The position numbers and the translations under genes are program-made. A stretch of 64,000 nucleotides of DNA from Yoonia sp. SS1-5 (GTDB taxonomy: Bacteria > Pseudomonadota > Alphaproteobacteria > Rhodobacterales > Rhodobacteraceae). The notes under the pieces were generated by a model. That model made no database searches and was not told where the DNA came from. It saw only the letters and a list, made by a program, of their open reading frames with translations. Position 1 is the stretch's first letter. Each line of letters begins with the position of its first letter. The stretch lies in NCBI RefSeq assembly GCF_038443705.2, contig NZ_CP151767.2:4068477-4132476 (forward strand), read 5' to 3'. This document shows, piece by piece, positions 1 to 64,000 of the stretch.

Positions 1-1
1 T

Positions 2-259
2 GGTCTGGTCCGCATGGGCGAACGCCGCTGGGATATCGTGCTGGACAGGGATCAACGTATCTTGCTGCCCGCCGAAGACCCAGTTGCCGCGTTTAACCGG
101 ATTGTCGCACTGAACGAAGCGCAAGACATGCTTAAGCGCGATGTCGTTGTGGTGGATATGCGCAATGCGCAGCGGCCAACACTCCGCATGAGCGAAGAGG
201 CCGCATTGGCCCTGCGCCGCGGTGCAGAAATAGAAATCAATAACGGGGCGGGCGATTAA
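2..259 (+). CDS. ftsQ: FtsQ, C-terminal end (partial)
   Basis: This is the 3' end of a reading frame that runs in from before the window. About 85 residues are present, ending at a TAA that directly abuts the ftsA start codon. FtsQ/DivIB is a bitopic inner-membrane divisome protein linking early and late division proteins through its periplasmic POTRA and beta domains. The visible part (GERRWDIVLDRDQRILLP... then VVVVDMRNAQRPTLRMSEEA) matches the end of the FtsQ beta domain. The assignment rests on this resemblance and on the invariant ftsQ-ftsA-ftsZ order. The N-terminal membrane segment and POTRA domain lie outside the window. Confidence 0.85.
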   Translation, partial: GLVRMGERRWDIVLDRDQRILLPAEDPVAAFNRIVALNEAQDMLKRDVVVVDMRNAQRPTLRMSEEAALALRRGAEIEINNGAGD

Positions 260-1594
260 ATGGGTGATCTCTACGATAGTCAGCGGGCGATGCGGCAGAT
301 GCGCAAGGCCGCGATGCAGCGCGGGGTTGTCGCAATCCTTGATGTGGGGACCTCGAAAATCGCCTGTCTGGTATTGCGCTTTGATGGCCCTGAACGGTTT
401 CGCAGTGTGGATGGCGTCGGCTCGATGGCCGGACAATCCCAGTTTCGGGTGATCGGGGCTGCAACCACACGGTCGCGCGGTGTTCGGTTTGGTGAAGTCG
501 AGGCAATGCAGGAAACCGAACGTGCGATCCGCACGGCGGTGCAGGCGGCACAGAAAATGGCCAATGTCCGCGTTGATCACGTGATTGCCTGCATGTCCGG
601 GGCGCGGCCTCGCTCTTACGGACTTGATGGGTCGCTTGATGTCTCGGGCGCAATGGTGTCCGAACAGGATATCAGCCAGGTGATGGCGAATTGTGATGTG
701 CCGGATTACGGCGCCGACCGCGAGGTGCTGCATGCCCAGCCGGTGAATTTCGCGCTTGATCACCGCACAGGGCTGGCCGACCCACGCGGGCAGATCGGCA
801 ATCAGCTGACCACCGACATGCATATGCTGACGGTTGATGCGACCGCGATCCAGAACCTGTTTTACTGCATCAAGCGCTGTGATCTGGAATTGGCCGGGCT
901 GGCCTCGTCCGCCTATGTGGCCGGGATGTCGTCGCTGGTGGAAGACGAACAGGAATTGGGCGCCGCCTGTATTGATCTGGGTGGCGGATCAACCGGCGTG
1001 TCGATTTTCATGAAAAAGCACATGATCTATGCCGATGCGGTGCGCATGGGGGGTGAGCATGTCACATCCGATATCTCGATGGGGCTGCAAATTCCCGGTG
1101 CCACCGCCGAGCGGATCAAGACCTTCTATGGCGGTGTCGTTGCCACTGGCATGGACGACCGCGAGATGATCGAAATTGGCGGTGATACGGGCGATTGGGA
1201 ACATGACCGGCGCACCGTTAGCCGGGCGGAACTGATCGGCATCATGCGTCCACGGGTCGAAGAAATCCTCGAAGAGGTGCGCGTCCGGCTTGATGCGGCA
1301 GGTTTCGAGCATCTGCCAAGCCAGCAGATCGTCCTGACCGGCGGCGGAAGCCAGATACCCGGCCTTGACGGATTGGCGAGCAAGATCCTGGGCCAGCAGG
1401 TGCGACTTGGCCGCCCTTTGCGCGTTCAGGGCCTGCCCCAAGCCGCGATTGGGCCTGCATTTTCCAGCGCTGTTGGCCTGTCGCTCTTTGCGGCGAATCC
1501 ACAGGATGAGTGGTGGGATTTCGAGATTCCAGCCGATACTTACCCCGCGCGTTCGCTGAAACGGGCGGTGAAATGGTTCAAGGATAACTGGTGA
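260..1594 (+). CDS. ftsA: Cell division protein FtsA
   Basis: Actin-like ATPase that tethers FtsZ filaments to the cytoplasmic membrane and recruits later divisome proteins. At 444 residues it has family length. The phosphate-1 motif (AILDVGTSKIACLV, about residues 26-39), phosphate-2 motif (IDLGGGSTGVSIF, about 238) and adenosine motif (LTGGGSQIPGLDG, about 359) are all visible. The last residues (RSLKRAVKWFKDNW) form the expected amphipathic membrane-targeting helix. The ATG follows the ftsQ stop with no spacer, so the two are translationally coupled. The N-terminus carries about 20 residues before the first strand, common in alphaproteobacteria. Confidence 0.97.
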   Translation: MGDLYDSQRAMRQMRKAAMQRGVVAILDVGTSKIACLVLRFDGPERFRSVDGVGSMAGQSQFRVIGAATTRSRGVRFGEVEAMQETERAIRTAVQAAQKMANVRVDHVIACMSGARPRSYGLDGSLDVSGAMVSEQDISQVMANCDVPDYGADREVLHAQPVNFALDHRTGLADPRGQIGNQLTTDMHMLTVDATAIQNLFYCIKRCDLELAGLASSAYVAGMSSLVEDEQELGAACIDLGGGSTGVSIFMKKHMIYADAVRMGGEHVTSDISMGLQIPGATAERIKTFYGGVVATGMDDREMIEIGGDTGDWEHDRRTVSRAELIGIMRPRVEEILEEVRVRLDAAGFEHLPSQQIVLTGGGSQIPGLDGLASKILGQQVRLGRPLRVQGLPQAAIGPAFSSAVGLSLFAANPQDEWWDFEIPADTYPARSLKRAVKWFKDNW

Positions 1595-1767
1595 TACGCA
1601 ACATCTTGCCGATCGGCCGAGATCAAGCGGAAAAGTAAAGATTTTTGTCCATATTTGGTGGCTTTTTTGTGTTTTTGTCGTGACCTTTCGGCACCACTCC
1701 GCTAATGTGAGTCCCAATAAACAGCAGGCGCTCGTGGGCACGGGCCACAAAAACAGGCGGATCGAGT

Positions 1768-3399
1768 ATGACACTGAATCTATCCCTACCGGGGCATGAA
1801 GAACTGAAGCCACGTATCACCGTATTTGGTGTGGGCGGCGCTGGCGGTAACGCGGTCAACAACATGATCGAGAAAGAACTCGACGGGACCGAATTTGTTG
1901 TGGCCAATACTGACGCGCAGGCGCTGCAGCAGGCGCGCGCGGAAAACAAGATTCAGATGGGTCTGAAAGTGACCGAAGGGCTGGGTGCCGGGGCGCGCGC
2001 AACCGTTGGGGCCGCTGCCGCGGAAGAAAGTATCGAACAGATTGTCGATCATCTGGCGGGTGCGCATATGTGCTTTATCACGGCCGGTATGGGCGGTGGC
2101 ACCGGGACGGGCGCCGCGCCGATTATCGCGCAAGCGGCCCGCGAAATGGGTGTTCTGACCGTTGGTGTGGTGACAAAACCATTCCAGTTCGAAGGCGCAA
2201 AGCGGATGAAACAGGCCGAAGAGGGCGTTGAAGCCCTGCAAAAGGTCGTCGACACGCTGATCATCATTCCAAACCAGAACCTGTTCCGGCTGGCCAACGA
2301 GAATACCACCTTTACCGAGGCCTTCGCGCTTGCTGATGATGTGCTTTATCAAGGCGTCAAAGGCGTGACTGATCTGATGGTCCGTCCGGGCCTGATCAAC
2401 CTCGACTTTGCCGATGTCCGCGCCGTGATGGACGAGATGGGCAAGGCCATGATGGGCACCGGCGAGGCGGATGGCGAAAACCGCGCCATTCAGGCGGCCG
2501 AGAAAGCCATCGCCAACCCACTTCTGGACGAAATTTCGCTGGAAGGCGCAAAGGGCGTTTTGATCAATATTACAGGCGGTTACGACCTGACCTTGTTCGA
2601 ACTGGACGAGGCGGCGAACAAGATCCGCGAAAAGGTCGATTCCGAGGCGAACATCATTGTTGGCTCGACCTTGGATACGGGTATGGAAGGCCGGATGCGC
2701 GTATCGGTTGTTGCCACAGGCATCGACGCTGTTGTCAGCAATGCCGACACGCCACTGCCGCGCCGGTCAATGGCCGCGCCGCTGGCAGCGCCTGTCGCAG
2801 CCGCACCCGAAGCGCCTGCACCAGTCGCCGAACCAGAGCCGGCCCCCGCGCCAGCCGCAGCCGTGGCAGAGGCCCCGGTTGTTCAGGAACAGCCAAGCTT
2901 TGCAGAGCTTGACGTGCCACAAGCTGCGCCAGCGCCGACACCACAGCCTGCAGCATTTCAGCCGCAACCAGAACCGCAGCCACAGGTGGCCGAAGTCCCC
3001 CAGCAAGCCGCCGCAGATGATCTGCCCCCGCCGGCCTACACACCACGACCAGAGCCGACATTGACAGAAGCTGACACCTTCGTGGCCCCGCAGCAGCCCC
3101 GCGCACCGGGGACACCAACCCCCGAAGCAATGGCGCGCCTGCAGGCCGCTGTCGCCCGCGCACCAGGCCGTGCGGCTGCTGCCCAGCCGCAACAGGCGGC
3201 CCCTGCATCGGATGCAGACAAGCCCCGGTTCGGGATCAATTCCCTGATCAACCGCATGACAGGGGCACAAGCCGAAGCTGCCCCGCAGCAACAGGCCCGT
3301 CAGCAGCCCCAGGTGACCGCGATTCATCAAGAACCCGAAGCTGCGGAAGATCAGGAGCGGATCGAAATTCCGGCTTTCCTGCGCCGTCAGGCCAACTAG
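1768..3399 (+). CDS. ftsZ: Cell division protein FtsZ
   Basis: Tubulin-like GTPase that forms the cytokinetic Z ring. The GTP-binding signature GGGTGTG is at residues 109-115, with the glycine-rich N-terminal loop ([10 protein letters not shown]) near residue 21 and the synergy (T7) loop NLDFADVR near residue 212. At 543 residues it is long for FtsZ. The excess is a roughly 200-residue Ala/Pro/Gln-rich disordered linker (about 330-530), typical of alphaproteobacteria. The C-terminal anchoring peptide IPAFLRRQ, which binds FtsA, is intact. The 173-bp gap after ftsA, with a T-rich stretch, leaves room for an ftsZ promoter. A strong terminator follows the gene. Confidence 0.98.
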
Positions 3400-3444
3400 G
3401 ATGTGAAATATTACGCAAGTGTTTCACGTTTGTGAGGCAAGATA

Positions 3445-3468
3445 GGCCACCCACAGGGTGGCCTTTTT
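3445..3468 (+). terminator. Rho-independent terminator after ftsZ
   Basis: A perfect 8-bp stem GGCCACCC / GGGTGGCC with an ACA loop is followed immediately by TTTTT. It lies about 45 bp after the ftsZ stop and separates ftsZ from lpxC, which therefore probably has its own promoter in the following 150 bp. Confidence 0.9.
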
Positions 3469-3623
3469 CGTTTGGAATCAATGGCTTTCTGCAGGTGCCA
3501 TATTGCAGACGCAAAATAGCCTCGGCATGTTTCAGACCGTTGTAAAGAGTGAGTTGAGAACGTGCCTGACAGCCTTTAGGTCTCGGCCACCACTCATGAA
3601 TACCGGGGCAAGGATCGCATTCC

Positions 3624-4541
3624 GTGCAAACAACACTGAAAAAGACAACCACGTTTGTTGGCGTTGGCCTCCACTCAGGCGCGCCTGTGCGTATGGTGCT
3701 GCGTCCTGCGGCGGCGGGTACGGGTATTGTGTTCCGGCGGGTGGATCTGACGGGTTTGCCCGTGCTGAAAGCGTCGTGGGATCAGGTGATTGTCTCGCCC
3801 CTGAATACCCGTCTGACAAATGATGACGGCGTGACCGTTTCGACCATTGAACATATCATGGCGGCCCTTGCGGGATGTGGCGTGCATAACGTGTCGATTG
3901 ATATCGACGGCCCCGAAGTGCCGATCCTTGATGGCAGCGCAGCCGTTTTTGTGCGGGGTCTGATCAAGGCCGGGCTGACGCGCCTGTCCGCACCGCTGCG
4001 GGCGATAGAGATCGTCAAAGAGATTGCTGTTGTTGACGGGGCAAGCTTTGCGCGCCTGTCGCCAGCGACCAGCCTGCAAATCGACTTTGAGATCGACTTT
4101 GCGGATGCCGCAATCGGCCATCAGCACAAGACGCTGAACATGGCCAATGGCAGCTTTGTGCGCGAGCTTTGTGACAGCCGGACATTCTGCCGGGCGGCTG
4201 ATGTGGCGGCGATGCATGCCAATGGATTGGCCTTGGGCGGATCCATCGACAATGCGGTTGTGGTGGATGGTGACAAGGTGCTGACACCGGGCGGGCTGCG
4301 GCATGCCGATGAGGCCGTGCGCCACAAGATGCTGGATGCGCTTGGTGATCTCTACACCGCGGGCGCGCCGATTCTGGGGCGTTATACCGGTGTCCGCGCA
4401 GGCCACGCGATGACGAACAAGCTGTTGCGCGCCTTGTTTGCCGATCCGACGGCATGGCGCTGGGTCACGTGTGACGCGAAAATCGCGGCCCGTTTGCCGG
4501 GTGTTGGCGTATCGCCTGCCGATCTTGACGCCGTTGCCTAA
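3624..4541 (+). CDS. lpxC: UDP-3-O-acyl-N-acetylglucosamine deacetylase LpxC
   Basis: Zinc-dependent deacetylase catalysing the committed step of lipid A synthesis in the cytoplasm. The first zinc ligand region (TIEHIMAAL, His77) and the HKxxDxxGD motif (His234, Asp238, Gly241-Asp242) are present. At 305 residues it has family length. The N-terminal TLKKTTTFVGVGLHSG motif supports the ATG chosen. The place after ftsZ is the classical proteobacterial arrangement. Confidence 0.97.
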   Translation: MQTTLKKTTTFVGVGLHSGAPVRMVLRPAAAGTGIVFRRVDLTGLPVLKASWDQVIVSPLNTRLTNDDGVTVSTIEHIMAALAGCGVHNVSIDIDGPEVPILDGSAAVFVRGLIKAGLTRLSAPLRAIEIVKEIAVVDGASFARLSPATSLQIDFEIDFADAAIGHQHKTLNMANGSFVRELCDSRTFCRAADVAAMHANGLALGGSIDNAVVVDGDKVLTPGGLRHADEAVRHKMLDALGDLYTAGAPILGRYTGVRAGHAMTNKLLRALFADPTAWRWVTCDAKIAARLPGVGVSPADLDAVA

Positions 4542-4676
4542 CGGGTTGACCGCGCAGAGTTGATCGCGCAAGCGCGCAAAAGGCGTTTTGCCCCCGATTT
4601 TTCTATGCTAGATGTGTGCGTAACCAAGGGCCAATGCGCCCACAATTCGAGCGACCACAGGTTAGGAATACGAGAA

Positions 4677-5513
4677 ATGTCGGGCAGCAGGGACAGCATC
4701 GGGCGTCGCATGGGCGCAGTTGTGGCACTTGCGTTCCTTTTGGGCTGTGGCAGTGCGAATGAAACCCCGCTCGAGGATTTGACCGCCCAGCAGATTTTTG
4801 AACGCGGCGAGCGGCAGCTGGAACAGGGCAGTGCCGATGACGCGGCCTTTACCTTCGGCGAGATTGAGCGCTTGTACCCGTATTCAGAGTTCGCCCAGCG
4901 GGCGCTGATCATGCAGGCCTTTTCCTATCACCGCGACGAAGACTATCCAAACAGCCGGGCATCGGCCCAACGCTTTCTGGATTTCTATCCCGCCGAGGCA
5001 GACGCCCCTTATGCCGCATATCTTCTGGCATTGTCCTACTACGATCAGATCGACGAGATCGGTCGCGATCAGGGTCTGACCTTTCAGGCGCTGCAAGCGC
5101 TGCGGACGGTCATCGAAGTCTATCCCGAAAGCGAATATGCCCGGACGTCGGTGCTGAAATTTGACCTGGCCTTTGATCATCTTGCGGCCAAGGAAATGGA
5201 AATCGGGCGCTACTACCTTAAGCGCGGGCATTACGCGGCTGCGGCAAACCGCTTCCGTACCGTGGTTGAGGATTTTCAGACCACGACCCAGACGCCCGAA
5301 GCCCTGCATCGGCTAGTCGAGACATATCTCGCCCTTGGCCTGCTGGAAGAAGCGCAAAGCGCGGGGGCCATCCTTGGGTTCAATTATCGGTCCAGCCAAT
5401 GGTACGAATCCAGTTTTGCGTTGTTGAACGGGCGCGGCCTTCCGGCGGCGGCGCGCGGTGATAACTGGCTGGCATCGATTTATCGACAGGTGGTGCGCGG
5501 TGAGTGGCTCTAA
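4677..5513 (+). CDS. bamD: Outer membrane assembly lipoprotein BamD
   Basis: Lipoprotein of the BAM complex that folds beta-barrel proteins into the outer membrane. The ATG at 4677 is chosen over an in-frame upstream start at 4560. It gives a clean lipoprotein signal peptide ending in LAFLLGC with the lipidated cysteine at residue 24, and GGAA lies upstream. The mature part is a series of TPR-like helical repeats (AQQIFERGERQLEQGSADDA; IERLYPYSEFAQRALI; YYLKRGHYAAAANRFRTVVE). The 278-residue length fits the family. Position between lpxC and recN is conserved in Rhodobacteraceae. Confidence 0.95.
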   Translation: MSGSRDSIGRRMGAVVALAFLLGCGSANETPLEDLTAQQIFERGERQLEQGSADDAAFTFGEIERLYPYSEFAQRALIMQAFSYHRDEDYPNSRASAQRFLDFYPAEADAPYAAYLLALSYYDQIDEIGRDQGLTFQALQALRTVIEVYPESEYARTSVLKFDLAFDHLAAKEMEIGRYYLKRGHYAAAANRFRTVVEDFQTTTQTPEALHRLVETYLALGLLEEAQSAGAILGFNYRSSQWYESSFALLNGRGLPAAARGDNWLASIYRQVVRGEWL

Positions 5514-5549
5514 GCACGGGCCCCTCGCAACTGGCCTGCAGGCCTGCTG

Positions 5550-7199
5550 ATGCTGCGCGGTCTTGATATTCGCGACATGCTGATCATCGACCGGCTGGAA
5601 TTGACGTTCCAGCCCGGCCTGAATGTGCTGACCGGCGAAACAGGTGCCGGAAAATCCATTCTGCTGGATGCGTTGGGCTTTGTGCTGGGATGGCGCGGAC
5701 GTGCCGAACTGGTGCGCCAGGGTGCGCAGCAAGGCGAGGTGACCGCGTGGTTTGACCTGCCGGCCGGGCACTCGGCCCGGGCCATTCTGGAAGACGCGGG
5801 TATCGAGGCCGAAGAGGAGTTGATCCTGCGGCGCGTCAATACCAGCGACGGCCGCAAGACCGCTTGGGTGAATGACAGGCGGGTCAGCGGCGAGGTGTTG
5901 CGTCGTCTGTCAGATACACTGATCGAACTGCATGGGCAGCATGATGACCGCGGCTTGCTGAACCCGCGCGGGCATCGCCAGATGCTGGACGCTTACGCAG
6001 GCCATGATGATGTCTTGCAAAAGGTGGGCGGCGCCTGGCGTGCATTATCGGCCGCACAGCAAGCCTTGCAGGAGGCGGAGGCAAAGGTTGCCGAGGTGCG
6101 GACCGAAGAAGCGTTTTTGCGCCATGCGGTCGACGAGTTGGATGCGTTGGCGCCGGAACCGGGCGAAGAAGCCACGCTGGATACCCAGCGCCGTTTGATG
6201 CAGGGCGCGGAGAAAATCCGCGCCGATATCGACCGGGCCGCCGAAGCGCTGGGACTGCAGGGTGCCGAAGGGCTGATCACGGATGCGTTTCGCTGGCTGC
6301 AGGGCGTCGCAGATCGCGCGGAAAGCCAGCTTGATGCGCCGCTTGACGCGTTAGAGCGGGTGATGCTTGCGATGGACGAAGCGCAAGACGGTGTTGCCCG
6401 TTGTCGCGACGCATTGACGTTCAACCCATCCGAGCTGGAAACGGTCGAAGAGCGTCTGTTCGCGATCCGCGGTCTGGCGCGCAAGCATGACGTCTTGCCC
6501 GACGATCTGAGTGCGTTTGCGGATGAGCTGCGCGATAGGCTTGCGGTGCTTGATAACAGCACCGGTGCCTTGGATGGGTTGCGCGATGCGGTCCAGCAAA
6601 GGCAGGGCGAATATGACAGCGCGGCGCAGGTGCTGAGCCAACGCCGTCAGGCGGCGGCCAAGGCATTGGATAAGGCGATGGCATCCGAATTGGCGCCGCT
6701 CAAAATGGAACGCGCTGTGTTCGCGACGATCTGCACATCGGCGCCCCCTGGTCCCGGCGGCATGGATGAGGTGGCGTTTACCGTGGCCACAAACCCCGGC
6801 GCGCCGGCTGGCCCCCTGAACAAGATCGCGTCAGGCGGCGAGCTAAGCCGCTTTCTTTTGGCGCTGAAAGTTTGCCTGACCCAGGCGGGCGGTGGGATTA
6901 CCATGATCTTTGACGAGATCGACCGCGGTGTGGGCGGCGCAACGGCTGCGGCAGTGGGGCGCCGGTTGGCGGATATCGCCGAGAACGGGCAGGTCCTTGT
7001 GGTAACCCATTCACCGCAGGTCGCGGCCCGCGGCGGGCATCATTGGCGGGTCGAAAAGCGTCAAAGCAAGACAGCGACCACCTCGACCGTCATAGCCTTG
7101 GACGAGGGCGACCGGATTGACGAGATCGCGCGCATGTTGTCGGGGGATACGATCACGGATGCCGCCCGGGCGGCCGCGTCAGCATTGATGAAGGCCTGA
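5550..7199 (+). CDS. recN: DNA repair protein RecN
   Basis: SMC-like ATPase acting in recombinational repair of double-strand breaks. Walker A GETGAGKS is at residues 29-36, the ABC signature region ASGGELSRFLLALK near 425, and Walker B ITMIFDEIDRGVGG near 450. A Glu/Ala/Gln-rich coiled coil lies between. At 549 residues it has family length. It starts 36 bp after bamD and is probably cotranscribed. No terminator is visible downstream. Confidence 0.97.
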   Translation: MLRGLDIRDMLIIDRLELTFQPGLNVLTGETGAGKSILLDALGFVLGWRGRAELVRQGAQQGEVTAWFDLPAGHSARAILEDAGIEAEEELILRRVNTSDGRKTAWVNDRRVSGEVLRRLSDTLIELHGQHDDRGLLNPRGHRQMLDAYAGHDDVLQKVGGAWRALSAAQQALQEAEAKVAEVRTEEAFLRHAVDELDALAPEPGEEATLDTQRRLMQGAEKIRADIDRAAEALGLQGAEGLITDAFRWLQGVADRAESQLDAPLDALERVMLAMDEAQDGVARCRDALTFNPSELETVEERLFAIRGLARKHDVLPDDLSAFADELRDRLAVLDNSTGALDGLRDAVQQRQGEYDSAAQVLSQRRQAAAKALDKAMASELAPLKMERAVFATICTSAPPGPGGMDEVAFTVATNPGAPAGPLNKIASGGELSRFLLALKVCLTQAGGGITMIFDEIDRGVGGATAAAVGRRLADIAENGQVLVVTHSPQVAARGGHHWRVEKRQSKTATTSTVIALDEGDRIDEIARMLSGDTITDAARAAASALMKA

Positions 7200-8028
7200 T
7201 CAAAAAATAAGAGGCGATGCCGTTGTGACGCGACTATTGCCGCTTCAAACTGCACCGCCTCTGAACTTACGGGTTACCCAACCCACTCGTACCATTGTAC
7301 GCTTTGGCCACTCACCTCCGCCACGCACGTCTTCAATATTTTCAGAAGGGGACGCAAACGTTCCTTTCTGTCTAACGCTGGGCAAGTTTCCGCCGAAATG
7401 TGGAACCGAACCCAAGTACTCGTTACCAACACAGGACCAAAGCGGCCCGGTACGTATGGAATATCAGTATCTACGTAGGAGTATCAACCTGTCCCAAAGT
7501 ATGTCAGTTACGCTGACATAACTATTTCAGGTTGAACGGCGCCGATCTGTGATTTTGGGTACGATTCCAGAATTTCGAAATAATTTACATGCGGAAAATA
7601 TAGTAAAACAAGATTTTTTGAAGCAATAACAGCCTATTCCAAGGCGATTTGTAACGTAGGGTCAATTTAACCTTTGGTCGGCTTCGCGCCATCGCGCTCG
7701 CTGCCGGATTCGCCCTATGAGTGTTTCCTGACAGATTCAGTGGGCGAAAATTTCCAAAACTATCAAAAAGTCAATCGCGCAATGTTGCAAATATGCATCG
7801 GCAATTTACCGCTTATGTCTGTTTTGGAGGCACTCTGACAAAAGTTTGCGGATCAAATCGCGCCAAGCGCGCCTCGTGGACTAGGCAAAAGAATCGCGTT
7901 TCTGGCCTTCCTTCCCGGAAATCACAACAGAATGCTGGTCTTTGCTGTCGGTGAACAACATATAGTGGTCATGGCGAAATAACACTGTATTGAGTGTGGT
8001 GTTGCGGGCAGGGTCGAAGACGAGTGTT
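7200..8028. other. Long gene-free stretch of lower GC between recN and the ClC gene
   Basis: About 830 bp with no reading frame resembling a known family on either strand. Base composition is clearly more AT-rich than the flanking genes, especially about 7500-7680 and 7740-7860. Short open frames here lack convincing ribosome binding sites. I see no tRNA fold, insertion-sequence ends or inverted repeats that define an element. It may be a decayed insertion or a long regulatory region. Confidence 0.5.
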
Positions 8029-9726
8029 ATGGCGGCAATGTTTGACTCTATCTCAAAGTTGATTGGCAGCGTGTTTTCGGACTGGCGGATGACCTGTGTC
8101 GACGCTTTACGGGTTATTAAGACACGTGGCCCCAGCCAGATACAGTTTTGGTTCATCGCCCTTGCCATCGGCATCACCGGAGGCGTGGCAGCCGTGTTGT
8201 TCCGGCTTGGGATCGAGACCGCGCAATCATATCTTTACGGCACGGATGGTCGCGACAGTTTTGCCAGCATGGTGGCCGAACTGGCGTGGTATCAGATTCT
8301 GATTATCCCAATCATGGGTGGTTTGTGTGTCGGGGTGATCCTGACCCGGTTTACGCCGGATGGCCGCGTACGGTCTGTCGCGGATGTCATCGAAGGGGCA
8401 GCCCTGAACGAAGGTCGGGTGGAACGCAGGGCCGGTCTGGCGTCAGCGGCGGCATCGCTAATCACCTTGTCCAGCGGCGGATCAAGCGGGCGCGAGGGGC
8501 CCGTCGTCCACTTGGCAGCTGTGATTTCGACCACGGTCAGCCGGTGGATACGGGCCAACGGGATCACAGGCCGAGATCTGTTGGGATGTGGGGTGGCCGC
8601 AGCCGTATCAGCCAGCTTTAACGCCCCAATTGCCGGGGCGCTTTTCGCGCTTGAGGTTATCTTGCGCCATTTTGCCATGCATGCCTTTGCCCCGATTGTG
8701 ATCGCATCCGCCGCAGGAACGGTCGTCAACCGGCTGGCCTTTGGTGACGTGACCGAATTCATGCTGGAAGGAAAGAATGCGCTGGCCTTCTACGTGGAAT
8801 TGCCGGCGTTCCTGCTGCTTGGCCTGATTTGCGGGTTGGTCGCGGTCATCTTGATGAAGACCATCTTCTGGGCCGAGAATTTTGCCAGTTACATGCAAGA
8901 GAGGACGGGCCTGCCGGCCTTCCTGCGCCCAGCGGTTGCGGGTGGCTTGCTGGGCCTTTTGGCGATCTGGTTTCCACATATCATCGGCGTGGGGTACGAG
9001 ACGACCTCGGCAGCCTTGACGGGCAGCCTTTTGCTGCATGAGGCGATTGTGTTTGTTGTGTTAAAGGTGATTGCCGTGGCGATCACCATGGGCGGTCGGA
9101 TGGGGGGCGGCGTCTTTTCGCCCTCGCTGATGGTGGGGGCGCTGACCGGTCTCGCCTTTGGTATTATCGCCACGGCTGTGTTTCCGACGGTTTCCGGCGA
9201 GGGGACGCTTTATGCGCTGGCCGGCATGGGTGCGGTTGCGGCGGCCGTGCTGGGGGCGCCCATATCAACAACATTGATTGTGTTCGAACTGACAGGCGAC
9301 TGGCAAACCGGTCTTGCGGTCATGGTGTCTGTTTCGCTGTCCACAGCGCTGTCATCGCGTCTGGTGGACCGGTCATTTTTCCTGACACAGTTGGAACGGC
9401 GCAACGTGCATCTGGCGGCCGGACCGCAATCCTACCTGCTTGCGACCTTCCGGGTCTCGACAGTGATGCGCGACAAGGACGCACCAAATGCCGCCGCTGC
9501 TGATGCCTGTTGGGACCTGATCGCCGAGGGCACCTATATTGATGGCAATGCTACGTTGGAACAGGCCATGCCGCTGTTTGAGCAGTCAGGGTACAGCTTT
9601 GTTCCGGTTGTGACCCTGGCGGGCGAAAACGCACCGCCCGAATTGTGGGGGGCGCTGTTTCAGGTCGATGCGTTGAAGGCAATGAACAAGGCGCTGGCCG
9701 ATACGGCGGCCGAGGAACATTCCTGA
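8029..9726 (+). CDS. ClC-family chloride channel or H+/Cl- antiporter
   Basis: Polytopic membrane protein of the ClC family (565 residues), moving chloride across the cytoplasmic membrane as a channel or proton-coupled exchanger. The anion-pathway motif GREGP with the gating glutamate (about residue 155-159) and GGGVFSPSLMVG (GxFxP, about residue 357) are present. The classical first motif GSGIP is not recognisable; the equivalent region reads VIEGAALNEG, a variant seen in this subgroup. After the membrane part, about 120 residues resemble a degraded CBS pair (TYIDGNATLEQAMPLFEQSG). The ATG at 8029, preceded by GAAGACGAG, is preferred to an upstream TTG at 7990. Confidence 0.9.
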   Translation: MAAMFDSISKLIGSVFSDWRMTCVDALRVIKTRGPSQIQFWFIALAIGITGGVAAVLFRLGIETAQSYLYGTDGRDSFASMVAELAWYQILIIPIMGGLCVGVILTRFTPDGRVRSVADVIEGAALNEGRVERRAGLASAAASLITLSSGGSSGREGPVVHLAAVISTTVSRWIRANGITGRDLLGCGVAAAVSASFNAPIAGALFALEVILRHFAMHAFAPIVIASAAGTVVNRLAFGDVTEFMLEGKNALAFYVELPAFLLLGLICGLVAVILMKTIFWAENFASYMQERTGLPAFLRPAVAGGLLGLLAIWFPHIIGVGYETTSAALTGSLLLHEAIVFVVLKVIAVAITMGGRMGGGVFSPSLMVGALTGLAFGIIATAVFPTVSGEGTLYALAGMGAVAAAVLGAPISTTLIVFELTGDWQTGLAVMVSVSLSTALSSRLVDRSFFLTQLERRNVHLAAGPQSYLLATFRVSTVMRDKDAPNAAAADACWDLIAEGTYIDGNATLEQAMPLFEQSGYSFVPVVTLAGENAPPELWGALFQVDALKAMNKALADTAAEEHS

Positions 9727-9736
9727 CAGGGTGGGG

Positions 9737-10078
9737 CTAGATTTTCTCGACCGCGACCTTTGAGGGATAGAAGGCCAGATAATCCTTGATCTCAGCGACA
9801 GCCGCGATCGGGTCTTCGTAGGACCATACCGCATCCGCAATCGGGCCGCTTTTGGCGACGATGGAATAGTAGCTGGCCTTGCCTTTGAACGGGCAGGTGG
9901 ATGTTGTCTCGCTCGGTTCCAGAAAGGCCATCGCGATGTCAGCACGTGGGAAATAGATCACGGGCGGATAATCCCCTTCGGTCAGTTCCAGCGCATTGGT
10001 GCTTTCCCCAAGGACAGCGCCGCCGGCGCGGACTGACCATGTCCCGGTTGCGGGGCGAATTTTGATCTCATTGGCCAT
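9737..10078 (-). CDS. DUF427 domain protein
   Basis: A 113-residue protein matching DUF427: N-terminal WSVRAGGAVLGES, the conserved YFPRADIAMAFLEPSE, and CPFKGKASYYSI. This family is a small beta-rich fold of unknown biochemical role. It converges with the ClC gene with only 10 bp between stops. No signal peptide or membrane segment is visible, so it is presumably cytosolic. Confidence 0.9.
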   Translation of the reverse strand: MANEIKIRPATGTWSVRAGGAVLGESTNALELTEGDYPPVIYFPRADIAMAFLEPSETTSTCPFKGKASYYSIVAKSGPIADAVWSYEDPIAAVAEIKDYLAFYPSKVAVEKI

Positions 10079-10141
10079 TGTGATGTCCTTTCAATATTCC
10101 ATCCGGGCGCAACCCTAGTCGCAGAAGATGGCAGTTTTTCG

Positions 10142-11926
10142 TCAAAGTGGGGCGCAGGCCTGCCGCAACCAACTTTCCGTTGGCTGATCCAGCCGCCCGG
10201 CCAGAAGCGCGACCGTATCGGCATGATAGCGATCAATCCAGTCCCGTTCTGCATTGCCGAGAAGATTGACGTCGATCAGCCGCCTGTCGAACGGCACATA
10301 TGTCAGTGTTTCGAACGACAGCATCTTGCGCCCGTCATCGCCCGGGATCGGCGTGGCCTTGCGCGCGACGATGAGGTTTTCGATGCGGATCCCAAAGGCG
10401 CCCTCGCGGTAATATCCCGGCTCGTTGGACAGGATCATGCCTTCCTCAATCGCCACCTGTGACCGGCGCGACAGGTTTTGCGGCCCTTCATGCACGCTAA
10501 GATAACTGCCAACCCCATGCCCGGTGCCGTGATCATAGTCCATGCCGACCATCCACAGCGGAGCACGCGCCAAGGCATCCAAATGCTGCCCGCCAACCCC
10601 GGTAGGAAATTGGATGCGGCTAATCGCGATCATGCCTTGCAGGACGTGGGTGTAACACTGCCTGTGCTCATCGCCCGGCGTTCCGATGGCGATGGTGCGT
10701 GTAATGTCTGTGGTCCCGTCCACATATTGCCCGCCGCTATCGACAAGCAGCAGATTATCCTGATCCAGCTTGCGATTGGTGTCGTCGGTGACCCGGTAAT
10801 GCACGATGGCCCCATTTGGCCCTGCGCCACTGATTGTTTCAAAGCTGATATCGCGCAGCATGTTGGTGTCGCGCCGGAACCCTTCAAGGGCTTTGACAAC
10901 GTCGATCTCGGTCAGTTTGCCGCTTGGGGCTTCGGCATCCAGCCATGCCAGAAACCGGACCATGGCGACCGCGTCGCGTTCATGGGCGGCCTTGGCGCCG
11001 GCGATCTCTGCTGTGTTTTTCCTCGCTTTCGGAAGGACGCAAGGGTCACGCTTTTCGATGATGTCGAGGCCGGCCGCATGCAATGTCCGCAGGATCAGGT
11101 GCGGGCAGCTTTGCGGATCAATCCGAACCGGTCCCGGCAGTGCTGCAACCCCGTCGATGAATGTATCCACGTCATGAACGGTCACATCAGGTCCCAGATG
11201 TGCTGCGATGTCGCGGGTCTTGGATGGTGCGGCGAATAGATCGACATGGCCGTTTTCAAACAGGATGGCGAAGGCCTGTGGCACAGGGTTTCGTTCAATA
11301 TCGGTGCCGCGGATATTCAGCAGCCACGCGATGCTGTCTGGCAATGTCAGAATAGCTGCAGCAGCGCCCAGATCTGCGGCAAGGCGGGCGCGCTTGTCGG
11401 CATGACTTTCGCCTGCATGTTCCAGCGGGTGGGCCGCAAAGGGTTCGGCTGGGGGGGCAGGTTGATCATCCCAGATCTGATCCACCAGATTGCTCAGCGG
11501 TTTGAGGGTCGCCTGATCCAGCGCTTTTTGCAGGCGCCGGATTTCCTGCGCCGTATGAAGCCACGGATCATAGCCGATGATCCCGCCATCAGGCAGGTGC
11601 GCGTTCAGCCAGCCCGCAAGCTGCGTTTCCGGCCAATGAACAGGTGTGAAATCCTCTGCGACCTGTGCGCGAACCTGCACCCGGTAGCGCCCATCAATGA
11701 AGATACCGGCCCTGTCATGCAGCACAGCGCAAAACCCGGCCGAGCCGGAAAAGCCGGTCAACCATTCCAGCCGGGCATCGCGAGGCGCAACATATTCGCC
11801 CTGATGCGCATCTGCCCGGGGAACCAGAAAGCCATCCACATCACGCCTTTTCATCAGATCGCGCAGGGCTTTCAGCCGGGGTGGCCCTTGATCGGGTGAG
11901 GATGAGGCTTCAAATGTCTGAAACAT
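10142..11926 (-). CDS. pepP: M24B aminopeptidase P (Xaa-Pro aminopeptidase)
   Basis: Metallopeptidase removing N-terminal residues that precede proline. At 594 residues it has the long three-domain architecture: two creatinase-N domains (about 1-300) and a C-terminal pita-bread M24 domain. Metal-site motifs are visible: LLVDSGGQYVDGTTDITRT (two Asp), HGTGHGVGSYLSVHEGP (His), ILSNEPGYY (Glu) and FGIRIENLIV (Glu). It sits downstream of cobT on the same strand, about 30 bp away, so cotranscription is possible. The symbol is by family; other names are used for this long form. Confidence 0.92.
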   Translation of the reverse strand: MFQTFEASSSPDQGPPRLKALRDLMKRRDVDGFLVPRADAHQGEYVAPRDARLEWLTGFSGSAGFCAVLHDRAGIFIDGRYRVQVRAQVAEDFTPVHWPETQLAGWLNAHLPDGGIIGYDPWLHTAQEIRRLQKALDQATLKPLSNLVDQIWDDQPAPPAEPFAAHPLEHAGESHADKRARLAADLGAAAAILTLPDSIAWLLNIRGTDIERNPVPQAFAILFENGHVDLFAAPSKTRDIAAHLGPDVTVHDVDTFIDGVAALPGPVRIDPQSCPHLILRTLHAAGLDIIEKRDPCVLPKARKNTAEIAGAKAAHERDAVAMVRFLAWLDAEAPSGKLTEIDVVKALEGFRRDTNMLRDISFETISGAGPNGAIVHYRVTDDTNRKLDQDNLLLVDSGGQYVDGTTDITRTIAIGTPGDEHRQCYTHVLQGMIAISRIQFPTGVGGQHLDALARAPLWMVGMDYDHGTGHGVGSYLSVHEGPQNLSRRSQVAIEEGMILSNEPGYYREGAFGIRIENLIVARKATPIPGDDGRKMLSFETLTYVPFDRRLIDVNLLGNAERDWIDRYHADTVALLAGRLDQPTESWLRQACAPL

Positions 11927-11955
11927 ATGTCTAATTCCGAAAATCAGGCGCGACG

Positions 11956-13836
11956 TTAGCTGGCCTTGCGCAGGCCCAGAACGCGCGCACGCTTGCGCGG
12001 ATCCGTGTCAAAGAGGCTGGCCAATTGCTCCGTCATCGCCCCGGCTAGCTGTTCCACATCCGTAATGGTGACCGCACGTTCGTAATACCGTGTCACGTCA
12101 TGGCCGATGCCGATGGCCACCAGTTCAACGGCCTTGCGCTTTTCAACCATACCAATGACGTCGCGCAGGTGTTTTTCCAGATAATTCGCGGGGTTAACGG
12201 ACAATGTTGAATCATCGACCGGTGCGCCGTCCGAGATGACCATCAACACCTTACGCTGCTCACCGCGTGCCAACATACGCCGATGCGCCCATTCAAGCGC
12301 CTCGCCGTCGATGTTTTCCTTCAACAGGCCCTCTTTCATCATCAGACCCAGATTAGGGCGGGTCCGGCGCCATGGCGCGTCGGCTGATTTGTACACAATG
12401 TGGCGCAGATCGTTGAGTCGGCCTGGCGTTGCGGCACGCCCGTCCTGCAGCCATTTTTCCCGGCTTTGGCCGCCTTTCCACGCCTTGGTGGTAAAGCCAA
12501 GGATTTCCACCTTCACATCACATCGTTCGAGGGTGCGGGCCATGACATCGGCACAGATTGCCGCGATAGAGATCGGGCGGCCCCGCATTGATCCCGAATT
12601 GTCCAGAAGCAGGGTCACAACCGTGTCCCGGAACTCGGTATCCTTTTCGACCTTGAAGGAAAGCGGAGTCGTGGGTGAGGCGACGATGCGGGCCAGACGA
12701 CCAGCATCCAGAATGCCCTCTTCGCGGTCAAACTCCCACGACCTGTTCTGCTGGGCCTGCAGGCGGCGCTGCAATTTGTTGGCAAGGCGCGATACCGCCC
12801 CTTTCAGCGGTTCGAGTTGCTGATCCAGATAGGCGCGCAGGCGTTCCAGTTCGACCGGTTCGGCCAAATCCTCGGCCCCGATTTCCTCGTCAAATTCGGT
12901 GGTGGCGACCTTGTAGTCGGGATCGGCGTCCGAAATGGGTTGCGGGGCAGGCGGCTCCAACGGGGCCTCGCCCTCGGGCATTTCGGTTTCTTCGCCCATT
13001 TCGGCGTCAGCCTGATCATCCATGCTGACCTCGGCCTGGGACGCATCCTGCTGTTCTTCCTGGCTTTGCTCGGGTGAGGCTTCGGCGTCTTCGCCCTCGC
13101 TATCATCATCACCGGTGCTGTCGGGCTCGTCCTCTTGATCGTCGGTGCCGTCTTCGGCCTCGTCTTCCTGATCATCATCGAGGCTGTCAGGGTCGTCACC
13201 CAATTGGTCGCCATAGCCCATGTCGCTGATCAGTTGGCGCGCAAATTTCGCAAAGGCCTGTTGGTCATTCAAAGTGTCCGACAGGCTTTCAAGCGTGCCG
13301 CCGCAATGGTCCTCGATAAAGCCGCGCCACAGCTCCATCACGTTATCGGCCCCTTTGGGCATGTCGCGGCCCGTTGCCAGATGGCGGATCAGATAGCCTG
13401 CGGCCACGGATAGCGGCGCGTCGGCTGCCTGCGTGATCTGGTCATAGCCCTTGCGCATCGCCTCGTTACCGATCTTGGCGTCAATGTTGCCGGCGGTGCC
13501 GGGCATATATTGCGCGCCGACGGCCTCAATCCGGGCGGCTTCCATCGCCTCGTAAAGGTCTTGCGCCATTTGCCCCTGCGGCATGTAGCGGGCAGCGACT
13601 TTTGGGTCGTGAAACTTGTGGCGCAGGGCAAATGCGTCGGCGGTCCCGCGGGCCAGCAACACCTCGTCCTTGGTCATCCGGCGACTGACCTGCGGCAGAC
13701 GGATGGTGTCGGCGGTCTGACCCGCCGGATCAACCGAATAGGTGACGGCCAGTTCCGGGTCGTCAGCCATGACCTTGGTGGCTTCGGCCAAGGCTTTCTT
13801 GAACGGATCAGCAGGGTTATCGGTAGGTTTGCTCAT
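11956..13836 (-). CDS. cobT: Cobaltochelatase subunit CobT
   Basis: Large subunit of the aerobic-pathway ATP-dependent cobaltochelatase (CobNST), which inserts cobalt into hydrogenobyrinate a,c-diamide in B12 synthesis. At 626 residues it has three parts: a helical N-terminal region, an extremely acidic stretch (about 215-300, rich in DD, EDE and DDQEDE), and a C-terminal von Willebrand A domain. The MIDAS motif [11 protein letters not shown] lies near residue 410. Start [16 protein letters not shown] matches the family. In this genome cobS lies 1.4 kb further on, separated by two small unknown genes. Confidence 0.96.
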
Positions 13837-13915
13837 GGTGGCGCGTCCGGGCGTGGTTTCGCGGCCAAACTAAAGGGCAGGTGAGGCAATGACCAGACCG
13901 ATCAGGGCATCTGCG

Positions 13916-14596
13916 TCAATCAAGCGGCCAGTCCGCGCGGATCGTATCGCAGATTTCAGGCAAGCTATCTGCATAGCTTAGATTTTCGAGCGGATAGGCC
14001 CCGGGTGCCAGACGTCCGGATTGCTCAAACACCCTGTCATCATCCCGTTCCGCACCTGTCGCCGGATCAATCTGCGGCGGCGTACCTGTCACAACATAGC
14101 GCCCGTTCAGAAGATTGACATCGCAAGAGAATGTACTGTTGTCGATCCGGTCATATGTCGAAAACGTTTCGCCCGCGACCAGCAGCGTTTTATCACGTGC
14201 AGCGATTGTTATCGCATGCTCCCAAGGTTCGCGGCCGGATCCGGTTTGCATCGCGGTGATCCGCAGGGACCCGTTTTCCAAAGCTTCAAGGATTGGCAGG
14301 TCGCCAAATAGGCCACCGGTCCATACGGCCCCCGGGACAACCATCAATGCGGATTTCTGGTCGTTTAGGACATGCGGAAAGATATACAGATCGACGGTGC
14401 CGATATCGCGCTGGCTGGCAATCAACATGACCCGTTCGCACCCCAGATCGGGCGTCAGATCAATGCAAAGCATATCAATGACATGCCCCAGGATAGACGT
14501 CGGGTGGGGCGTCTGCGCAAGCGTGGCGGACGGGACGAAGACCGTCACCAAATAAGCAAGATATGCCGCGCCTGCGCCTTGTATTCTCATGATCAT
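13916..14596 (-). CDS. Hypothetical exported protein
   Basis: I do not recognise the family. The 226-residue product begins with a signal peptide (hydrophobic AYLAYLVTVFVPSATLAQ, likely cleaved near residue 28), so it is probably periplasmic. Four cysteines (C44, C53 and two later) could form disulfides. The body is mixed alpha/beta without recognisable catalytic motifs. It lies between cobS and cobT on the same strand, about 80 bp upstream of cobT, which may be chance or an operon insertion. The start could also be the ATG two codons later. Confidence 0.6.
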   Translation of the reverse strand: MIMRIQGAGAAYLAYLVTVFVPSATLAQTPHPTSILGHVIDMLCIDLTPDLGCERVMLIASQRDIGTVDLYIFPHVLNDQKSALMVVPGAVWTGGLFGDLPILEALENGSLRITAMQTGSGREPWEHAITIAARDKTLLVAGETFSTYDRIDNSTFSCDVNLLNGRYVVTGTPPQIDPATGAERDDDRVFEQSGRLAPGAYPLENLSYADSLPEICDTIRADWPLD

Positions 14597-14653
14597 TTCA
14601 TCCCGCGCTGTCTGGTATCGGTAGCCAACACAGTAGGCGCGTGGACGCCGTGA

Positions 14654-15031
14654 TCAACTCAAAAGGAAAGCGGTGCAGTCGCGGGTCAGCCGGTCTGCGG
14701 TTTGGGTGGCCCACGCCGCATCCGCGGGGTCGTCATTGAACGTCGCACGGGTCAGCAGCGCCGATTGCGCCAGCTTCGCCGAGATGCGCCAATGCAAAAC
14801 CTCGCGCCCCATGTCTTCGGGCATGACCGCTTCGATCAACTGCAGAACGGTTGCCCGCTGTGCCTTGGTGCGTTCTGATGCAACCCCGTCAAACATCCAT
14901 TGATATTCCATCACCGCCGATAACCGCCCCGCACAGGCCGCAAAAGTCTGCAATTGCTGGTGTTCCGTCGCGCGGGCAGGGCCTGCCAACACCGCGGTGG
15001 TGAGCGTCAAAATCAAACCAAGAGTTCGCAT
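14654..15031 (-). CDS. Hypothetical exported protein
   Basis: A 125-residue protein with a clear signal peptide (MRTLGLILTLTTAVLAGPARA), giving a roughly 100-residue helical periplasmic protein with two cysteines (AACAGRL and RDCTAF). Family not recognised. In-frame ATGs up to 15043 are possible, but this start gives the most typical signal sequence. It lies 57 bp upstream of the other unknown exported gene on the same strand. Confidence 0.6.
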   Translation of the reverse strand: MRTLGLILTLTTAVLAGPARATEHQQLQTFAACAGRLSAVMEYQWMFDGVASERTKAQRATVLQLIEAVMPEDMGREVLHWRISAKLAQSALLTRATFNDDPADAAWATQTADRLTRDCTAFLLS

Positions 15032-15264
15032 ACCGCACATCATACGAACATGCTGGTAAAGAAATGGCTCAAAAATAAGGCGTTCTGAAAACTTTCTTTA
15101 TAACCTGTTGCGGCTATGCGTTGTTTGACCGCCGCACTGGTCGCCGATGATCATGCAAATCAAGCGGAACGGTCGCACATTCTTGGGCAACTCACAGGAT
15201 AGCGGTATCGCGACAGATCCCGCTGACGGGAGGGTCGAAAGATCGTGACATGATCGCGTGTCAG

Positions 15265-16251
15265 CTAGCCTAGGCTGAGGCTCGCCGCACTTTCCGGCAA
15301 TTCCTCGTCAAAGCAGCGCTGGTAGAACTCCGCAACTGTCTGACGCTCCAGCTCGTCACATTTGTTCAGGAAGGACAAGCGGAACGCATAACCGACATCA
15401 TTGAAGATCCGCGCGTTTTCGGCCCAGGACAGCACCGTCCGGGGTGACATTACCGTGCTAAGGTCGCCATTCATGAATGCCGTCCGGGTCAGATCGGCCA
15501 CTGTGACCATCTGGCTGATGATCTTGCGACCGGTTTCGGTGTTGAAATGCGGTGACTTGGACAGGATGATCGCGGCCTCGGCATCGTGGCTGAGATAGTT
15601 CAGCGTTGCCACAAGCGACCACCGGTCCATCTGGGCCTGGTTGATCTGCTGGGTGCCGTGGTAGAGACCCGTCGTGTCGCCCAGACCCACAGTGTTGGCT
15701 GTGGCAAACAAGCGGAAGTATGGGTTGGGCGTGATAATCTCGTTCTGATCCATCAGGGTTAGTTTGCCGTCTGTTTCCAGCACCCGCTGGATCACGAACA
15801 TCACGTCGGCCCGGCCCGCATCGTATTCGTCAAAGACGATGGCAACCGGGTTGCGCAATGCCCATGGCAGAATGCCTTCGTGAAATTCGGTCACCTGCAC
15901 CCCGTCGCGCAGCTTGATCGCGTCCTTGCCGATCAGGTCAATCCGGCTGATGTGGCTATCAAGGTTGACCCGTACAGCAGGCCAGTTCAGGCGGGCGGCG
16001 ACCTGTTCGATATGGGTCGATTTCCCCGTCCCGTGATACCCTTGGATCATCACGCGCCGATTGTATCCAAAACCTGCCAGGATGGCCAAGGTCGTGTCCG
16101 GATCAAACTTGTAGGTGCTGTCGATTTCCGGCACGCGGTCCGACCGCTCTGCAAAGCCTTTGATTTTCATCTCGCTGTCGATGCCGAAAACCTCGCGGAC
16201 AGAGATTTCTTCGGTGGGCTTTGCTTGCATATCGGTTGTGCCGTCGGCCAT
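15265..16251 (-). CDS. cobS: Cobaltochelatase subunit CobS
   Basis: AAA+ ATPase subunit of the CobNST cobaltochelatase, homologous to MoxR-type ATPases. The Walker A motif GYHGTGKS lies near residue 70, and Walker [16 protein letters not shown] near 140. The 328-residue length and N-terminal [16 protein letters not shown] match the family. It works with CobT and with CobN, which is not in this window. It is divergent from msrB with a 220-bp gap. Confidence 0.96.
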
Positions 16252-16471
16252 CTTTCAAACGCCTCTATTGATCACCTATCTATGCGGCACGGCATGCCCG
16301 ATTATGGCAGGTGCCGCAAGTGGTCCGACAGGCGTTTTTGTCGCACAGGTCGTCAGGGGGATGGGGGCGGCCGCTCGGGGATCTTACCAACGCTATATGG
16401 CATTCACGTCAAAGTGCATGGTCTGAAACAGGGTGATCGCGTATCGTCGCAGGAGTTTTCGGAGACCAGTT

Positions 16472-16933
16472 ATGCATCGTCGTCAGTTTATCATTGCCAG
16501 CCTGTGCGCATCAGCGACACCATTGGCCCTGCAGGCCGGGACGGATTTCGAAGTGACCCGGACGGATGCAGGATGGCGCGCAATGCTGACCGATCTGGAA
16601 TACCGTGTCATGCGGCAGGAAGGGACAGAGCGGTCCGGCACCAGCCCACTGGACAAGAATTATGCCGCGGGCATCTATCATTGCCGCGGATGCGACCTGC
16701 CGCTTTATCCATCCTCGACAAAATATGACAGCCGCACGGGCTGGCCCAGCTTTTATGCCAGTTTCAAGGACGCCATCGGCACCAAGCTTGATCGCAAACT
16801 TCTGGCCGTGCGCACCGAAGTCCATTGTCGGCGCTGTGGCAGTCACCTGGGGCATATCTTTGCGGATGGGCCCCCACCGACAGGTCAGCGGCATTGCCTG
16901 AATGGTGTCAGCCTGGTGTTTCGGGCAGCCTGA
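16472..16933 (+). CDS. msrB: Peptide-methionine (R)-S-oxide reductase MsrB, exported form
   Basis: Reduces methionine-R-sulfoxide in proteins. The catalytic cysteine motif RHCLNG is near residue 142, and two CxxC zinc pairs are present (CRGC about residue 71, CRRCGSHLGH about 119). The ATG at 16472, preceded by GGAGA, is preferred to 16433. It yields MHRRQFIIASLCASATPLALQAG, a signal peptide with an RR pair that may direct Tat export. Periplasmic MsrB-type enzymes repair oxidised envelope proteins. At 153 residues it is a complete single-domain MsrB. Confidence 0.93.
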   Translation: MHRRQFIIASLCASATPLALQAGTDFEVTRTDAGWRAMLTDLEYRVMRQEGTERSGTSPLDKNYAAGIYHCRGCDLPLYPSSTKYDSRTGWPSFYASFKDAIGTKLDRKLLAVRTEVHCRRCGSHLGHIFADGPPPTGQRHCLNGVSLVFRAA

Positions 16934-17291
16934 TCACGCCGTCCGCACAGTGCGGCCTTATTTTGGACAGATTCGCGATTTTGGCCCCGTTGTCGCTCAA
17001 CCCTTAAGTGTGATCGTCTGCGATCTGATAACAGTTCTGACCGGGTCGTGTAACTGTCGCGATGCCGCTGATAAACATAGCCTGACCCGCGTTCACTTTG
17101 GGTTCAAAAATATCAAGCATTTCTAGGGGGTTGGGTCCAGTAGGCGGTTTTTTGCCAAAAAACCATTGTTCGAACCGGCGGAATATGGCAAAAAATGGAC
17201 TTACAAATGAAAGCTGCTGTGCCAATCGGCACATATCTTCGCACCAAATTCTGCAAGATTGCAGTTGTCATTATGTTAGGAGGTAAGCGCA
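16934..17291. other. Gene-free leader region before an unknown membrane protein gene
   Basis: About 358 bp without a credible gene. It contains a weak hairpin just after msrB (CCGCA/TGCGG followed by TTATTTT), a perfect A/T-rich inverted repeat at 17146-17164, and a strong ribosome binding site (TTAGGAGGTAA) just before the ATG at 17292. Most of it is probably the promoter and 5' leader of the downstream gene. Confidence 0.5.
17146..17164. repeat. Perfect A/T inverted repeat GGTTTTTT-GCC-AAAAAACC
   Basis: An 8-bp perfect stem with a 3-bp centre lies about 130 bp upstream of the 17292 gene. It could be an operator, or a terminator-like structure in the leader, though no T-run follows the stem. 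Confidence 0.45.
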
Positions 17292-17825
17292 ATGTTAGCG
17301 CGTCTTTTCAAAGGTCTGCATTTAAGCCGGGGTCATAAATACCTGGCACTTGCTTTTGCGGCTGTCATCGCTGTTGCATCAGGAATTACCCTGGTTCTGA
17401 TGACCGCTATCGAAGGCGAAAATGCCATTCCGGCAGTGTCCACAGGAAATGATCTTTGGATCATTGTGGCTGGCGGTGTGGCGTCCGGTGTCGCGTTGTT
17501 TCTGACGCGGAACTGGATGGGTGGGGCTGGTGCGCTTGGCATCGCTCGGGCTGGACTTGCTGGTGTTCTGATCGCGCTGGTCGCGGCATTGATCGCTGGC
17601 ACGCTTGTGTCGCCTGTCTACGGCACATTGGTGGGGCCATTTGTGCTCGTCGCCGAGTTTGTTGCAAAGCCCTGGCTTGGTGTCGGATGGTTTGCCATTA
17701 TCTATATCGCGCATTCGTTGATGATGATGTGGCGGGCCGAACAACAATCCGGACCAGTAACTTACGACCCGCGTGCGGTGTCGCAGTTAAGTCAGCTGTC
17801 CCAGGCAAACCTGTATCGCAGGTAG
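17292..17825 (+). CDS. Hypothetical membrane protein
   Basis: Family not recognised. The 177-residue product has about four or five hydrophobic helices: residues 17-37, 50-68, 80-103, 108-125 and about 130-145. The tail is short and polar (SQLSQLSQANLYRR). The N-terminus is basic (MLARLFKGLHLSRGHKY), suggesting it stays inside. The ribosome binding site is excellent (AGGAGG, 9 bp before ATG). It converges with the J-domain gene across a bidirectional terminator and has a long leader of its own, so it is an independent transcription unit. Confidence 0.7.
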   Translation: MLARLFKGLHLSRGHKYLALAFAAVIAVASGITLVLMTAIEGENAIPAVSTGNDLWIIVAGGVASGVALFLTRNWMGGAGALGIARAGLAGVLIALVAALIAGTLVSPVYGTLVGPFVLVAEFVAKPWLGVGWFAIIYIAHSLMMMWRAEQQSGPVTYDPRAVSQLSQLSQANLYRR

Positions 17826-17854
17826 CCATGCGGTAGGGCGTATCAAAGAAACTG

Positions 17855-17882
17855 AAAAGGGCCCGCAAAGCCGGGCCCTTTT
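17855..17882. terminator. Bidirectional terminator between convergent genes
   Basis: Stem GGGCCCG / CGGGCCC with loop CAAAGC, flanked by AAAA on the left and TTTTTT on the right, so a U-tract follows the stem on both strands. It lies between the + membrane protein gene (ends 17825) and the - J-domain gene (ends 17914). Confidence 0.88.
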
Positions 17883-17913
17883 TTGCTTTTGCGGAGCTGT
17901 TTGGGCCCTGATC

Positions 17914-18549
17914 CTAGTCCTTTTCGCGGAAATTCCGGCTGACCTTGATCTGATCCCAGGCCCAGACGACTTCGGATAATTGTTCTTCCTGGCTACGATC
18001 CCCGCCATTCATATCCGGGTGAAGCACTTTGATCAGCGCCTTGTAGGCTTTGCGGATCTCCGGCTTGGACCAGTTGTCCTTTGCCTCGAGTATCTCGATC
18101 GCGCGGCGTTCTGTTGGTGGCAAACGACGCCCGGATGCGGCACCGCGCCCAGGGTTGCGGGTGGCGTTGGCGCCAAGCACCTGATGCGGGTCATCCACGC
18201 CCAGCCGGGCCCAGGCCCGCTCTTCCACGGTGCGCTTGAACGGCTTTGTCGGACGCTCCCACACGCGGTCCTGTTCCATCTGCGCGGCAAGCTCGGCCTC
18301 GGATGTGGTATCGAAGAAATTCCACTTTAGATTGTATTCGCGGACATGCTCCTGGCAGAACCAAAAGAAGTCATCGAGGATATCAGGGGATTTTGGCGCC
18401 CGGTATTTCCCGGATTCCTGACAACCCTCGTGGTCACAGACCCGCGTCGATGTCTCGGATGCACCTGACATACCCCTGCGCCCGCGCGGGTTCTTTTTCT
18501 TTGAACTCGACACTGACATGTCAAAACCAAAGGGGTCATCTTTTTTCAT
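17914..18549 (-). CDS. J-domain (DnaJ-like) protein
   Basis: A 211-residue protein with a C-terminal J domain (about 150-205) carrying the HPD tripeptide in KVLHPDMNGGD, which stimulates DnaK-type ATPases. The N-terminal half is family-specific: a basic stretch, then CDHEGCQESGKYRAPKSP and WFCQEHVREYN, whose cysteines and histidines could bind a metal. This form is typical of Rhodobacteraceae and often lies near bolA and cobS, as here. It is divergent from bolA with a 78-bp gap. Confidence 0.9.
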   Translation of the reverse strand: MKKDDPFGFDMSVSSSKKKNPRGRRGMSGASETSTRVCDHEGCQESGKYRAPKSPDILDDFFWFCQEHVREYNLKWNFFDTTSEAELAAQMEQDRVWERPTKPFKRTVEERAWARLGVDDPHQVLGANATRNPGRGAASGRRLPPTERRAIEILEAKDNWSKPEIRKAYKALIKVLHPDMNGGDRSQEEQLSEVVWAWDQIKVSRNFREKD

Positions 18550-18627
18550 TCTGCGTCATCCCTTTCCGACTCGAGCAACACACTTTAAACCGCTCGCCGA
18601 GAGATTGAAGAGGGCAGAGCAAAATAA

Positions 18628-18882
18628 ATGGCGCTAGAGACCGAAATTCGCGCAGCATTGGAGACGCTTTCTCCTACTGCACTGAAAATAATCAATGAAA
18701 GTTCACAGCACCAGGGTCACGCCGGCGATGATGGCTCGGGCGAGAGCCATTGGCGGGTTGTCATCACTGCGGCGCAATTTGCCGATATGTCACGCATTGC
18801 CCGGCACAGAGCCATACATGCAGCACTTGGCCCCGACCTTATCGGGCGCATTCACGCATTGGCGATAGATATCGAGACTTAG
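18628..18882 (+). CDS. bolA: BolA-family protein
   Basis: An 84-residue protein with the BolA fold. The pattern RAALETLSPTALKIINES, then SHWRVVITAAQFADMSRIARHRAIHAAL matches the family's helix-turn and conserved RH region. BolA proteins act with monothiol glutaredoxins in iron-sulfur and iron regulation and affect morphology under stress. The gene is divergent from the J-domain gene and converges with the DUF4177 gene 14 bp away. Confidence 0.92.
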   Translation: MALETEIRAALETLSPTALKIINESSQHQGHAGDDGSGESHWRVVITAAQFADMSRIARHRAIHAALGPDLIGRIHALAIDIET

Positions 18883-18896
18883 CCCAGTGCGCGCCG

Positions 18897-19316
18897 CTAT
18901 TCGGCGGCGACGTCGGACGTGGGGCGTTTGTCAGGCGATTTCTCTGTGGGGACCCGCAATTCCAAGGTTGGCGTATTGCCGACCACGGGTTCTTCGCTGA
19001 TGGCTGTCAGCCGCGGTTCGCGCCGCTCGAAAATTGTCTCGTCGGGCATCAGTTCGGCAACGGGCGTTTCGACGGCTGCGGCCGCGGTCTTGGCGCGCCG
19101 AAACACAAGCATGTTCTGAAATACCGTGGTTTTGCTCATGAAGCCTTCGCGCTGCTCGGCGGGCAGGGTGTCGGTGCGCTGGTATTCCCAACCATCGGCT
19201 GCCAGTTCGTTCATGACGGTCGCAAGCGCATGGGCAAACCGGTCTTCGGGCGTCTTGACGCCCTTCGCTTTCAGCCCACGCGTTGGCGCGGGAACAACCT
19301 TATACTCATATGACAT
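18897..19316 (-). CDS. DUF4177 domain protein
   Basis: A 139-residue protein whose N-terminal half (MSYEYKVVPAPTRG... NELAADGWEYQRTDTLP) matches DUF4177, a small domain of unknown role. The second half is low-complexity and charged, probably disordered. The ATG giving MSYEYKVV is preferred to an upstream in-frame start at 19373, because the domain begins there. No export signal is visible. Confidence 0.85.
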   Translation of the reverse strand: MSYEYKVVPAPTRGLKAKGVKTPEDRFAHALATVMNELAADGWEYQRTDTLPAEQREGFMSKTTVFQNMLVFRRAKTAAAAVETPVAELMPDETIFERREPRLTAISEEPVVGNTPTLELRVPTEKSPDKRPTSDVAAE

Positions 19317-19453
19317 CACCAGACCCCTGAATTCCACTTGGGTGGATATATCAAGAAGCGCCCGCAATTCCAACGATTCGGGTTATCAAAGGGTTAACAG
19401 CCGCAATGAACGTGTCTTTGCGGCCCGGCTGTCGCGATTTCAAATGCTGGCTG

Positions 19454-20965
19454 CTAAAGCCCCAACTTGGCCGCGACCAACTGATTGACCGCCGCCGGGT
19501 TCGCCTTGCCACCGGTGGCTTTCATGACCTGCCCGACAAACCAGCCTGCCAGTTTTGGGTTTTGCTTGGCCTTTTCAACCTGCGCCGGGTTGGCGGCGAT
19601 GATCTCGTCCACGGCGGCTTCGATTGCGCCGGTATCGGTGACCTGCTTCATCCCCTCCGTCTCGACGATTTCGGTCGGATCACGGTCGGATGTATAGGCG
19701 ATATCAAAGACTTCCTTGGCGATCTTGCCGGAAATGTCGCCCGATTTGATCAGGTCGATGATCTGTCCCAACCGGTCGGCGGATATGGGGCTGTCATTGA
19801 TATCCGTGTCGTCCTTTTTCAGCCGCCCAAACAGCTCGTTGATGACCCAGTTGGCCGCCAGTTTGCCGTCACGCCCATCGGCAACCTTTTCAAAGAAGGC
19901 CGCGTTCTCGGCCTCGGCGGTCAGCACAGAGGCGTCATAGTCCGATAGGCCAAAATCACCGATAAAGCGGGCCTTCTTGGCGTCCGGCAATTCGGGCAGC
20001 TGGGCTGCCAGATCATCGACCCAGCCCTGCTCGATTTCGAGCGGCAGAAGATCCGGATCCGGGAAATACCGGTAGTCATGCGCCTCTTCCTTGGACCGCA
20101 TCGACCGGGTTTCGTTCTTGTCGGGATCATAAAGCCGGGTTTCCTGAACGACTTCCTGCCCATCCTCGACCAATGCGATCTGGCGGCGGGCCTCGACCTC
20201 GATCGCCATCTGGATGAACCGCATGGAGTTCATGTTCTTGATCTCGCAGCGCGTGCCGAGATGGCTGAAATCCTGCGTTTCCTGGTATTTTTCATAAGCG
20301 CCGGGCGTGCAGATCGAAACGTTCACATCCGCCCGCATATTGCCGTTTTGCATGTTGCCATCGCAGGTGCCCAGATAGCGCAGGATCTGCCGCAGTTTAC
20401 TGACATAGGCGGCGGCCTCTTCCGGCCCGCGGATATCGGGGCGGCTGACGATTTCCATCAATGCGACACCGGTCCGGTTAAGATCGACAAAGGACATGCT
20501 GGGGTCCATGTCGTGAATGGATTTGCCCGCATCCTGTTCGAGGTGAATGCGCTCGATACGTACCGTGCGCGCAAGCCCGTTGCCCATTTCCACCAGAACT
20601 TCGCCTTCGCCCACAATCGGGTGATAGAGCTGGCTGATCTGATAGCCCTGCGGCAGGTCTGGGTAAAAGTAGTTCTTGCGGTCAAAGGCGGATGTCAGGT
20701 TGATTTCGGCGTTCAGGCCCAACCCCGTCCGGACCGCCTGCGCCACGCATTCTTCGTTGATCACAGGCAGCATGCCGGGCATGCCCGCATCCACAAAGGC
20801 CACATTGCTGTTGGGTTCCGCCCCGAACAGGGTCGATGCCCCTGAAAACAGCTTTGCATTTGTTGCGACCTGCGCGTGGACTTCCAGCCCGATCACCAAT
20901 TCCCAATCCTGCTTGGCCCCGGCAATCACCTTGGGGGCAGGGGCGTCATAGGTCAGGTCAAGCAT
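19454..20965 (-). CDS. gatB: Asp-tRNA(Asn)/Glu-tRNA(Gln) amidotransferase subunit B
   Basis: Subunit of the GatCAB complex that converts mischarged Glu-tRNA(Gln) or Asp-tRNA(Asn). At 503 residues it is full length. The N-terminal [20 protein letters not shown], the cradle motif [15 protein letters not shown] and the C-terminal YqeY-like helical tail domain (VINELFGRL..., [22 protein letters not shown]) are present. gatA and gatC are not adjacent, which is common in alphaproteobacteria. Confidence 0.97.
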
Positions 20966-21085
20966 GGGCGCATCCTTTGGCTGGCGTTCGGGGGTTGTCT
21001 AAGTCCTCTGCCCGTCGGCATCAAGACATGAACCCACCCAGAACAGGCTTGCATGATCTGCCAGTTGCGGTGCAGATTGCCGGCC

Positions 21086-21892
21086 ATGACATTGATCAGA
21101 ACCATCATGGGGGTGATGGCCGGTCTGATGCTGGCGCTGCCTGCCACGGCACAGACATCCGATATCCGCCCACTATCGCGCGCCGATGCCATTTCGGCGA
21201 AACTGGCAAGCGTCCGCCCTGCGGCGCGCCCTTTGCATATGATCCGCTATCCGGTCGAGATTGAAACCCGCGCGCCTGATGTGCGCCCCGTGGCGCGCGC
21301 GCCGTTTCTGCCCCGGGCCCGGTGGGATTTCAAACGCGGCGGCCGGGTCTGGACCCGTGCGGCCATGTCGGCAGTTGCGGCCCATGCAGAGGTTCTGACA
21401 TCGGTGGTGCCCCGCGATATTGATCGCTGGTGCCCCGCCTATGCCGCCCACGGGCCAGAGCAACGGCGCGCCTTCTGGGTGGGGATGATGTCAGCCCTGG
21501 CCAAACATGAAAGCACCTATCGTCCGACCGCTGTCGGTGGTGGCGATCTGTGGTACGGGTTGTTGCAGATCTATCCTGACACGGCCCGCCGGTATGGGTG
21601 CCGCGCCCGGACCGGTGATGCCCTCAAGAACCCCGCGGAGAACTTAAGCTGTGCGGCCCGCATCATGGCCGTGACCGTGCCGCGCGACAATGCGGTGGCA
21701 ATCTATGACCGTCGCTGGCGCGGGGTGGCCGCCGATTGGGGGCCGATGACCAAACGTGCAAAGATTGCGGAAATGTCGGCCTGGACCAGTGCGCAAAGCT
21801 ATTGCCAGCCGCTGGAGACGATCCGCCCCATTGCCCGCCCGGCTACGCCTGTGGTGGTTTCGACAATGACCGCGACGCCGCCACAAGATTGA
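21086..21892 (+). CDS. Lytic transglycosylase (SLT domain) protein
   Basis: Exported peptidoglycan-cleaving enzyme of about 268 residues. The ATG at 21086 gives a good signal peptide (MTLIRTIMGVMAGLMLALPATAQ). The SLT-fold catalytic motif is KHESTYRP with the likely catalytic Glu142, followed by the conserved LWYGLLQIYP and an AARIMAV helix. Two Cys in YGCRAR and LSCAARI are typical of the fold. The first 90 mature residues are family-specific. The 3' end overlaps the convergent acyltransferase gene by 50 bp. Confidence 0.88.
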   Translation: MTLIRTIMGVMAGLMLALPATAQTSDIRPLSRADAISAKLASVRPAARPLHMIRYPVEIETRAPDVRPVARAPFLPRARWDFKRGGRVWTRAAMSAVAAHAEVLTSVVPRDIDRWCPAYAAHGPEQRRAFWVGMMSALAKHESTYRPTAVGGGDLWYGLLQIYPDTARRYGCRARTGDALKNPAENLSCAARIMAVTVPRDNAVAIYDRRWRGVAADWGPMTKRAKIAEMSAWTSAQSYCQPLETIRPIARPATPVVVSTMTATPPQD

Positions 21893-22709
21893 CATATGGC
21901 GCATCCGCACCACCCAGGGCGAGGGTGGCCTTGCGCAACATCCGGGTCGCCTCATCAGCATTCCGGGGCAAGGCCGCAGCCGAAATCGGCTCGCCCATCG
22001 TGATCTTGAACGGTTGCCGATCCTTGTTCAGCGTTTCATGAAACAAGGTGATATCGCGTAACGTGGGGTGGATAAGATCAAACAGGTAAAACAGGGCCGA
22101 ATTGCGCGCCTGAATATTGACCGGGATCGCCGGTATGTCGAATTTGCGCGCCAGCATGGCCGCCGACTGCATCCAGGGTCGCTCGCATAATTGCAGACCA
22201 CGTCGCTTGGCAAGCCGCCCTGATGGAAAGATCACGCCCAGCCTGCCAGCCGCAGTCGCCCGCCGCAGATAGGCCATCGTTTCGCGCGTCTTGGCATGGC
22301 TGCGTTTGTCCTCGCGCGACTCGACTGGCGCGATCATCGTCTCCATCTGCGGAAACACCCGCAGAATATCCCGATTTGCAAAGAAATACGTGTCCGGACG
22401 TCGGGCCGCGATCAGACTGTGCAGGATGATGCCATCCGCAATACCGGTCGGATGATTGGCCACGATCAATGCAGGGCCGTGGGCGGGTATATGGCCCATC
22501 CCGCTGGAGTGCACCATCCGCGCAAGTCGATTACCCATGCGCGCCATAATCGCGTCCGTCGGGGCGTCTTCCAGCGACTTTGCGATTTCCAGCGTCTTGT
22601 CATAGCCCAAAAGCCGGTGCAGGCAGCGGCGCGCAAACCGACTGCCGGGGAGGGTGCCGTAGAGCCACGGTGCGCGCTCGGCGATCAACGGGTCAATGCG
22701 ATGTTCCAT
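21843..22709 (-). CDS. PlsC-like acyltransferase (hemolysin-type)
   Basis: A 288-residue member of the glycerol-3-phosphate acyltransferase-like superfamily. The catalytic block NHPTGIADG (Asn85, His86, Asp92) has the Hx5D spacing of the hemolysin-like/lyso-ornithine-lipid branch rather than Hx4D of PlsC. The block FPSGRLAKR is the second conserved motif. It probably transfers acyl groups to a lipid or lysolipid at the inner membrane; the exact acceptor is unknown. The ATG at 22709 (MEHRIDPLIAE) is preferred, as the upstream extension to 22937 reads into pepN and has no domain. Confidence 0.85.
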   Translation of the reverse strand: MEHRIDPLIAERAPWLYGTLPGSRFARRCLHRLLGYDKTLEIAKSLEDAPTDAIMARMGNRLARMVHSSGMGHIPAHGPALIVANHPTGIADGIILHSLIAARRPDTYFFANRDILRVFPQMETMIAPVESREDKRSHAKTRETMAYLRRATAAGRLGVIFPSGRLAKRRGLQLCERPWMQSAAMLARKFDIPAIPVNIQARNSALFYLFDLIHPTLRDITLFHETLNKDRQPFKITMGEPISAAALPRNADEATRMLRKATLALGGADAPYVNLVAASRSLSKPPQA

Positions 22710-22812
22710 GGTTCTTGGATGCGCATTGCTGCGTAACGATTCCACGACAGATGCGTGACAATCGGACAAGCGGCGGCAGCTTGCGATCGCTCCCCCGATC
22801 CATGCGCAGATT

Positions 22813-25362
22813 TTAGCCCAGAATACGCGTGACCATTTCGGTTGTGTCGCGCGACAGGCCGGGCGTATCGGCGATCCGCTGCAGGGCTGTGCGCATCTTT
22901 GTCTGACGATTGGCGTCATACCGCTTCCATGCATCAAAGGCGGCGCTGATCCGGGCTGCTGTCTGCGGGTTCAGCGCATCCAGCTTGATCAGCCAGTCGG
23001 CAAGCAACGCATAAGACGCGCCGGTCGGGTCGTGAAACCCAGCCGCATTGGCCTTGAGCGATCCAAAGACCGCCCGGAACCGGTTGGGGTTTTTCAGATC
23101 AAAGGCCGGATGGGCGGTCAGTTTGCGCGCAGTTCCCGCCGCCTGTTCAGGGGCAGCGCAGCCAACCTGCAAACCGAACCACTTATCCATGACAAGCCGG
23201 TCCGCGTGCCATGCGGTTTCAAACGCCGCCAGCTCATCCGCCCCTTTGCCGATTTTCAAAAGGGCGGTCAGTGCGGCCTGCGATTGCGTCATGTTATCGG
23301 CTTGCGCAAATTGCAGTTGGGCCTGCTTGCCGCCATCGAGTTTGGACATCAGCGATAGCATCCGGTTGCCAAGACTGCGCCGCCCGGCGTCAGCCGCATC
23401 CGGTCGATAGGGCCCCGTCACCGTCATGTCGGCATAGATGCGCGGGCTGATATCCTGCACATGTTGGGCCAGATACAGCGTCAACGCCTCATGTGCCTGA
23501 TGAATGGCGGTGGGGTCCGGGGTCACACCCGCGTCAAACAAGGCTGTCGCCGTGTCATCCTCGGACGGGAATGAAAGCACAACCGCCCGGAAAGCCGGAT
23601 CCAGACTGTCATCGCGCAGAACCGCAGCCAGACCGTCCAGAAAGCTCTGATCAGGTGTGGCCTGATCGCGGGTCATGCGCACCAGCACATCCTGCGCAAG
23701 GCTGCGGCCCGCATCCCAGCGGTTAAACGGATCGGTGTCATGCGACAAAAGGAATGCGCGGGTGGCGTCGCTTTGCGTATGCTTCAGGATGACGGGCGCG
23801 GAAAAGTCGCGCAGGATCGACAGCACCGGCCTGTCCTGCAGGTCGTCAAAGGTAAAGCTTTGGCTGGCCTCTGTCATTTCCAGCAGGGTGGTTGGCACGA
23901 TTTCGGTGCCGCGCTGGTCCAGCAGCCCAACCGCAATCGGCAGGACCAGCGGTTCTTTTTCCGGCTGCCCCGGCGTTGGCGGCGTTTGCTGGCTGAGATG
24001 CAATATATACGTGCCATCCTCAAAGCTTTCCGACACGCTCAGATGCGGGGTGCCTGCCTGCGCGTACCATTTGCCGAATTGGGTAAGATCACGGCCGGTC
24101 GCATCCTCGAAGACCTGCAGCCAATCCTCGATCGTGGCGGCGTCGCCATCATGTCGCGAAAAGTAGAGATCAAGCGCCTTGTCATAATTCTCCGGGCCGA
24201 CAAGCCGCCGAAGCATGCCGATAATCTCGGCTCCCTTTTCGTAGACCGTGACGGTGTAGAAGTTGTTGATCTCGACAAAGCTTGCTGGCCGGACCGGGTG
24301 GGCGAGGGGGCCTGCATCTTCGCGGAACTGATGCGCGCGCAGCACGATGGCGTCGTCAATCCGTTTGACAGCCGCCCCGCGCATATCGCCGGTGAACTGC
24401 TGGTCGCGGAACACCGTCAGTCCCTCTTTCAGGCACAGCTGAAACCAGTCGCGACAGGTGATCCGGTTGCCCGTCCAGTTGTGGAAATATTCATGTGCAA
24501 TGATTGCTTCGATCCGTTCGAAATTGGCATCTGTCGCTGTTTCGGGTGAAGCCAGCACCGCGGCAGAGTTGAAGATGTTCAGCCCCTTGTTTTCCATCGC
24601 TCCCATGTTGAAATCATCCACCGCAACGATATTGAAAACCGCAAGGTCGTATGCGCGCCCATAGACATCCTCGTCCCATTTCATCGACTGCTTGAGCGCC
24701 TGCATCCCGAACGCACATTTGCCTTCGTCCCCGGGGCGCACCCAGATATTCAAGGCGACCTCTTTGCCTGCCATGGTGGTGAAATGATCGGGGTGATTGA
24801 CCAATTCGCCCGCGACCAGGGCAAAAAGGTAAGCGGGCTTGGGCCATGGATCATGCCATTCTGCCCACCCATCGCCTGCCTCCACAGGGTTCCCGTTTGA
24901 CAGAAGAACCGGCAGGTCGCTTTCAATCCGCACGGTGAAAGTGGCCATCACGTCAGGCCGGTCCGGGTAATAGGTGATCTTGCGAAATCCCTGCGCCTCG
25001 CATTGGGTGCAATACATGCCCCCCGACATATAAAGCCCTTCAAGTGCTGTATTGGCGGACGGGTTGATCTCGACCTCGGCCTCGAAGATGAAAGGCGCGT
25101 TTGGGACCGTATGGTGCAGGCCGGTCGCGTCGATTTGCGGGTCGATGGCCGTACCATCAATCTTGGCCGCGATCAGCGTGATGTCTTCCCCATGCAGAAA
25201 AAACGCCTCGGACGCGGCATCCGGATTGGGCCGCATATGCAGTTTTGAAAAAACGCGGGTCTTTGTTTCATTCAGAACAAAGCGCAGATCAACGTGATCA
25301 ACCAGATAGGCCGGCGGCGTATAGTCCTTGAGGTAGATTGTCTGCGGCGCCGCGTCTTTCAT
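22813..25362 (-). CDS. pepN: Aminopeptidase N
   Basis: M1-family zinc metallopeptidase of 849 residues, the standard proteobacterial PepN length. The exopeptidase motif GAMEN is present in DFNMGAMENKGLN. The zinc motif HEYFHNW and its downstream Glu (CLKEGLTVF) are intact, followed by the Ig-like and long helical C-terminal domains. The start at 25362 (MKDAAPQTIYLKDY) has a good AAGGAT site upstream; the in-frame extension to 25689 has no family match. Confidence 0.96.
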   Translation of the reverse strand: MKDAAPQTIYLKDYTPPAYLVDHVDLRFVLNETKTRVFSKLHMRPNPDAASEAFFLHGEDITLIAAKIDGTAIDPQIDATGLHHTVPNAPFIFEAEVEINPSANTALEGLYMSGGMYCTQCEAQGFRKITYYPDRPDVMATFTVRIESDLPVLLSNGNPVEAGDGWAEWHDPWPKPAYLFALVAGELVNHPDHFTTMAGKEVALNIWVRPGDEGKCAFGMQALKQSMKWDEDVYGRAYDLAVFNIVAVDDFNMGAMENKGLNIFNSAAVLASPETATDANFERIEAIIAHEYFHNWTGNRITCRDWFQLCLKEGLTVFRDQQFTGDMRGAAVKRIDDAIVLRAHQFREDAGPLAHPVRPASFVEINNFYTVTVYEKGAEIIGMLRRLVGPENYDKALDLYFSRHDGDAATIEDWLQVFEDATGRDLTQFGKWYAQAGTPHLSVSESFEDGTYILHLSQQTPPTPGQPEKEPLVLPIAVGLLDQRGTEIVPTTLLEMTEASQSFTFDDLQDRPVLSILRDFSAPVILKHTQSDATRAFLLSHDTDPFNRWDAGRSLAQDVLVRMTRDQATPDQSFLDGLAAVLRDDSLDPAFRAVVLSFPSEDDTATALFDAGVTPDPTAIHQAHEALTLYLAQHVQDISPRIYADMTVTGPYRPDAADAGRRSLGNRMLSLMSKLDGGKQAQLQFAQADNMTQSQAALTALLKIGKGADELAAFETAWHADRLVMDKWFGLQVGCAAPEQAAGTARKLTAHPAFDLKNPNRFRAVFGSLKANAAGFHDPTGASYALLADWLIKLDALNPQTAARISAAFDAWKRYDANRQTKMRTALQRIADTPGLSRDTTEMVTRILG

Positions 25363-25509
25363 GGTGACATCCTTTGGCTGGTTGATGAAAGCGTAGTCCT
25401 GCGCGGGACCGCCCGCAATGGGCCAGGCCGGCCGATTGGCCCGGCAGCGTCCGTCATGATCATCCGTGGTCAGGGTGGATCGCGGCGCCGGCCGCGCTAT
25501 CCTTGCGCC

Positions 25510-25680
25510 ATGGGCAAGATGCGCAAGAAATCCGACCTTCCACAGAAAATCTGTGCCACATGTGGCAAGCCATTTTCGTGGCGCAAGAAATGGAAAAAGG
25601 ATTGGGATCAGGTCAAATATTGTTCCGTCCGTTGCCGGTCGCAGGCCCGTCCCGATGACGGTGCAAAATTGGTCACATGA
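25510..25680 (+). CDS. DUF2256 small zinc-ribbon-like protein
   Basis: A 56-residue protein matching DUF2256, with the signature KICATCGKPFSWRKKWKKDW and then KYCSVRCRSQ. The CxxC and CxxxC pairs suggest a structural metal site. The family's role is unknown; in some genomes it accompanies photolyase/cryptochrome genes, and a photolyase-like gene lies 7 kb away at 32475. It is divergent from pepN. A second start at 25519 is possible. Confidence 0.88.
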   Translation: MGKMRKKSDLPQKICATCGKPFSWRKKWKKDWDQVKYCSVRCRSQARPDDGAKLVT

Positions 25681-25769
25681 TTTGACCACGGTTGTTGCCT
25701 ATCGGAAACTTTTGTTCTACTCGAAGGTCGCGCAGTCGACCCTGCGCCCGCTGGAAAAAGAGGACCATC

Positions 25770-27917
25770 ATGACCGACCGTATCGACAAACATGGGCTGA
25801 AAGTCGCCACAGAGCTTGCTGAATTTGTCGATCAACGCGCATTACCGGGGACGGGCATTGATCCCGATGCATTTTGGTCGGGTTTTGCCAATCTGATTGC
25901 CGAAATGACCCCGCGCAACAGGGCTCTGCTGGAAACCCGCGACGACATTCAGGGCCAGATTGATGCCTGGCATGTGGCCCAAAAGGGCAAGCAACGTGAC
26001 CGGGTCGCCTATGAGGCGTTTTTGAAAGAGATCGGCTATCTGCTGGATGAAGTTCCGGATTTTGAGATTGAGACAGCCAATGTCGACCCGGAGATTGCGA
26101 CAGTGCCTGGCCCGCAACTGGTGGTGCCCATCACCAATGCCCGATTTGCGCTGAATGCCGCCAATGCGCGCTGGGGCAGTCTATATGACGCATTTTATGG
26201 CACGGATGCGATGGGTGTGCAGCCGCCTAAGGGCGCCTATGACCGCGGACATGGTGCCCGTGTTGTTGCCCGATCACGTGTCTTCCTTGACGAGGCCTTC
26301 CCTATCGAAGGCAAAAGTCATGCAGATGTGGCCCGCTACTATGTGCATGATGGTGTGCTGCTGGTTGATGACTGCCCGCTGCGCGCGCCTGAAAAATTTG
26401 TGGGCTACCGTGGTAGCCCAAAGGCCCCTGACGCGGTTTTGCTGCGCAACAATGGCCTGCATGTCGAACTGGTATTTGATCGTGCGCATCCCATCGGCAG
26501 CCGCGATCAGGCCGGTCTGGCGGATGTCAGGCTGGAAAGTGCCGTGTCTGCCATTATGGATTGTGAAGACAGCGTCGCCTGCGTGGATGCCGAAGACAAG
26601 GTGTTGGCCTATGGCAATTGGCTGGGCCTGATGCAGGGCGATCTGACCGCCGAACTTGAGAAGGGCGGCAAGACCATCACCCGCCGGCTGGCTGACGATC
26701 TGACCTATACCGCGCCTGATGGCAATCCGCTGACCTGCAAGGGGCGCGCATTGCTGTGGATCCGCAATGTGGGTCATCTGATGACCAACCCGGCCGTTCT
26801 CGACCCCGCGGGCGAAGAGGTGTTTGAAGGCCTGATGGACGCGATGCTGACCGTCTTGATTGCGATGCATGATCTGCAGCGCGACGGCGGCAATAGCGCC
26901 CATGGCTCTGTCTACGTGGTCAAGCCAAAGATGCATGGCCCGGACGAAGTGGCCTTTACCAACGATATCTTCTGCCGTGTCGAAGATGCGCTGGGCTTGC
27001 CCCGTGACACCGTCAAGATCGGCATCATGGATGAGGAACGGCGCACCACTGTCAACCTCAAGGCCTGTATCCGCGCCGCCAAATCCCGTGTCGCCTTTAT
27101 CAACACCGGCTTTCTGGATCGCACAGGCGACGAAATCCACACGTCGATGGAGGCAGGCCCGTTCAGCCGCAAGGACTATATCAAGCGCAAGCAGTGGATC
27201 AGTTCCTACGAGGATCAGAACGTTGATATCGGGCTGGAATGTGGATTTTCCGGCAGGGCCCAGATCGGCAAGGGCATGTGGGCGATGCCTGATATGATGG
27301 CCGCCATGATCGAACAGAAAATCGGCCATCCCCAATCTGGTGCGAATTGTGCCTGGGTGCCAAGCCCGACCGCCGCGACCTTGCATGCCTTGCACTACCA
27401 CAAGGTTGACGTGATGGCCGTGCAGGCAGAGTTGCGCAAGGGCGGGCGCCGGGCCTATGTCTCATCCATTCTGGATATTCCGCTGGCGCAATATGAGCGT
27501 TGGACCGATGCCCAGAAAATCCGCGAGGTTGAAAACAATGCCCAGGGCATTCTGGGCTATGTCGTGCGCTGGATTGATATGGGCGTGGGCTGTTCCAAGG
27601 TGCCTGATATCAACAATGTCGGCCTGATGGAGGACCGCGCCACCTGCCGCATTTCCAGTCAGGCCCTCGCCAATTGGCTGCATCATGAGGTCGTCAGTCA
27701 GGCGGATGTGATGGAGGCCATGCAACGCATGGCGGCGGTCGTGGACCAGCAGAATGCAAGCGATCCCGCATATCGCCCGATGGCCCCTGACTACGATGGC
27801 ATCGCCTTTCAGGCCGCTTGCGATCTGGTGTTCAAAGGCCGTATTCAGCCGTCAGGTTATACAGAACCTGTTCTGCACCAGCGTCGGCTGGAACTTAAGG
27901 CGCAGCGCAACTATTAG
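25770..27917 (+). CDS. glcB: Malate synthase G
   Basis: Condenses glyoxylate with acetyl-CoA to malate, used for growth on glycolate, C2 compounds and fatty acids. The 715-residue length is that of isoform G. Visible signatures include the barrel motif [28 protein letters not shown] and [16 protein letters not shown]. The ATG at 25770 ([11 protein letters not shown]) has GAGGACC upstream and is chosen over 25692. A hairpin and then a GlcG-like gene follow. Confidence 0.97.
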
Positions 27918-27919
27918 GG

Positions 27920-27939
27920 GGATGGATTAAAATCCATCC
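27920..27939. repeat. Perfect hairpin GGATGGAT-TAAA-ATCCATCC after malate synthase
   Basis: Eight perfect base pairs with a TAAA loop, starting 3 bp after the glcB stop and followed by TACGG with no T-run. It is therefore not a classical terminator. The form (GGATGGAT...ATCCATCC-TACG) resembles dispersed intergenic repeats that I recall from Roseobacter genomes; that is recollection, not a search. Confidence 0.55.
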
Positions 27940-27984
27940 TACGGCCACAGTACGGGCCGCCATCCAACCCAAAAGGAGAATAAC

Positions 27985-28413
27985 ATGGCAGAGATTTCAG
28001 CCGGCAAGGCCCGCAGCATCATCCGCAAGGCCTTTGCCAAGGGCGATGAAATGGGGTTCAAGCCCCTGTCTGTCGTGGTGCTGGATGCCGGCGGTCACGT
28101 GAAGGCGTTTGAGCGTGCCGATGGTGCAGCACCCGGCCGGTTTGCGATTGCCAATGGCAAGGCGTATGGCGCGATCATGCTGGGCATGGCCGGAACCGCC
28201 CAGATGGCCCGCGCCGAACAGCAGGCCTATTTCATGGCCGCCGCAAATGGCGTTTTTGGCGGAAACGTTGTGCCTGTTCCCGGCGGCGTATTGGTGCGTG
28301 ACAAGCGCGACAACGTCATCGGTGCCGTGGGCGTCACCGGGGACACGTCTGACAATGATCTGATCGCAGCGATGGCGGGGATCGAGGCCGTTGGCCTGAC
28401 GGGCGAGGGATAG
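27985..28413 (+). CDS. glcG: GlcG/HbpS-family heme-binding-type protein
   Basis: A 142-residue protein of the GlcG/HbpS (DUF336) family: ARSIIRKAFAKGDEMGFKPLSVVVLDAGGHVKAFERADGA, the central NGKAYGAIMLGM and the C-terminal GAVGVTGDTSDNDLIAA are diagnostic. In E. coli, glcG lies in the glycolate operon beside glcB, matching the context here. Family members bind heme or cobalamin or have unknown roles. The ribosome binding site AAAGGAGAA is strong. Confidence 0.9.
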   Translation: MAEISAGKARSIIRKAFAKGDEMGFKPLSVVVLDAGGHVKAFERADGAAPGRFAIANGKAYGAIMLGMAGTAQMARAEQQAYFMAAANGVFGGNVVPVPGGVLVRDKRDNVIGAVGVTGDTSDNDLIAAMAGIEAVGLTGEG

Positions 28414-28588
28414 GCCCCGCGCACCCGGCCGTTCCTCGTCGCCTGAAATTCAGATGCCCTTAATCCGCCCGTGATAGTTTTGCCGCTGCCGGGCGCTGTG
28501 CGGGACTGACAACGCGTCTGTGCGCCTGTGGCGCTTTCCTGACGCCGCGGTTCCGGGTAGAACAGGTCGAACGTCGAAGAGGTATGGC

Positions 28589-29356
28589 ATGGCACGGCCA
28601 GTTGTTGGCATTATTGGAAACAGCTATTTGCTGAACGATCAGTATCCCGCGCAGGCAGCTGGGACGATGAATGTGCATGCCGTTGCCGCCGTGTCGGATG
28701 CGATACCGTTCATTGTTCCAGCGGATCCGTCTCCTGCCACTATCGACGAGTTGATGGCGACCTGCGATGGGTTCCTGTTTACCGGTGGTCGCCCCAATGT
28801 GCATCCCAGTGAGTATGGCGAAGATCCAACCGACGCCCATGGCGAGTTTGACACGGATCGTGACGCATTGGTGCTGCCCTTGATCCGGGCCTGTGTCGGC
28901 CGTGGCCAACCCATTCTTGGGCTATGTCGCGGCTTTCAGGAAGTGAATGTTGCGATGGGTGGCTCGCTCTATCCTGAAATTCGCGATCTGCCGGGCCGTG
29001 ACAATCATCGCATGCCCCCCGACGGCACGCTGGAAGAAAAATTCGCGTTGCGCCACGAGGTGACATTTACCGCAGGCGGCCCCTTTCACCGGCTAATGGG
29101 GGCAGAGCGTGTGATGACCAATTCCCTGCACGGGCAGGGCATCAAGACAGCTGGTCCGCGGGTTGTCGTCGATGGATTGGCCCCTGATGGCACGGCAGAG
29201 GCAATCTATATCGCAGATGCGCCCGGCTTTACCCTGTCGGTTCAGTGGCACCCGGAATGGAACGCACATATTGATCCTGTCTCCCGGCCGCTATTCGAAG
29301 CGTTTGGCGCCGCCTGTCGTGACTGGGCGGCCGGCGCGCTGCGCAAGGTCAGCTAG
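28589..29356 (+). CDS. Gamma-glutamyl-GABA hydrolase-type class I amidotransferase (peptidase C26)
   Basis: A 255-residue glutamine amidotransferase-like hydrolase of the PuuD family. The nucleophile elbow GLCRGFQEVNV contains Cys near residue 113, and the catalytic His-Glu lie in SVQWHPEW. The N-terminal MARPVVGIIGNSYLL and TGGRPNVHPSEYG are family features. PuuD-like enzymes hydrolyse gamma-glutamyl-GABA in putrescine catabolism or gamma-glutamyl peptides; the true substrate here is unknown. ATG at 28589 with GAAGAGG upstream is preferred to 28520. Confidence 0.9.
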   Translation: MARPVVGIIGNSYLLNDQYPAQAAGTMNVHAVAAVSDAIPFIVPADPSPATIDELMATCDGFLFTGGRPNVHPSEYGEDPTDAHGEFDTDRDALVLPLIRACVGRGQPILGLCRGFQEVNVAMGGSLYPEIRDLPGRDNHRMPPDGTLEEKFALRHEVTFTAGGPFHRLMGAERVMTNSLHGQGIKTAGPRVVVDGLAPDGTAEAIYIADAPGFTLSVQWHPEWNAHIDPVSRPLFEAFGAACRDWAAGALRKVS

Positions 29357-29600
29357 GGTCCTGACCCTCGCACCTCAACTTAGGATGTTTTGGCGGAACA
29401 ACCGCGCATGTCGCTGCGGGGACGGTTCTGCAGTCGTATTATGATCTGGCAATCGAGCCGTTCGCGGCGGTTTCTGGTGAACCGGCCTGCCGCGCGGATG
29501 TATGGTAGCCGTCAGACAATGAAAGTAGCGCAGGTTTCGGCGGTGCCGCACTGAAACGGCGTGTGAGTTGGCAAGGGCCGCTGCCCTGCGGCGGCGATCC

Positions 29601-30494
29601 TCAGGACCCGCGCTTTGCCAAATCAATAAACGCCCGCAGACGACGCGGCATGTGACGTTTGCTGAGGTAGTTGATCGTGTGGCGCGGTTGGTCGGGGATC
29701 TGCCCGTCGAGAACCGATACCAACTCACCACTGGCAAGAAAGGGCTCTGCGGCTTGTGTGTAGACATAGGCGGCACCCACGCCGGCCCGCGCAAACTGCA
29801 TCATCGCGTTGACGTCGTTCACCACCATGCGCCGTATTGGGTTCACGGAATACGGCCCCTCTTTCCCCCAGAACTTCCAGGGAATGATCTGATCCGCGGT
29901 GCCAAAGGCAAAATATATCCCGTCATGCGCAACAAGCGCGTCCGGAGTTTTGGGAATACCTTTCCGCGCCCAATATGCAGCCGAGCCAACAACACGCAGC
30001 TGCTGCGGGGGGCCAACGGCGATTGCGTGGGTATCAGCCTCTAGCAGATGTTCAAACCGAATTGCGGCATCAACGCCGGATGATACCAAATCCACCTTTC
30101 GGTCATCATAGATCACCTCGACATGCACATCGGGGTAGCGCGCCGCGTATTCGCAGAGCAGCTGATCAAGGAAAAACGGCCCGCTGCTGCGCGGCGCGCT
30201 TAGCTTGAGCGTCCCGCTGACGGTCTCTTGTCTTTCGTTAAGCTCGCGCAGGGCGAATTCGAGATCCTGAATTGCGGGCAGGCTTCTGTCATAAAGTTTC
30301 TGACCAGCCGTTGTCAGGGCGATCTTTCGTGTTGTGCGATCAAAAAGGCGCACGCCAAGCCGATCCTCGAAACGCTGTATGGCCTCGCTGACAGAACCCG
30401 CACCCAGTTTGAGGTTGTTGGCAGCGGCCCGAAAGCCATTGGCCCGCGCGACCTCGACAAAAATGGTCATATCACTGAGTTGATTGCGCTGCAT
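29601..30494 (-). CDS. LysR-family transcriptional regulator
   Basis: A 297-residue LTTR: N-terminal winged helix (MTIFVEVARANGFRAAANNL... SVSEAIQRFEDRLGVRLFDRTTRKIALT) followed by the ligand-binding domain. It is transcribed divergently from the two SnoaL-like genes across a 165-bp gap, where LysR regulators usually bind, so it probably controls them. The ligand is not predictable from sequence. Confidence 0.93.
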   Translation of the reverse strand: MQRNQLSDMTIFVEVARANGFRAAANNLKLGAGSVSEAIQRFEDRLGVRLFDRTTRKIALTTAGQKLYDRSLPAIQDLEFALRELNERQETVSGTLKLSAPRSSGPFFLDQLLCEYAARYPDVHVEVIYDDRKVDLVSSGVDAAIRFEHLLEADTHAIAVGPPQQLRVVGSAAYWARKGIPKTPDALVAHDGIYFAFGTADQIIPWKFWGKEGPYSVNPIRRMVVNDVNAMMQFARAGVGAAYVYTQAAEPFLASGELVSVLDGQIPDQPRHTINYLSKRHMPRRLRAFIDLAKRGS

Positions 30495-30659
30495 TGTATG
30501 ATTTTCCGATCAATGTGTTCGCGATTTTGCGGGTAATCGTAACGAAGTAAGGTCGCTATAGAAAGCGGCGGTCGCGCTGTCGTGAGGAAAAGTTCCCGGC
30601 TGCGGCACCGAAAAGTGACGAATTGACCAGCTGCCCCTCGCAACCAGAAAGATGCCAAT

Positions 30660-31046
30660 ATGAGCGAACAAGACAAAAAAGATGTTCAGGCCGTTATTGA
30701 TACCTGGCTGCGCAGTCTGGATGCGGGTGACCTGCAAGGGATGCTGGATACATGTGATCCGACCTGCATCACCGCCAACGAAAAAACCCCGACAACCGTG
30801 GGTGTTGCGCCTATCCGCACGAAATATGAAGCCCGCATTGCGGCGGCGGATTTCAAATCCGGTTTCACGACCGAGCATATCGCAATTTATGGCGATTTCG
30901 CCGTCGTGGTCGGGTTTTTCACAGTCGAGATGACGTTCAAGGCCGATGGCAAGAAGGGTGGCGGGTCTGGCCGTTTGCTTCTGGGTTATCGCCGCCATGA
31001 GGATGGCGCGTGGAAGATGGTCGTCGATATGGACAACAATGCCTGA
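30660..31046 (+). CDS. SnoaL-like (NTF2-fold) protein
   Basis: A 128-residue protein with the NTF2/SnoaL (DUF4440) pattern: an N-terminal helix pair (DVQAVIDTWLRSLDAGDLQGMLDTCDPTCI), then strands ending LLGYRRHEDGAWKMVVDMDN. Family members are ketosteroid-isomerase-like enzymes or ligand-binding proteins. It starts the + transcription unit divergent from the LysR gene, and the second SnoaL-like gene follows 19 bp later. Substrate unknown. Confidence 0.8.
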   Translation: MSEQDKKDVQAVIDTWLRSLDAGDLQGMLDTCDPTCITANEKTPTTVGVAPIRTKYEARIAAADFKSGFTTEHIAIYGDFAVVVGFFTVEMTFKADGKKGGGSGRLLLGYRRHEDGAWKMVVDMDNNA

Positions 31047-31065
31047 CCCCGGAGGATCAATAGAA

Positions 31066-31449
31066 ATGACAATGAAAATTGCAGCGAAACCGCGCGATAT
31101 TGCGACTTGCGTCGCTGGCTACCTGAAAGATGGCGATCTGGAGGGGGTCGTGTCGATGTTTCATCCCGCATGTCAGATATTCTTTCCTGCCGATGCGCCG
31201 CCTTCGATAGGGCATGATGGCGCGCGCGCGGTTTTCAAGGATTTCGTCCCCATGCGCCCCACGTTGGACTCGACCGTGACCAGTGAGATCATCAATGGTG
31301 ATACTGCGCTGCTGCAAGCGGATTGGCGCTTCAAGGAAGCGGATGGAAATGTGATCGCGGAAGGACAATCAACCGAGGTCGCGAAGAAACTGGCAAATGG
31401 CGGTTGGGGTTATTTTATTGACTGTCCCGACGGCCCGCCGTCGAAATAA
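31066..31449 (+). CDS. Second SnoaL-like (NTF2-fold) protein
   Basis: A 127-residue protein with a similar alpha+beta layout to its neighbour (PRDIATCVAGYLKDGDLEGVVSMFHPACQIFFPAD... ALLQADWRFKEADGNVIAEGQSTEVAKK), ending in YFIDCPDGPPSK. The ATG at 31066 is preceded by GGAGG, so the longer upstream reading (30946), which overlaps the previous gene, is rejected. The two genes look like a cotranscribed, diverged pair, possibly forming a heteromer. Confidence 0.78.
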   Translation: MTMKIAAKPRDIATCVAGYLKDGDLEGVVSMFHPACQIFFPADAPPSIGHDGARAVFKDFVPMRPTLDSTVTSEIINGDTALLQADWRFKEADGNVIAEGQSTEVAKKLANGGWGYFIDCPDGPPSK

Positions 31450-31652
31450 TATCTGATCATCGTTTCGGCGTCATAAGGATGGGTTGATGTGGTCCATAGC
31501 GTCGCGCCACCGCGTCAGCCCGTAAATTGCTGACTGCGCCGCAGCAGGAAATGCGCACTCTACCGATGTCGCCAAGATAAGTTTGCCGTCAGAACGGTTT
31601 GCAGTCTGAGGCCAGGTATGCAACCTCAACACTGCAAGTGACGGAGGCAGCG

Positions 31653-32348
31653 ATGAAACGATCCCGCATCAACGAGATTATGGCCGAAGCGGACGAGATG
31701 ATCCGATCCTACGGGTTCGTTCTGCCGCCATGGGCGTTTTGGACGCCTGCGGAGTTTCAGGAAAAGGCATCCGTTGCCAGCGCCGTGATTGATGCCCGCT
31801 GCGGCTGGGATATCACCGATTATGGTGCCGGTCGCTATGACGAGATGGGATTGTTTTTGTTTACCCTGCGCAATGGTCGGCTGGCCGATCTGCAGCGCGG
31901 CGGGGGCATGTGCTATGCTGAAAAGCTGCTGATCTCAAAGCAGGACCAACTGTCACCGATGCATACCCATGTCATCAAGGCCGAGGATATCATCAATCGC
32001 GGTGGCGCCACGATGGTGATCGAGCTCTACGGTTCGGACCCGGACGGAAATTTTGATGAGACCGCCGGTGGCGTGGTGATGTGCGATGGGCTCCGCCGTA
32101 GCTTCGGCCCCGGCGAAAAGCTGAAATTTGCCCCGGGTGAAAGTGTCACGCTGATGCCAGGCGATTGGCATGCGTTCTGGGGCGAGGGTGGCGATGTCCT
32201 GATCGGTGAAGTTTCCACCGTGAATGATGACGAGACGGACAATATCTTTCGCGAGCCGATTGGACGCTTCGCCAATGTTGAAGAGGATGTTGCGCCGACC
32301 CATCTGCTGGTCAGCGACTATAATGCGTGGCTGCGCCCGACGGGCTGA
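31653..32348 (+). CDS. D-lyxose/D-mannose-type ketol-isomerase (cupin)
   Basis: A 231-residue cupin of the D-lyxose isomerase family, which interconverts D-lyxose and D-xylulose or D-mannose and D-fructose. Visible features are the N-terminal helix MKRSRINEIMAEADEMI, the metal-binding MHTHVIKAEDIINRGG (two His and a Glu) and the later His in GDWHAFWGE. The start is set by GGAGG 5 bp upstream of 31653. It is followed by an AT-rich gap and a convergent gene. Physiological substrate is inferred from family only. Confidence 0.88.
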   Translation: MKRSRINEIMAEADEMIRSYGFVLPPWAFWTPAEFQEKASVASAVIDARCGWDITDYGAGRYDEMGLFLFTLRNGRLADLQRGGGMCYAEKLLISKQDQLSPMHTHVIKAEDIINRGGATMVIELYGSDPDGNFDETAGGVVMCDGLRRSFGPGEKLKFAPGESVTLMPGDWHAFWGEGGDVLIGEVSTVNDDETDNIFREPIGRFANVEEDVAPTHLLVSDYNAWLRPTG

Positions 32349-32474
32349 GTTCGCCTATTCTTAATGAGAAACCCGGACTTCAGAGCTTTAAGATTTGCTG
32401 TTTAATTCATTTAAATCAGTAATCTGTAAGGCTTTCTTGATGTTTTTTCGTCAGGTCAGCTGAACAAATCCGGA

Positions 32475-33641
32475 TCAACGTACCACCGCGATGCCGCCCA
32501 TGCGGCCCAACAGCTTTGGAATATGTTCCTTGAACCGAAAGAACCCGTGGGTGGCGTATGGCCATGCGGCGACATCGTAGGGGCGGATAATCCGCCTGAT
32601 ATTCTGGTCCGCCAGTGCGTCGGCCGTTGGTCCAACCGGTGGGTAAGATGTCAGGACTTGGCGCAGTCCGTGATCTTGCGCCCAGTCTGCCAGGTTTGCT
32701 GGTGCGATTTGATCCACGTGCCCCAGTGTGGCCGAAAAGCGTGTCGTACAAGCGTCCAACGCCTTGGCCACGAAGTCGGTAACGTTGGGCGCGACCTGCA
32801 AGGGGCTGCGGTGATTTGTCGTTCTGACGACCGCCGTCGCCTGCGGGGTGACCTGGTCGAGCAGCCAGCCGGGTGACAAATCTTCCTCGGTCAGGATCAA
32901 TCCTGTCCGCTGGGTCGGATCAATCGGGTCGCTGACGGGAACTGCCCCTTTTTCGGGATGGGGTGGGCCGTCCAGCGGCGGGGCGAGTGTGGCAAGGCCC
33001 GTGGGCCGAAACCGCCCATTGGTGTATTTGTTTATGTTGTCGGGGCGCGCCAGATAGGTTTTGCCGCGCGTCTGCAGCCCGCCAACCCAGCGCCAGGACA
33101 GCGTGTTGGACGCCGGATCACCATCCAGCAGATGCCGCATGAAAAAATCGGCCCCAAGGGTCCAGGGCAGGCGCAAGGTGAAGATCCACATAGACGCAAA
33201 CCACATGCGGGCGTGGTTGTGCAGGTATCCGGTCTCGACCAGCTCGTTGGCCCAATGGTCAAAGCAATCAATGCCGGTGGCGCCGTTGCAGGCGGCCTCC
33301 CATTCCTGACGTAGGCCGTTTTCTGTTTGAATGCGGTTCAGCGCCGCGTTCAAGTCGGATTTATATGCTGTCCAGACACCCGGCCGCATCTCTAGCCAGC
33401 CTTTCCAATAGGTGCGCCAGAAGACTTCCTGTATGAATTTTTCGGCCGCTTGTGGGCTGTGCCGGGCGGTGACGGCTGCAAGGACCTCTTCTTCGGTCAG
33501 GATGCGATGTCGGATATAGGGCGACAGACAGGACACATGCGCCCGCCCATCGTAATTTCGCCCCGTCGCGTAGGCGCGCCCGGCTTGTGGCACAAAATCC
33601 TGCAACGTTTTCAGCGCGGCGGTGTAAGTTGGATCAAACAT
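32475..33641 (-). CDS. Photolyase/cryptochrome-like FAD-binding protein, rearranged
   Basis: A 388-residue flavoprotein whose first ~230 residues correspond to the FAD-binding C-terminal half of photolyases: LSPYIRHRILTEEEV, FIQEVFWRTYWKGWLE, the TGYLHNHARMWFASMW block and GDPASNTLSWRWVGG. The usual N-terminal alpha/beta antenna domain is missing; the FAD domain starts within 35 residues of the N-terminus. The last ~150 residues (LADWAQDHGLRQVLTSYPP, then HGFFRFKEHIPKLL) look like an alpha/beta domain, possibly a permuted or degraded antenna domain. DNA-repair activity cannot be assumed. Confidence 0.82.
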   Translation of the reverse strand: MFDPTYTAALKTLQDFVPQAGRAYATGRNYDGRAHVSCLSPYIRHRILTEEEVLAAVTARHSPQAAEKFIQEVFWRTYWKGWLEMRPGVWTAYKSDLNAALNRIQTENGLRQEWEAACNGATGIDCFDHWANELVETGYLHNHARMWFASMWIFTLRLPWTLGADFFMRHLLDGDPASNTLSWRWVGGLQTRGKTYLARPDNINKYTNGRFRPTGLATLAPPLDGPPHPEKGAVPVSDPIDPTQRTGLILTEEDLSPGWLLDQVTPQATAVVRTTNHRSPLQVAPNVTDFVAKALDACTTRFSATLGHVDQIAPANLADWAQDHGLRQVLTSYPPVGPTADALADQNIRRIIRPYDVAAWPYATHGFFRFKEHIPKLLGRMGGIAVVR

Positions 33642-33691
33642 AGCGGGGAGCTATCGCGCAACGCCCCGCTTTCAACCCCCGTGGCGTGTGA

Positions 33692-34156
33692 TCAGGCGCT
33701 GACCGGTGTCAGATGCCCTGCAGCCTTGCAGTAGCAGCCCAGGATCAGCCCCCAATCGCGCAGATAGCTTGTGCTGACCGCGTCTGCCAACGGGCCCAGA
33801 CTGTCCAGATCGCCATGGGTCAGGTCCACTTGGGTCCCGTCGCCATCGGCGTTGAAGCTGACTTGGACAATCGTTGCATCCGCCTCTGCCCCGCCCGGAA
33901 ACCAGCTGAATGCCAGATAGCGGCCCGGATCGTAAGCGATCAGCCGGCCCCAGACATGGATCGTGCCGTCGTCGCCTTCTTCGATGATCGGCGCGCCCTT
34001 TTCTTTGGGAAAGCGCAGGTTGGGCGGCGTCCCGTCCTTGCCGGTGACCGTATGCTTTTCCTTGGGCCACCATGTGTCGATATCGCGCGTGAACAGCGCA
34101 AAGGCCTCTGTCGGTGTCAGCGGAACCCTGACGGATTTCCAGATCGGATCGTTCAT
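33692..34156 (-). CDS. SRPBCC/AHSA1-like protein
   Basis: A 154-residue START-like (Bet v 1 fold) protein: MNDPIWKSVRVPLTPTEAFALFTRDIDTWWP, IIEEGDDGTIHVWGRLIAYDPGRYLAFSWFPG and a C-terminal helix YLRDWGLILGCYCKAAGHL. Members bind hydrophobic ligands or act as Hsp90 activator-like domains. Its start codon overlaps the stop of the upstream ArsR gene (ATGA), an arrangement common to ArsR-AHSA1 operons. Ligand unknown. Confidence 0.9.
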   Translation of the reverse strand: MNDPIWKSVRVPLTPTEAFALFTRDIDTWWPKEKHTVTGKDGTPPNLRFPKEKGAPIIEEGDDGTIHVWGRLIAYDPGRYLAFSWFPGGAEADATIVQVSFNADGDGTQVDLTHGDLDSLGPLADAVSTSYLRDWGLILGCYCKAAGHLTPVSA

Positions 34157-34470
34157 GTGTTCTTTCCTTTGGCTTTTTCTTCGGCCGCCCGGGCGAACGC
34201 AGCCAGCGCGTCATCCCACAACGTATCGAGATATTTGCGTAGCTCCTCCACGCCACTCGGTGCAATCGCGTAGAGACGACGATTGCCTGCCGGTGTTACG
34301 GTTAGCAAGCCGGCGTCGGACAGGACGCGCAGATGCTGGCTGACCGCGGGACGGCTGACCTGCATATCGGCGGCGATGGCGCTGACAGGCAACGGGCCAT
34401 GGCGTAATTTGTCGATGATGTCGCGTCGTGTTGGGTCGGCAAGGGCGGTGATTGCATGTGCGTAAGTCAT
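34153..34470 (-). CDS. ArsR-family winged-helix regulator
   Basis: A 105-residue ArsR/HTH_20-type repressor: ALADPTRRDIIDKLRHGPLPVSAIAADMQVSRPAVSQHLRVLSDAGLL is the winged helix. No metal-binding cysteines are present, so it is not a classical metal sensor. It overlaps the SRPBCC gene by 4 bp and presumably represses its own operon through the half-site array that covers its start codon. Confidence 0.93.
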   Translation of the reverse strand: MTYAHAITALADPTRRDIIDKLRHGPLPVSAIAADMQVSRPAVSQHLRVLSDAGLLTVTPAGNRRLYAIAPSGVEELRKYLDTLWDDALAAFARAAEEKAKGKNT

Positions 34471-34494
34471 GACTTACTGTAAGTTGGCGCTTAC
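34462..34494. promoter_or_regulatory. Candidate ArsR operator: array of GTAAGT half-sites
   Basis: A perfect 16-bp palindrome GTAAGTCATGACTTAC (34462-34477) overlaps the arsR start codon. Its right arm is also the left arm of a second palindrome ACTTAC-T-GTAAGT (34472-34484), and a further CTTAC half-site follows at 34490-34494. Four half-sites of alternating orientation fit autoregulation by the adjacent winged-helix repressor. Confidence 0.7.
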
Positions 34495-34518
34495 GATTCG
34501 TCAATCGTTGGTCCAACC

Positions 34519-34546
34519 CTTGAAGCCCCTGACGGCGGCCACTAAG
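34519..34546 (+). promoter_or_regulatory. Possible heat-shock (RpoH-type) promoter of clpP
   Basis: CTTGAAG at 34519-34525 is followed, 17 bases after CTTG, by CACTAA. This is close to the alphaproteobacterial RpoH pattern CTTG-N17-CTATAT but with several mismatches in the -10. It lies 56 bp upstream of clpP, a usual heat-shock gene. Based on pattern only. Confidence 0.35.
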
Positions 34547-34601
34547 ACTCTGTCAGGATTTATGAAGTAGGACGACATCGTCCAACAGTGAGGCACCCTA
34601 T

Positions 34602-35222
34602 ATGCAAGACCCCGTCGAGACCTATATGAACCTTGTCCCCATGGTCGTTGAACAGACCGCGCGGGGGGAGCGTGCTTACGACATTTTTTCGCGACTGCTG
34701 AAAGAGCGGATCATCTTTCTTAACGGCCCCGTACATGATGGCATGAGCCAACTGGTTGTGGCCCAGTTGCTGCATCTTGAGGCCGAGAACCCCAAGAAGG
34801 AAATCAGCATGTATATCAACAGCCCCGGCGGTGTTGTGACATCTGGTTTGTCGATCTACGACACGATGCAATATATCAAACCCAAGGTCAGCACGCTGGT
34901 TATTGGTCAGGCCGCGTCGATGGGCTCGTTGCTGTTGACGGCCGGACAGGCGGGCATGCGTTTCTCGCTTCCCAACAGCCGTGTGATGGTTCACCAGCCG
35001 TCAGGCGGGTATCAGGGGCAGGCGACTGACATCATGATCCACGCCGCCGAGACCCAGAAACTCAAGAACCGCTTGAACGAGATTTACGTCAAGCATACCG
35101 GCCAGACCCTCAAGAAAGTCGAGGCCGCATTGGAGCGTGACAACTTCATGTCCCCCGAAGAGGCCAAAGACTGGGGTTTGATCGACGAGATCGTTGAAAA
35201 TCGCGAGAAATCGGATGAGTGA
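34602..35222 (+). CDS. clpP: ATP-dependent Clp protease proteolytic subunit ClpP
   Basis: Serine peptidase that forms the double-heptamer chamber of ClpXP. The nucleophile Ser106 is in [11 protein letters not shown] and His131 in [12 protein letters not shown]; the glycine-rich loop [10 protein letters not shown] is also intact. The 206-residue length is normal. GTGAGG precedes the ATG. clpX follows after a 123-bp gap containing an imperfect hairpin (GGGCTGTCC...GGGAC...CAGCCC), so ratio control of P to X is possible. Confidence 0.98.
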
Positions 35223-35345
35223 ACGCTCTGTTAACGTCACCGTGCGCATAGTCATTTAGACATTGTGGACCTTGTCGGGCTGTCCTAGTGTTGGGACCGG
35301 GGCAGCCCTGTTGATTTGAGAGGCCGAGCGGCCGAGAGGTTTGAG

Positions 35346-36611
35346 ATGGCGAATACATCCGGTAGCGATAGCAAAAACACCTTGTATTGCAGCTTTTGTG
35401 GCAAGAGTCAGCACGAAGTGCGTAAGCTGATTGCCGGCCCGACGGTCTTTATCTGCGATGAGTGTGTTGAACTCTGCATGGATATCATCCGTGAAGAGAC
35501 AAAGACTGCCGGCCTGAAAGCCGGGGACGGCGTGCCAACCCCAACCGAAATCTGTCAGGTGCTGGATGACTATGTCATTGGTCAGCTCCATGCCAAACGC
35601 GTCCTTTCGGTCGCGGTTCACAACCATTACAAGCGCCTGAACCATGCCGACAAATCTGACATCGAGTTGGCGAAATCAAACATCATGCTGATCGGCCCGA
35701 CCGGTTGCGGCAAGACGCTGTTGGCGCAGACGCTGGCCCGGATTCTCGACGTGCCGTTCACCATGGCTGATGCCACTACATTGACCGAGGCGGGTTATGT
35801 TGGCGAGGACGTGGAAAACATCATCCTCAAATTGCTGCAGGCGTCGGAATACAATGTCGAACGCGCGCAGCGCGGGATCGTCTATATTGACGAGGTCGAC
35901 AAGATCACGCGCAAGTCGGACAACCCATCCATCACCCGCGATGTCTCGGGCGAAGGGGTTCAGCAGGCCTTGCTGAAGATCATGGAAGGCACGGTTGCGT
36001 CCGTGCCGCCGCAGGGCGGTCGCAAACATCCGCAGCAGGAATTCCTGCAGGTCGACACGACCAATATCCTGTTTATCTGTGGCGGTGCGTTTGCCGGTCT
36101 GGACAAGATTATTGCACAGCGCGGCAAAGGGTCCGGCATGGGCTTTGGCGCGGACGTCAAGGACAATGACGAACGTGGCATTGGCGAGGTGTTCCAGGAT
36201 CTCGAGCCTGAGGATCTTTTGAAATTCGGTCTGATCCCCGAATTCGTGGGCCGGCTGCCGGTCATCGCGACCCTGACGGATCTGGACGAAGACGCGCTGA
36301 TCACCATTCTGACCCAGCCCAAGAATGCCTTGGTCAAGCAGTACCAGCGCCTGTTCGAGCTGGAAGACACCAAGCTGACCTTTACCGAAGATGCGCTGAG
36401 CGCCATCGCCAAACGCGCCATTGAACGCAAGACGGGCGCACGTGGTTTGCGGTCGATCATGGAAGATATCCTGCTGGATACGATGTTCGATCTGCCAGGC
36501 ATGGATACAGTGACCGAGGTCGTGGTGAATGAAGAGGCCGTATCGTCTGACGTTGCCCCCTTGATGATCCACGACAAGGGCAACAAGAAAGAGCCTGCAA
36601 CAGCCAGCTAA
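35346..36611 (+). CDS. clpX: ATP-dependent Clp protease unfoldase ClpX
   Basis: AAA+ hexamer that unfolds substrates for ClpP; in alphaproteobacteria it degrades cell-cycle regulators. The N-terminal zinc-binding domain has Cys15, Cys18, Cys37 and Cys40. Walker A GPTGCGKT (about residue 116), Walker [11 protein letters not shown] and the ClpP-docking IGF-like loop region follow. The start [12 protein letters not shown] with GAGAGG upstream is chosen over 35316. The 421-residue length is normal. Confidence 0.98.
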
Positions 36612-36616
36612 GGCCA

Positions 36617-36997
36617 GTGTCTGTTCGTCACATCAGCACCGGATCCCCGTTCGAGGCACAGATCGGCTATAGCCGCGCTGTTGTTGCGGATGGCTGGGTA
36701 TTTGTAGCGGGGACGACAGGCTATAATTATCAAAGCATGACAATGCCTGATGCGATTGAGGATCAGTGCAAAAATGCACTGTCCACGATTGCGCAGGCTT
36801 TGCAGGAGGCGGGCAGCGATCTGGACCACGTGGTTCGGGTCAACTATTTTGTGCCGGATGCAGCGGAATGGCCAAAATGTTGGCCGATCACCTCTGCCGC
36901 CTTTGCGCAGGCCAAACCGGCGGCGACAATGGTGTCCGCGGGGCTGCAAAACCCCGAGATGAAGATCGAGATCGAGGTCACCGCCCGTCTTCCATGA
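36617..36997 (+). CDS. RidA-family (YjgF) protein
   Basis: A 126-residue RidA/YjgF-like protein, a family that hydrolyses reactive enamine/imine intermediates. Features include VVADGWVFVAGTTGYNY, DLDHVVRVNYFVPDAAEWP and KPAATMVSAGLQNPEMKIEIEVTA. The arginine usually involved in substrate binding is not in its usual GLQ-proximal place (AATMVSAGLQ), which suggests a divergent subgroup. It starts with GTG, 5 bp after the clpX stop, so it is probably cotranscribed with clpX. Confidence 0.88.
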   Translation: MSVRHISTGSPFEAQIGYSRAVVADGWVFVAGTTGYNYQSMTMPDAIEDQCKNALSTIAQALQEAGSDLDHVVRVNYFVPDAAEWPKCWPITSAAFAQAKPAATMVSAGLQNPEMKIEIEVTARLP

Positions 36998-37060
36998 TGA
37001 TCATGCTGGACGTAGCGGGCGCTTTGGTGCATCACCACCTCAAGACAACGGAGATATGAT

Positions 37061-37444
37061 ATGGGCCTCGCGCACAACATCAAACGCATTTTCACATGGT
37101 GGGACGGCCAGTCATTTGGCACGCAGCTATGGACCAGCCGGCACGGTGAGAAGGTGGGCGAGGACGCGCAGGGCAATACCTACTATCGCAACAAGGACGA
37201 CAGTCGACGCTGGGTGATTTACAACGGTGAAAACGAGGCCTCGCGCGTCAGTCCCGATTGGCATGGCTGGCTGCATCGCACCTGGGACGAACCCCCGACC
37301 GAGGCCGCATTGGTCCATAAGGACTGGGAAAAGCCACATCAGGAAAACCTAACCGGCACGATGGCGGCCTATGCACCTGCCGGGTCAATCCGCAAGGCGG
37401 CACCGGTTGCGCGCGCTGATTACGAAGCGTGGTCGCCTGAATAG
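37061..37444 (+). CDS. NDUFA12-type complex I accessory subunit
   Basis: A 127-residue homologue of the NDUFA12/B17.2 accessory subunit, a supernumerary subunit of NADH:ubiquinone oxidoreductase in alphaproteobacteria and mitochondria. Diagnostic segments are [52 protein letters not shown] and [14 protein letters not shown]. It is next to the DUF2155 gene, a conserved pair in this group. Confidence 0.93.
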
Positions 37445-37453
37445 GGGCTGGCC

Positions 37454-37816
37454 ATGCGTCTTATTCTCTCAACTATTCTGGCGGTCTTTTGCAGCGCGTC
37501 CCATGTCGCAGCACAGGATGTCAGCGCCGGGACCAGGGGCGAATTGCGCGTGCTGGACAAGCTGACCGGCACTGTCACAGATCTATCACTGCAAGTCGGC
37601 CAGACCAGCAATCTGGGCTATCTGGAGGTGACGCTGGTGCAATGCCGCTACCCAACTGATAACCCATCTGGCGATGCCTTCGCCGAAGTTGTCGTCTTCT
37701 ACCGCGACGATGATGCCCCGTCATTTGCGGGCTGGATGCTGGCATCCGCGCCGGCGCTGAACGCGATGGATCATCCGCGTTACGATGTCTGGCCGCTGCG
37801 CTGTATGACGTCCTGA
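37454..37816 (+). CDS. DUF2155 exported protein
   Basis: A 120-residue protein with a signal peptide (MRLILSTILAVFCSASHVAAQ) and the DUF2155 core: LRVLDKLTGTVTDLSLQVGQ, LGYLEVTLVQCRYP and FAGWMLASAPALNAMDHPRYDVWPLRC. The two conserved cysteines may pair. Function unknown; it regularly accompanies the NDUFA12 gene. The 3' end overlaps the convergent aat gene by 37 bp. Confidence 0.92.
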   Translation: MRLILSTILAVFCSASHVAAQDVSAGTRGELRVLDKLTGTVTDLSLQVGQTSNLGYLEVTLVQCRYPTDNPSGDAFAEVVVFYRDDDAPSFAGWMLASAPALNAMDHPRYDVWPLRCMTS

Positions 37817-38430
37817 GCGGGCGGTATCGGCCCGGGCGCCGTGAATGATGCCTCACCGGCCACCGCATCGGCCAAGGCCGCGCGATAGGCGTTCCGTTCG
37901 ATTTCGATAGCACCAAGACTGGCCAGATGCGGGGTGATGAACTGCGTGTCAAACAGGCTGAACCCGCCCAGACGGAGCCGATCAACAAGATAGGCCAATG
38001 CCACCTTGGACGCATCCGACACGCGGCTGAACATGCTTTCGCCAAAAAACGCAGCCCCAATCGTGACGCCATAGACCCCGCCAACCAATTGATCGTCTTG
38101 CCAAACCTCGATGGAATGCGCGGCATCGCGGTCAAACAGGGTGCAGTAGAGATCAAAGATCGTGGCATTGATCCATGTCTCGTCCCGGTCGGCGCATCCG
38201 GCGACAACCTGCATGAATGCCTGATCGGTGGTGACGCGCAGATGCCCGCGACGCATCGTCCGCGCCAGACTGCGCGAGATATGGAACCCGTTCAACGGAA
38301 ATATCCCGCGCATGGTGGGGTCGACCCAGAACACATCCGGGTCGTCGCGCCCCTCTGACATGGGAAAAACGCCAATCTGATAGGCCTGCAGCAGCAGTTC
38401 CGGTGTCAGGACATTGTCGTCATCCGGCAC
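37780..38430 (-). CDS. aat: Leucyl/phenylalanyl-tRNA-protein transferase
   Basis: Transfers Leu or Phe from aminoacyl-tRNA to N-terminal Arg/Lys, creating N-degrons for ClpAP/ClpS. The 216-residue length, N-terminal LLQAYQIGVFPMSEGRDDPDVFWVDPTMRGIFPL and GGVYGVTIGAAFFGESMFSR are characteristic. It overlaps the convergent DUF2155 gene at its 3' end and lies 5 bp after accC on the same strand, so it may be the last gene of an accB-accC-aat unit. Confidence 0.96.
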   Translation of the reverse strand: MPDDDNVLTPELLLQAYQIGVFPMSEGRDDPDVFWVDPTMRGIFPLNGFHISRSLARTMRRGHLRVTTDQAFMQVVAGCADRDETWINATIFDLYCTLFDRDAAHSIEVWQDDQLVGGVYGVTIGAAFFGESMFSRVSDASKVALAYLVDRLRLGGFSLFDTQFITPHLASLGAIEIERNAYRAALADAVAGEASFTAPGPIPPAQDVIQRSGQTS

Positions 38431-38435
38431 GCGCC

Positions 38436-39782
38436 CTAACCGAGATTTTGGTCGAGCCAGTGTTCGAGCCAGTGAATATTGTAGTTACCAGTTTGCACGG
38501 CCTCTTCGGCCAACAATGCATGGAACAGGGGCACGGTCGTTTCTACGCCATCCACGATCAATTCCCCAAGCGCACGGGCCAAACGCGCCAGCGCCTCGGG
38601 CCGGTCGCGACCATGCACGATCAGTTTGCCGATCAGGCTGTCGTAGTAGGGCGGGATGCGGTAGCCATCATAGAGGGCTGAATCCATGCGTACGCCCAAT
38701 CCACCCGGTGCGTGATATTGTGTGATCGTCCCCGGGCAGGGCGCGAAATTCGGCAGTTTTTCGGCGTTGATCCGGACCTCAATCGCATGTCCGTTGATTT
38801 TCAGATCGTCCTGCGTGAAGGACATCGGCAGCCCGGACGCGACCCGCAATTGTTCGCGCACCAGATCCACGCCAAAGATGCCCTCGGTCACCGGGTGTTC
38901 GACCTGTAGCCGTGTGTTCATTTCGATGAAATAGAACTCATCATTCTCGAACAGGAATTCGATGGTTCCCGCACCGATATAGTTGATCTTGGCAACCGCG
39001 TCGGCGCAGACCTTGCCGATCTTGGCCCGCAATTCGGGGGTGATGCTGGGGCCGGGTGCTTCTTCAAAGACTTTCTGATGGCGCCGTTGCAACGAACAAT
39101 CCCGTTCGCCCAGATGTACTGCATTGCCTTTGCCGTCGCCGAAAACCTGAATTTCGATATGGCGCGGTGTCGTCAGATATTTCTCGATATAGACTTCGTC
39201 ATTGCCAAAGGCGGCTTTGCCTTCTGCGCGCGCGGATTGAAACGCCTGTTCCATATCGGCAGCTGTCTTGGCGACTTTCATGCCGCGACCACCACCACCA
39301 GCGGTGGCCTTGATGATCACCGGATAGCCGATTTCGGCGCCGATCTTTTGCGCCTCGGCCAAGGTGGCCACGCCGCCATCTGACCCAGGGACACAGGGCA
39401 CCCCAAGGGCCTTCATTGTGTCCTTGGCGGTGATCTTGTCGCCCATGATCCGGATATGTTCGGCGGTCGGGCCGATGAATGTCAGATCGTGATCTTCGAC
39501 CACCTGCACAAAGGCCGCGTTTTCGGACAAAAAGCCATAGCCGGGATGAATGGCCTGCGCGCCGGTGATTTCGCATGCGGAAATGATTGCAGGATAGGAC
39601 AGATAGCTTTGCGCTGACGCAGGGGGCCCGATGCAAATCGCCTCATCGGCCATGCGCACATGCATTGCGTCCGCATCTGCGGTTGAATGGACGGCCACCG
39701 ATTTGACGCCCATTTCGCGACAGGCCCGGACCACTCGCAACGCGATCTCGCCCCGGTTTGCGATAAGGATTTTGTCGAACAT
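38436..39782 (-). CDS. accC: Biotin carboxylase subunit of acetyl-CoA carboxylase
   Basis: ATP-grasp enzyme that carboxylates biotin on AccB, the first step of malonyl-CoA synthesis. It has 448 residues: N-terminal [22 protein letters not shown]-binding glycine loop [13 protein letters not shown], and catalytic [14 protein letters not shown]. It lies 13 bp downstream of accB on the same strand, the usual operon. Confidence 0.98.
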
Positions 39783-39795
39783 GTAAGGACCCGCC

Positions 39796-40296
39796 CTATT
39801 CGATGATCACAAGAGGAGCGCCAAATTCCACCGCGCCGCCATCTTCGACCAGAATCCGCTTGATCGTGCCAGCGCGTGGTGCCGGAATGTGGTTCATGGT
39901 TTTCATCGCTTCGATGATCAGTAACGTGTCGCCTTCTTTGACAGCGCCACCAACGCTGACAAACGCGGACGCGCCGGGTTCGGGCGCCATATAGACGGTG
40001 CCGACCATGGGGGATGTGACAGCGCCCGGGTGGCTGGCGGGGTCAGACGATTCTGCCGCGGCTGTCGGGGCGGGGGCAGCCGGGGCCGCAGGTGCGGCTG
40101 GCGCCGGCGCTGCGGTGCCAACCGGCACATTCGTCTGGATCATTGTCTGTGTCTGTCGACTAACGCGTACATTCAGGCTGTCATTTTCGCCATAGTCGCG
40201 CTTTACCTGCAATTCTGTCAGGTCGTTTTCACGCAGCAGCTCTGCCAGTGCCTGAATGAAGCTGACGTCGCTGTCGTGAGAGGTTTTGTTGCTCAT
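39796..40296 (-). CDS. accB: Biotin carboxyl carrier protein of acetyl-CoA carboxylase
   Basis: A 166-residue BCCP: N-terminal helix [22 protein letters not shown], an Ala/Pro-rich flexible linker (about 60-85), and a C-terminal biotinyl domain with the modified lysine in [10 protein letters not shown]. The residue after Met-Lys-Thr-Met differs from the usual MKMMN or MKLMN but retains the biotinylated Lys. The start [11 protein letters not shown] at 40296 is preferred to upstream in-frame codons that lack domain support. Confidence 0.96.
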
Positions 40297-40420
40297 CTTG
40301 TCCTCGGCCCGTTGCCTATATTCGCGGCGTTCGCACGACGTTACGTCACACGCCTTGCGACTTCTTATAGGGCAAGGGGGCAGAGGTGGAAAGCGGGCCT
40401 GTTGGAAAATGCGTTCGTGT

Positions 40421-40870
40421 CTAGCCGTCTGTTGTTTCAACAGGTTCCGGTGCATCCATCGTCGCGACCTGCGGCGAAGCAGGTGATGGTTCAGGCGTCG
40501 CGGTGGCGCCATCATCTGCCGCCTTGCCGGGACGTTCACGGGTCGTCACGGCGTCATCGGTTGCGGCAGGATCGGTTTCGGTATCCGACGCCTCTGGCAC
40601 GGGTTCTTCGCGTTCGAACGGCAGCATAGGCACGTTATAGGGCCGCAAGGTCCGGTCAGGAGGGGCGATTTCAGATGCGGTTTCGGGAAAATTGCCGCCT
40701 GACAATCGCGCATTGACGACCTGTGCCACAAAGGGGCGTTCGGCCGGCAGGGTGGCGGCACCGTCCAATGCCTTGACGGCCGGAACAGTCGTGTCGACAT
40801 AGCGCTGCGGCGCAGGCGTTAGCGGGGCTGCGATTGCAGCTTTGGGGGGCAGGGCAAGTGTTGGGTCCAT
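40421..40870 (-). CDS. Hypothetical Pro/Ala/Glu-rich protein
   Basis: Family not recognised. The 149-residue product is low-complexity and likely disordered. It is rich in Ala, Pro, Thr, Asp and Glu, with no signal peptide or membrane segment. A short ordered-looking patch is [19 protein letters not shown], then [20 protein letters not shown] precedes the ATG at 40870. It lies 124 bp upstream of accB on the same strand. Confidence 0.55.
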
Positions 40871-41014
40871 CGTCCAAATCTCCGAAAAGAAAGAGAGTTG
40901 GGTACGATTTTGCCGTTTGCGGATTACCAGTTCATTAATGCGGAAACGCGAAATACCCGCATTTTTAGGTAAACGCGCGGGGCACGTGGCCCCGCCCCGG
41001 CGCAATAGTGGCTA

Positions 41015-41764
41015 TCAGATCGCCAGATACTGCGCGCGCAGGTTCTCGTCATCCAGAACCTCTGCCGCCGAGCCATCAAACACCACCGTTCCGGTATCCA
41101 GAATGACGGCCCTGTCCGCCAGTTTCAGTGCTGCAACCGCGTTTTGTTCAACGATGACGGTTGTGATGCCTTGGTCACGAATAATGCCCAGCGTCTTTGC
41201 GATTTCCTGAACGATGACCGGGGCCAAGCCCTCATACGGCTCATCCAGTAGCAAAACCTTGATGTCGCGGGCCAATGCGCGGGCGATTGACAACATCTGT
41301 TGCTCACCCCCTGACAGGGTGACGCCTTCTTGCTTGCGCCGCTCGCCCAGGCGCGGAAACAGGTCATAGATACGGTCCAGCGACCAGCCCTTGGGCGGGG
41401 CAATCTGGGCAAGTTGCAGATTTTCCTCGACCGTCAGGCCCGGAATGATGCGTCTATCCTCGGGGACCAGGGCGATACCGGCAGCGGCGGCCTGATGGCT
41501 GCGCATCTCGTGCAGCGGCTGATGATCCAGCCAGATTTCACCATGGGTGAGGGCCGGATCATCAAGGCGGGCAATCGTGCGCAGGGTCGATGTCTTGCCC
41601 GCACCATTGCGCCCGAGCAGGGCGAGGATTTCGCCCTCGTGGATGTTAAAGCTGATATTCTGGACGATGTAGCTTTCACCGTAATAGGCCTCGATCTCCC
41701 AGACGCTCAGATAGGCGGGATGCGTGGCCGCGTTGTTGGCGTGTTTGTTGAATGGTGCGTTCAT
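41015..41764 (-). CDS. livF: Branched-chain amino-acid-type ABC transporter ATPase LivF
   Basis: A 249-residue LivF-type ABC ATPase energising import. Walker A GRNGAGKTS, signature LSGGEQQMLSIARAL and Walker B VLLLDEPYEGLAP are intact. The last visible gene of the importer operon (order binding protein, livH, livM, livG, livF on the - strand), 66 bp after livG. An extra N-terminal stretch MNAPFNKHANNAATH precedes the domain; a later start is possible. Confidence 0.93.
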   Translation of the reverse strand: MNAPFNKHANNAATHPAYLSVWEIEAYYGESYIVQNISFNIHEGEILALLGRNGAGKTSTLRTIARLDDPALTHGEIWLDHQPLHEMRSHQAAAAGIALVPEDRRIIPGLTVEENLQLAQIAPPKGWSLDRIYDLFPRLGERRKQEGVTLSGGEQQMLSIARALARDIKVLLLDEPYEGLAPVIVQEIAKTLGIIRDQGITTVIVEQNAVAALKLADRAVILDTGTVVFDGSAAEVLDDENLRAQYLAI

Positions 41765-41830
41765 GTCGATCTCCGAATGTCAGACTTGCGATGAAAGCCT
41801 GCGGATAAATGTTGGGGCGAGTTCTGCGGG

Positions 41831-42589
41831 CTAGACCTGCGCTTCGCCAAGATAGGCTTCGCGGACTTTGGGATGGCCCTTGATGTTGTCGGGGATGTCT
41901 TCGACCAGCGGGGTGCCTTGGGCCAGAACGGTGATCCGTTCGGCCAGCGAGAAAACAACGTTCATGTCATGTTCGATGATCGCCATGGTAATCCCGCGTT
42001 TGACGCGGATTTCCTTCAACAGGTTGATCGTGTTTTCGGTATCGGCACGGGCCATACCGGCAGTTGGTTCATCAAGCAGCAACAGCCGCGGATCCTGGAC
42101 GAGGCACATCGCCATTTCCAGGCGCCGCTTGTCGCCCCGCGACATGCTTGAGGCGGTCATGTGCATCTTTTCCAGCATATTCACATCGCCAAGGATTTCC
42201 TCGGCCTGTTGCTGAATGCCCTTTTCGGCAAAGACGCTTTCGATCGCATGCATCCGGAACGACCCGTCACGCTTGGCAAAGCAGGGGATCATCACATTTT
42301 CGAACACGGTCAGGTCACCGAAGATCTCGGGTGTCTGGAACACACGACTGATGCCCATCTGGTTGATCTCATGCGGTTTGCGCCCCAGCACGGATTGCCC
42401 GTCAAACATGACAGATCCGCTATCCGGGATCAGTTTGCCCACCAGCACGTTCAGCAGGGTCGATTTGCCCGCACCGTTCGGGCCGATGATCGCATGCACT
42501 GTATTCTCGGCAACGCTGAGGTTGACGTCGCCCAGTGCCTGCAGCCCGCCGAACCGCTTGTTGATGCCTTTGACTTCAAGAATTCCCAT
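41831..42589 (-). CDS. livG: Branched-chain amino-acid-type ABC transporter ATPase LivG
   Basis: A 252-residue LivG-type ATPase with Walker A GPNGAGKST, a signature region MSRGDKRRLEMAMCL (SRGDKR in place of the usual SGGQQR) and Walker B LLLLDEPTAGM. The variant signature is notable but found in some Liv/Urt-like ATPases. It starts 11 bp after the livM stop, so it is translationally linked with it. Confidence 0.93.
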   Translation of the reverse strand: MGILEVKGINKRFGGLQALGDVNLSVAENTVHAIIGPNGAGKSTLLNVLVGKLIPDSGSVMFDGQSVLGRKPHEINQMGISRVFQTPEIFGDLTVFENVMIPCFAKRDGSFRMHAIESVFAEKGIQQQAEEILGDVNMLEKMHMTASSMSRGDKRRLEMAMCLVQDPRLLLLDEPTAGMARADTENTINLLKEIRVKRGITMAIIEHDMNVVFSLAERITVLAQGTPLVEDIPDNIKGHPKVREAYLGEAQV

Positions 42590-42600
42590 CGGTCTTCTCC

Positions 42601-43797
42601 TTATTCAGCGGGCGTTGTGGCGCCATCTTTGGCGTCTTGCGTCTTTTTGCGACGGAACATGCCAGCGATTTTCTGACCGCCCTGGACCAGACCACCGGGC
42701 AGGAAGATCACAACCAGCATGAACAGCAGGCCAAGTGTCAGGTGCCAGCCCTTGCCGACGAAGGGATAGACGATGGCGATCATCACATCCTCGATCCCGT
42801 CGGGCATCCAGTAGAACCATTGCTCTAGGGTCGATTTGTTGATCTTCGAGACGATGTTTTCGAAATATTTGATAAAGCCCGCACCCAGTACCGGCCCGAT
42901 CAGCGTGCCAGCCCCGCCGAGGATCGTCATCAGGACGATTTCGCCTGAGGCCGTCCAGAACATCCGCTCTGCACCTGCCTGTGGGTCCATCGCCACCAGC
43001 AAACCACCCGCAAGCCCGGCATACATGCCCGAGATGACAAAGGCGGCCAATGTGTAGGGTTTGGCGTTCAGGCCGGTATAGCTCATCCTTGTCTGGTTGG
43101 ATTTGATGGCCCGCAGCATCATGCCGAACGGGGACCGGAAAATCCGGATCGAGACATAGAATGCAAGGATCATCACGATGGCCGCAAAGTAGTAGCCAAA
43201 GTTGAACGTAAAGATCCAGCTGCCCATCGTCAGTTCGTAGCTGTCGCGCATTGCAAAACCAAACAGGCTGGGCGTTGCAGTCTCACCCGGGGCCAGCGCC
43301 CCATCAAGAACACGCGGGTCTGTCGCCTTTGGTTGCAGTCCGGTTTCGCCGCCTGTCAGCGGGGTCAGCACCGAATAGGCCAGCGCATAGGACATCTGCG
43401 CAAAGGCCAGTGTCAGGATCGAGAAGTAGATCCCGGACCGGCGCAGCGAGACATAGCCGATAATCAGCGAGAACAGCCCGGCAATTGCGACACTGAGCAC
43501 AATGGCGGGCAGAACATTCATGCTGAGCAGCTTGAACATCCACACCGCGGCATATGATCCGACACCCAGGAAGGCCGCGTGCCCAAATGACAGATATCCG
43601 GTCAGGCCAAACAGAATGTTGAACCCAATTGCCAGGATCCCGAAGATCACAAAGCGTTGCATCAGGTCAGGGTAGCCTGCGTTGAATTGTGCCATTTCCG
43701 AGCCTTCGGGGAAGGGATTCAGGATGAACGGCGCCAGCATGGTCAGACCGATCACAATGATCAGCAGCCTTGCGTCTTTTTTCTCAAGTCCGAACAT
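42601..43797 (-). CDS. livM: Branched-chain amino-acid-type ABC transporter permease LivM
   Basis: A 398-residue polytopic permease with about 9-10 hydrophobic segments. It has the LivM signature [21 protein letters not shown] and [23 protein letters not shown]. Its C-terminus is basic and cytoplasmic ([10 protein letters not shown]). The livM stop and livG start are 11 bp apart, and livH ends 3 bp upstream of the livM start. Confidence 0.94.
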
Positions 43798-43800
43798 GGC

Positions 43801-44832
43801 TTATTCCTCCATCACGCCTTTGCGCCCCATCAGGCCGCGTGGACGTGTCAACAGAATGATGATGGCGACTAGATAGATGATGATCTGGTTGATCCCGGGC
43901 AGCACGTTGATCACCGCAGACATCGAGGCAAAGCTTTCCAGAATGCCCAGAAGGAAGCCCGCAGCCACCGCACCGGGCAGCGAGCCCATGCCGCCCACAA
44001 CAACCACCACAAAGCTGAGCACCAGAAAATCCATGCCCATGTGATAGTTTGGCGGGTTGATAGGCACATACATCACGCCCGCCAGACCGGCCACAGCCGC
44101 CGCGATGCCAAACATGATCGTAAAGCGCTTGTCGATATCGATGCCCAGCAGCCCGACCGTTTCGCGGTCTGCCATCCCGGCCCGCACCACCATGCCGAAG
44201 GTGGTGAATTGCAAGAATGCAAAGACGGCGCCGATCACGATGAGCGAGAAGAAGAAATAGACCAGCCGCCAATATGGATAGATGATCGCGTTGGGATCAA
44301 AGCCAAAGGCGACCCCGAAATCAAAGCTGCCTGTAAAAGCCTCTGGCGCAGGTGTCGGGATCGGGTTTGCCCCGTAGAAATATTTGATCACTTCCTGCAG
44401 CACAATCGCCAGGCCAAATGTCACAAGGATCTGGTCCGCATGCGGGCGCTTGTAGAAGTGTTTGATCAGGCCCCGCTCCATGATGAAGCCGATGGCAATC
44501 ATGATCGGAATGGCCACAAGGATCGAGATCGGGACGGCCCAGTCAATGATCACATCACCGGCCGCCTGCCCGAAAAAGTCATATAGATAGGGCACATCAA
44601 CTTCGAGCGGATTGCCCAGAAAGTCAGTGCGGCTTTCATCCACAACCTTGTGGCTGATCGTCAGCACCTTGCTGACGGTGACAGACACAAACGCGCCCAT
44701 CATGAACAATGCGCCATGCGCAAAATTCACAACCCCGAGCGTGCCAAAAATCAGCGTCAGGCCAAGCGCGATCAACGCATAAGCGGATCCCTTGTCAAGG
44801 CCGTTGAGAATTTGAAGGATGATCTGATCCAT
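43801..44832 (-). CDS. livH: Branched-chain amino-acid-type ABC transporter permease LivH
   Basis: A 343-residue permease of the LivH type, with several transmembrane helices and the conserved motifs GSAYALIALGLTLIFGTLGVVNFAHGALFMMGAF and GGMGSLPGAVAAGFLLGILES. An insertion of about 40 residues (LTISHKVVDESRTDFLGNPLE...) follows the second helix. It is first of the permease/ATPase genes after the binding protein, from which it is separated by 128 bp and a strong hairpin. Confidence 0.94.
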   Translation of the reverse strand: MDQIILQILNGLDKGSAYALIALGLTLIFGTLGVVNFAHGALFMMGAFVSVTVSKVLTISHKVVDESRTDFLGNPLEVDVPYLYDFFGQAAGDVIIDWAVPISILVAIPIMIAIGFIMERGLIKHFYKRPHADQILVTFGLAIVLQEVIKYFYGANPIPTPAPEAFTGSFDFGVAFGFDPNAIIYPYWRLVYFFFSLIVIGAVFAFLQFTTFGMVVRAGMADRETVGLLGIDIDKRFTIMFGIAAAVAGLAGVMYVPINPPNYHMGMDFLVLSFVVVVVGGMGSLPGAVAAGFLLGILESFASMSAVINVLPGINQIIIYLVAIIILLTRPRGLMGRKGVMEE

Positions 44833-44927
44833 GGTCTGACCCCTGTTTACAATGACAACAAAAGCACGGGCGCTCGCGCCTTACGCGCGCGCTTGGATCG
44901 CCCCCGGTTGCCTGTAAGAAATGTGTT

Positions 44928-44952
44928 GGACCACCGCTGATTGCGGTGGTCC
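44928..44952. promoter_or_regulatory. Strong intercistronic hairpin between binding-protein gene and livH
   Basis: A perfect 10-bp stem GGACCACCGC / GCGGTGGTCC with a TGATT loop lies 8 bp after the binding-protein stop on the - strand. In the transcribed (minus) direction no U-tract follows, so it is more likely an mRNA-stabilising or attenuating structure than a full terminator. It would allow more binding protein than permease. Confidence 0.75.
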
Positions 44953-44960
44953 GTTTTTGC

Positions 44961-46307
44961 TTATGCGCCTGGGTTGCAGGCACCCAATTCGCCGCCGGCG
45001 AATTGTGGGTGATCTGGTTCATATGTGACCTGATCAACCGGTGTGACTTCGACGATTTCCAGAAGGTCGAATTCGTTTTCAGGGTTTTCTTTCCCTTTCA
45101 CGACCAGCACATCCTTAAAGCACTGGTGGTCGGCGCCGCGATACAGCGTCTTGCCGTTGCCCAGACCGTCGAACTCAAAGTCCTCCAGCGCTTCGGCCAC
45201 CGCACATGGGTTGAACGAACCCGCCCGTGTGACAGCATCCGCATAAAGCAGGGTCTGCACATAAGTCGTGTGTGCGGCCTGCGATGGTGGGAAGCCGTAT
45301 TTCGTACCAAAGGATTTCACGAATGCCTTGGAGCCTTCGTCCTGCAGCGACCAGTGCCAGTTTGTCGACCCGAAGATGCCCTTCACGTTCGCGCCGGCGC
45401 CCTTTGCCATCAGGCGAGAGTAGAGCGGCACAACAATCTCGAAGTTCTGGCCGTTTGCCTGTGCTTCGCGCAGACCGAACTGAACCGCGTTGGTCAGCGA
45501 GTTCACCATGTTCCCGCCGTAGTGGTTCAGAACCAGAACGTCTGCACCAGAGTTCAGGACCGGTGCGATATAGGATGAGAAGTCAGTCTGTGTCAGCGGT
45601 GTCTTCACAGCGTTCACAGTTTCCCAACCCAATGCTTCGGTTGATGACTTAACCGCCTCTTCGGTGGTGTAGCCCCAGTTATAGTCGGCTGTCAGGTGAT
45701 AGGCCTTCCGGTCGGTGCCGTAGTTGGCGGCCAACACAGGCGCAAGCGCTGCGCCGGACATGTAAGAGTTAAAGAAGTGACGGAACCCATTGGCCCGCTT
45801 GTCTTTACCCGTTGTGTCGTTGGAGTGGGTCAGGCCCGCCATGAAGATCACGCCCGCCTCCTGGCAGAGCGCCTGAACAGCCACGGCCACACCCGAGGAT
45901 GAACCGCCAGTGATCATGATCGCGCCGTCTTTTTCGATCATCGACCGGGCAGATGCGCGTGCAGCGTCAGATTTTGTCTGCGTGTCACCAGTGACATACT
46001 TCACTTCGCGACCAAGAATACCCGTACCGTCCAGCGCCTTGGACGAGAACGTGCCCATCATGCCGCCATCGCCGCCGCCATTGAGATGCTCGACCGCAAG
46101 CTCGTAGGCGCGCAGTTCGTCAGCACCCTCGTCCGCATATGGACCGGTCTGCGGTACGTTGAAGCCAAGGATGACCTCGCTGTCGCCAGGTGCATTGGTA
46201 AAGCCGGTATGGCCGTCAGCGCGCAGATATGTGGGCAGCGCGAGACCCGCGCTGGCAATTGCGCCTGTCTTCAGCACGCCACGACGCGAGAAATTCGATT
46301 TGGACAT
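44961..46307 (-). CDS. ABC transporter substrate-binding protein (branched-chain amino-acid type)
   Basis: A 448-residue periplasmic-binding protein of the Leu/Ile/Val type. The signal peptide begins SKSNFSRRGVLKTGAIASAG with a twin-arginine motif, so Tat export is likely. The mature protein has the two-lobe type I fold (VILGFNVPQTGPYADEGADEL; MITGGSSSGVAVAVQALCQ; THSNDTTGKDKRANGFRHF). It heads the importer operon. The ligand may be an amino acid or a related amide; the sequence does not settle it. Confidence 0.93.
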   Translation of the reverse strand: MSKSNFSRRGVLKTGAIASAGLALPTYLRADGHTGFTNAPGDSEVILGFNVPQTGPYADEGADELRAYELAVEHLNGGGDGGMMGTFSSKALDGTGILGREVKYVTGDTQTKSDAARASARSMIEKDGAIMITGGSSSGVAVAVQALCQEAGVIFMAGLTHSNDTTGKDKRANGFRHFFNSYMSGAALAPVLAANYGTDRKAYHLTADYNWGYTTEEAVKSSTEALGWETVNAVKTPLTQTDFSSYIAPVLNSGADVLVLNHYGGNMVNSLTNAVQFGLREAQANGQNFEIVVPLYSRLMAKGAGANVKGIFGSTNWHWSLQDEGSKAFVKSFGTKYGFPPSQAAHTTYVQTLLYADAVTRAGSFNPCAVAEALEDFEFDGLGNGKTLYRGADHQCFKDVLVVKGKENPENEFDLLEIVEVTPVDQVTYEPDHPQFAGGELGACNPGA

Positions 46308-46401
46308 GTATAACCTCCCTAAAGTTGATGCCGGAACATCACTGCCTCCTCAGCAGATAGGTCCAACACAAGGTCAAATGTGTTGAAAAATCGCAAATTC
46401 G

Positions 46402-46419
46402 GCAACAAGCGCTTGTTGC
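46402..46419. promoter_or_regulatory. Perfect 18-bp palindrome in a divergent promoter region
   Basis: GCAACAAGCGCTTGTTGC is a perfect palindrome in the 215-bp gap between the binding-protein gene (-) and the ScfR-type regulator (+). Two TTTGC/GCAAA motifs (46392-46397 GCAAAT and 46485-46490 TTTGCA) lie on either side. Either the downstream regulator or another factor probably binds here and controls one or both genes. Confidence 0.6.
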
Positions 46420-46522
46420 GATTGAGTTTCTTTGTAAAAATATCCACGAATATTCTGTTAACTCTGTAAAACAGTTTTCTCGCGTTTGCAGAAAGCAATT
46501 GAAACTGCTGGGGGATTCTCAT

Positions 46523-47821
46523 TTGCCGTCACGTCGTTTGACCGGGGCCCGCATTCGCGAAAGACGCCTTGATCTGGGGCTGCGTCAGTCTGCCGTCGCC
46601 CAAGAGGTTGGGATATCGCCCTCCTACCTGAACCTGATCGAACATAACCGCCGCAGAATCGGCGGCAAGTTATTGCGCGATCTGGCAAATGTGTTGCGTG
46701 TTGATCCCGGGCAGTTGACCGACGGGGCCGACACCGATCTGCTTGACCGTATGCGCGCCGCTGCAAGTGCGCTGGGCGAACAGGTCGAGGTCGCCCGCGC
46801 CGAAGAATTTGCCGCCCGGTTTCCGGGGTGGAGCGCCCTTGTGGTTGAACAATCCCGCCGCCTGTCGGTGCTGGAGGACCGCGTGCGCGTTTTGACCGAC
46901 CGTCTGGCCTACGATCCGCAGCTTGCCGCGTCCTTGCACGAGGTCATATCGGCGGTCACCGCAATCCGGTCGTCCTCGTCCATCCTTGTCGGGCCGGAAA
47001 CACTGGATGCCGACTGGCAGCGTCGGTTCCACCAGAATATTCACGACGACAGCTTGCGGCTTGCCAAGAATAGCGAGGCCCTGATCGCCTATCTGGAGGC
47101 CCCAGAGCTTGAACCGGCAGGCTCCTTTACCCCCGTCGAAGAGGTCGAGGCCTATCTGTCTGCAAGACCGGATGCCTTTGCCGCCCTCGAGGCGCCGGAT
47201 CTCAATCTGAAGAAATTTGTGTCCAAATCCGGTCTGCGCGGGGCTGCCGCGCGGGCGCTGGGCCGGATTTCGGCGGTCTATCATGGTGATGCGCAAGTGC
47301 TGCCGCTGGAAACCTTTGTGCCGGCCTGTCGGGCGCTTGACTATGATCCGGCACGGCTTGCGCTGAAATTCGGGGTTGATTTTGCGGTTGTCCTGCGGCG
47401 TTTGGCGAGTTTGCAGACCGCAGATGGTCACCCGCCCATGGGGCTTGCGATCTGCGATGCGTCCGGCACGATTGCCTTTCAGAAACCATTGCCGGGGTTT
47501 GGGCTGCCACATGCGGGCGGGGCCTGTCCGCTTTGGCCGATTTTTGGGGCCATGGCCCGCCCAAGTCAGCCATTATGCGTCGATGTCGCACTGCCGGGGG
47601 CCAATGCATCCCGGTTCTTGTGCTACGCAATAGCAGAACCGGGGCCGGTCAGCCGGTTTGACGCCCCACCTGTGCTACAAAGCACGATGCTGGTTGTGCC
47701 CGACCCGCCGCCCGGTGACCTGCCCGCATTGCCTGTTGGTGTGACCTGCCGGATTTGCCCGCGCGACAATTGCAACAGCCGGCGCGAGCCCGCGATGACA
47801 GGCGTGGCGCTACAGCTTTGA
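46523..47821 (+). CDS. ScfR/RamB-type short-chain fatty acyl regulator
   Basis: A roughly 430-residue regulator with an N-terminal XRE helix-turn-helix (GARIRERRLDLGLRQSAVAQEVGISPSYLNLIEHNRR) and a long C-terminal part ending in CRICPRDNC, typical of the short-chain acyl-CoA-responsive family (RamB, ScfR, DUF2083). These regulate acetate and propionate metabolism. The start is a TTG: 46523 has GGGGGAT upstream, while 46499 gives 8 more residues. The gene precedes a receiver/kinase operon by 73 bp. Confidence 0.85.
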   Translation: MPSRRLTGARIRERRLDLGLRQSAVAQEVGISPSYLNLIEHNRRRIGGKLLRDLANVLRVDPGQLTDGADTDLLDRMRAAASALGEQVEVARAEEFAARFPGWSALVVEQSRRLSVLEDRVRVLTDRLAYDPQLAASLHEVISAVTAIRSSSSILVGPETLDADWQRRFHQNIHDDSLRLAKNSEALIAYLEAPELEPAGSFTPVEEVEAYLSARPDAFAALEAPDLNLKKFVSKSGLRGAAARALGRISAVYHGDAQVLPLETFVPACRALDYDPARLALKFGVDFAVVLRRLASLQTADGHPPMGLAICDASGTIAFQKPLPGFGLPHAGGACPLWPIFGAMARPSQPLCVDVALPGANASRFLCYAIAEPGPVSRFDAPPVLQSTMLVVPDPPPGDLPALPVGVTCRICPRDNCNSRREPAMTGVALQL

Positions 47822-47834
47822 CACAGCGCGCAAT

Positions 47835-47866
47835 TCCCCTGATAGTCTGAAAGCCGTGTCAGGGGA
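47835..47866 (+). promoter_or_regulatory. Inverted repeat TCCCCTGA...TCAGGGGA before the receiver gene
   Basis: Eight perfect pairs separated by 16 nt, between the ScfR-type gene and the receiver gene and ending 28 bp before the receiver start. It could be an operator or a leader hairpin. No T-run follows, so termination is unlikely. Confidence 0.35.
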
Positions 47867-47894
47867 GAGGCACGGCGTGTTCAGGGAGGGTAAG

Positions 47895-48263
47895 ATGGGC
47901 AGACGTGTCCTGCTGATCGAGGACGAGCCGAATATCATTGAGGCGATCAGTTTCATTTTGTCGCGTGATGGCTGGACGGTGCATACACATGAAGATGGCG
48001 AAACCGCCATGGACAAGGTGTTGGCCATGCCGCCTGCACTGATCATTCTGGATGTGATGTTACCGGGTCGCAGCGGCTTTGACATTTTGCGTGACCTGCG
48101 GGGGAATGCCGTCACACAGGCAATACCGGTGATGATGCTGACCGCCCGCGGGCAGGCGAAGGATCGTGATCTGGCATTGCGGCTGGGCGCCAACTATTTC
48201 ATGACAAAGCCGTTTTCCAACACAGAGGTGCGCGATCACGTGCGTACATTGATGGAGGCATGA
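47895..48263 (+). CDS. Stand-alone response-regulator receiver protein
   Basis: A 122-residue single-domain receiver (CheY fold). The acidic pair LIEDEP, phosphoacceptor Asp53 in ILDVMLPG, the Thr in MLTARG and the Lys in MTKPFSN are intact. No output domain is present. The ATG at 47895 has GGGAGGG upstream and is preferred to 47856. Its stop overlaps the next start by 4 bp, so it is in an operon with the small membrane protein and the hybrid kinase, its likely partner. Confidence 0.9.
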   Translation: MGRRVLLIEDEPNIIEAISFILSRDGWTVHTHEDGETAMDKVLAMPPALIILDVMLPGRSGFDILRDLRGNAVTQAIPVMMLTARGQAKDRDLALRLGANYFMTKPFSNTEVRDHVRTLMEA

Positions 48264-48526
48264 GCCGCCCGCCCAAACCGGGCTTGTTTCTGGAACAGGC
48301 CAATTACCGGCAACGCAGATTGCGGGATGCAATCAGACTGCTGCCAATCCTGGGGGCCATCCTGTTTGCGATCCCGCTGTTGTGGGAAACGGGGGTTGGC
48401 GCGCGGGCAATGATCTATGTCTTCCTGATCTGGTTCGGACTGATCGTGCTGGCGGCAGGCCTGTCCTTTTTTCTGCGCGATGATCCTGCGCAGGACGCTG
48501 GCAAGGCGGATGAATGGTCGCGCTGA
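48260..48526 (+). CDS. Small two-helix membrane protein
   Basis: An 88-residue protein with two hydrophobic helices (LLPILGAILFAIPLLW about 28-43; AMIYVFLIWFGLIVLAAGLSFFL about 50-72). The N-terminus is basic and the C-terminus acidic. Family not recognised. It overlaps the receiver gene by 4 bp and the kinase gene by 13 bp, so it belongs to this signalling operon, possibly as an accessory to the kinase. Confidence 0.75.
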   Translation: MSRPPKPGLFLEQANYRQRRLRDAIRLLPILGAILFAIPLLWETGVGARAMIYVFLIWFGLIVLAAGLSFFLRDDPAQDAGKADEWSR

Positions 48527-51183
48527 ACCTCCTGATCGTTGTGGCGCTGATTTATGTGGCGTTGCTTTTTGTGGTCGCGTTTTATGCCGAACGCCGGGCG
48601 CAGGCCGGGCGGGTCCAGTGGCTGCAATCCCCGATCGTTTATACGCTGTCGCTGAGCATTTATTGCACGGCCTGGACATTCTATGGGGCGGTCGGATACG
48701 CAGCCAGGTCGGGCTTGGAGTTCGTCACCATCTATCTGGGACCAACGCTGGTCATGGTGGGATGGTGGTGGATTTTGCGCCGGCTGGTGCGCATCGGCCG
48801 ATCACAACGGATTACGTCCATCGCGGATATGGTGTCGTCCCGGTTTGGAAAATCGACGCAGTTGGGGGTGCTGGTCACGCTGATCTGCGTTATCGCGGCC
48901 ACACCCTATATTGCCTTGCAGCTGCAATCCGTGACCTTGTCTTTCTCGGTTTTCGCCCAGCGGGACGGACAGCTATGGCAGGCGGCGGATCTGAATGCGG
49001 CCGCCGCATGGGTCGCATTTGGTCTTGCGGTTTTTACGGTCCTGTTCGGCACCCGCAATCTTGATGCCAACGAGCGGCATCATGGGATTGTCATGGCCAT
49101 CGCGGTCGAAGCGGTTGTGAAACTGATCGCCCTTGTGGCCGTGGGGGTCTTTGTGGTCTGGGGGCTGGCAGGCGGGCCAGCTGACATGATCACCCGGATC
49201 GAGGCATCCCCCATCCAGCTTTGGGATCAGCCCGGCGGGCGCTGGGCCAGCCTGATCTTTCTGTCCGCTGCCGCCTTTTTGTGCCTGCCCCGGATATTTC
49301 AGGTGCTGGTGGTCGAAAACGCGGATGAAGGGCATCTGCGCGTCGCCAGCTGGGCCTTTCCGCTTTACCTGTTCCTGATGAGCCTCTTTGTGGTGCCGAT
49401 TGCGGTGGTGGGGATGGATTTGCTGCCTGCTGGCAGTAACCCGGATTTGTTTGTTCTGACCCTGCCGCTTAGCCAGGGGCGGGATGGTTTGGCGATGCTG
49501 TCCTTTCTGGGCGGGTTTTCATCGGCCACATCCATGGTGATTGTTGCGACCATTGCACTGGCCACGATGGTGTCGAACCATATCGTTGTGCCGATCTGGC
49601 TGGCCTCGCGCAGCCAGCAGCAGGCGGTGATCTCGGGCGATGTGCGCAATGTGATCCTGCTGTCGCGCAGGCTGTCCATCGCGGGGGTTCTGGCGCTGGG
49701 GTTTGTCTATTTCCGGCTGTCCGGCGGTGGCACAGCCTTGGCTGCAATCGGTTTGGTGTCCTTTACCGGGACGGTGCAGATCCTGCCTGCGATGATTGGC
49801 GGCATATTCTGGCGCGGCGCGACCCGCATCGGGGCCGCCCTTGGGCTGGTCACCGGGTTGCTCGTCTGGTTATGGACGCTGTTTTTGCCAAGCTTCGGCC
49901 CTGATGCGGTCCTATCCGCCGGTGTGATGCAGGCGGGACCATGGGGCATTGCTTGGCTGCGCCCGCAAGCCCTGTTTGGTGTCAGCACGCTTGACCCGCT
50001 TGTACACGGGATCTTGTGGTCGATGCTTTTGAACAGCGCGATGTTTATCGCGGGGTCCTTGCTATCCTTTCCCAAGCCGCTGGAACGGCTGCAAGGGGCG
50101 CAATTTGTCAATGTGCTTGATCGGTCCACGGCCGCGCGGGCCTGGTCCGCCGCCGGGGCCGGGGCCGAGGACCTGTTGGTCATGTCGCAGCGTATTCTGG
50201 GCAGTGGCGAAGCCCAGTCGATTTTTCAGCGCGAGGCCCGAACCCAGGGCAAGGAAGGGTATTTGCCGGACGTGACCCCTGATTTTCTGGAAAGGCTGGA
50301 ACGGGAACTGGCCGGTTCCGTGGGTGCGGCAACTGCGCATGCGATGATTGGCCAGATGACCGGGGGCAACGGTCTTTTGGTCGAAGACCTGATGGCTGTG
50401 GCCGACGAGGCGGCGGAAATTCTGGAATACTCGAACCGGCTGGAGGCAAAATCAGCCGAACAGGAACGCACCGCCCGCGCCCTGCGCGAGGCCAATGCGA
50501 AACTGACGGCGCTCTCAGTGCAAAAGGACGCATTTCTCAGCCAGATCAGCCACGAACTGCGCACGCCGATGACCTCGATCCGGTCGTTTTCCGAGATATT
50601 GCGTGATGCCGATATGTCGGATGACGGGCTGGAACGCTATGCGGGGATCATCCATGACGAGGCGATCCGCCTGACCCGTTTGCTAGATGATCTGCTTGAT
50701 CTGTCCGTGCTGGAAAACGGGCAGGTCAACCTGCACCGCCAGACGGGGCGGCTTGATCAGGTGCTTGATCAGGCGGTCCGTGCTGCAGGCATTCATGACG
50801 GGGAACTGGCCATTGCTCGCGATCAAACGACCGAGAAAGTCAGCCTGACCACTGATCTTGATCGTCTGGCGCAGGTGTTCATCAACCTGATCACCAATGC
50901 GCGCAAATATTGTGATGCGACACCGCCGCAACTGACAATTTCTGTCGCTGCGCAAGATGGCGCCTATCACATTGATTTTGTTGACAACGGGGCCGGCATT
51001 GCGCTGCAAGACCAACAAGTGATCTTCGAGAAATTCTCGCGCGTGGTGGATCAGTCCAAGGCGGGCGGGGCCGGGCTGGGCCTCGCGATTTGTCGCGAAA
51101 TCATGCACCGGCTGGGCGGCGAAATCAGCTATCTTGCCGGGCAGGGCGGCACGGCGTTTCGCGTGATTGTGCCAAGGGGCTGA
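48514..51183 (+). CDS. Sensor histidine kinase fused to a sodium:solute symporter domain
   Basis: An 889-residue CbrA/CrbS-like sensor. The first ~470 residues form a multi-span sodium:solute symporter-like domain. A PAS-poor linker and coiled coil (about 610-665) follow. The kinase core has the H box SHELRTPMTSIRS (His680), the N box INLITNARKY, G1 FVDNGAGI and G2 GAGLGLAICREIM. CbrA/CrbS kinases sense or transport a small organic substrate (amino acids or acetate) to control its catabolism. A single-domain receiver lies upstream rather than an adjacent DNA-binding regulator. Confidence 0.92.
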   Translation: MVALNLLIVVALIYVALLFVVAFYAERRAQAGRVQWLQSPIVYTLSLSIYCTAWTFYGAVGYAARSGLEFVTIYLGPTLVMVGWWWILRRLVRIGRSQRITSIADMVSSRFGKSTQLGVLVTLICVIAATPYIALQLQSVTLSFSVFAQRDGQLWQAADLNAAAAWVAFGLAVFTVLFGTRNLDANERHHGIVMAIAVEAVVKLIALVAVGVFVVWGLAGGPADMITRIEASPIQLWDQPGGRWASLIFLSAAAFLCLPRIFQVLVVENADEGHLRVASWAFPLYLFLMSLFVVPIAVVGMDLLPAGSNPDLFVLTLPLSQGRDGLAMLSFLGGFSSATSMVIVATIALATMVSNHIVVPIWLASRSQQQAVISGDVRNVILLSRRLSIAGVLALGFVYFRLSGGGTALAAIGLVSFTGTVQILPAMIGGIFWRGATRIGAALGLVTGLLVWLWTLFLPSFGPDAVLSAGVMQAGPWGIAWLRPQALFGVSTLDPLVHGILWSMLLNSAMFIAGSLLSFPKPLERLQGAQFVNVLDRSTAARAWSAAGAGAEDLLVMSQRILGSGEAQSIFQREARTQGKEGYLPDVTPDFLERLERELAGSVGAATAHAMIGQMTGGNGLLVEDLMAVADEAAEILEYSNRLEAKSAEQERTARALREANAKLTALSVQKDAFLSQISHELRTPMTSIRSFSEILRDADMSDDGLERYAGIIHDEAIRLTRLLDDLLDLSVLENGQVNLHRQTGRLDQVLDQAVRAAGIHDGELAIARDQTTEKVSLTTDLDRLAQVFINLITNARKYCDATPPQLTISVAAQDGAYHIDFVDNGAGIALQDQQVIFEKFSRVVDQSKAGGAGLGLAICREIMHRLGGEISYLAGQGGTAFRVIVPRG

Positions 51184-51255
51184 GTCTGCCGCCGTTAGCA
51201 TAAACGTAACGTATCAGGTGTTAACGTCAGGGGGTGAAACACCTGTGGCGGGCGG

Positions 51256-52374
51256 ATGACCGACAGCATGCATTCAACGATTCTGCGGCGTATGACGGGC
51301 CGACAGACCGGGGAGGCGGCAGAAATGCCGTTGACCCTTTCGCGTGCCGTCCGGCTGGCCCTAACAAAAGCAGCCGATGAAACAATTGGCCTGTCGGTCA
51401 CGGTGACCGACATGGCCGAAGATGTGCGCAGCCTTGATGATTTGCTCGTCGATCTCGATGCCACGCTGATGCTTGTCGGGCTGGAACGCGACGGCAGGCT
51501 GGCCGGTTTGATGGCGCTGGATATGCAATTGCGCGCGGCTGTCGTGGAAACCCAGACTATCGGCCGTCTGATTGATGCGCCGGCTGACCAGCGTGACCCG
51601 ACCGGGACTGACAAGTCCCTCTGTGACGCCATGCTGGCCCATTTCCTCACGGCATTGCCGCACGCGACTGCAGCCACCGAATTCGACGGATGGCTTGATG
51701 GTGTGGTTCTTGGCGACAGGGTGCGCAGCAGCCGGGCCGCGGGGCTTGTTCTTGAAGATTGCGAATATCGCGTGCTGCGGTTTCCGATTGATCTGGGCGT
51801 TGCGGAGCGGACAGGCGAATTGCGCATCGCCCTGCCGATGACCGCCGGGCCCGCGACACCGGACCTGCCGCAACCTGTCAGTCAGGATTGGGTGCCGCAA
51901 TTCCGCGCCGCGGTTGAGGCGGCCCCGGCCACGCTTGAGGCAGAATTGTACCGCTTTCAGCTGCCCTTGTCGCAAGCGCGCGATCTTAAGGCCGGGCAGG
52001 TCATTCCACTTTATGGCTGCACGGTGAATTCGGTCCGGCTGCTGTCGCTTGACGGGCGCCAGGTGGCGCAGGCCAAACTGGGGCAAGTCGGTGGCAAGCG
52101 GGCCTTGCGGATCGAGGCTGCGCCTGCGGCGGAACTGTCCGAACTTGCCGCGCGCGGTGCAGACGGGGCTGCGTCAATGGCGCTGCAGGACGAGGCCGGA
52201 CCACTTGCACTGGATGCTACCCCTGTCATTGAAGGGGGCGCAGATGGGTTTGACAATGGGGCTGCGCTTGATCTGCCGATGGATGCGCCCGCCAGCGATG
52301 AGGGTGAATTGCAGGGAGAGGCGGAATTTGCCGTGGCTGCGATGGAGGATGATACGCTTCAGATCACGGAATAG
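51256..52374 (+). CDS. FliM/FliN-type C-ring domain protein
   Basis: A 372-residue protein resembling FliM: a CheC-like middle region (about 20-200) and a C-terminal SpoA/SurfacePresentationOfAntigens domain (about 220-280: YRFQLPLSQARDLKAGQVIPLYGCTVNSVRLLSLDGRQVAQAKLGQ). An acidic tail of about 80 residues follows (DAPASDEGELQGEAEFAVAAMEDDT). No other flagellar gene is near. It starts 73 bp after the kinase with GGCGGGCGG ahead. It may be a true motor-switch protein or a partner of the kinase/receiver. Confidence 0.8.
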   Translation: MTDSMHSTILRRMTGRQTGEAAEMPLTLSRAVRLALTKAADETIGLSVTVTDMAEDVRSLDDLLVDLDATLMLVGLERDGRLAGLMALDMQLRAAVVETQTIGRLIDAPADQRDPTGTDKSLCDAMLAHFLTALPHATAATEFDGWLDGVVLGDRVRSSRAAGLVLEDCEYRVLRFPIDLGVAERTGELRIALPMTAGPATPDLPQPVSQDWVPQFRAAVEAAPATLEAELYRFQLPLSQARDLKAGQVIPLYGCTVNSVRLLSLDGRQVAQAKLGQVGGKRALRIEAAPAAELSELAARGADGAASMALQDEAGPLALDATPVIEGGADGFDNGAALDLPMDAPASDEGELQGEAEFAVAAMEDDTLQITE

Positions 52375-52569
52375 CGCGGGATGACGGGTGCCTGCTTTGG
52401 TCCCCGCCAATCGGCTTGACCATTTGGACCGGGTTTCGTCAGGTGTCGTCGGGCGAATTCGGGCCTTTGCGATCTGCCCTCGACTTTGTTGGAAAGGCGC
52501 GTAGCCGCCGCATATCGACGAAACATCAACAGACGGCCACACCCTAGTTTGTTGGCGCTTTGACTGTCG

Positions 52570-53001
52570 CTAGTCCTTGCTGGTGGCAAGCGCCTCAAGC
52601 TGCGGTTTCATGCCGCCCAAAGTATAGCCTGCGGCTGTCGTGGCCGCGATGATGTCATCGGCATCCATTTCCGGCGCCATCGCCAGCGACCAGACGATTG
52701 ATGACCGGGTGCCAGAGGCGCAATAGGCCAGCGTCGGCCCTTTGGCGGCCGCGATAGCAGCGTGCTGGGCTGCGACCATATCCATGTTCAGACCCTGATG
52801 TGTAACCGGGTTCAGCACAAATTCCAGCCCGGCCTCTGTCGCGGCCGTCTGGATTGCCGCCGCGTGATGTGATGGCGGGATCTCGGCATCGGGCCTGTTG
52901 CAGATGATGCAGGTAAACCCGGCCTCTACGATCGCGGGAATATGTTCGACCCCGATCTGGGGCGAGACGGCATAGTCGGGGCTAATCTGTCTGATATCCA
53001 T
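52570..53001 (-). CDS. TIGR01244-type rhodanese/phosphatase-like protein (DUF442)
   Basis: A 143-residue protein of the TIGR01244/DUF442 family with a CX5R-like loop (YCASGTRS). In several proteobacteria this domain is fused to a persulfide dioxygenase (the blh protein of the BigR operon); here it is separate. It is probably a sulfurtransferase or phosphatase-like enzyme in persulfide handling. It is last on the - strand of the sulfide regulon and is 9 bp downstream of the sulfur-permease genes. Confidence 0.88.
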   Translation of the reverse strand: MDIRQISPDYAVSPQIGVEHIPAIVEAGFTCIICNRPDAEIPPSHHAAAIQTAATEAGLEFVLNPVTHQGLNMDMVAAQHAAIAAAKGPTLAYCASGTRSSIVWSLAMAPEMDADDIIAATTAAGYTLGGMKPQLEALATSKD

Positions 53002-53010
53002 GGCCGCGTT

Positions 53011-53442
53011 CTAGACCGGGCTTGGGCGCGGGTCCAGTCTGCTTCGCAACGGTGGGGCAATCATCATGCCACATAACATCGCGATCAGGAATGCGACGCC
53101 CCCCGTCCCGCCAAAACCAAGCGATGCAATAGCAGGCCCGGGGCAGAGCCCCGACAGGCCCCAGCCCGCGCCAAAAAGGGTGGAGCCCAGAACAAGGTTC
53201 GGTCCGACGCGCGGATCAGGTCGGGCCGGAAAGGCATCGGCCAGAACAGGTCTGCGCCCTTTGGTCCAGGCCCATGCAAGGGCCATGGGCAGGATGGCTC
53301 CGCCCATCACAAAGGCAAGCGTCGGGTCCCAATCGCCAAAAAGATCAAGCCAGCCTTGCACCTTGGTCGTGTCAGTCATCCCCGAAATAAGCAGACCCGT
53401 GCCAAAAAGACTGCCGACAACAAATGCAACAAATATCCGCAT
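53011..53442 (-). CDS. YeeE/YedE-type sulfur permease, C-terminal half (DUF6691)
   Basis: A 143-residue membrane protein with the conserved GWGLSGLCPGPAIASLGFG and hydrophobic helices starting MRIFVAFVVGSLFGTGLLISGM. In the E. coli YeeE family, such cysteine- and glycine-rich segments carry thiosulfate or sulfur equivalents. Its start overlaps the stop of the upstream half (TGATG), so the two short proteins replace one fused permease. Confidence 0.88.
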   Translation of the reverse strand: MRIFVAFVVGSLFGTGLLISGMTDTTKVQGWLDLFGDWDPTLAFVMGGAILPMALAWAWTKGRRPVLADAFPARPDPRVGPNLVLGSTLFGAGWGLSGLCPGPAIASLGFGGTGGVAFLIAMLCGMMIAPPLRSRLDPRPSPV

Positions 53443-53867
53443 CAGATGATCCCCAGACCATGTTTGAACACAACAACCGTCAGCGCACCGGCCCCGATGT
53501 AAAAGACCGTGGCAACAATGCCGCGCAGTGACAGCCGCGAAATGCCGCAAACCCCATGCCCCGACGTGCAGCCATTGGCCAGCCGTGTACCAACGCCAAC
53601 CAGCAGGCCTGCGATGATGATCACGCCCCAATTGTTGGTCAGGTGGGTTTGCGCCCCGGCCATAAATGGCACCAGCAGGGCAGGGGCCAGAAACAGCCCC
53701 GCCAGCAGTGCGGCGCGTTCGCGCCAATCGTGACGGCCCGATCCATCCACCAGCCCGCCGATCAGGCCAGAAGCCCCCATGATCCGCCCGTTGACCAGCA
53801 GAAAGATCGCCGCAGCCACCCCGATAAGCCCGCCACCGGCGAGGCCCATTATCCATTCATATGGCAT
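53442..53867 (-). CDS. YeeE/YedE-type sulfur permease, N-terminal half
   Basis: A 141-residue membrane protein with the family motif NGCTSGHGVCGISRLSLRG and helices MGLAGGGLIGVAAAIFLL and ATVFYIGAGALTVVVF. With the next gene it should form a bipartite sulfur-compound transporter. It starts 24 bp after the persulfide dioxygenase gene and shares the SqrR-type promoter. Confidence 0.9.
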   Translation of the reverse strand: MPYEWIMGLAGGGLIGVAAAIFLLVNGRIMGASGLIGGLVDGSGRHDWRERAALLAGLFLAPALLVPFMAGAQTHLTNNWGVIIIAGLLVGVGTRLANGCTSGHGVCGISRLSLRGIVATVFYIGAGALTVVVFKHGLGII

Positions 53868-53891
53868 GATTAGTCCTGTTTTATTGTGCCT

Positions 53892-54755
53892 TTACAGCGT
53901 GTTGATCGGCACCTTGAAATAGCGCGTGCCATTGTCATCAGGCTCTGGGAAATGCCCGGCCCGCATGTTTGTCTGCAACGATGGCAGGATCAGCCGAGGC
54001 ATCCCCAATTTGGCGTCGCGGTTTGTGCGCATTTCGACAAAGTCGGCCAGGGGTCGCCCCGCCCCGATATGCACATTCAGCGCCTTTTGTTCGCCCACGG
54101 TTGTTTCCCACGCAAATTCGTCGCGACCGGGGGCCTTGTAGTCGTGCCCCACAAAAATCCGTGTTTCATCCGGCAGGGTCAGGATTTTCTGTATGGATTG
54201 GTAGAGGTCCTCGGCCGAGCCGCCCGGAAAATCACATCGGGCGGTGCCAAAATCCGGCATGAACAGCGTATCCCCCACAAAGGCCGCATCGCCGATCACG
54301 TAGGTCAGACAGGCTGGCGTATGGCCAGGCGTATGCAGAACATCGGCGCGCATCTGCCCGATATGCAGGCTGTCCCCATCCTCAAACAAGCCGTCAAATT
54401 GCGACCCGTCCCGCTGAAATGCGGTGCCTTCGTTGAAGACCTTGCCGAATGTGTCCTGCACAACGGTGATATTGGCCCCGATCCCGATCTTGCCGCCCAA
54501 ATGGTCTTGCAAATAGGGCGCTGCAGACAGGTGGTCCGCATGGACATGGCTTTCCAGAATCCAGCTGACCTGCAAATCGTGGTCTTTGATCCATTGGATG
54601 ATGTCATCGGCGGATTTGGTATCGGTGCGCCCGGCGGCCTGATCATAGTCCAGCACGCTGTCGATGATGGCGCAGCTGCGCCCGTCGGGTTCGCGCACCA
54701 CATAGGATACGGTGTTGGTTGCTTCATCGAAAAAGGCTTTGACTTCGGGTGACAT
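53892..54755 (-). CDS. Persulfide dioxygenase-type metallo-beta-lactamase protein
   Basis: An ETHE1-like non-heme iron dioxygenase of 287 residues that oxidises glutathione persulfide. The metal-binding ESHVHADHLSAAPYL (HxHxDH), THTPGHTPACLTY (His) and FVGDTLFMPDFGTARCDFPGG (Asp) are present. The start at 54755 (MSPEVKAFF) is preferred because the upstream extension has no family match and overlaps the operator. It is the first gene of the - regulon controlled by the divergent SqrR-like repressor. Confidence 0.92.
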   Translation of the reverse strand: MSPEVKAFFDEATNTVSYVVREPDGRSCAIIDSVLDYDQAAGRTDTKSADDIIQWIKDHDLQVSWILESHVHADHLSAAPYLQDHLGGKIGIGANITVVQDTFGKVFNEGTAFQRDGSQFDGLFEDGDSLHIGQMRADVLHTPGHTPACLTYVIGDAAFVGDTLFMPDFGTARCDFPGGSAEDLYQSIQKILTLPDETRIFVGHDYKAPGRDEFAWETTVGEQKALNVHIGAGRPLADFVEMRTNRDAKLGMPRLILPSLQTNMRAGHFPEPDDNGTRYFKVPINTL

Positions 54756-54792
54756 GACGAATCTCCTCTGCTGGACACGATAATCGCTTTTC

Positions 54793-54818
54793 AATACATT
54801 TCAATAATGGAATGTATT
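54793..54818. promoter_or_regulatory. Candidate SqrR/BigR operator
   Basis: AT-rich inverted repeat AATACATT...AATGTATT separated by 10 bp, in the 80-bp gap between the persulfide dioxygenase gene and the SqrR-like gene. SqrR/BigR repressors bind similar AT-rich palindromes at divergent promoters. The right arm covers an in-frame ATG at 54812, so the real translation start is likely further on. Confidence 0.7.
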
Positions 54819-54835
54819 TGCACAAGGACCTGCCC

Positions 54836-55147
54836 GTGACTGCGTTATCAACATTGGATGCAATGGATGCCGCCGCCGAGGATGCGGCGTCCTTGATGAA
54901 GGCTTTGTCGAACCCGGGCCGTTTGCGCATTTTATGCGCGCTTGTGCCGGGGGAAATGTCGGTATCGGGGTTGGAACAGGCATTGGGCGCCAGCCAGTCC
55001 TACGTGTCCGGTCAGCTGTTGCGCTTGCGCAATGATGGGCTGGTCACTTGTGAACGGCAGGGGCGGGTTCAGAAATACCGGCTGGCTGATCCGCGTGTGC
55101 GCCCAGTGCTGGAGCGGATTTACGAGGTATTCTGCCCCGACATGTAG
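54836..55147 (+). CDS. sqrR: SqrR/BigR-type sulfide-responsive ArsR repressor
   Basis: A 103-residue ArsR-family repressor. Cys34 (RILCALVPGEMSV) and Cys100 (YEVFCPDM) are 66 residues apart, the same spacing as Cys41 and Cys107 of Rhodobacter SqrR, which form a tetrasulfide on sulfide stress. A third Cys (72) is extra. GTG at 54836, with AAGGA 7 bp upstream, is chosen over ATG 54812, which lies within the putative operator. Divergent genes are persulfide-detoxifying, which fits. The 3' end overlaps the acyl-CoA dehydrogenase gene by 28 bp. Confidence 0.9.
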   Translation: MTALSTLDAMDAAAEDAASLMKALSNPGRLRILCALVPGEMSVSGLEQALGASQSYVSGQLLRLRNDGLVTCERQGRVQKYRLADPRVRPVLERIYEVFCPDM

Positions 55148-56349
55148 GCGCGCAATTCGGCCCGCGCCACCTGTCTGCGATGCACCGCATCCGGGCCATC
55201 GGCCAGCCGAAGCGTGCGCAGATGGGTCCATTGCCGCGCCAATGGGGTATCTTGCGACACGCCCGCAGCCCCGTGCATCTGGATCGCCTTATCGGTGATA
55301 TCAAGCGCGATTTGCGGCGCGACAACCTTGATCTGACTGATCCAGGGCGCGGCGGCTTTCTTGTCCCCCTGATCCATCATCCAGGCGGCCTTGAGGCAGA
55401 GCAGGCGCGCCTGTTCGATATCCATCCGGGCCTTGGCAATCAGATCGAAATTTTCGCCCAGCTGCGCCAGTGGTTTGCCGAACGCCTCTCTTGCGACGGA
55501 CCGGCGGCATAGAAATGCAAGCGCATTTTCGGCCTGACCGATGGCCCGCATGCAATGATGGATGCGCCCCGGGCCAAGCCGCCCCTGGGCAATTTCAAAC
55601 CCCGCCCCCTCGCGCAGCAACATGTTTTCGGCAGGCACCCTGACATCAGTATACCGGAAATGCATATGCCCATGGGGCGCGTCGTCATGGCCGTATACCT
55701 CCATCGCGCGGAGCTTTTCGATCCCCGGCGTATCGGCGGGCACAACGATCATGGAATGTTGCTGATGTTTGGGCCCGTCGTCACGGCTGCGGACCATGAC
55801 GATATGCACCGCACAGCGCGGATCGCCTGCGCCGGTGGCCCACCATTTCTCGCCATTCAGCACATAATCATCACCGTCCCGGACACATCGCATCGACAGG
55901 TTGGTTGCATCCGAACTGGCCACATCCGGTTCTGTCATCAGATAGGCAGAGCGTATTTCACCGGCCATCAGGGGCTTTAGCCACTGTTCCTGCATCGCGG
56001 CTGTGCCGTATCTGGCGAAGACCTCCATATTGCCGGTATCGGGGGCGTTGCAGTTGAAGACTTCGGCGGCCAGATGGGATTTTCCCATTTCCTCGGCCAG
56101 ATAGGCGTATTCTACCGTGCTGAATTGTGGTCCGTCGCGGAATGTATCCCAGAAATTCCAGAAGCCGCGGGTCTTTGCACTGGCCTTCAGGGTTTCGAGT
56201 ATCTCGGTCTGGCGGGCGGTAAAACGCCACCGATCCCCTTTGTCCACTTCGGCCAGAAATTCCGCATCAAGTGGCATAATCTCGTCCTGGATCATGTGTT
56301 TGACTGCCGCCAGAACCGGCTTGAGCCGCTCAGTTTGTCCAAGATCCAT
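55120..56349 (-). CDS. Acyl-CoA dehydrogenase
   Basis: A 409-residue flavoenzyme of beta-oxidation type. FAD-binding middle domain (YLMTEPDVASSDATNLSM; GEKWWATGAGDP) and C-terminal helical domain with GRIHHCMRAIGQAENAL and HGAAGVSQDTPLARQW are characteristic. It is closest to the ACAD10/ACAD11-like branch, usually accompanied by an APH-like kinase, as here on the divergent strand. Substrate chain length is not predictable by eye. Confidence 0.94.
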   Translation of the reverse strand: MDLGQTERLKPVLAAVKHMIQDEIMPLDAEFLAEVDKGDRWRFTARQTEILETLKASAKTRGFWNFWDTFRDGPQFSTVEYAYLAEEMGKSHLAAEVFNCNAPDTGNMEVFARYGTAAMQEQWLKPLMAGEIRSAYLMTEPDVASSDATNLSMRCVRDGDDYVLNGEKWWATGAGDPRCAVHIVMVRSRDDGPKHQQHSMIVVPADTPGIEKLRAMEVYGHDDAPHGHMHFRYTDVRVPAENMLLREGAGFEIAQGRLGPGRIHHCMRAIGQAENALAFLCRRSVAREAFGKPLAQLGENFDLIAKARMDIEQARLLCLKAAWMMDQGDKKAAAPWISQIKVVAPQIALDITDKAIQMHGAAGVSQDTPLARQWTHLRTLRLADGPDAVHRRQVARAELRAYMSGQNTS

Positions 56350-56448
56350 GGGTGATGTCCTTTGTTGGGTTCGGCCATCGTGCCTGCTCTGGCGTTGGTG
56401 TCAACAATAGGGGTTGCACCACGGGTCTTCTTTTGCCCAACTGAGCCG

Positions 56449-57492
56449 ATGGAAGATGCAGCACCAGGCCTTGGCATGTCGCATGACGTGCTGGCAAATT
56501 ATTTGCGCGACACCGTTGCCGGGTTTCACAAGCTGCGCGGGGTCACCAAATTCGGGACCGGCCAGTCAAACCCCACCTACAAGCTTGACGCCGAGAGCGG
56601 CACCTATGTGCTGCGCAGCAAACCCGCTGGTAAACTGTTGCCGTCGGCCCATGCTGTTGAACGCGAGTTCCGGGTCATGCAGGCGCTGGCCGACACGCCG
56701 GTGCCGGTGCCGCCTATGCTGCATCTCGCGTCCGAGGCCGTATCGCCCAGCGGGCGAGCCTTTTTTGTCATGGGATTTGTTGACGGCGCGATCTACTGGG
56801 ATCCCGGCCTGCCAGAGCATAACAACCACGGCCGGGCTGCGATCTATGACGCGATGAATGCAACACTTGCGGCCTTGCACAATGTGAATGTGGGTGCCGT
56901 CGGCCTGTCGGATTTCGGCCGCCCGGGGGGCTATTTTTCCCGACAACTTGAACGGTGGTCGCAGCAATATCACGCCTCTGCACCGGCAGCCGATCCAAAT
57001 ATGGTTGCGGTCATGGATTGGCTGGGCCGGCATCTGCCAGCTGATGATGGGCAAGTCGCCCTCGTCCACGGTGACTGGCGTCTGGACAACATGATCTTTG
57101 ATCCGCAAACCCATGAAGTTAAATCTGTTCTGGATTGGGAGCTTTCGACGCTGGGTCACCCCATGGCGGACCTTGCCTATCAATGCATGCAGTGGCGTTT
57201 GCCCAATCATGGCGACATGCGCGGCCTGGCCGGGCTTGATCGGGCGGCACTTGGGATCCCGTCGGAAGCCGATTATGTGGCCCGCTATGCCCAGCGTCGC
57301 AACCTGACCGGCATTGATGATTGGTCATTCTACCTTGTTTTTGCGTTCTTCCGGCTGGCGGCTATTCTGGCCGGTGTCGCGGCACGGGCTGAGGCGGGCA
57401 ATGCCTCCAACCCTGACATGGCGCGCAAATACGGGGCTGCGGTGCCTGCCTTGGCGGGTATGGCCCGTCAGGTGATCAAGGACGGGCCTTAG
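56449..57492 (+). CDS. APH-like phosphotransferase (ACAD10/11 N-terminal type)
   Basis: A 347-residue aminoglycoside-phosphotransferase-fold kinase. Catalytic loop VHGDWRLDNMIFD (HGDxxxxN) and metal-binding LDWELSTLG are intact; the N-terminal FGTGQSNPTYKL binds ATP. In animals the same kinase domain is fused to ACAD10/11, which dehydrates 4-hydroxy acyl-CoAs after phosphorylation; here it lies divergent to a separate dehydrogenase. The ATG at 56449 is preferred, with MSHDVLANY at 56476 possible. Confidence 0.92.
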   Translation: MEDAAPGLGMSHDVLANYLRDTVAGFHKLRGVTKFGTGQSNPTYKLDAESGTYVLRSKPAGKLLPSAHAVEREFRVMQALADTPVPVPPMLHLASEAVSPSGRAFFVMGFVDGAIYWDPGLPEHNNHGRAAIYDAMNATLAALHNVNVGAVGLSDFGRPGGYFSRQLERWSQQYHASAPAADPNMVAVMDWLGRHLPADDGQVALVHGDWRLDNMIFDPQTHEVKSVLDWELSTLGHPMADLAYQCMQWRLPNHGDMRGLAGLDRAALGIPSEADYVARYAQRRNLTGIDDWSFYLVFAFFRLAAILAGVAARAEAGNASNPDMARKYGAAVPALAGMARQVIKDGP

Positions 57493-57704
57493 CCCAGCCA
57501 GACACCGATGATGACCGCCATCAATCCGATCATCGAGACAAAAAGGGCGCCCAGATTAATGGGCAGAATGCGGCTGATTCTGGCCCGCAATGCATCGTCA
57601 GATAATCCGGCCTTTCGGGCGCGCGACACGGCCACGATGCTGTAGATGATACCGGCCAGACCCAAAAGCGACAGCGCCGTGCCTGCCCAAACCACATATT
57701 CCAT
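57489..57704 (-). CDS. Small membrane protein, unknown
   Basis: A 71-residue protein with two hydrophobic helices (AGTALSLLGLAGIIYSIVAV about 7-26; LGALFVSMIGLMAVIIGVWLG about 51-71) and a basic polar loop (RARKAGLSDDALRARISRI) between. Family not recognised, but this short pattern recurs in Rhodobacteraceae. Its end overlaps the convergent phosphotransferase gene by 4 bp. Confidence 0.75.
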   Translation of the reverse strand: MEYVVWAGTALSLLGLAGIIYSIVAVSRARKAGLSDDALRARISRILPINLGALFVSMIGLMAVIIGVWLG

Positions 57705-57814
57705 TTGCCGTCTCCGTCCGTTTTGGCTGCGTTATCCTGCGCTGCTGAGCGGTGCAAGGGTTGCGGCCCATTTGCGCTGCGGCTAGGGAAGGGGGCCGGA
57801 TGAGGAGAGCGATG

Positions 57815-58072
57815 ATGACCGATTCAGTGACAGACACCCCGACCACCGTAGCCGGTCAGGAATTGCGCCAATTTGTTGAACGTTTCGAACGCCTTGAGGC
57901 GGAAAAGAAAGACATCGCCGACGCGCAAAAGGAAGTGATGGCAGAGGCCAAGGGCCGCGGCTATGACACCAAGGTGCTGCGCAAGGTGATTGCGATCCGC
58001 AAACGTGACGCCAATGATCTGGCCGAGGAAGAAGCGGTGCTGGAAATGTACAAATCCGCGTTGGGCATGTAA
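57815..58072 (+). CDS. gapR: GapR-type nucleoid-associated protein (DUF2312)
   Basis: An 85-residue DUF2312 protein: ELRQFVERFERLEAEKKDIADAQKEVMAEAKGRGYDTKVLRKVIAIRKRD, then the short helix EEEAVLEMYKSAL. In Caulobacter, GapR is a dimeric/tetrameric coiled-coil protein that clamps overtwisted DNA and supports replication. GAGGAG precedes either ATG at 57812 or 57815; the second has the better spacing. It stands alone between unrelated genes. Confidence 0.92.
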   Translation: MTDSVTDTPTTVAGQELRQFVERFERLEAEKKDIADAQKEVMAEAKGRGYDTKVLRKVIAIRKRDANDLAEEEAVLEMYKSALGM

Positions 58073-58080
58073 CCCTGACC

Positions 58081-58962
58081 CTAGCCTACGGGCATCACCA
58101 GTTTGACGCCCGGCATATGGGCGATCTGCGCCAGATCATCATCGTAGCTGTCGATCATGGTCTGGATAGTCTCTGGCGTCAGACCGGGGAGGTTGATTTC
58201 ATCCTCCAACTGCTCGGGGCGGGCATGCTCATCCCACAGGGCGGCGATCCGGTTATGCTTTTCGGCCTGTGATCTGGGCGGGTCTTTTGCCAGCGCGTGG
58301 CGGAATGCCTTGATCCCCTCGCGAGTGACCGTTCGGGCCAGCATGTCGTCTTTGCCGGTCAATTCAACCTGCGCATTCACGCCTGCGATCCGGCGGAGCA
58401 GCTGTTCCCACAGCAGCGGGGTGTCTTCGTTGCACCAAACCGTCAAAGGTGCTTCGGGTGCCGCTTTCTTGATGCGCCGGATAACATCGGACCAGCGGAT
58501 TTCTTCGGGGCGGACGGCGCCCAGATAATCGACAAGCTGGTCTGTCTTGGACCGTGCAAAGGTTTCCTGCAAGAAGGTTGCCGGGTTCCGGATGCCCATG
58601 AACAGCGAAACGTCATCATTTGGAAACAGCTGGCGCAACCCGTCAATCTTGGCGGTTGCCTGGCTGTAAAATACCCCATTGTCGAAGATACGGTTCGGAA
58701 TGCAGATAAAGTTCCCGTTGCTCAGGACCACCCGGTCCACGTGGTCGTTTTCGACAATCGTATCAAGCAGAATATCCCGCGCGTCAGCCGGCGGGGCGGC
58801 ACCTTTAAGCCCCTGGATGGCCTCGCGCAGAAGGGTCCGATAGCGGCTGGGGCCGGGCACGGATATGCCCTGTTTCAAAAGGACGTCGGCGTTTTTCAGA
58901 AGCGATTTCAGCAGCCTGTCTTCATCCGTGCAATTGGCGCCGATATGAAATGCGATCTGCAT
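58081..58962 (-). CDS. Degenerate sulfotransferase-like protein
   Basis: A 293-residue protein starting MQIAFHIGANCTDEDRLLKSLLKN. It looks like a sulfotransferase-family N-terminus (usual HIGxxKTGTTxLQ), but the phosphosulfate-binding P-loop residues (K-T-G-T) are replaced by ANCTDED, so PAPS-dependent sulfotransfer is doubtful. Later segments (VSLFMGIRNPATFLQETF) also match the fold. No signal peptide. Role unknown. Confidence 0.65.
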   Translation of the reverse strand: MQIAFHIGANCTDEDRLLKSLLKNADVLLKQGISVPGPSRYRTLLREAIQGLKGAAPPADARDILLDTIVENDHVDRVVLSNGNFICIPNRIFDNGVFYSQATAKIDGLRQLFPNDDVSLFMGIRNPATFLQETFARSKTDQLVDYLGAVRPEEIRWSDVIRRIKKAAPEAPLTVWCNEDTPLLWEQLLRRIAGVNAQVELTGKDDMLARTVTREGIKAFRHALAKDPPRSQAEKHNRIAALWDEHARPEQLEDEINLPGLTPETIQTMIDSYDDDLAQIAHMPGVKLVMPVG

Positions 58963-59136
58963 TGGTTCGCTATGCCTTCACTTGATAAGCCTCGCGCCAT
59001 CATAGGTCGAAAATCCCGCAGCGAAACCGGGTTGTTGTGTTTTGACGATGGGCGGAAAAGGGGTGGGGCGCGACATGATGATGCGCCGGGCGTGCGGTGG
59101 AGTACTCGCCCCACCGTCACGTTGCATGCATAGAAA

Positions 59137-59400
59137 CTATTTGGGGTCGAGGATCACGACACGTGCGTCTGGCGGATCGCCGCCATCACCGCCGCCACCG
59201 CCTGTCGTAGCAATGCCAAGCAGCAATAGCGCAGCCGCGGGCAAAACCCAGCCCGGTACGGCACGTCTGTTTGTTTCCTCAATGACCTCTGGTTGGCGTT
59301 CGACAATCGCGTCAGCCAAACCACCAGCGAGCGCGGGGGTCGAGAATGCCGTGCTAACTGTCGCCACAATTAATATATTGCGTAACAAAGATTTTTTCAT
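59137..59400 (-). CDS. Small exported/membrane protein with Gly-rich tail
   Basis: An 87-residue protein with a signal peptide (MKKSLLRNILIVATVSTAFSTPALA), then a 25-residue polar helix, one hydrophobic helix (WVLPAAALLLLGIATT) and a GGGGGDGGDPPDA tail. The strong basic start and signal-like sequence support translation; the family is not recognised. Similar short proteins occur in Rhodobacteraceae and are sometimes called VPLPA or PEP-CTERM-like tails, which this resembles only weakly. Confidence 0.65.
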   Translation of the reverse strand: MKKSLLRNILIVATVSTAFSTPALAGGLADAIVERQPEVIEETNRRAVPGWVLPAAALLLLGIATTGGGGGDGGDPPDARVVILDPK

Positions 59401-59763
59401 GGTGCTCTCTCACTAGCTATTCCCCCTACGTGTATGTGTTGGAGCAGGGGGTGTCGGTGTGTCAACCTGCCCTATAGGTGGAAATCCGCTGTTCTGCCGG
59501 CGTACGGGGGTAAAAAACCCGCGGCTCTGCGGCCTGTATGCAGGGGCTGAGATCAAGACGTTTGCGTCCGGACCTGTGCCACAGATACGCCCCGACAGGC
59601 GAGGCCCGGACCTGCGGCAAATGATACAAACATGCGATTTATTGAAACAATATTGAATAAATGTGACTGTTCGGCGCTGCGGGTTGGTGGTGTTTGGGTC
59701 GGCTGGTTCGGGTGGTGCGACGCCGGGGCATAGAGTGCCAGAAGCTGCCATTATCGGGTGCTG

Positions 59764-59778
59764 TTAACCGTGAGTTTA
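59764..59778. promoter_or_regulatory. CtrA-like box TTAA-N7-TTTA
   Basis: TTAACCGTGAGTTTA matches the CtrA pattern TTAA-N7-TTAA with one mismatch. A second copy with the same mismatch is at 60006-60020. Pattern match only. Confidence 0.35.
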
Positions 59779-60005
59779 TTTTTTGATCATTTTCGCCGGT
59801 TCTTTGCCAATTGTGGCATTTTAACGCCAGCAGTTGGCGCATTCCGGGCAAATTTTTGGCCGGGTTGGCGTGATGCGGCTGCGCCGCCGCGAATCGCGTT
59901 AACGTATGATCTTAAAAGACTATTGGTTCGACTTCGGTAACAAAGATACCTGACAAGAGCATTTATTCTCATCGGCGAACAATTGCCGATATCTCCGTCC
60001 CAACG

Positions 60006-60020
60006 TTAACACTATATTTA
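60006..60020. promoter_or_regulatory. Second CtrA-like box TTAA-N7-TTTA
   Basis: TTAACACTATATTTA has the same spacing and the same single mismatch as the box at 59764, and lies about 320 bp before the giant gene's start codon. Pattern match only. Confidence 0.35.
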
Positions 60021-60263
60021 CTGTAAAGCTTGACCTGAGTGCTGAGGTAACTTTAACAGTTATCCCAGAAAATGTTTTTTTTGTGTTTGGTTTGTGATGA
60101 GTAAAGAAAGTTGCGGGGGGATCATGAAATACCAAAGTCGCGATTTGGTACGTACCCGCCGGGTCTGTAGGTCCGGTGTGATGGTGCGATCTGGTTTCCG
60201 GGAAATCATACAACACCTGCAGCAACCAGCGCCGCCACCCCAACACGACAAGTGATCGAACAT

Positions 60264-60281
60264 GCCGCCCTGTGAGGCGGC
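60264..60281. promoter_or_regulatory. Hairpin in the leader of the giant repeat protein
   Basis: Stem GCCGCC / GGCGGC with loop CTGTGA, followed by TTAAGTAATTTAA, about 60 bp before the start codon. It might be a weak terminator, attenuator or ribosome-access hairpin. Confidence 0.45.
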
Positions 60282-60342
60282 TTAAGTAATTTAACACGTA
60301 AGAAAAAATGACTGCGAATTGCCCGCATCGAGGAGTTACCAA

Positions 60343-63300
60343 ATGACCTACCAGAATTACACATGGACGGCCTTTACCGAACACGACCTTTTGACATCGG
60401 GTTCTGGCGGGCATTCAATTGGTATCGGTAGCACCTTTGTGATGCAGTCCGCACCGACCGTGACGCTGACAGCGCGTGACAACGATGCGCATCTCAGCGG
60501 CGACTACAATGATGATGCAACGGATAGCGGCCAGCGGGCCTTTGTTGACGGGCACGAGATTGCGCACAAGGACATGTATGTTGAAAAGCTGCTGACCCTG
60601 CAGGGATCTGACGGCAAGACCTACACTTTGGCTGAAATCGAGATCGAGGATTACAACGCCGCGGGCACAGGCGATGATTTCTTCTCTTTTGTTGGTGAGG
60701 TACCGCCTGCCGGCGTGACGCTGACGGTCACGGCCTGTCACAACTCTTCCGGCGTGGCTTATGCCGATCTCAGCGCGACGCCGCCGGCGGCGCCCACTGA
60801 TGGCGGTGGTGCTGAAACCTGCGTGATCACCTTTAATGATCTTGCCCGTGGTGAAGTCATCGGCGACCAATATGCCGATCTTGGTGTGCATATTTCTGCG
60901 CAGCGCCCGAATGAGAGTTTCGGGTCGTCCCCCAACGACGCGATGGTTTTCGATACCGATAATCCGACAGGCGGCGATCACGACCTCGCATATGACGGCC
61001 GTGGAAACGCGCTGATCATTTCCGAGGACAATGACAGCGGCGATCCCGACGATAATGCGGGCGGTGGCTGGATCAAATTCGACTTTGATAACCCAACTGA
61101 TCTTGTCAGCCTCGTGGTACTTGATGCCGAAGAAGGCGGGCGCATCTACACGCGCGGCCCGGATGGCGGCGATTGGGATACGGTTGATATTCCCGGCGGA
61201 ACGGATAACGGCGCCCAGACTGTTGCAATTGGTCAGGACGGCGTGGCTGAGATGTACGTCTACCTGCGTGGCTCGGGCGCCATTGACGATCTGACATTCC
61301 TCAAGGATGCCCCTGCACCGGCAGAAGGTTCCGTCTCAGGCCGCGTATTCTGCGACATGAACACGGTTGGGATCGAGGATGAAAACGATCCGGGCGCCGA
61401 GGGCGTGACCGTCGTGCTATACACTCTGGGCGCGAATCGCGAGGGCGTTGTGGTTGGTGAGACGACCACCGATGCCAATGGTGAATATCATTTCGAAGGG
61501 CTTGATGCTGGGGACTATTTTGTCCGTTTCGTCGATCCGGTGCATCGCAACTTTACCGCGCAGGATGTCGGTGATGATGACGCGATTGATTCCGATGCAA
61601 ACGCTTCGGGCTATGTGCCCCTGTTCCATCTGGGCGAAGGCGAGCACAAGACCGACGTTGACGCTGGCGTTGTCCCGGCGAATGGCTGGATCAAGGGCCG
61701 ACTGTTTGATGACGCCGATTGTGACGACACCGAATTAGACAGCGTCAATGGCGGCTATAACGAAGGTGTGGCCGGTGCTACGATCCAACTTGTTGATCTG
61801 GATGGAAATATCGTCGCAACAACCACGACCGACGCGCATGGCGCGTATATGTTCGACGTTCCACCGGGCAGCTATCAGGTACAGTTCCCCGATGTGGATG
61901 GCACAAGTTTCGTCGCCCAGAATGTCGGTGCCGAGCATGCGGATTCCGACGCCGACGCAACAGGCCTGACCGAGGTCATCCACCTGGGCGAGCGGCAGAC
62001 GATCAGCGACATTGACGCGGGCGTGAAGGATGCGGGCGGTTCCGTCTCAGGCCGCGTATTCTGCGATATGAACACGGTTGGGATCGAGGATGCGGCCGAT
62101 CCGGGCGCTGAGGGCGTGACCGTCGTGCTATACACGCTGGGCGCGAACCGCGAAGGCGTTGTGGTTGCTGAGACGACCACCGATGCCAATGGTGAATACC
62201 ATTTCGAAGGGCTTGATGCGGGCGACTATTTTATCCGTTTCGTCGATCCGGTGCATCGCAACTTTACCGCGCAGGATGTCGGTGATGATGATGCGATTGA
62301 TTCCGACGCAAACGCTTCGGGCTATGTGTCCCTGTTTCATCTGGGCGACGGCGAGCACAAGACAGATGTTGACGCCGGCGTTGTCCCGGCCAATGGCTGG
62401 ATCAAGGGCCGTCTGTTTGACGACGCCGATTGTGACGACACCGAATTTGACAGCGTCAATGGCGGCTATAACGAAGGTGTGGCCGGTGCGACGATCCAAC
62501 TTGTTGATCTGGATGGAAATGTCGTCGCAACAACCACGACCGACGCGCATGGCGCGTATATGTTCGACGTTCCGCCGGGCAGTTATCAGGTGCAGTTCCC
62601 CGATGTGGATGGCGCAAGTTTCGTCGCCCAGAATGTCGGTGCCGAGCATGCGGATTCCGACGCCGACGCAACAGGCCTGACCGAGGTCATCCACCTGGGC
62701 GAGCGGCAGACGATCAGCGACATTGACGCGGGCGTGAAGGATGATGATCCGGGGACTGCCTGCCTGTATGGTCGGTATTTCCGCGACGTGAACCGCGACG
62801 GTCTCGACAATGATGGCGCCAATAATGCTGTCTCGGGGATCGTGGTTGAACTGCTGGATGCGGATGGCAATCCAACAGGCGACACGACCACAACCGATGC
62901 GGACGGCAACTACAGCTTCGTCAATCTTGATGGTGGCACCTATGGCGTGAAGTTCACCGATGAAAAGACTGGCCTGGCCTTGACCGAGGCCAATGTCGGC
63001 GATGATGACCGGATTGACAGCGACGCCGAGGCGATCAACGCGACCATGTCCCAGATCATGGGGATCGAGGTGCCTGCTGGCGGTGCATCGCGTGACAATG
63101 ATGCGGGCGTCGTTGCGCGCATGTGCGACGATCCCGATGCGGTCAAGATTGACTTTGAACAGTTCGAAACCGGCGCAACGCCGACCGAATTGGATGATTG
63201 TGTGACGGTCACCGTGATCCGCGCCGATGCCAAGGGCGAAGAGCCCGGGCTTGGCATGGTGTTTGATGCCGACAACCCAACGGGTGGGGATCGTGACCTG

Positions 63301-64000
63301 GCCGATAACGGGCAGGGCAACGTTCTGATCATCTCCGAGGATGGCGACCGCACCGATCCCGACGACAATGCGCGCGGCGGCTCTTTCACCTTTGATTTCA
63401 AGGCGCCGGCCTCTGTCTTTGACATCACCGTGATCGACACCGAAGAGGGCGGCAGCATTGAGTTGTTTGATGTCGATGGCAATTTGATCAAGACAGTTGT
63501 CATTCCCAATCTGGCCGATGCCGAAGTGGCGCAGCTGCTGCTTGAGGCTGAAGGCGTGTCGCAGATGGTTGTGACCCTGAATGGCTCGGGCGCGATTGAT
63601 GACATCTGCTATGTCAAACCGGATATCGCAGCCTCGCTCGGCGGCACCTATTTCATGGATGTCAACGACAACTCCGTTCAGGATGACGAGGACATGGCTG
63701 TCACGGGCGCCATCGTGCAGTTGTTCCAGAATGGCACACTTGTTGCGCGGACCACGACCGACGCAAATGGGGACTATCTGTTCGAAGACCTGGCGCCGGG
63801 TGATGGGTACTTTGTGCGGTTTATCGACACGGGCGAAGGCAAGACATTCGTGGATGCGAATGTTGGCGATGACGATACCATCGACAGCGATGTGGAACAG
63901 GTGGTTAGTGCCGGAAATGGCAATACCGCGCTCATCTCGCTTGCACCGGGTGAGGACAAACGCAACGTGGATGCCGGCATCGAAGATCCCGGAAATGCGG
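60343..64000 (+). CDS. Giant secreted SdrD B-like repeat protein (partial, continues beyond window)
   Basis: An open frame of at least 1,219 residues with no stop before the window end; GAGGAG lies 8 bp before the ATG. There is no signal peptide. The order is: N-terminal module (about 1-155); an all-beta module (about 160-320: FNDLARGEV... GGDHDLAYDGRGNALIISEDN); SdrD B-like domains B1-B5 (about 329-925); a second copy of the beta module (about 934-1092); B6 (about 1097-1215). Each B domain ends NVGxxDxIDSDA...DAG, resembling Ca2+ sites. Lack of a signal peptide plus acidic Asp-rich repeats suggests type I secretion with a C-terminal signal outside the window. Likely an adhesin or S-layer-like surface protein. 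Confidence 0.88.
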   Translation, partial: MTYQNYTWTAFTEHDLLTSGSGGHSIGIGSTFVMQSAPTVTLTARDNDAHLSGDYNDDATDSGQRAFVDGHEIAHKDMYVEKLLTLQGSDGKTYTLAEIEIEDYNAAGTGDDFFSFVGEVPPAGVTLTVTACHNSSGVAYADLSATPPAAPTDGGGAETCVITFNDLARGEVIGDQYADLGVHISAQRPNESFGSSPNDAMVFDTDNPTGGDHDLAYDGRGNALIISEDNDSGDPDDNAGGGWIKFDFDNPTDLVSLVVLDAEEGGRIYTRGPDGGDWDTVDIPGGTDNGAQTVAIGQDGVAEMYVYLRGSGAIDDLTFLKDAPAPAEGSVSGRVFCDMNTVGIEDENDPGAEGVTVVLYTLGANREGVVVGETTTDANGEYHFEGLDAGDYFVRFVDPVHRNFTAQDVGDDDAIDSDANASGYVPLFHLGEGEHKTDVDAGVVPANGWIKGRLFDDADCDDTELDSVNGGYNEGVAGATIQLVDLDGNIVATTTTDAHGAYMFDVPPGSYQVQFPDVDGTSFVAQNVGAEHADSDADATGLTEVIHLGERQTISDIDAGVKDAGGSVSGRVFCDMNTVGIEDAADPGAEGVTVVLYTLGANREGVVVAETTTDANGEYHFEGLDAGDYFIRFVDPVHRNFTAQDVGDDDAIDSDANASGYVSLFHLGDGEHKTDVDAGVVPANGWIKGRLFDDADCDDTEFDSVNGGYNEGVAGATIQLVDLDGNVVATTTTDAHGAYMFDVPPGSYQVQFPDVDGASFVAQNVGAEHADSDADATGLTEVIHLGERQTISDIDAGVKDDDPGTACLYGRYFRDVNRDGLDNDGANNAVSGIVVELLDADGNPTGDTTTTDADGNYSFVNLDGGTYGVKFTDEKTGLALTEANVGDDDRIDSDAEAINATMSQIMGIEVPAGGASRDNDAGVVARMCDDPDAVKIDFEQFETGATPTELDDCVTVTVIRADAKGEEPGLGMVFDADNPTGGDRDLADNGQGNVLIISEDGDRTDPDDNARGGSFTFDFKAPASVFDITVIDTEEGGSIELFDVDGNLIKTVVIPNLADAEVAQLLLEAEGVSQMVVTLNGSGAIDDICYVKPDIAASLGGTYFMDVNDNSVQDDEDMAVTGAIVQLFQNGTLVARTTTDANGDYLFEDLAPGDGYFVRFIDTGEGKTFVDANVGDDDTIDSDVEQVVSAGNGNTALISLAPGEDKRNVDAGIEDPGNA
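61327..62037 (+). repeat. Tandem 711-bp repeat, copy 1 (domains B1-B2)
   Basis: First copy of a tandem duplication inside the giant gene, 237 codons encoding two SdrD B-like domains. Compared with the copy starting at 62038, I count about 32 substitutions by eye over roughly 706 bp (about 95% identity), mostly in third codon positions. No indels are needed. Confidence 0.93.
62038..62743 (+). repeat. Tandem 711-bp repeat, copy 2 (domains B3-B4)
   Basis: Second copy of the unit. The last 129 bp (62615-62743) are identical to 61904-62032, while all the differences lie in the first ~575 bp. This uneven pattern suggests gene conversion or recent unequal recombination. The reading frame is kept through the junction. 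Confidence 0.93.

Follow-up and report, generated by a model that had tools for sequence, protein, structure and literature searches.

In the Rhodobacteraceae, a two-component route probably ends on a DNA-binding protein in which a histidine domain takes the place of the usual receiver. By profile comparison and structure model, the regulator has taken in a kinase-like docking piece, a DHp domain that keeps its histidine and has no detected ATPase domain. As the regulator carries this kinase docking domain, the lone receiver encoded beside it probably talks directly to the regulator and not to the flagellar motor. The earlier note had listed the neighbouring regulator as one of two possible destinations of the signal; because of the DHp domain, it is now the best supported one.

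The window, i.e., the whole stretch of DNA analysed, comprises 64,000 nt of Yoonia sp. SS1-5 (NZ_CP151767.2, positions 4,068,477 to 4,132,476), and all coordinates below are counted within it (Table 1). At 46523-52374, genes for the regulator, the lone receiver, a two-helix protein, the kinase, and a FliM/FliN-type protein lie on the + strand. Such a tight order of five genes had been claimed before; all five are present, and most relatives have the same order. The two-helix gene overlaps the receiver gene by 4 nt and is itself overlapped by the kinase gene by 13 nt, and the FliM/FliN-type gene starts 72 nt 3' of the kinase gene. In 97 of 103 loci, the distance from the receiver stop to the earliest small-ORF start is at most 4 nt. 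From the small-gene stop to the aligned kinase start, it is at most 10 nt, or the genes overlap, in 98/103.

Table 1 Features of the locus and of its surroundings, with positions in the window
Feature	Position	Strand	Basis
Transcription regulator, HTH - DHp (HisKA-like) - truncated ScfR	46523..47821	+	Pfam HTH_3, ScfRs; model
HTH DNA-binding domain of the regulator, aa 11-64	46553..46714	+	
DHp/HisKA-like helical hairpin of the regulator, aa 132-192	46916..47098	+	profile match, model
Phospho-acceptor-type histidine of the regulator, aa 139	46937..46939	+	conservation
ScfR part of the regulator: DIII remnant, GAF-like domain, C-terminal cysteine motif (C335, C409, C412, C417)	47126..47818	+	
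Lone receiver (single-domain response regulator)	47895..48263	+	PF00072
Small membrane protein with two helices; its gene is coupled to that of the kinase	48260..48526	+	
SSS/SLC5-type symporter-domain histidine kinase, 889 aa, phospho-acceptor H680	48514..51183	+	HisKA, HATPase, 10ed_A
Probable FliM-type flagellar switch protein	51256..52374	+	FliM fold; distribution
Divergent ABC transporter operon, urea/branched-chain amino acid type	41015..46307	-	
Conserved promoter element TTTCTGC-N10-AAA-N4-TTTACA, between regulator and ABC operon	46456..46499	-	

Of 120 genomes sampled from the Rhodobacteraceae, 107 carry the kinase. Regulator, receiver, two-helix protein, and kinase are together in 100 of the 106 other kinase-bearing genomes, so that the proposed signalling module holds as a conserved unit of four genes. 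Taken singly, the receiver is present in all 106, the two-helix protein in 103, and the regulator at the locus in 101. Rare adjacency of the five genes in relatives had been named beforehand as the refutation of the module idea. We found the opposite, since all five, including the FliM-like gene, co-occur in 81/106 genomes. Outside the family, the four-gene unit, with the kinase downstream and no FliM, recurs at 27 of 38 loci, which belong to 20 further family codes within the class.

Regulator: With the assumed TTG start at 46523, the regulator has 432 aa; the ORF is also open from a TTG at 46499. HTH_3 (E 1.3e-11) and ScfRs (PF09856, E 1.4e-11, 45 bits versus a Pfam cut-off of 24) match the window protein, and both domains matched in 47/47 family regulators (E 0.05). 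To this extent the earlier label "ScfR-type regulator" stands; owing to its DHp/HisKA domain, the protein is not an ordinary ScfR, and the one ordinary ScfR of the same genome that we aligned has no DHp insert. RamB identity (NF038139) is not reached by the window regulator (115.5 bits versus the equivalog cut-off of 700).

DHp hairpin: The hairpin sits between the HTH and the ScfR part, where the model (pLDDT 86) has two helices, 132-156 and 163-192. In a profile comparison, it matched the DHp of the locus' own kinase with a probability of 95.2 (E 7e-9, score 47.7). Controls were 60 column shuffles, which reached a maximum score of 9.1, and other regions of both proteins. In the class, a search with the middle region of the regulator gave 46 further matches, in frames of 894-1153 aa; the 42 that were checked are all the kinase's own DHp (26/26 in the kinase frame at fetched loci, 16 directly behind kinase matches; at most 9 candidates scored per genome). 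PF00512 (cut-off 26.9) is not listed for the window regulator by itself and matches 2 of 47 family regulators at E 0.05. It is above the Pfam cut-off in 5/10 of the outside-family regulators tested and is precomputed for 117 of the best 120 of 4157 regulator homologues (query included). A weak NCBIfam kinase match was also obtained. Foldseek and VIA-align searches with the whole regulator model, which barely probe the hairpin, gave no kinase DHp chain among the 50 matches listed for each. No HATPase family matched among 47 family and 10 outside regulators. In the open-licence literature, as far as its text was accessible, we found no description of a HisKA-containing ScfR protein or of such two-component wiring.

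H139: The phospho-acceptor histidine is kept in 100/102 family rows, 80/80 named loci, and 33/38 outside loci, that is, in 213/220 rows, although some named loci share a species with family rows. In two regulators of the family (L052, L140), both linked to a kinase, Tyr takes its place. Outside the family, the histidine was lost in 0/27 kinase-linked versus 5/11 unlinked loci (Fisher p 9e-4); the five losses include two congeneric pairs and hence represent about three events. Pro at H+5 is present in 103/103 kinases and in 0/220 regulator rows. Glu at H+1 is kept in just 4 of 38 outside-family regulators; thus, the usual phosphatase chemistry is unlikely there.

These residues bear on how the receiver would act. 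The receiver may dock on the DHp of the regulator allosterically, with no phosphoryl transfer to H139. This version of direct contact, nested in the preferred explanation, is favoured by the lack of Pro at H+5 and often of Glu at H+1, by the five outside regulators that persist without the histidine, and by the two family members with Tyr. Against it, the histidine is conserved in more rows than docking alone needs, and its losses outside the family coincide with lost kinase linkage. We regard it as rather unlikely, yet as the strongest of the alternatives.

ScfR part: The [4Fe-4S] ligands C335, C409, C412, and C417, one GAF-like Cys plus C-X2-C-X4-C, are invariant in 47 family rows. Compared with the outside relatives shown, which have a complete pocket, the family regulators shown miss about 80 residues from the CoA-pocket (DIII) half. 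The CoA contacts of PrpR include K217, F240, and H319 (PMC6765138). By our own mapping, the missing residues would hold K217 and F240, and H319 is replaced by Arg292. Read from the alignment, the Rhodobacteraceae regulators have thus lost most of the CoA pocket and kept the [4Fe-4S] cysteines. Because of this loss, the description "acyl-responsive", given to the regulator in the earlier note, is doubtful for the family. A variant compatible with the preferred explanation is that the family ScfR part still senses acyl-CoA and that the protein receives a further input through its DHp. The invariant cysteines speak for acyl-CoA sensing, as do the outside relatives, in which HTH and DHp occur together with an M78/ScfR part that is complete and has the CHRL histidine, but the lost PrpR contacts make it unlikely in the family.

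It is still less probable that the DHp is a vestigial dimerisation hairpin and that the regulator works independently of the two-component proteins, which would have another output. In its favour, seven genomes of the class have regulator and kinase without direct linkage; the conserved histidine, the conserved linkage, and the kinship with that very kinase argue against it. Two further observations count against the preferred explanation. Nine class genomes with a kinase match gave no regulator match in the class search. In three family genomes (G004, G023, and G101), the locus has receiver and kinase but no regulator, and their receiver may act on a different partner. A genome search in the latter two gave a regulator-type match elsewhere in G101 and none in G023.

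FliM-like protein: Like flagellar FliM, this protein has a middle CheC-like domain and a C-terminal SpoA domain, both covered by Foldseek matches to FliM chains (E 1.1e-15). Unlike flagellar FliM, it is encoded away from the flagellar cluster and scores below the FliM family cut-offs (TIGR01397, 30.7 bits against 219.6); PF02154 matched in 1/53 FliM-like proteins (E 0.033). In 69 genomes with FliG, the gene at this locus is the sole FliM candidate, and 11 more have further FliM/FliN domains. Hence, the protein is most simply explained, and most likely, as the flagellar FliM itself. A CheC/FliY-type receiver phosphatase was considered and rejected, as FliY and CheC fold matches rank below FliM.

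FliM is known to bind a receiver, CheY. The gene is close to the kinase gene and is syntenic in 82 of the 100 other kinase-bearing family genomes with enough sequence. Nevertheless, a receiver acting on FliM to link nutrients to motility is very improbable and was rejected: none of the 38 stretches outside the family has a FliM-type match, five of the six kinase-bearing genomes without detected FliG or FliM/FliN domain retain all four genes of the unit, and 12 genomes with FliG keep the receiver without a FliM at this locus. The FliM-like protein is thus probably a mere neighbour, and neither its membership in the module nor a C-ring protein with motility as output, both suggested earlier, finds support.

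Receiver: The start is most likely ATG 47895. PF00072 matches with E 1.4e-24, and D53 and K105 are invariant in 16 aligned rows.

Two-helix protein: No Pfam or NCBIfam family was found above cut-off. The small two-helix gene cbrX overlaps cbrA (PMC6591292), and the gene pair here has the same arrangement. The small gene is probably a coupled accessory like cbrX.

Kinase: The window kinase has HisKA at 671-736 and HATPase at 781-888. PF00474 gave no match, but residues 4-462 match the solved structure 10ed_A, an N-terminal chain labelled "histidine kinase" (E 2e-68). Among 26 kinases examined, HisKA and HATPase are found in all and PF00474 in just one. No receiver family, as expected in a hybrid kinase, matched in the window kinase or in these 26.

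On the preferred reading of direct contact with the regulator, the symporter-type membrane kinase would phosphorylate the lone receiver (kinase His to receiver Asp). The analogy with CrbS and RpuS suggests that a small carbon acid may be the stimulus. The receiver would then dock on the DHp hairpin of the HTH-DHp-ScfR regulator as on the kinase's own DHp, and the phosphoryl group is perhaps passed on to H139. Docking would change the activity of the regulator at a promoter that the regulator operon shares with the divergent ABC operon.

Divergent operon: The ABC operon encodes a binding protein, two permeases, and two ATPases and is a likely, putative target of the regulator. The binding protein, whose nearest solved chains are of amino-acid and urea type, is encoded near the unit in 78/106 other kinase-bearing family genomes, and outside the family divergently within 700 bp in 32/38 loci. 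Beyond the ABC operon, the neighbouring genes outside the family (6 proteins, 4 loci) have no common theme.

Promoter element: In 71 family intergenic regions, dyad counts reach 42, whereas none of three Markov samplings exceeded 14; 8 loci were left out because their ORF calls overlap, and the refined matrix was trained on those same sequences. Family and outside loci have TTTACAAA of the element in common. Its half CTGC-N3-GCA resembles the PhaR consensus TGCRNYGCASMA (PMC6201568); therefore, the element cannot be assigned to the regulator. In the Yoonia genome, the window site has 0 mismatches, the sole site with 2 mismatches is upstream of ccr, and 20 sites have 3. As these 22 sites compare with 23 in the backward control, the 3-mismatch sites are noise. 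Of 77 chosen genomes, 71 have ccr, and in four of them (G000, G034, G049, and G117) a site with at most 2 mismatches lies 86-121 bp upstream in the same orientation; 67/71 have no such site. From the hit density (126 hits; 122 on recount), about 0.007 ccr sites within 250 bp are expected versus the 4 observed. The comparison with genomes lacking the kinase or its locus regulator (4/59 versus 0/12) is not significant. For most of these 12, the lack of a regulator refers to the kinase locus, and in G116 there is a 0-mismatch site on a different contig. An element common to the unit and the crotonyl-CoA carboxylase/reductase promoter in four genera is thus a lead only.

A more far-reaching proposal is that a His-Asp-His phosphorelay ends in the DNA-binding protein, that a dual input of acyl-CoA and phosphoryl group is ancestral in many alphaproteobacterial families, and that the Rhodobacteraceae dropped the acyl-CoA half and set carbon assimilation with the remainder, possibly including crotonyl-CoA carboxylase/reductase. 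We advance it tentatively, at somewhat less than an even chance.

Spo0B and ChpT are DHp phosphotransferases with a DHp fold, no kinase activity, and a receiver partner. The regulator would resemble them in its DHp without kinase activity (no ATPase domain found) and its proposed receiver partner, but here the DHp is within a DNA-binding protein. With the ScfR/IsaR regulators PrpR, RamB, and PccR, it has in common the HTH, the GAF-like domain, and C-X2-C-X4-C plus one more cysteine; it differs by the added DHp with a phospho-acceptor histidine and, in the family, by the lack of most of the CoA-binding DIII half. The kinase is built like the SLC5/STAC histidine kinases CrbS, CbrA, and RpuS, i.e., a symporter-type sensor fused to HisKA and HATPase. 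CrbS, however, is a hybrid kinase with its own receiver and the LuxR-type partner CrbR, whereas here the kinase has none and a lone receiver gene adjoins. Unlike in CrbR, CbrB, and RpuR, this receiver is unfused, and DNA binding falls to a separate protein that itself contains a histidine domain. Pden_1785 of Paracoccus denitrificans is probably an orthologue; the accessible text of PMC10370305 names it without domain or function.

Many bacteria have lone receivers, often with outputs that are not known; in this case, the genome sequence is enough to read off a partner. If true, this would be a new two-component wiring, in which the effector borrows the docking domain of a kinase and not the receiver of a regulator. 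In P. denitrificans, "a yet unknown signal" lowers the ethylmalonyl-CoA pathway (PMC10370305), and the unit may bear on the control of acetyl-CoA assimilation. With the kinase in 107/120 family genomes and the unit in other families, it provides a route, open to experiment, by which an external signal would reach a transcription factor belonging to the acyl-CoA regulators.

All five plus-strand genes described in the earlier note are present in the order regulator, lone receiver, small two-helix protein, symporter-type (SSS/SLC5) kinase and FliM/FliN-type protein, in a genome of 4.47 Mb on two contigs. The closest regulators among named relatives come mostly from Yoonia. The N-terminal part of the kinase was matched in 107 of 120 Rhodobacteraceae genomes, in single copy each (in two pieces in 2 of the 107). 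In genome G013 (locus L142) the kinase lies in two frames, possibly a broken gene or a sequencing error. The surroundings were fetched for the other 106 genomes, giving 107 loci as one genome was split over two contigs, and were searched with the proteins of the window. The receiver was present in 106/106 of these genomes, the small protein in 103, the regulator in 101 (the apparent regulator of locus L085, being the kinase itself, was removed from this count) and the complete four-gene unit in 100. The FliM-type gene was found in 82 of the 106 (82 of the 100 with at least 1.5 kb of sequence behind the kinase), and a gene for the ABC binding protein lay near in 78. The five-gene adjacency, which the earlier note had wished to see checked across relatives, holds in 81/106 genomes. 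We also examined 80 named loci, with species partly shared with the family set; where evaluable, they gave 78/79 for the receiver, 78/79 for the small protein, 76/77 for the kinase, 66/75 for FliM and 63/75 for the ABC binding protein. In a draw of 196 genomes from the order, all listed under the same family code, the middle region of the regulator was matched in 191, in genome G603 at the kinase level only. The genes downstream of the five are probably concerned with sulfide handling and recur in relatives (DUF442 in 68/107 loci, metallo-beta-lactamase in 41/107).

Features of the locus and related sites (window coordinates unless a contig or locus is named)
Feature	Coordinates	Strand	Remark
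ABC transporter operon, urea/branched-chain amino acid type	41015-46307	-	divergent from regulator
Conserved element	46456-46499		regulator-ABC intergenic region
Regulator, lone receiver, two-helix protein, kinase, FliM/FliN-type protein	46523-52374	+	in that order
FliM-type gene	51256-52374	+
DUF442-type, two YeeE-type, metallo-beta-lactamase, ArsR-type genes	52570-55147		names by eye
Long open frame	60319-63999		repeated SdrD-B-like Asp-rich segments (by eye); runs off window end
Element-like site	L203:1207-1236 = own genome C2:3586406-3586435		about 107 bp upstream of ccr
Type III secretion locus, own genome	L034:631-3192		SctQ-type, SctR, SctT-like frame (by eye); besides flagellar genes
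Element copy, 0 mismatches	G116:C31:66828-66857		genome G116

We are almost certain that the regulator contains a DHp domain. Its stretch LHEVISAVTAIRS...IHDDSLRLA resembles SHELRTPMTSIRS...IHDEAIRLT of the kinase, and NCBIfam gives a weak kinase match there (CreC, E 0.003). With the regulator as query, phmmer matched 26/107 kinase frames at E 1e-3. Profile-profile comparison of residues 123-203 with the kinase DHp gave a probability of 95.2, E 7e-9 and a score of 47.7; 60 column-shuffled versions scored at most 9.1, and control windows of both proteins stayed below 8, save those overlapping the two domains. In the regulator model (47 rows, pLDDT 86), helices span 101-130, 132-156 and 163-192; the last two form a hairpin, and His139 sits close to the beginning of helix 132-156. 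The histidine is kept in 100/102 aligned family rows, with Tyr in two. A HATPase family is listed for none of the 47 family regulators or the 10 from outside. Pro at H+5 occurs in 103/103 kinases and in 0/220 regulator rows (102 family, 38 outside, 80 named loci).

A profile built on the middle region of the regulator was searched against 385 alphaproteobacterial genomes and matched 52 at E 1e-6: 5 of the Rhodobacteraceae, 38 regulator-type elsewhere (20 other family codes) and 9 kinase-type only. The same search hit 46 further places in frames of 894-1153 aa, a ranking among the at most nine candidates scored per genome. Our kinase check covered 42 of these, the other four being family places. 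All 26 inside fetched loci fall within the symporter-type kinase frame, and the other 16 lie directly behind independently found kinase places (7 in genomes with regulator and kinase not directly linked, 9 in kinase-match-only genomes). The regulator DHp either descends from the family of this kinase or is constrained to fit the same receiver.

All 38 outside loci were fetched, some stretches ending early at contig ends. Downstream on the same strand lie the receiver (28/38), the small protein (27/38) and the kinase (27/38); the ABC binding protein is in the stretch at 33/38, divergent within 700 bp in 32/38, and FliM is in 0/38. The outside regulators inspected are longer than the family ones and combine HTH and DHp with a complete M78-like plus ScfR part. 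The HTH-DHp-ScfR architecture is visible in domain tables, since 5/10 outside regulators tested pass the Pfam HisKA cut-off and 117 of the best 120 of 4157 homologues have a PF00512 annotation; no account of it was found in the literature searched.

The N-terminal part of the kinase matches the solved chain 10ed_A, named histidine kinase, and the Pfam SSF model matches just 1/26 kinases. Related kinases are linked to acetate use (CrbS), a pyruvate symporter (RpuS) or carbon state (CbrA) (PMC9100948, PMC6591292, PMC5436829). The small gene overlaps or abuts the kinase gene in 98/103 loci, like P. putida cbrX, a 58-residue two-helix ORF overlapping cbrA by 17 nt; cbrA translation requires that of cbrX, whose sequence is of little importance (PMC6591292). 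Here a few residues, R17, P29, P39 and W58, show no variation across 21 rows, so the product may act as a protein too.

The FliM-type protein has a full FliM fold and is probably the flagellar FliM of the family; its gene lies apart from the flagellar cluster, and it scores below the usual FliM cut-offs. Three FliM/FliN-domain proteins occur in the own genome: this one, FliN beside fliP and an SctQ-type protein beside sctR, the latter two named with scores below their equivalog cut-offs. FliG and the syntenic gene occur together in 80 of 100 evaluable relatives; 69 of the 80 have at most two FliM/FliN domains in total (11 have more), and the syntenic gene is therefore their only FliM candidate. 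It tracks FliG (FliG+ 80 with, 12 without; FliG- 2 with, 6 without; Fisher p 3.5e-4). The four-gene unit is kept in 5/6 kinase-bearing genomes with no detected FliG or FliM/FliN domain (G019, G029, G057, G072, G109), and the regulator was not found in the sixth, G102; such absences may partly reflect genome gaps. In a study of the fla1 flagellum, fliG is encoded outside the cluster and a term search of the main text finds 'FliM' only within a reference title (PMC11974857), so this gene may be the missing fliM.

The TTTACAAA box of the intergenic element is shared by family and outside loci; in the latter, a second ACAA stands 32 bp away, in agreement with the layout reported for ScfR sites, two boxes separated by 18 bp (PMC10370305). 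One half of the element is similar to a PhaR site (PMC6201568). The only other place in the own genome with at most two mismatches is upstream of the crotonyl-CoA carboxylase/reductase gene ccr (TIGR01751). Placement is similar in three further genera (G034, G049, G117), which makes an element shared with the ccr promoter a lead. In G116 a copy lies on another contig and the kinase locus lacks the regulator, which may have been relocated to that contig together with the ABC genes.

On the sequences, the simplest reading is that the lone receiver, which has no output domain, would engage the DHp of the neighbouring regulator as its output. Contact between the two appears likely, and phosphoryl transfer to His139 is a tentative further step. 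In P. denitrificans, Pden_1785, a gene of the ScfR network, was noted to sit in a cluster with a two-component system; that study continued with three others (PMC10370305). Outside the family, the histidine is kept in 33/38 regulators and replaced by Gln (2), Phe (2) or Tyr (1). Losses number 0/27 at loci with the kinase directly downstream versus 5/11 without (Fisher p 9e-4), the five including two congeneric pairs and thus about three events. The two family regulators with Tyr (L052, L140) do have a linked kinase, which argues against a strict rule tying histidine loss to lost linkage. The His-less outside regulators (L191, L192, L200, L201, L202), all apart from the kinase, are a natural test of the role of the histidine. 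In some outside families (L194-L199) the H box of the regulator has stayed close to canonical (L196 and L199 read HELRT); these regulators are the best material for a structural or phosphotransfer study.
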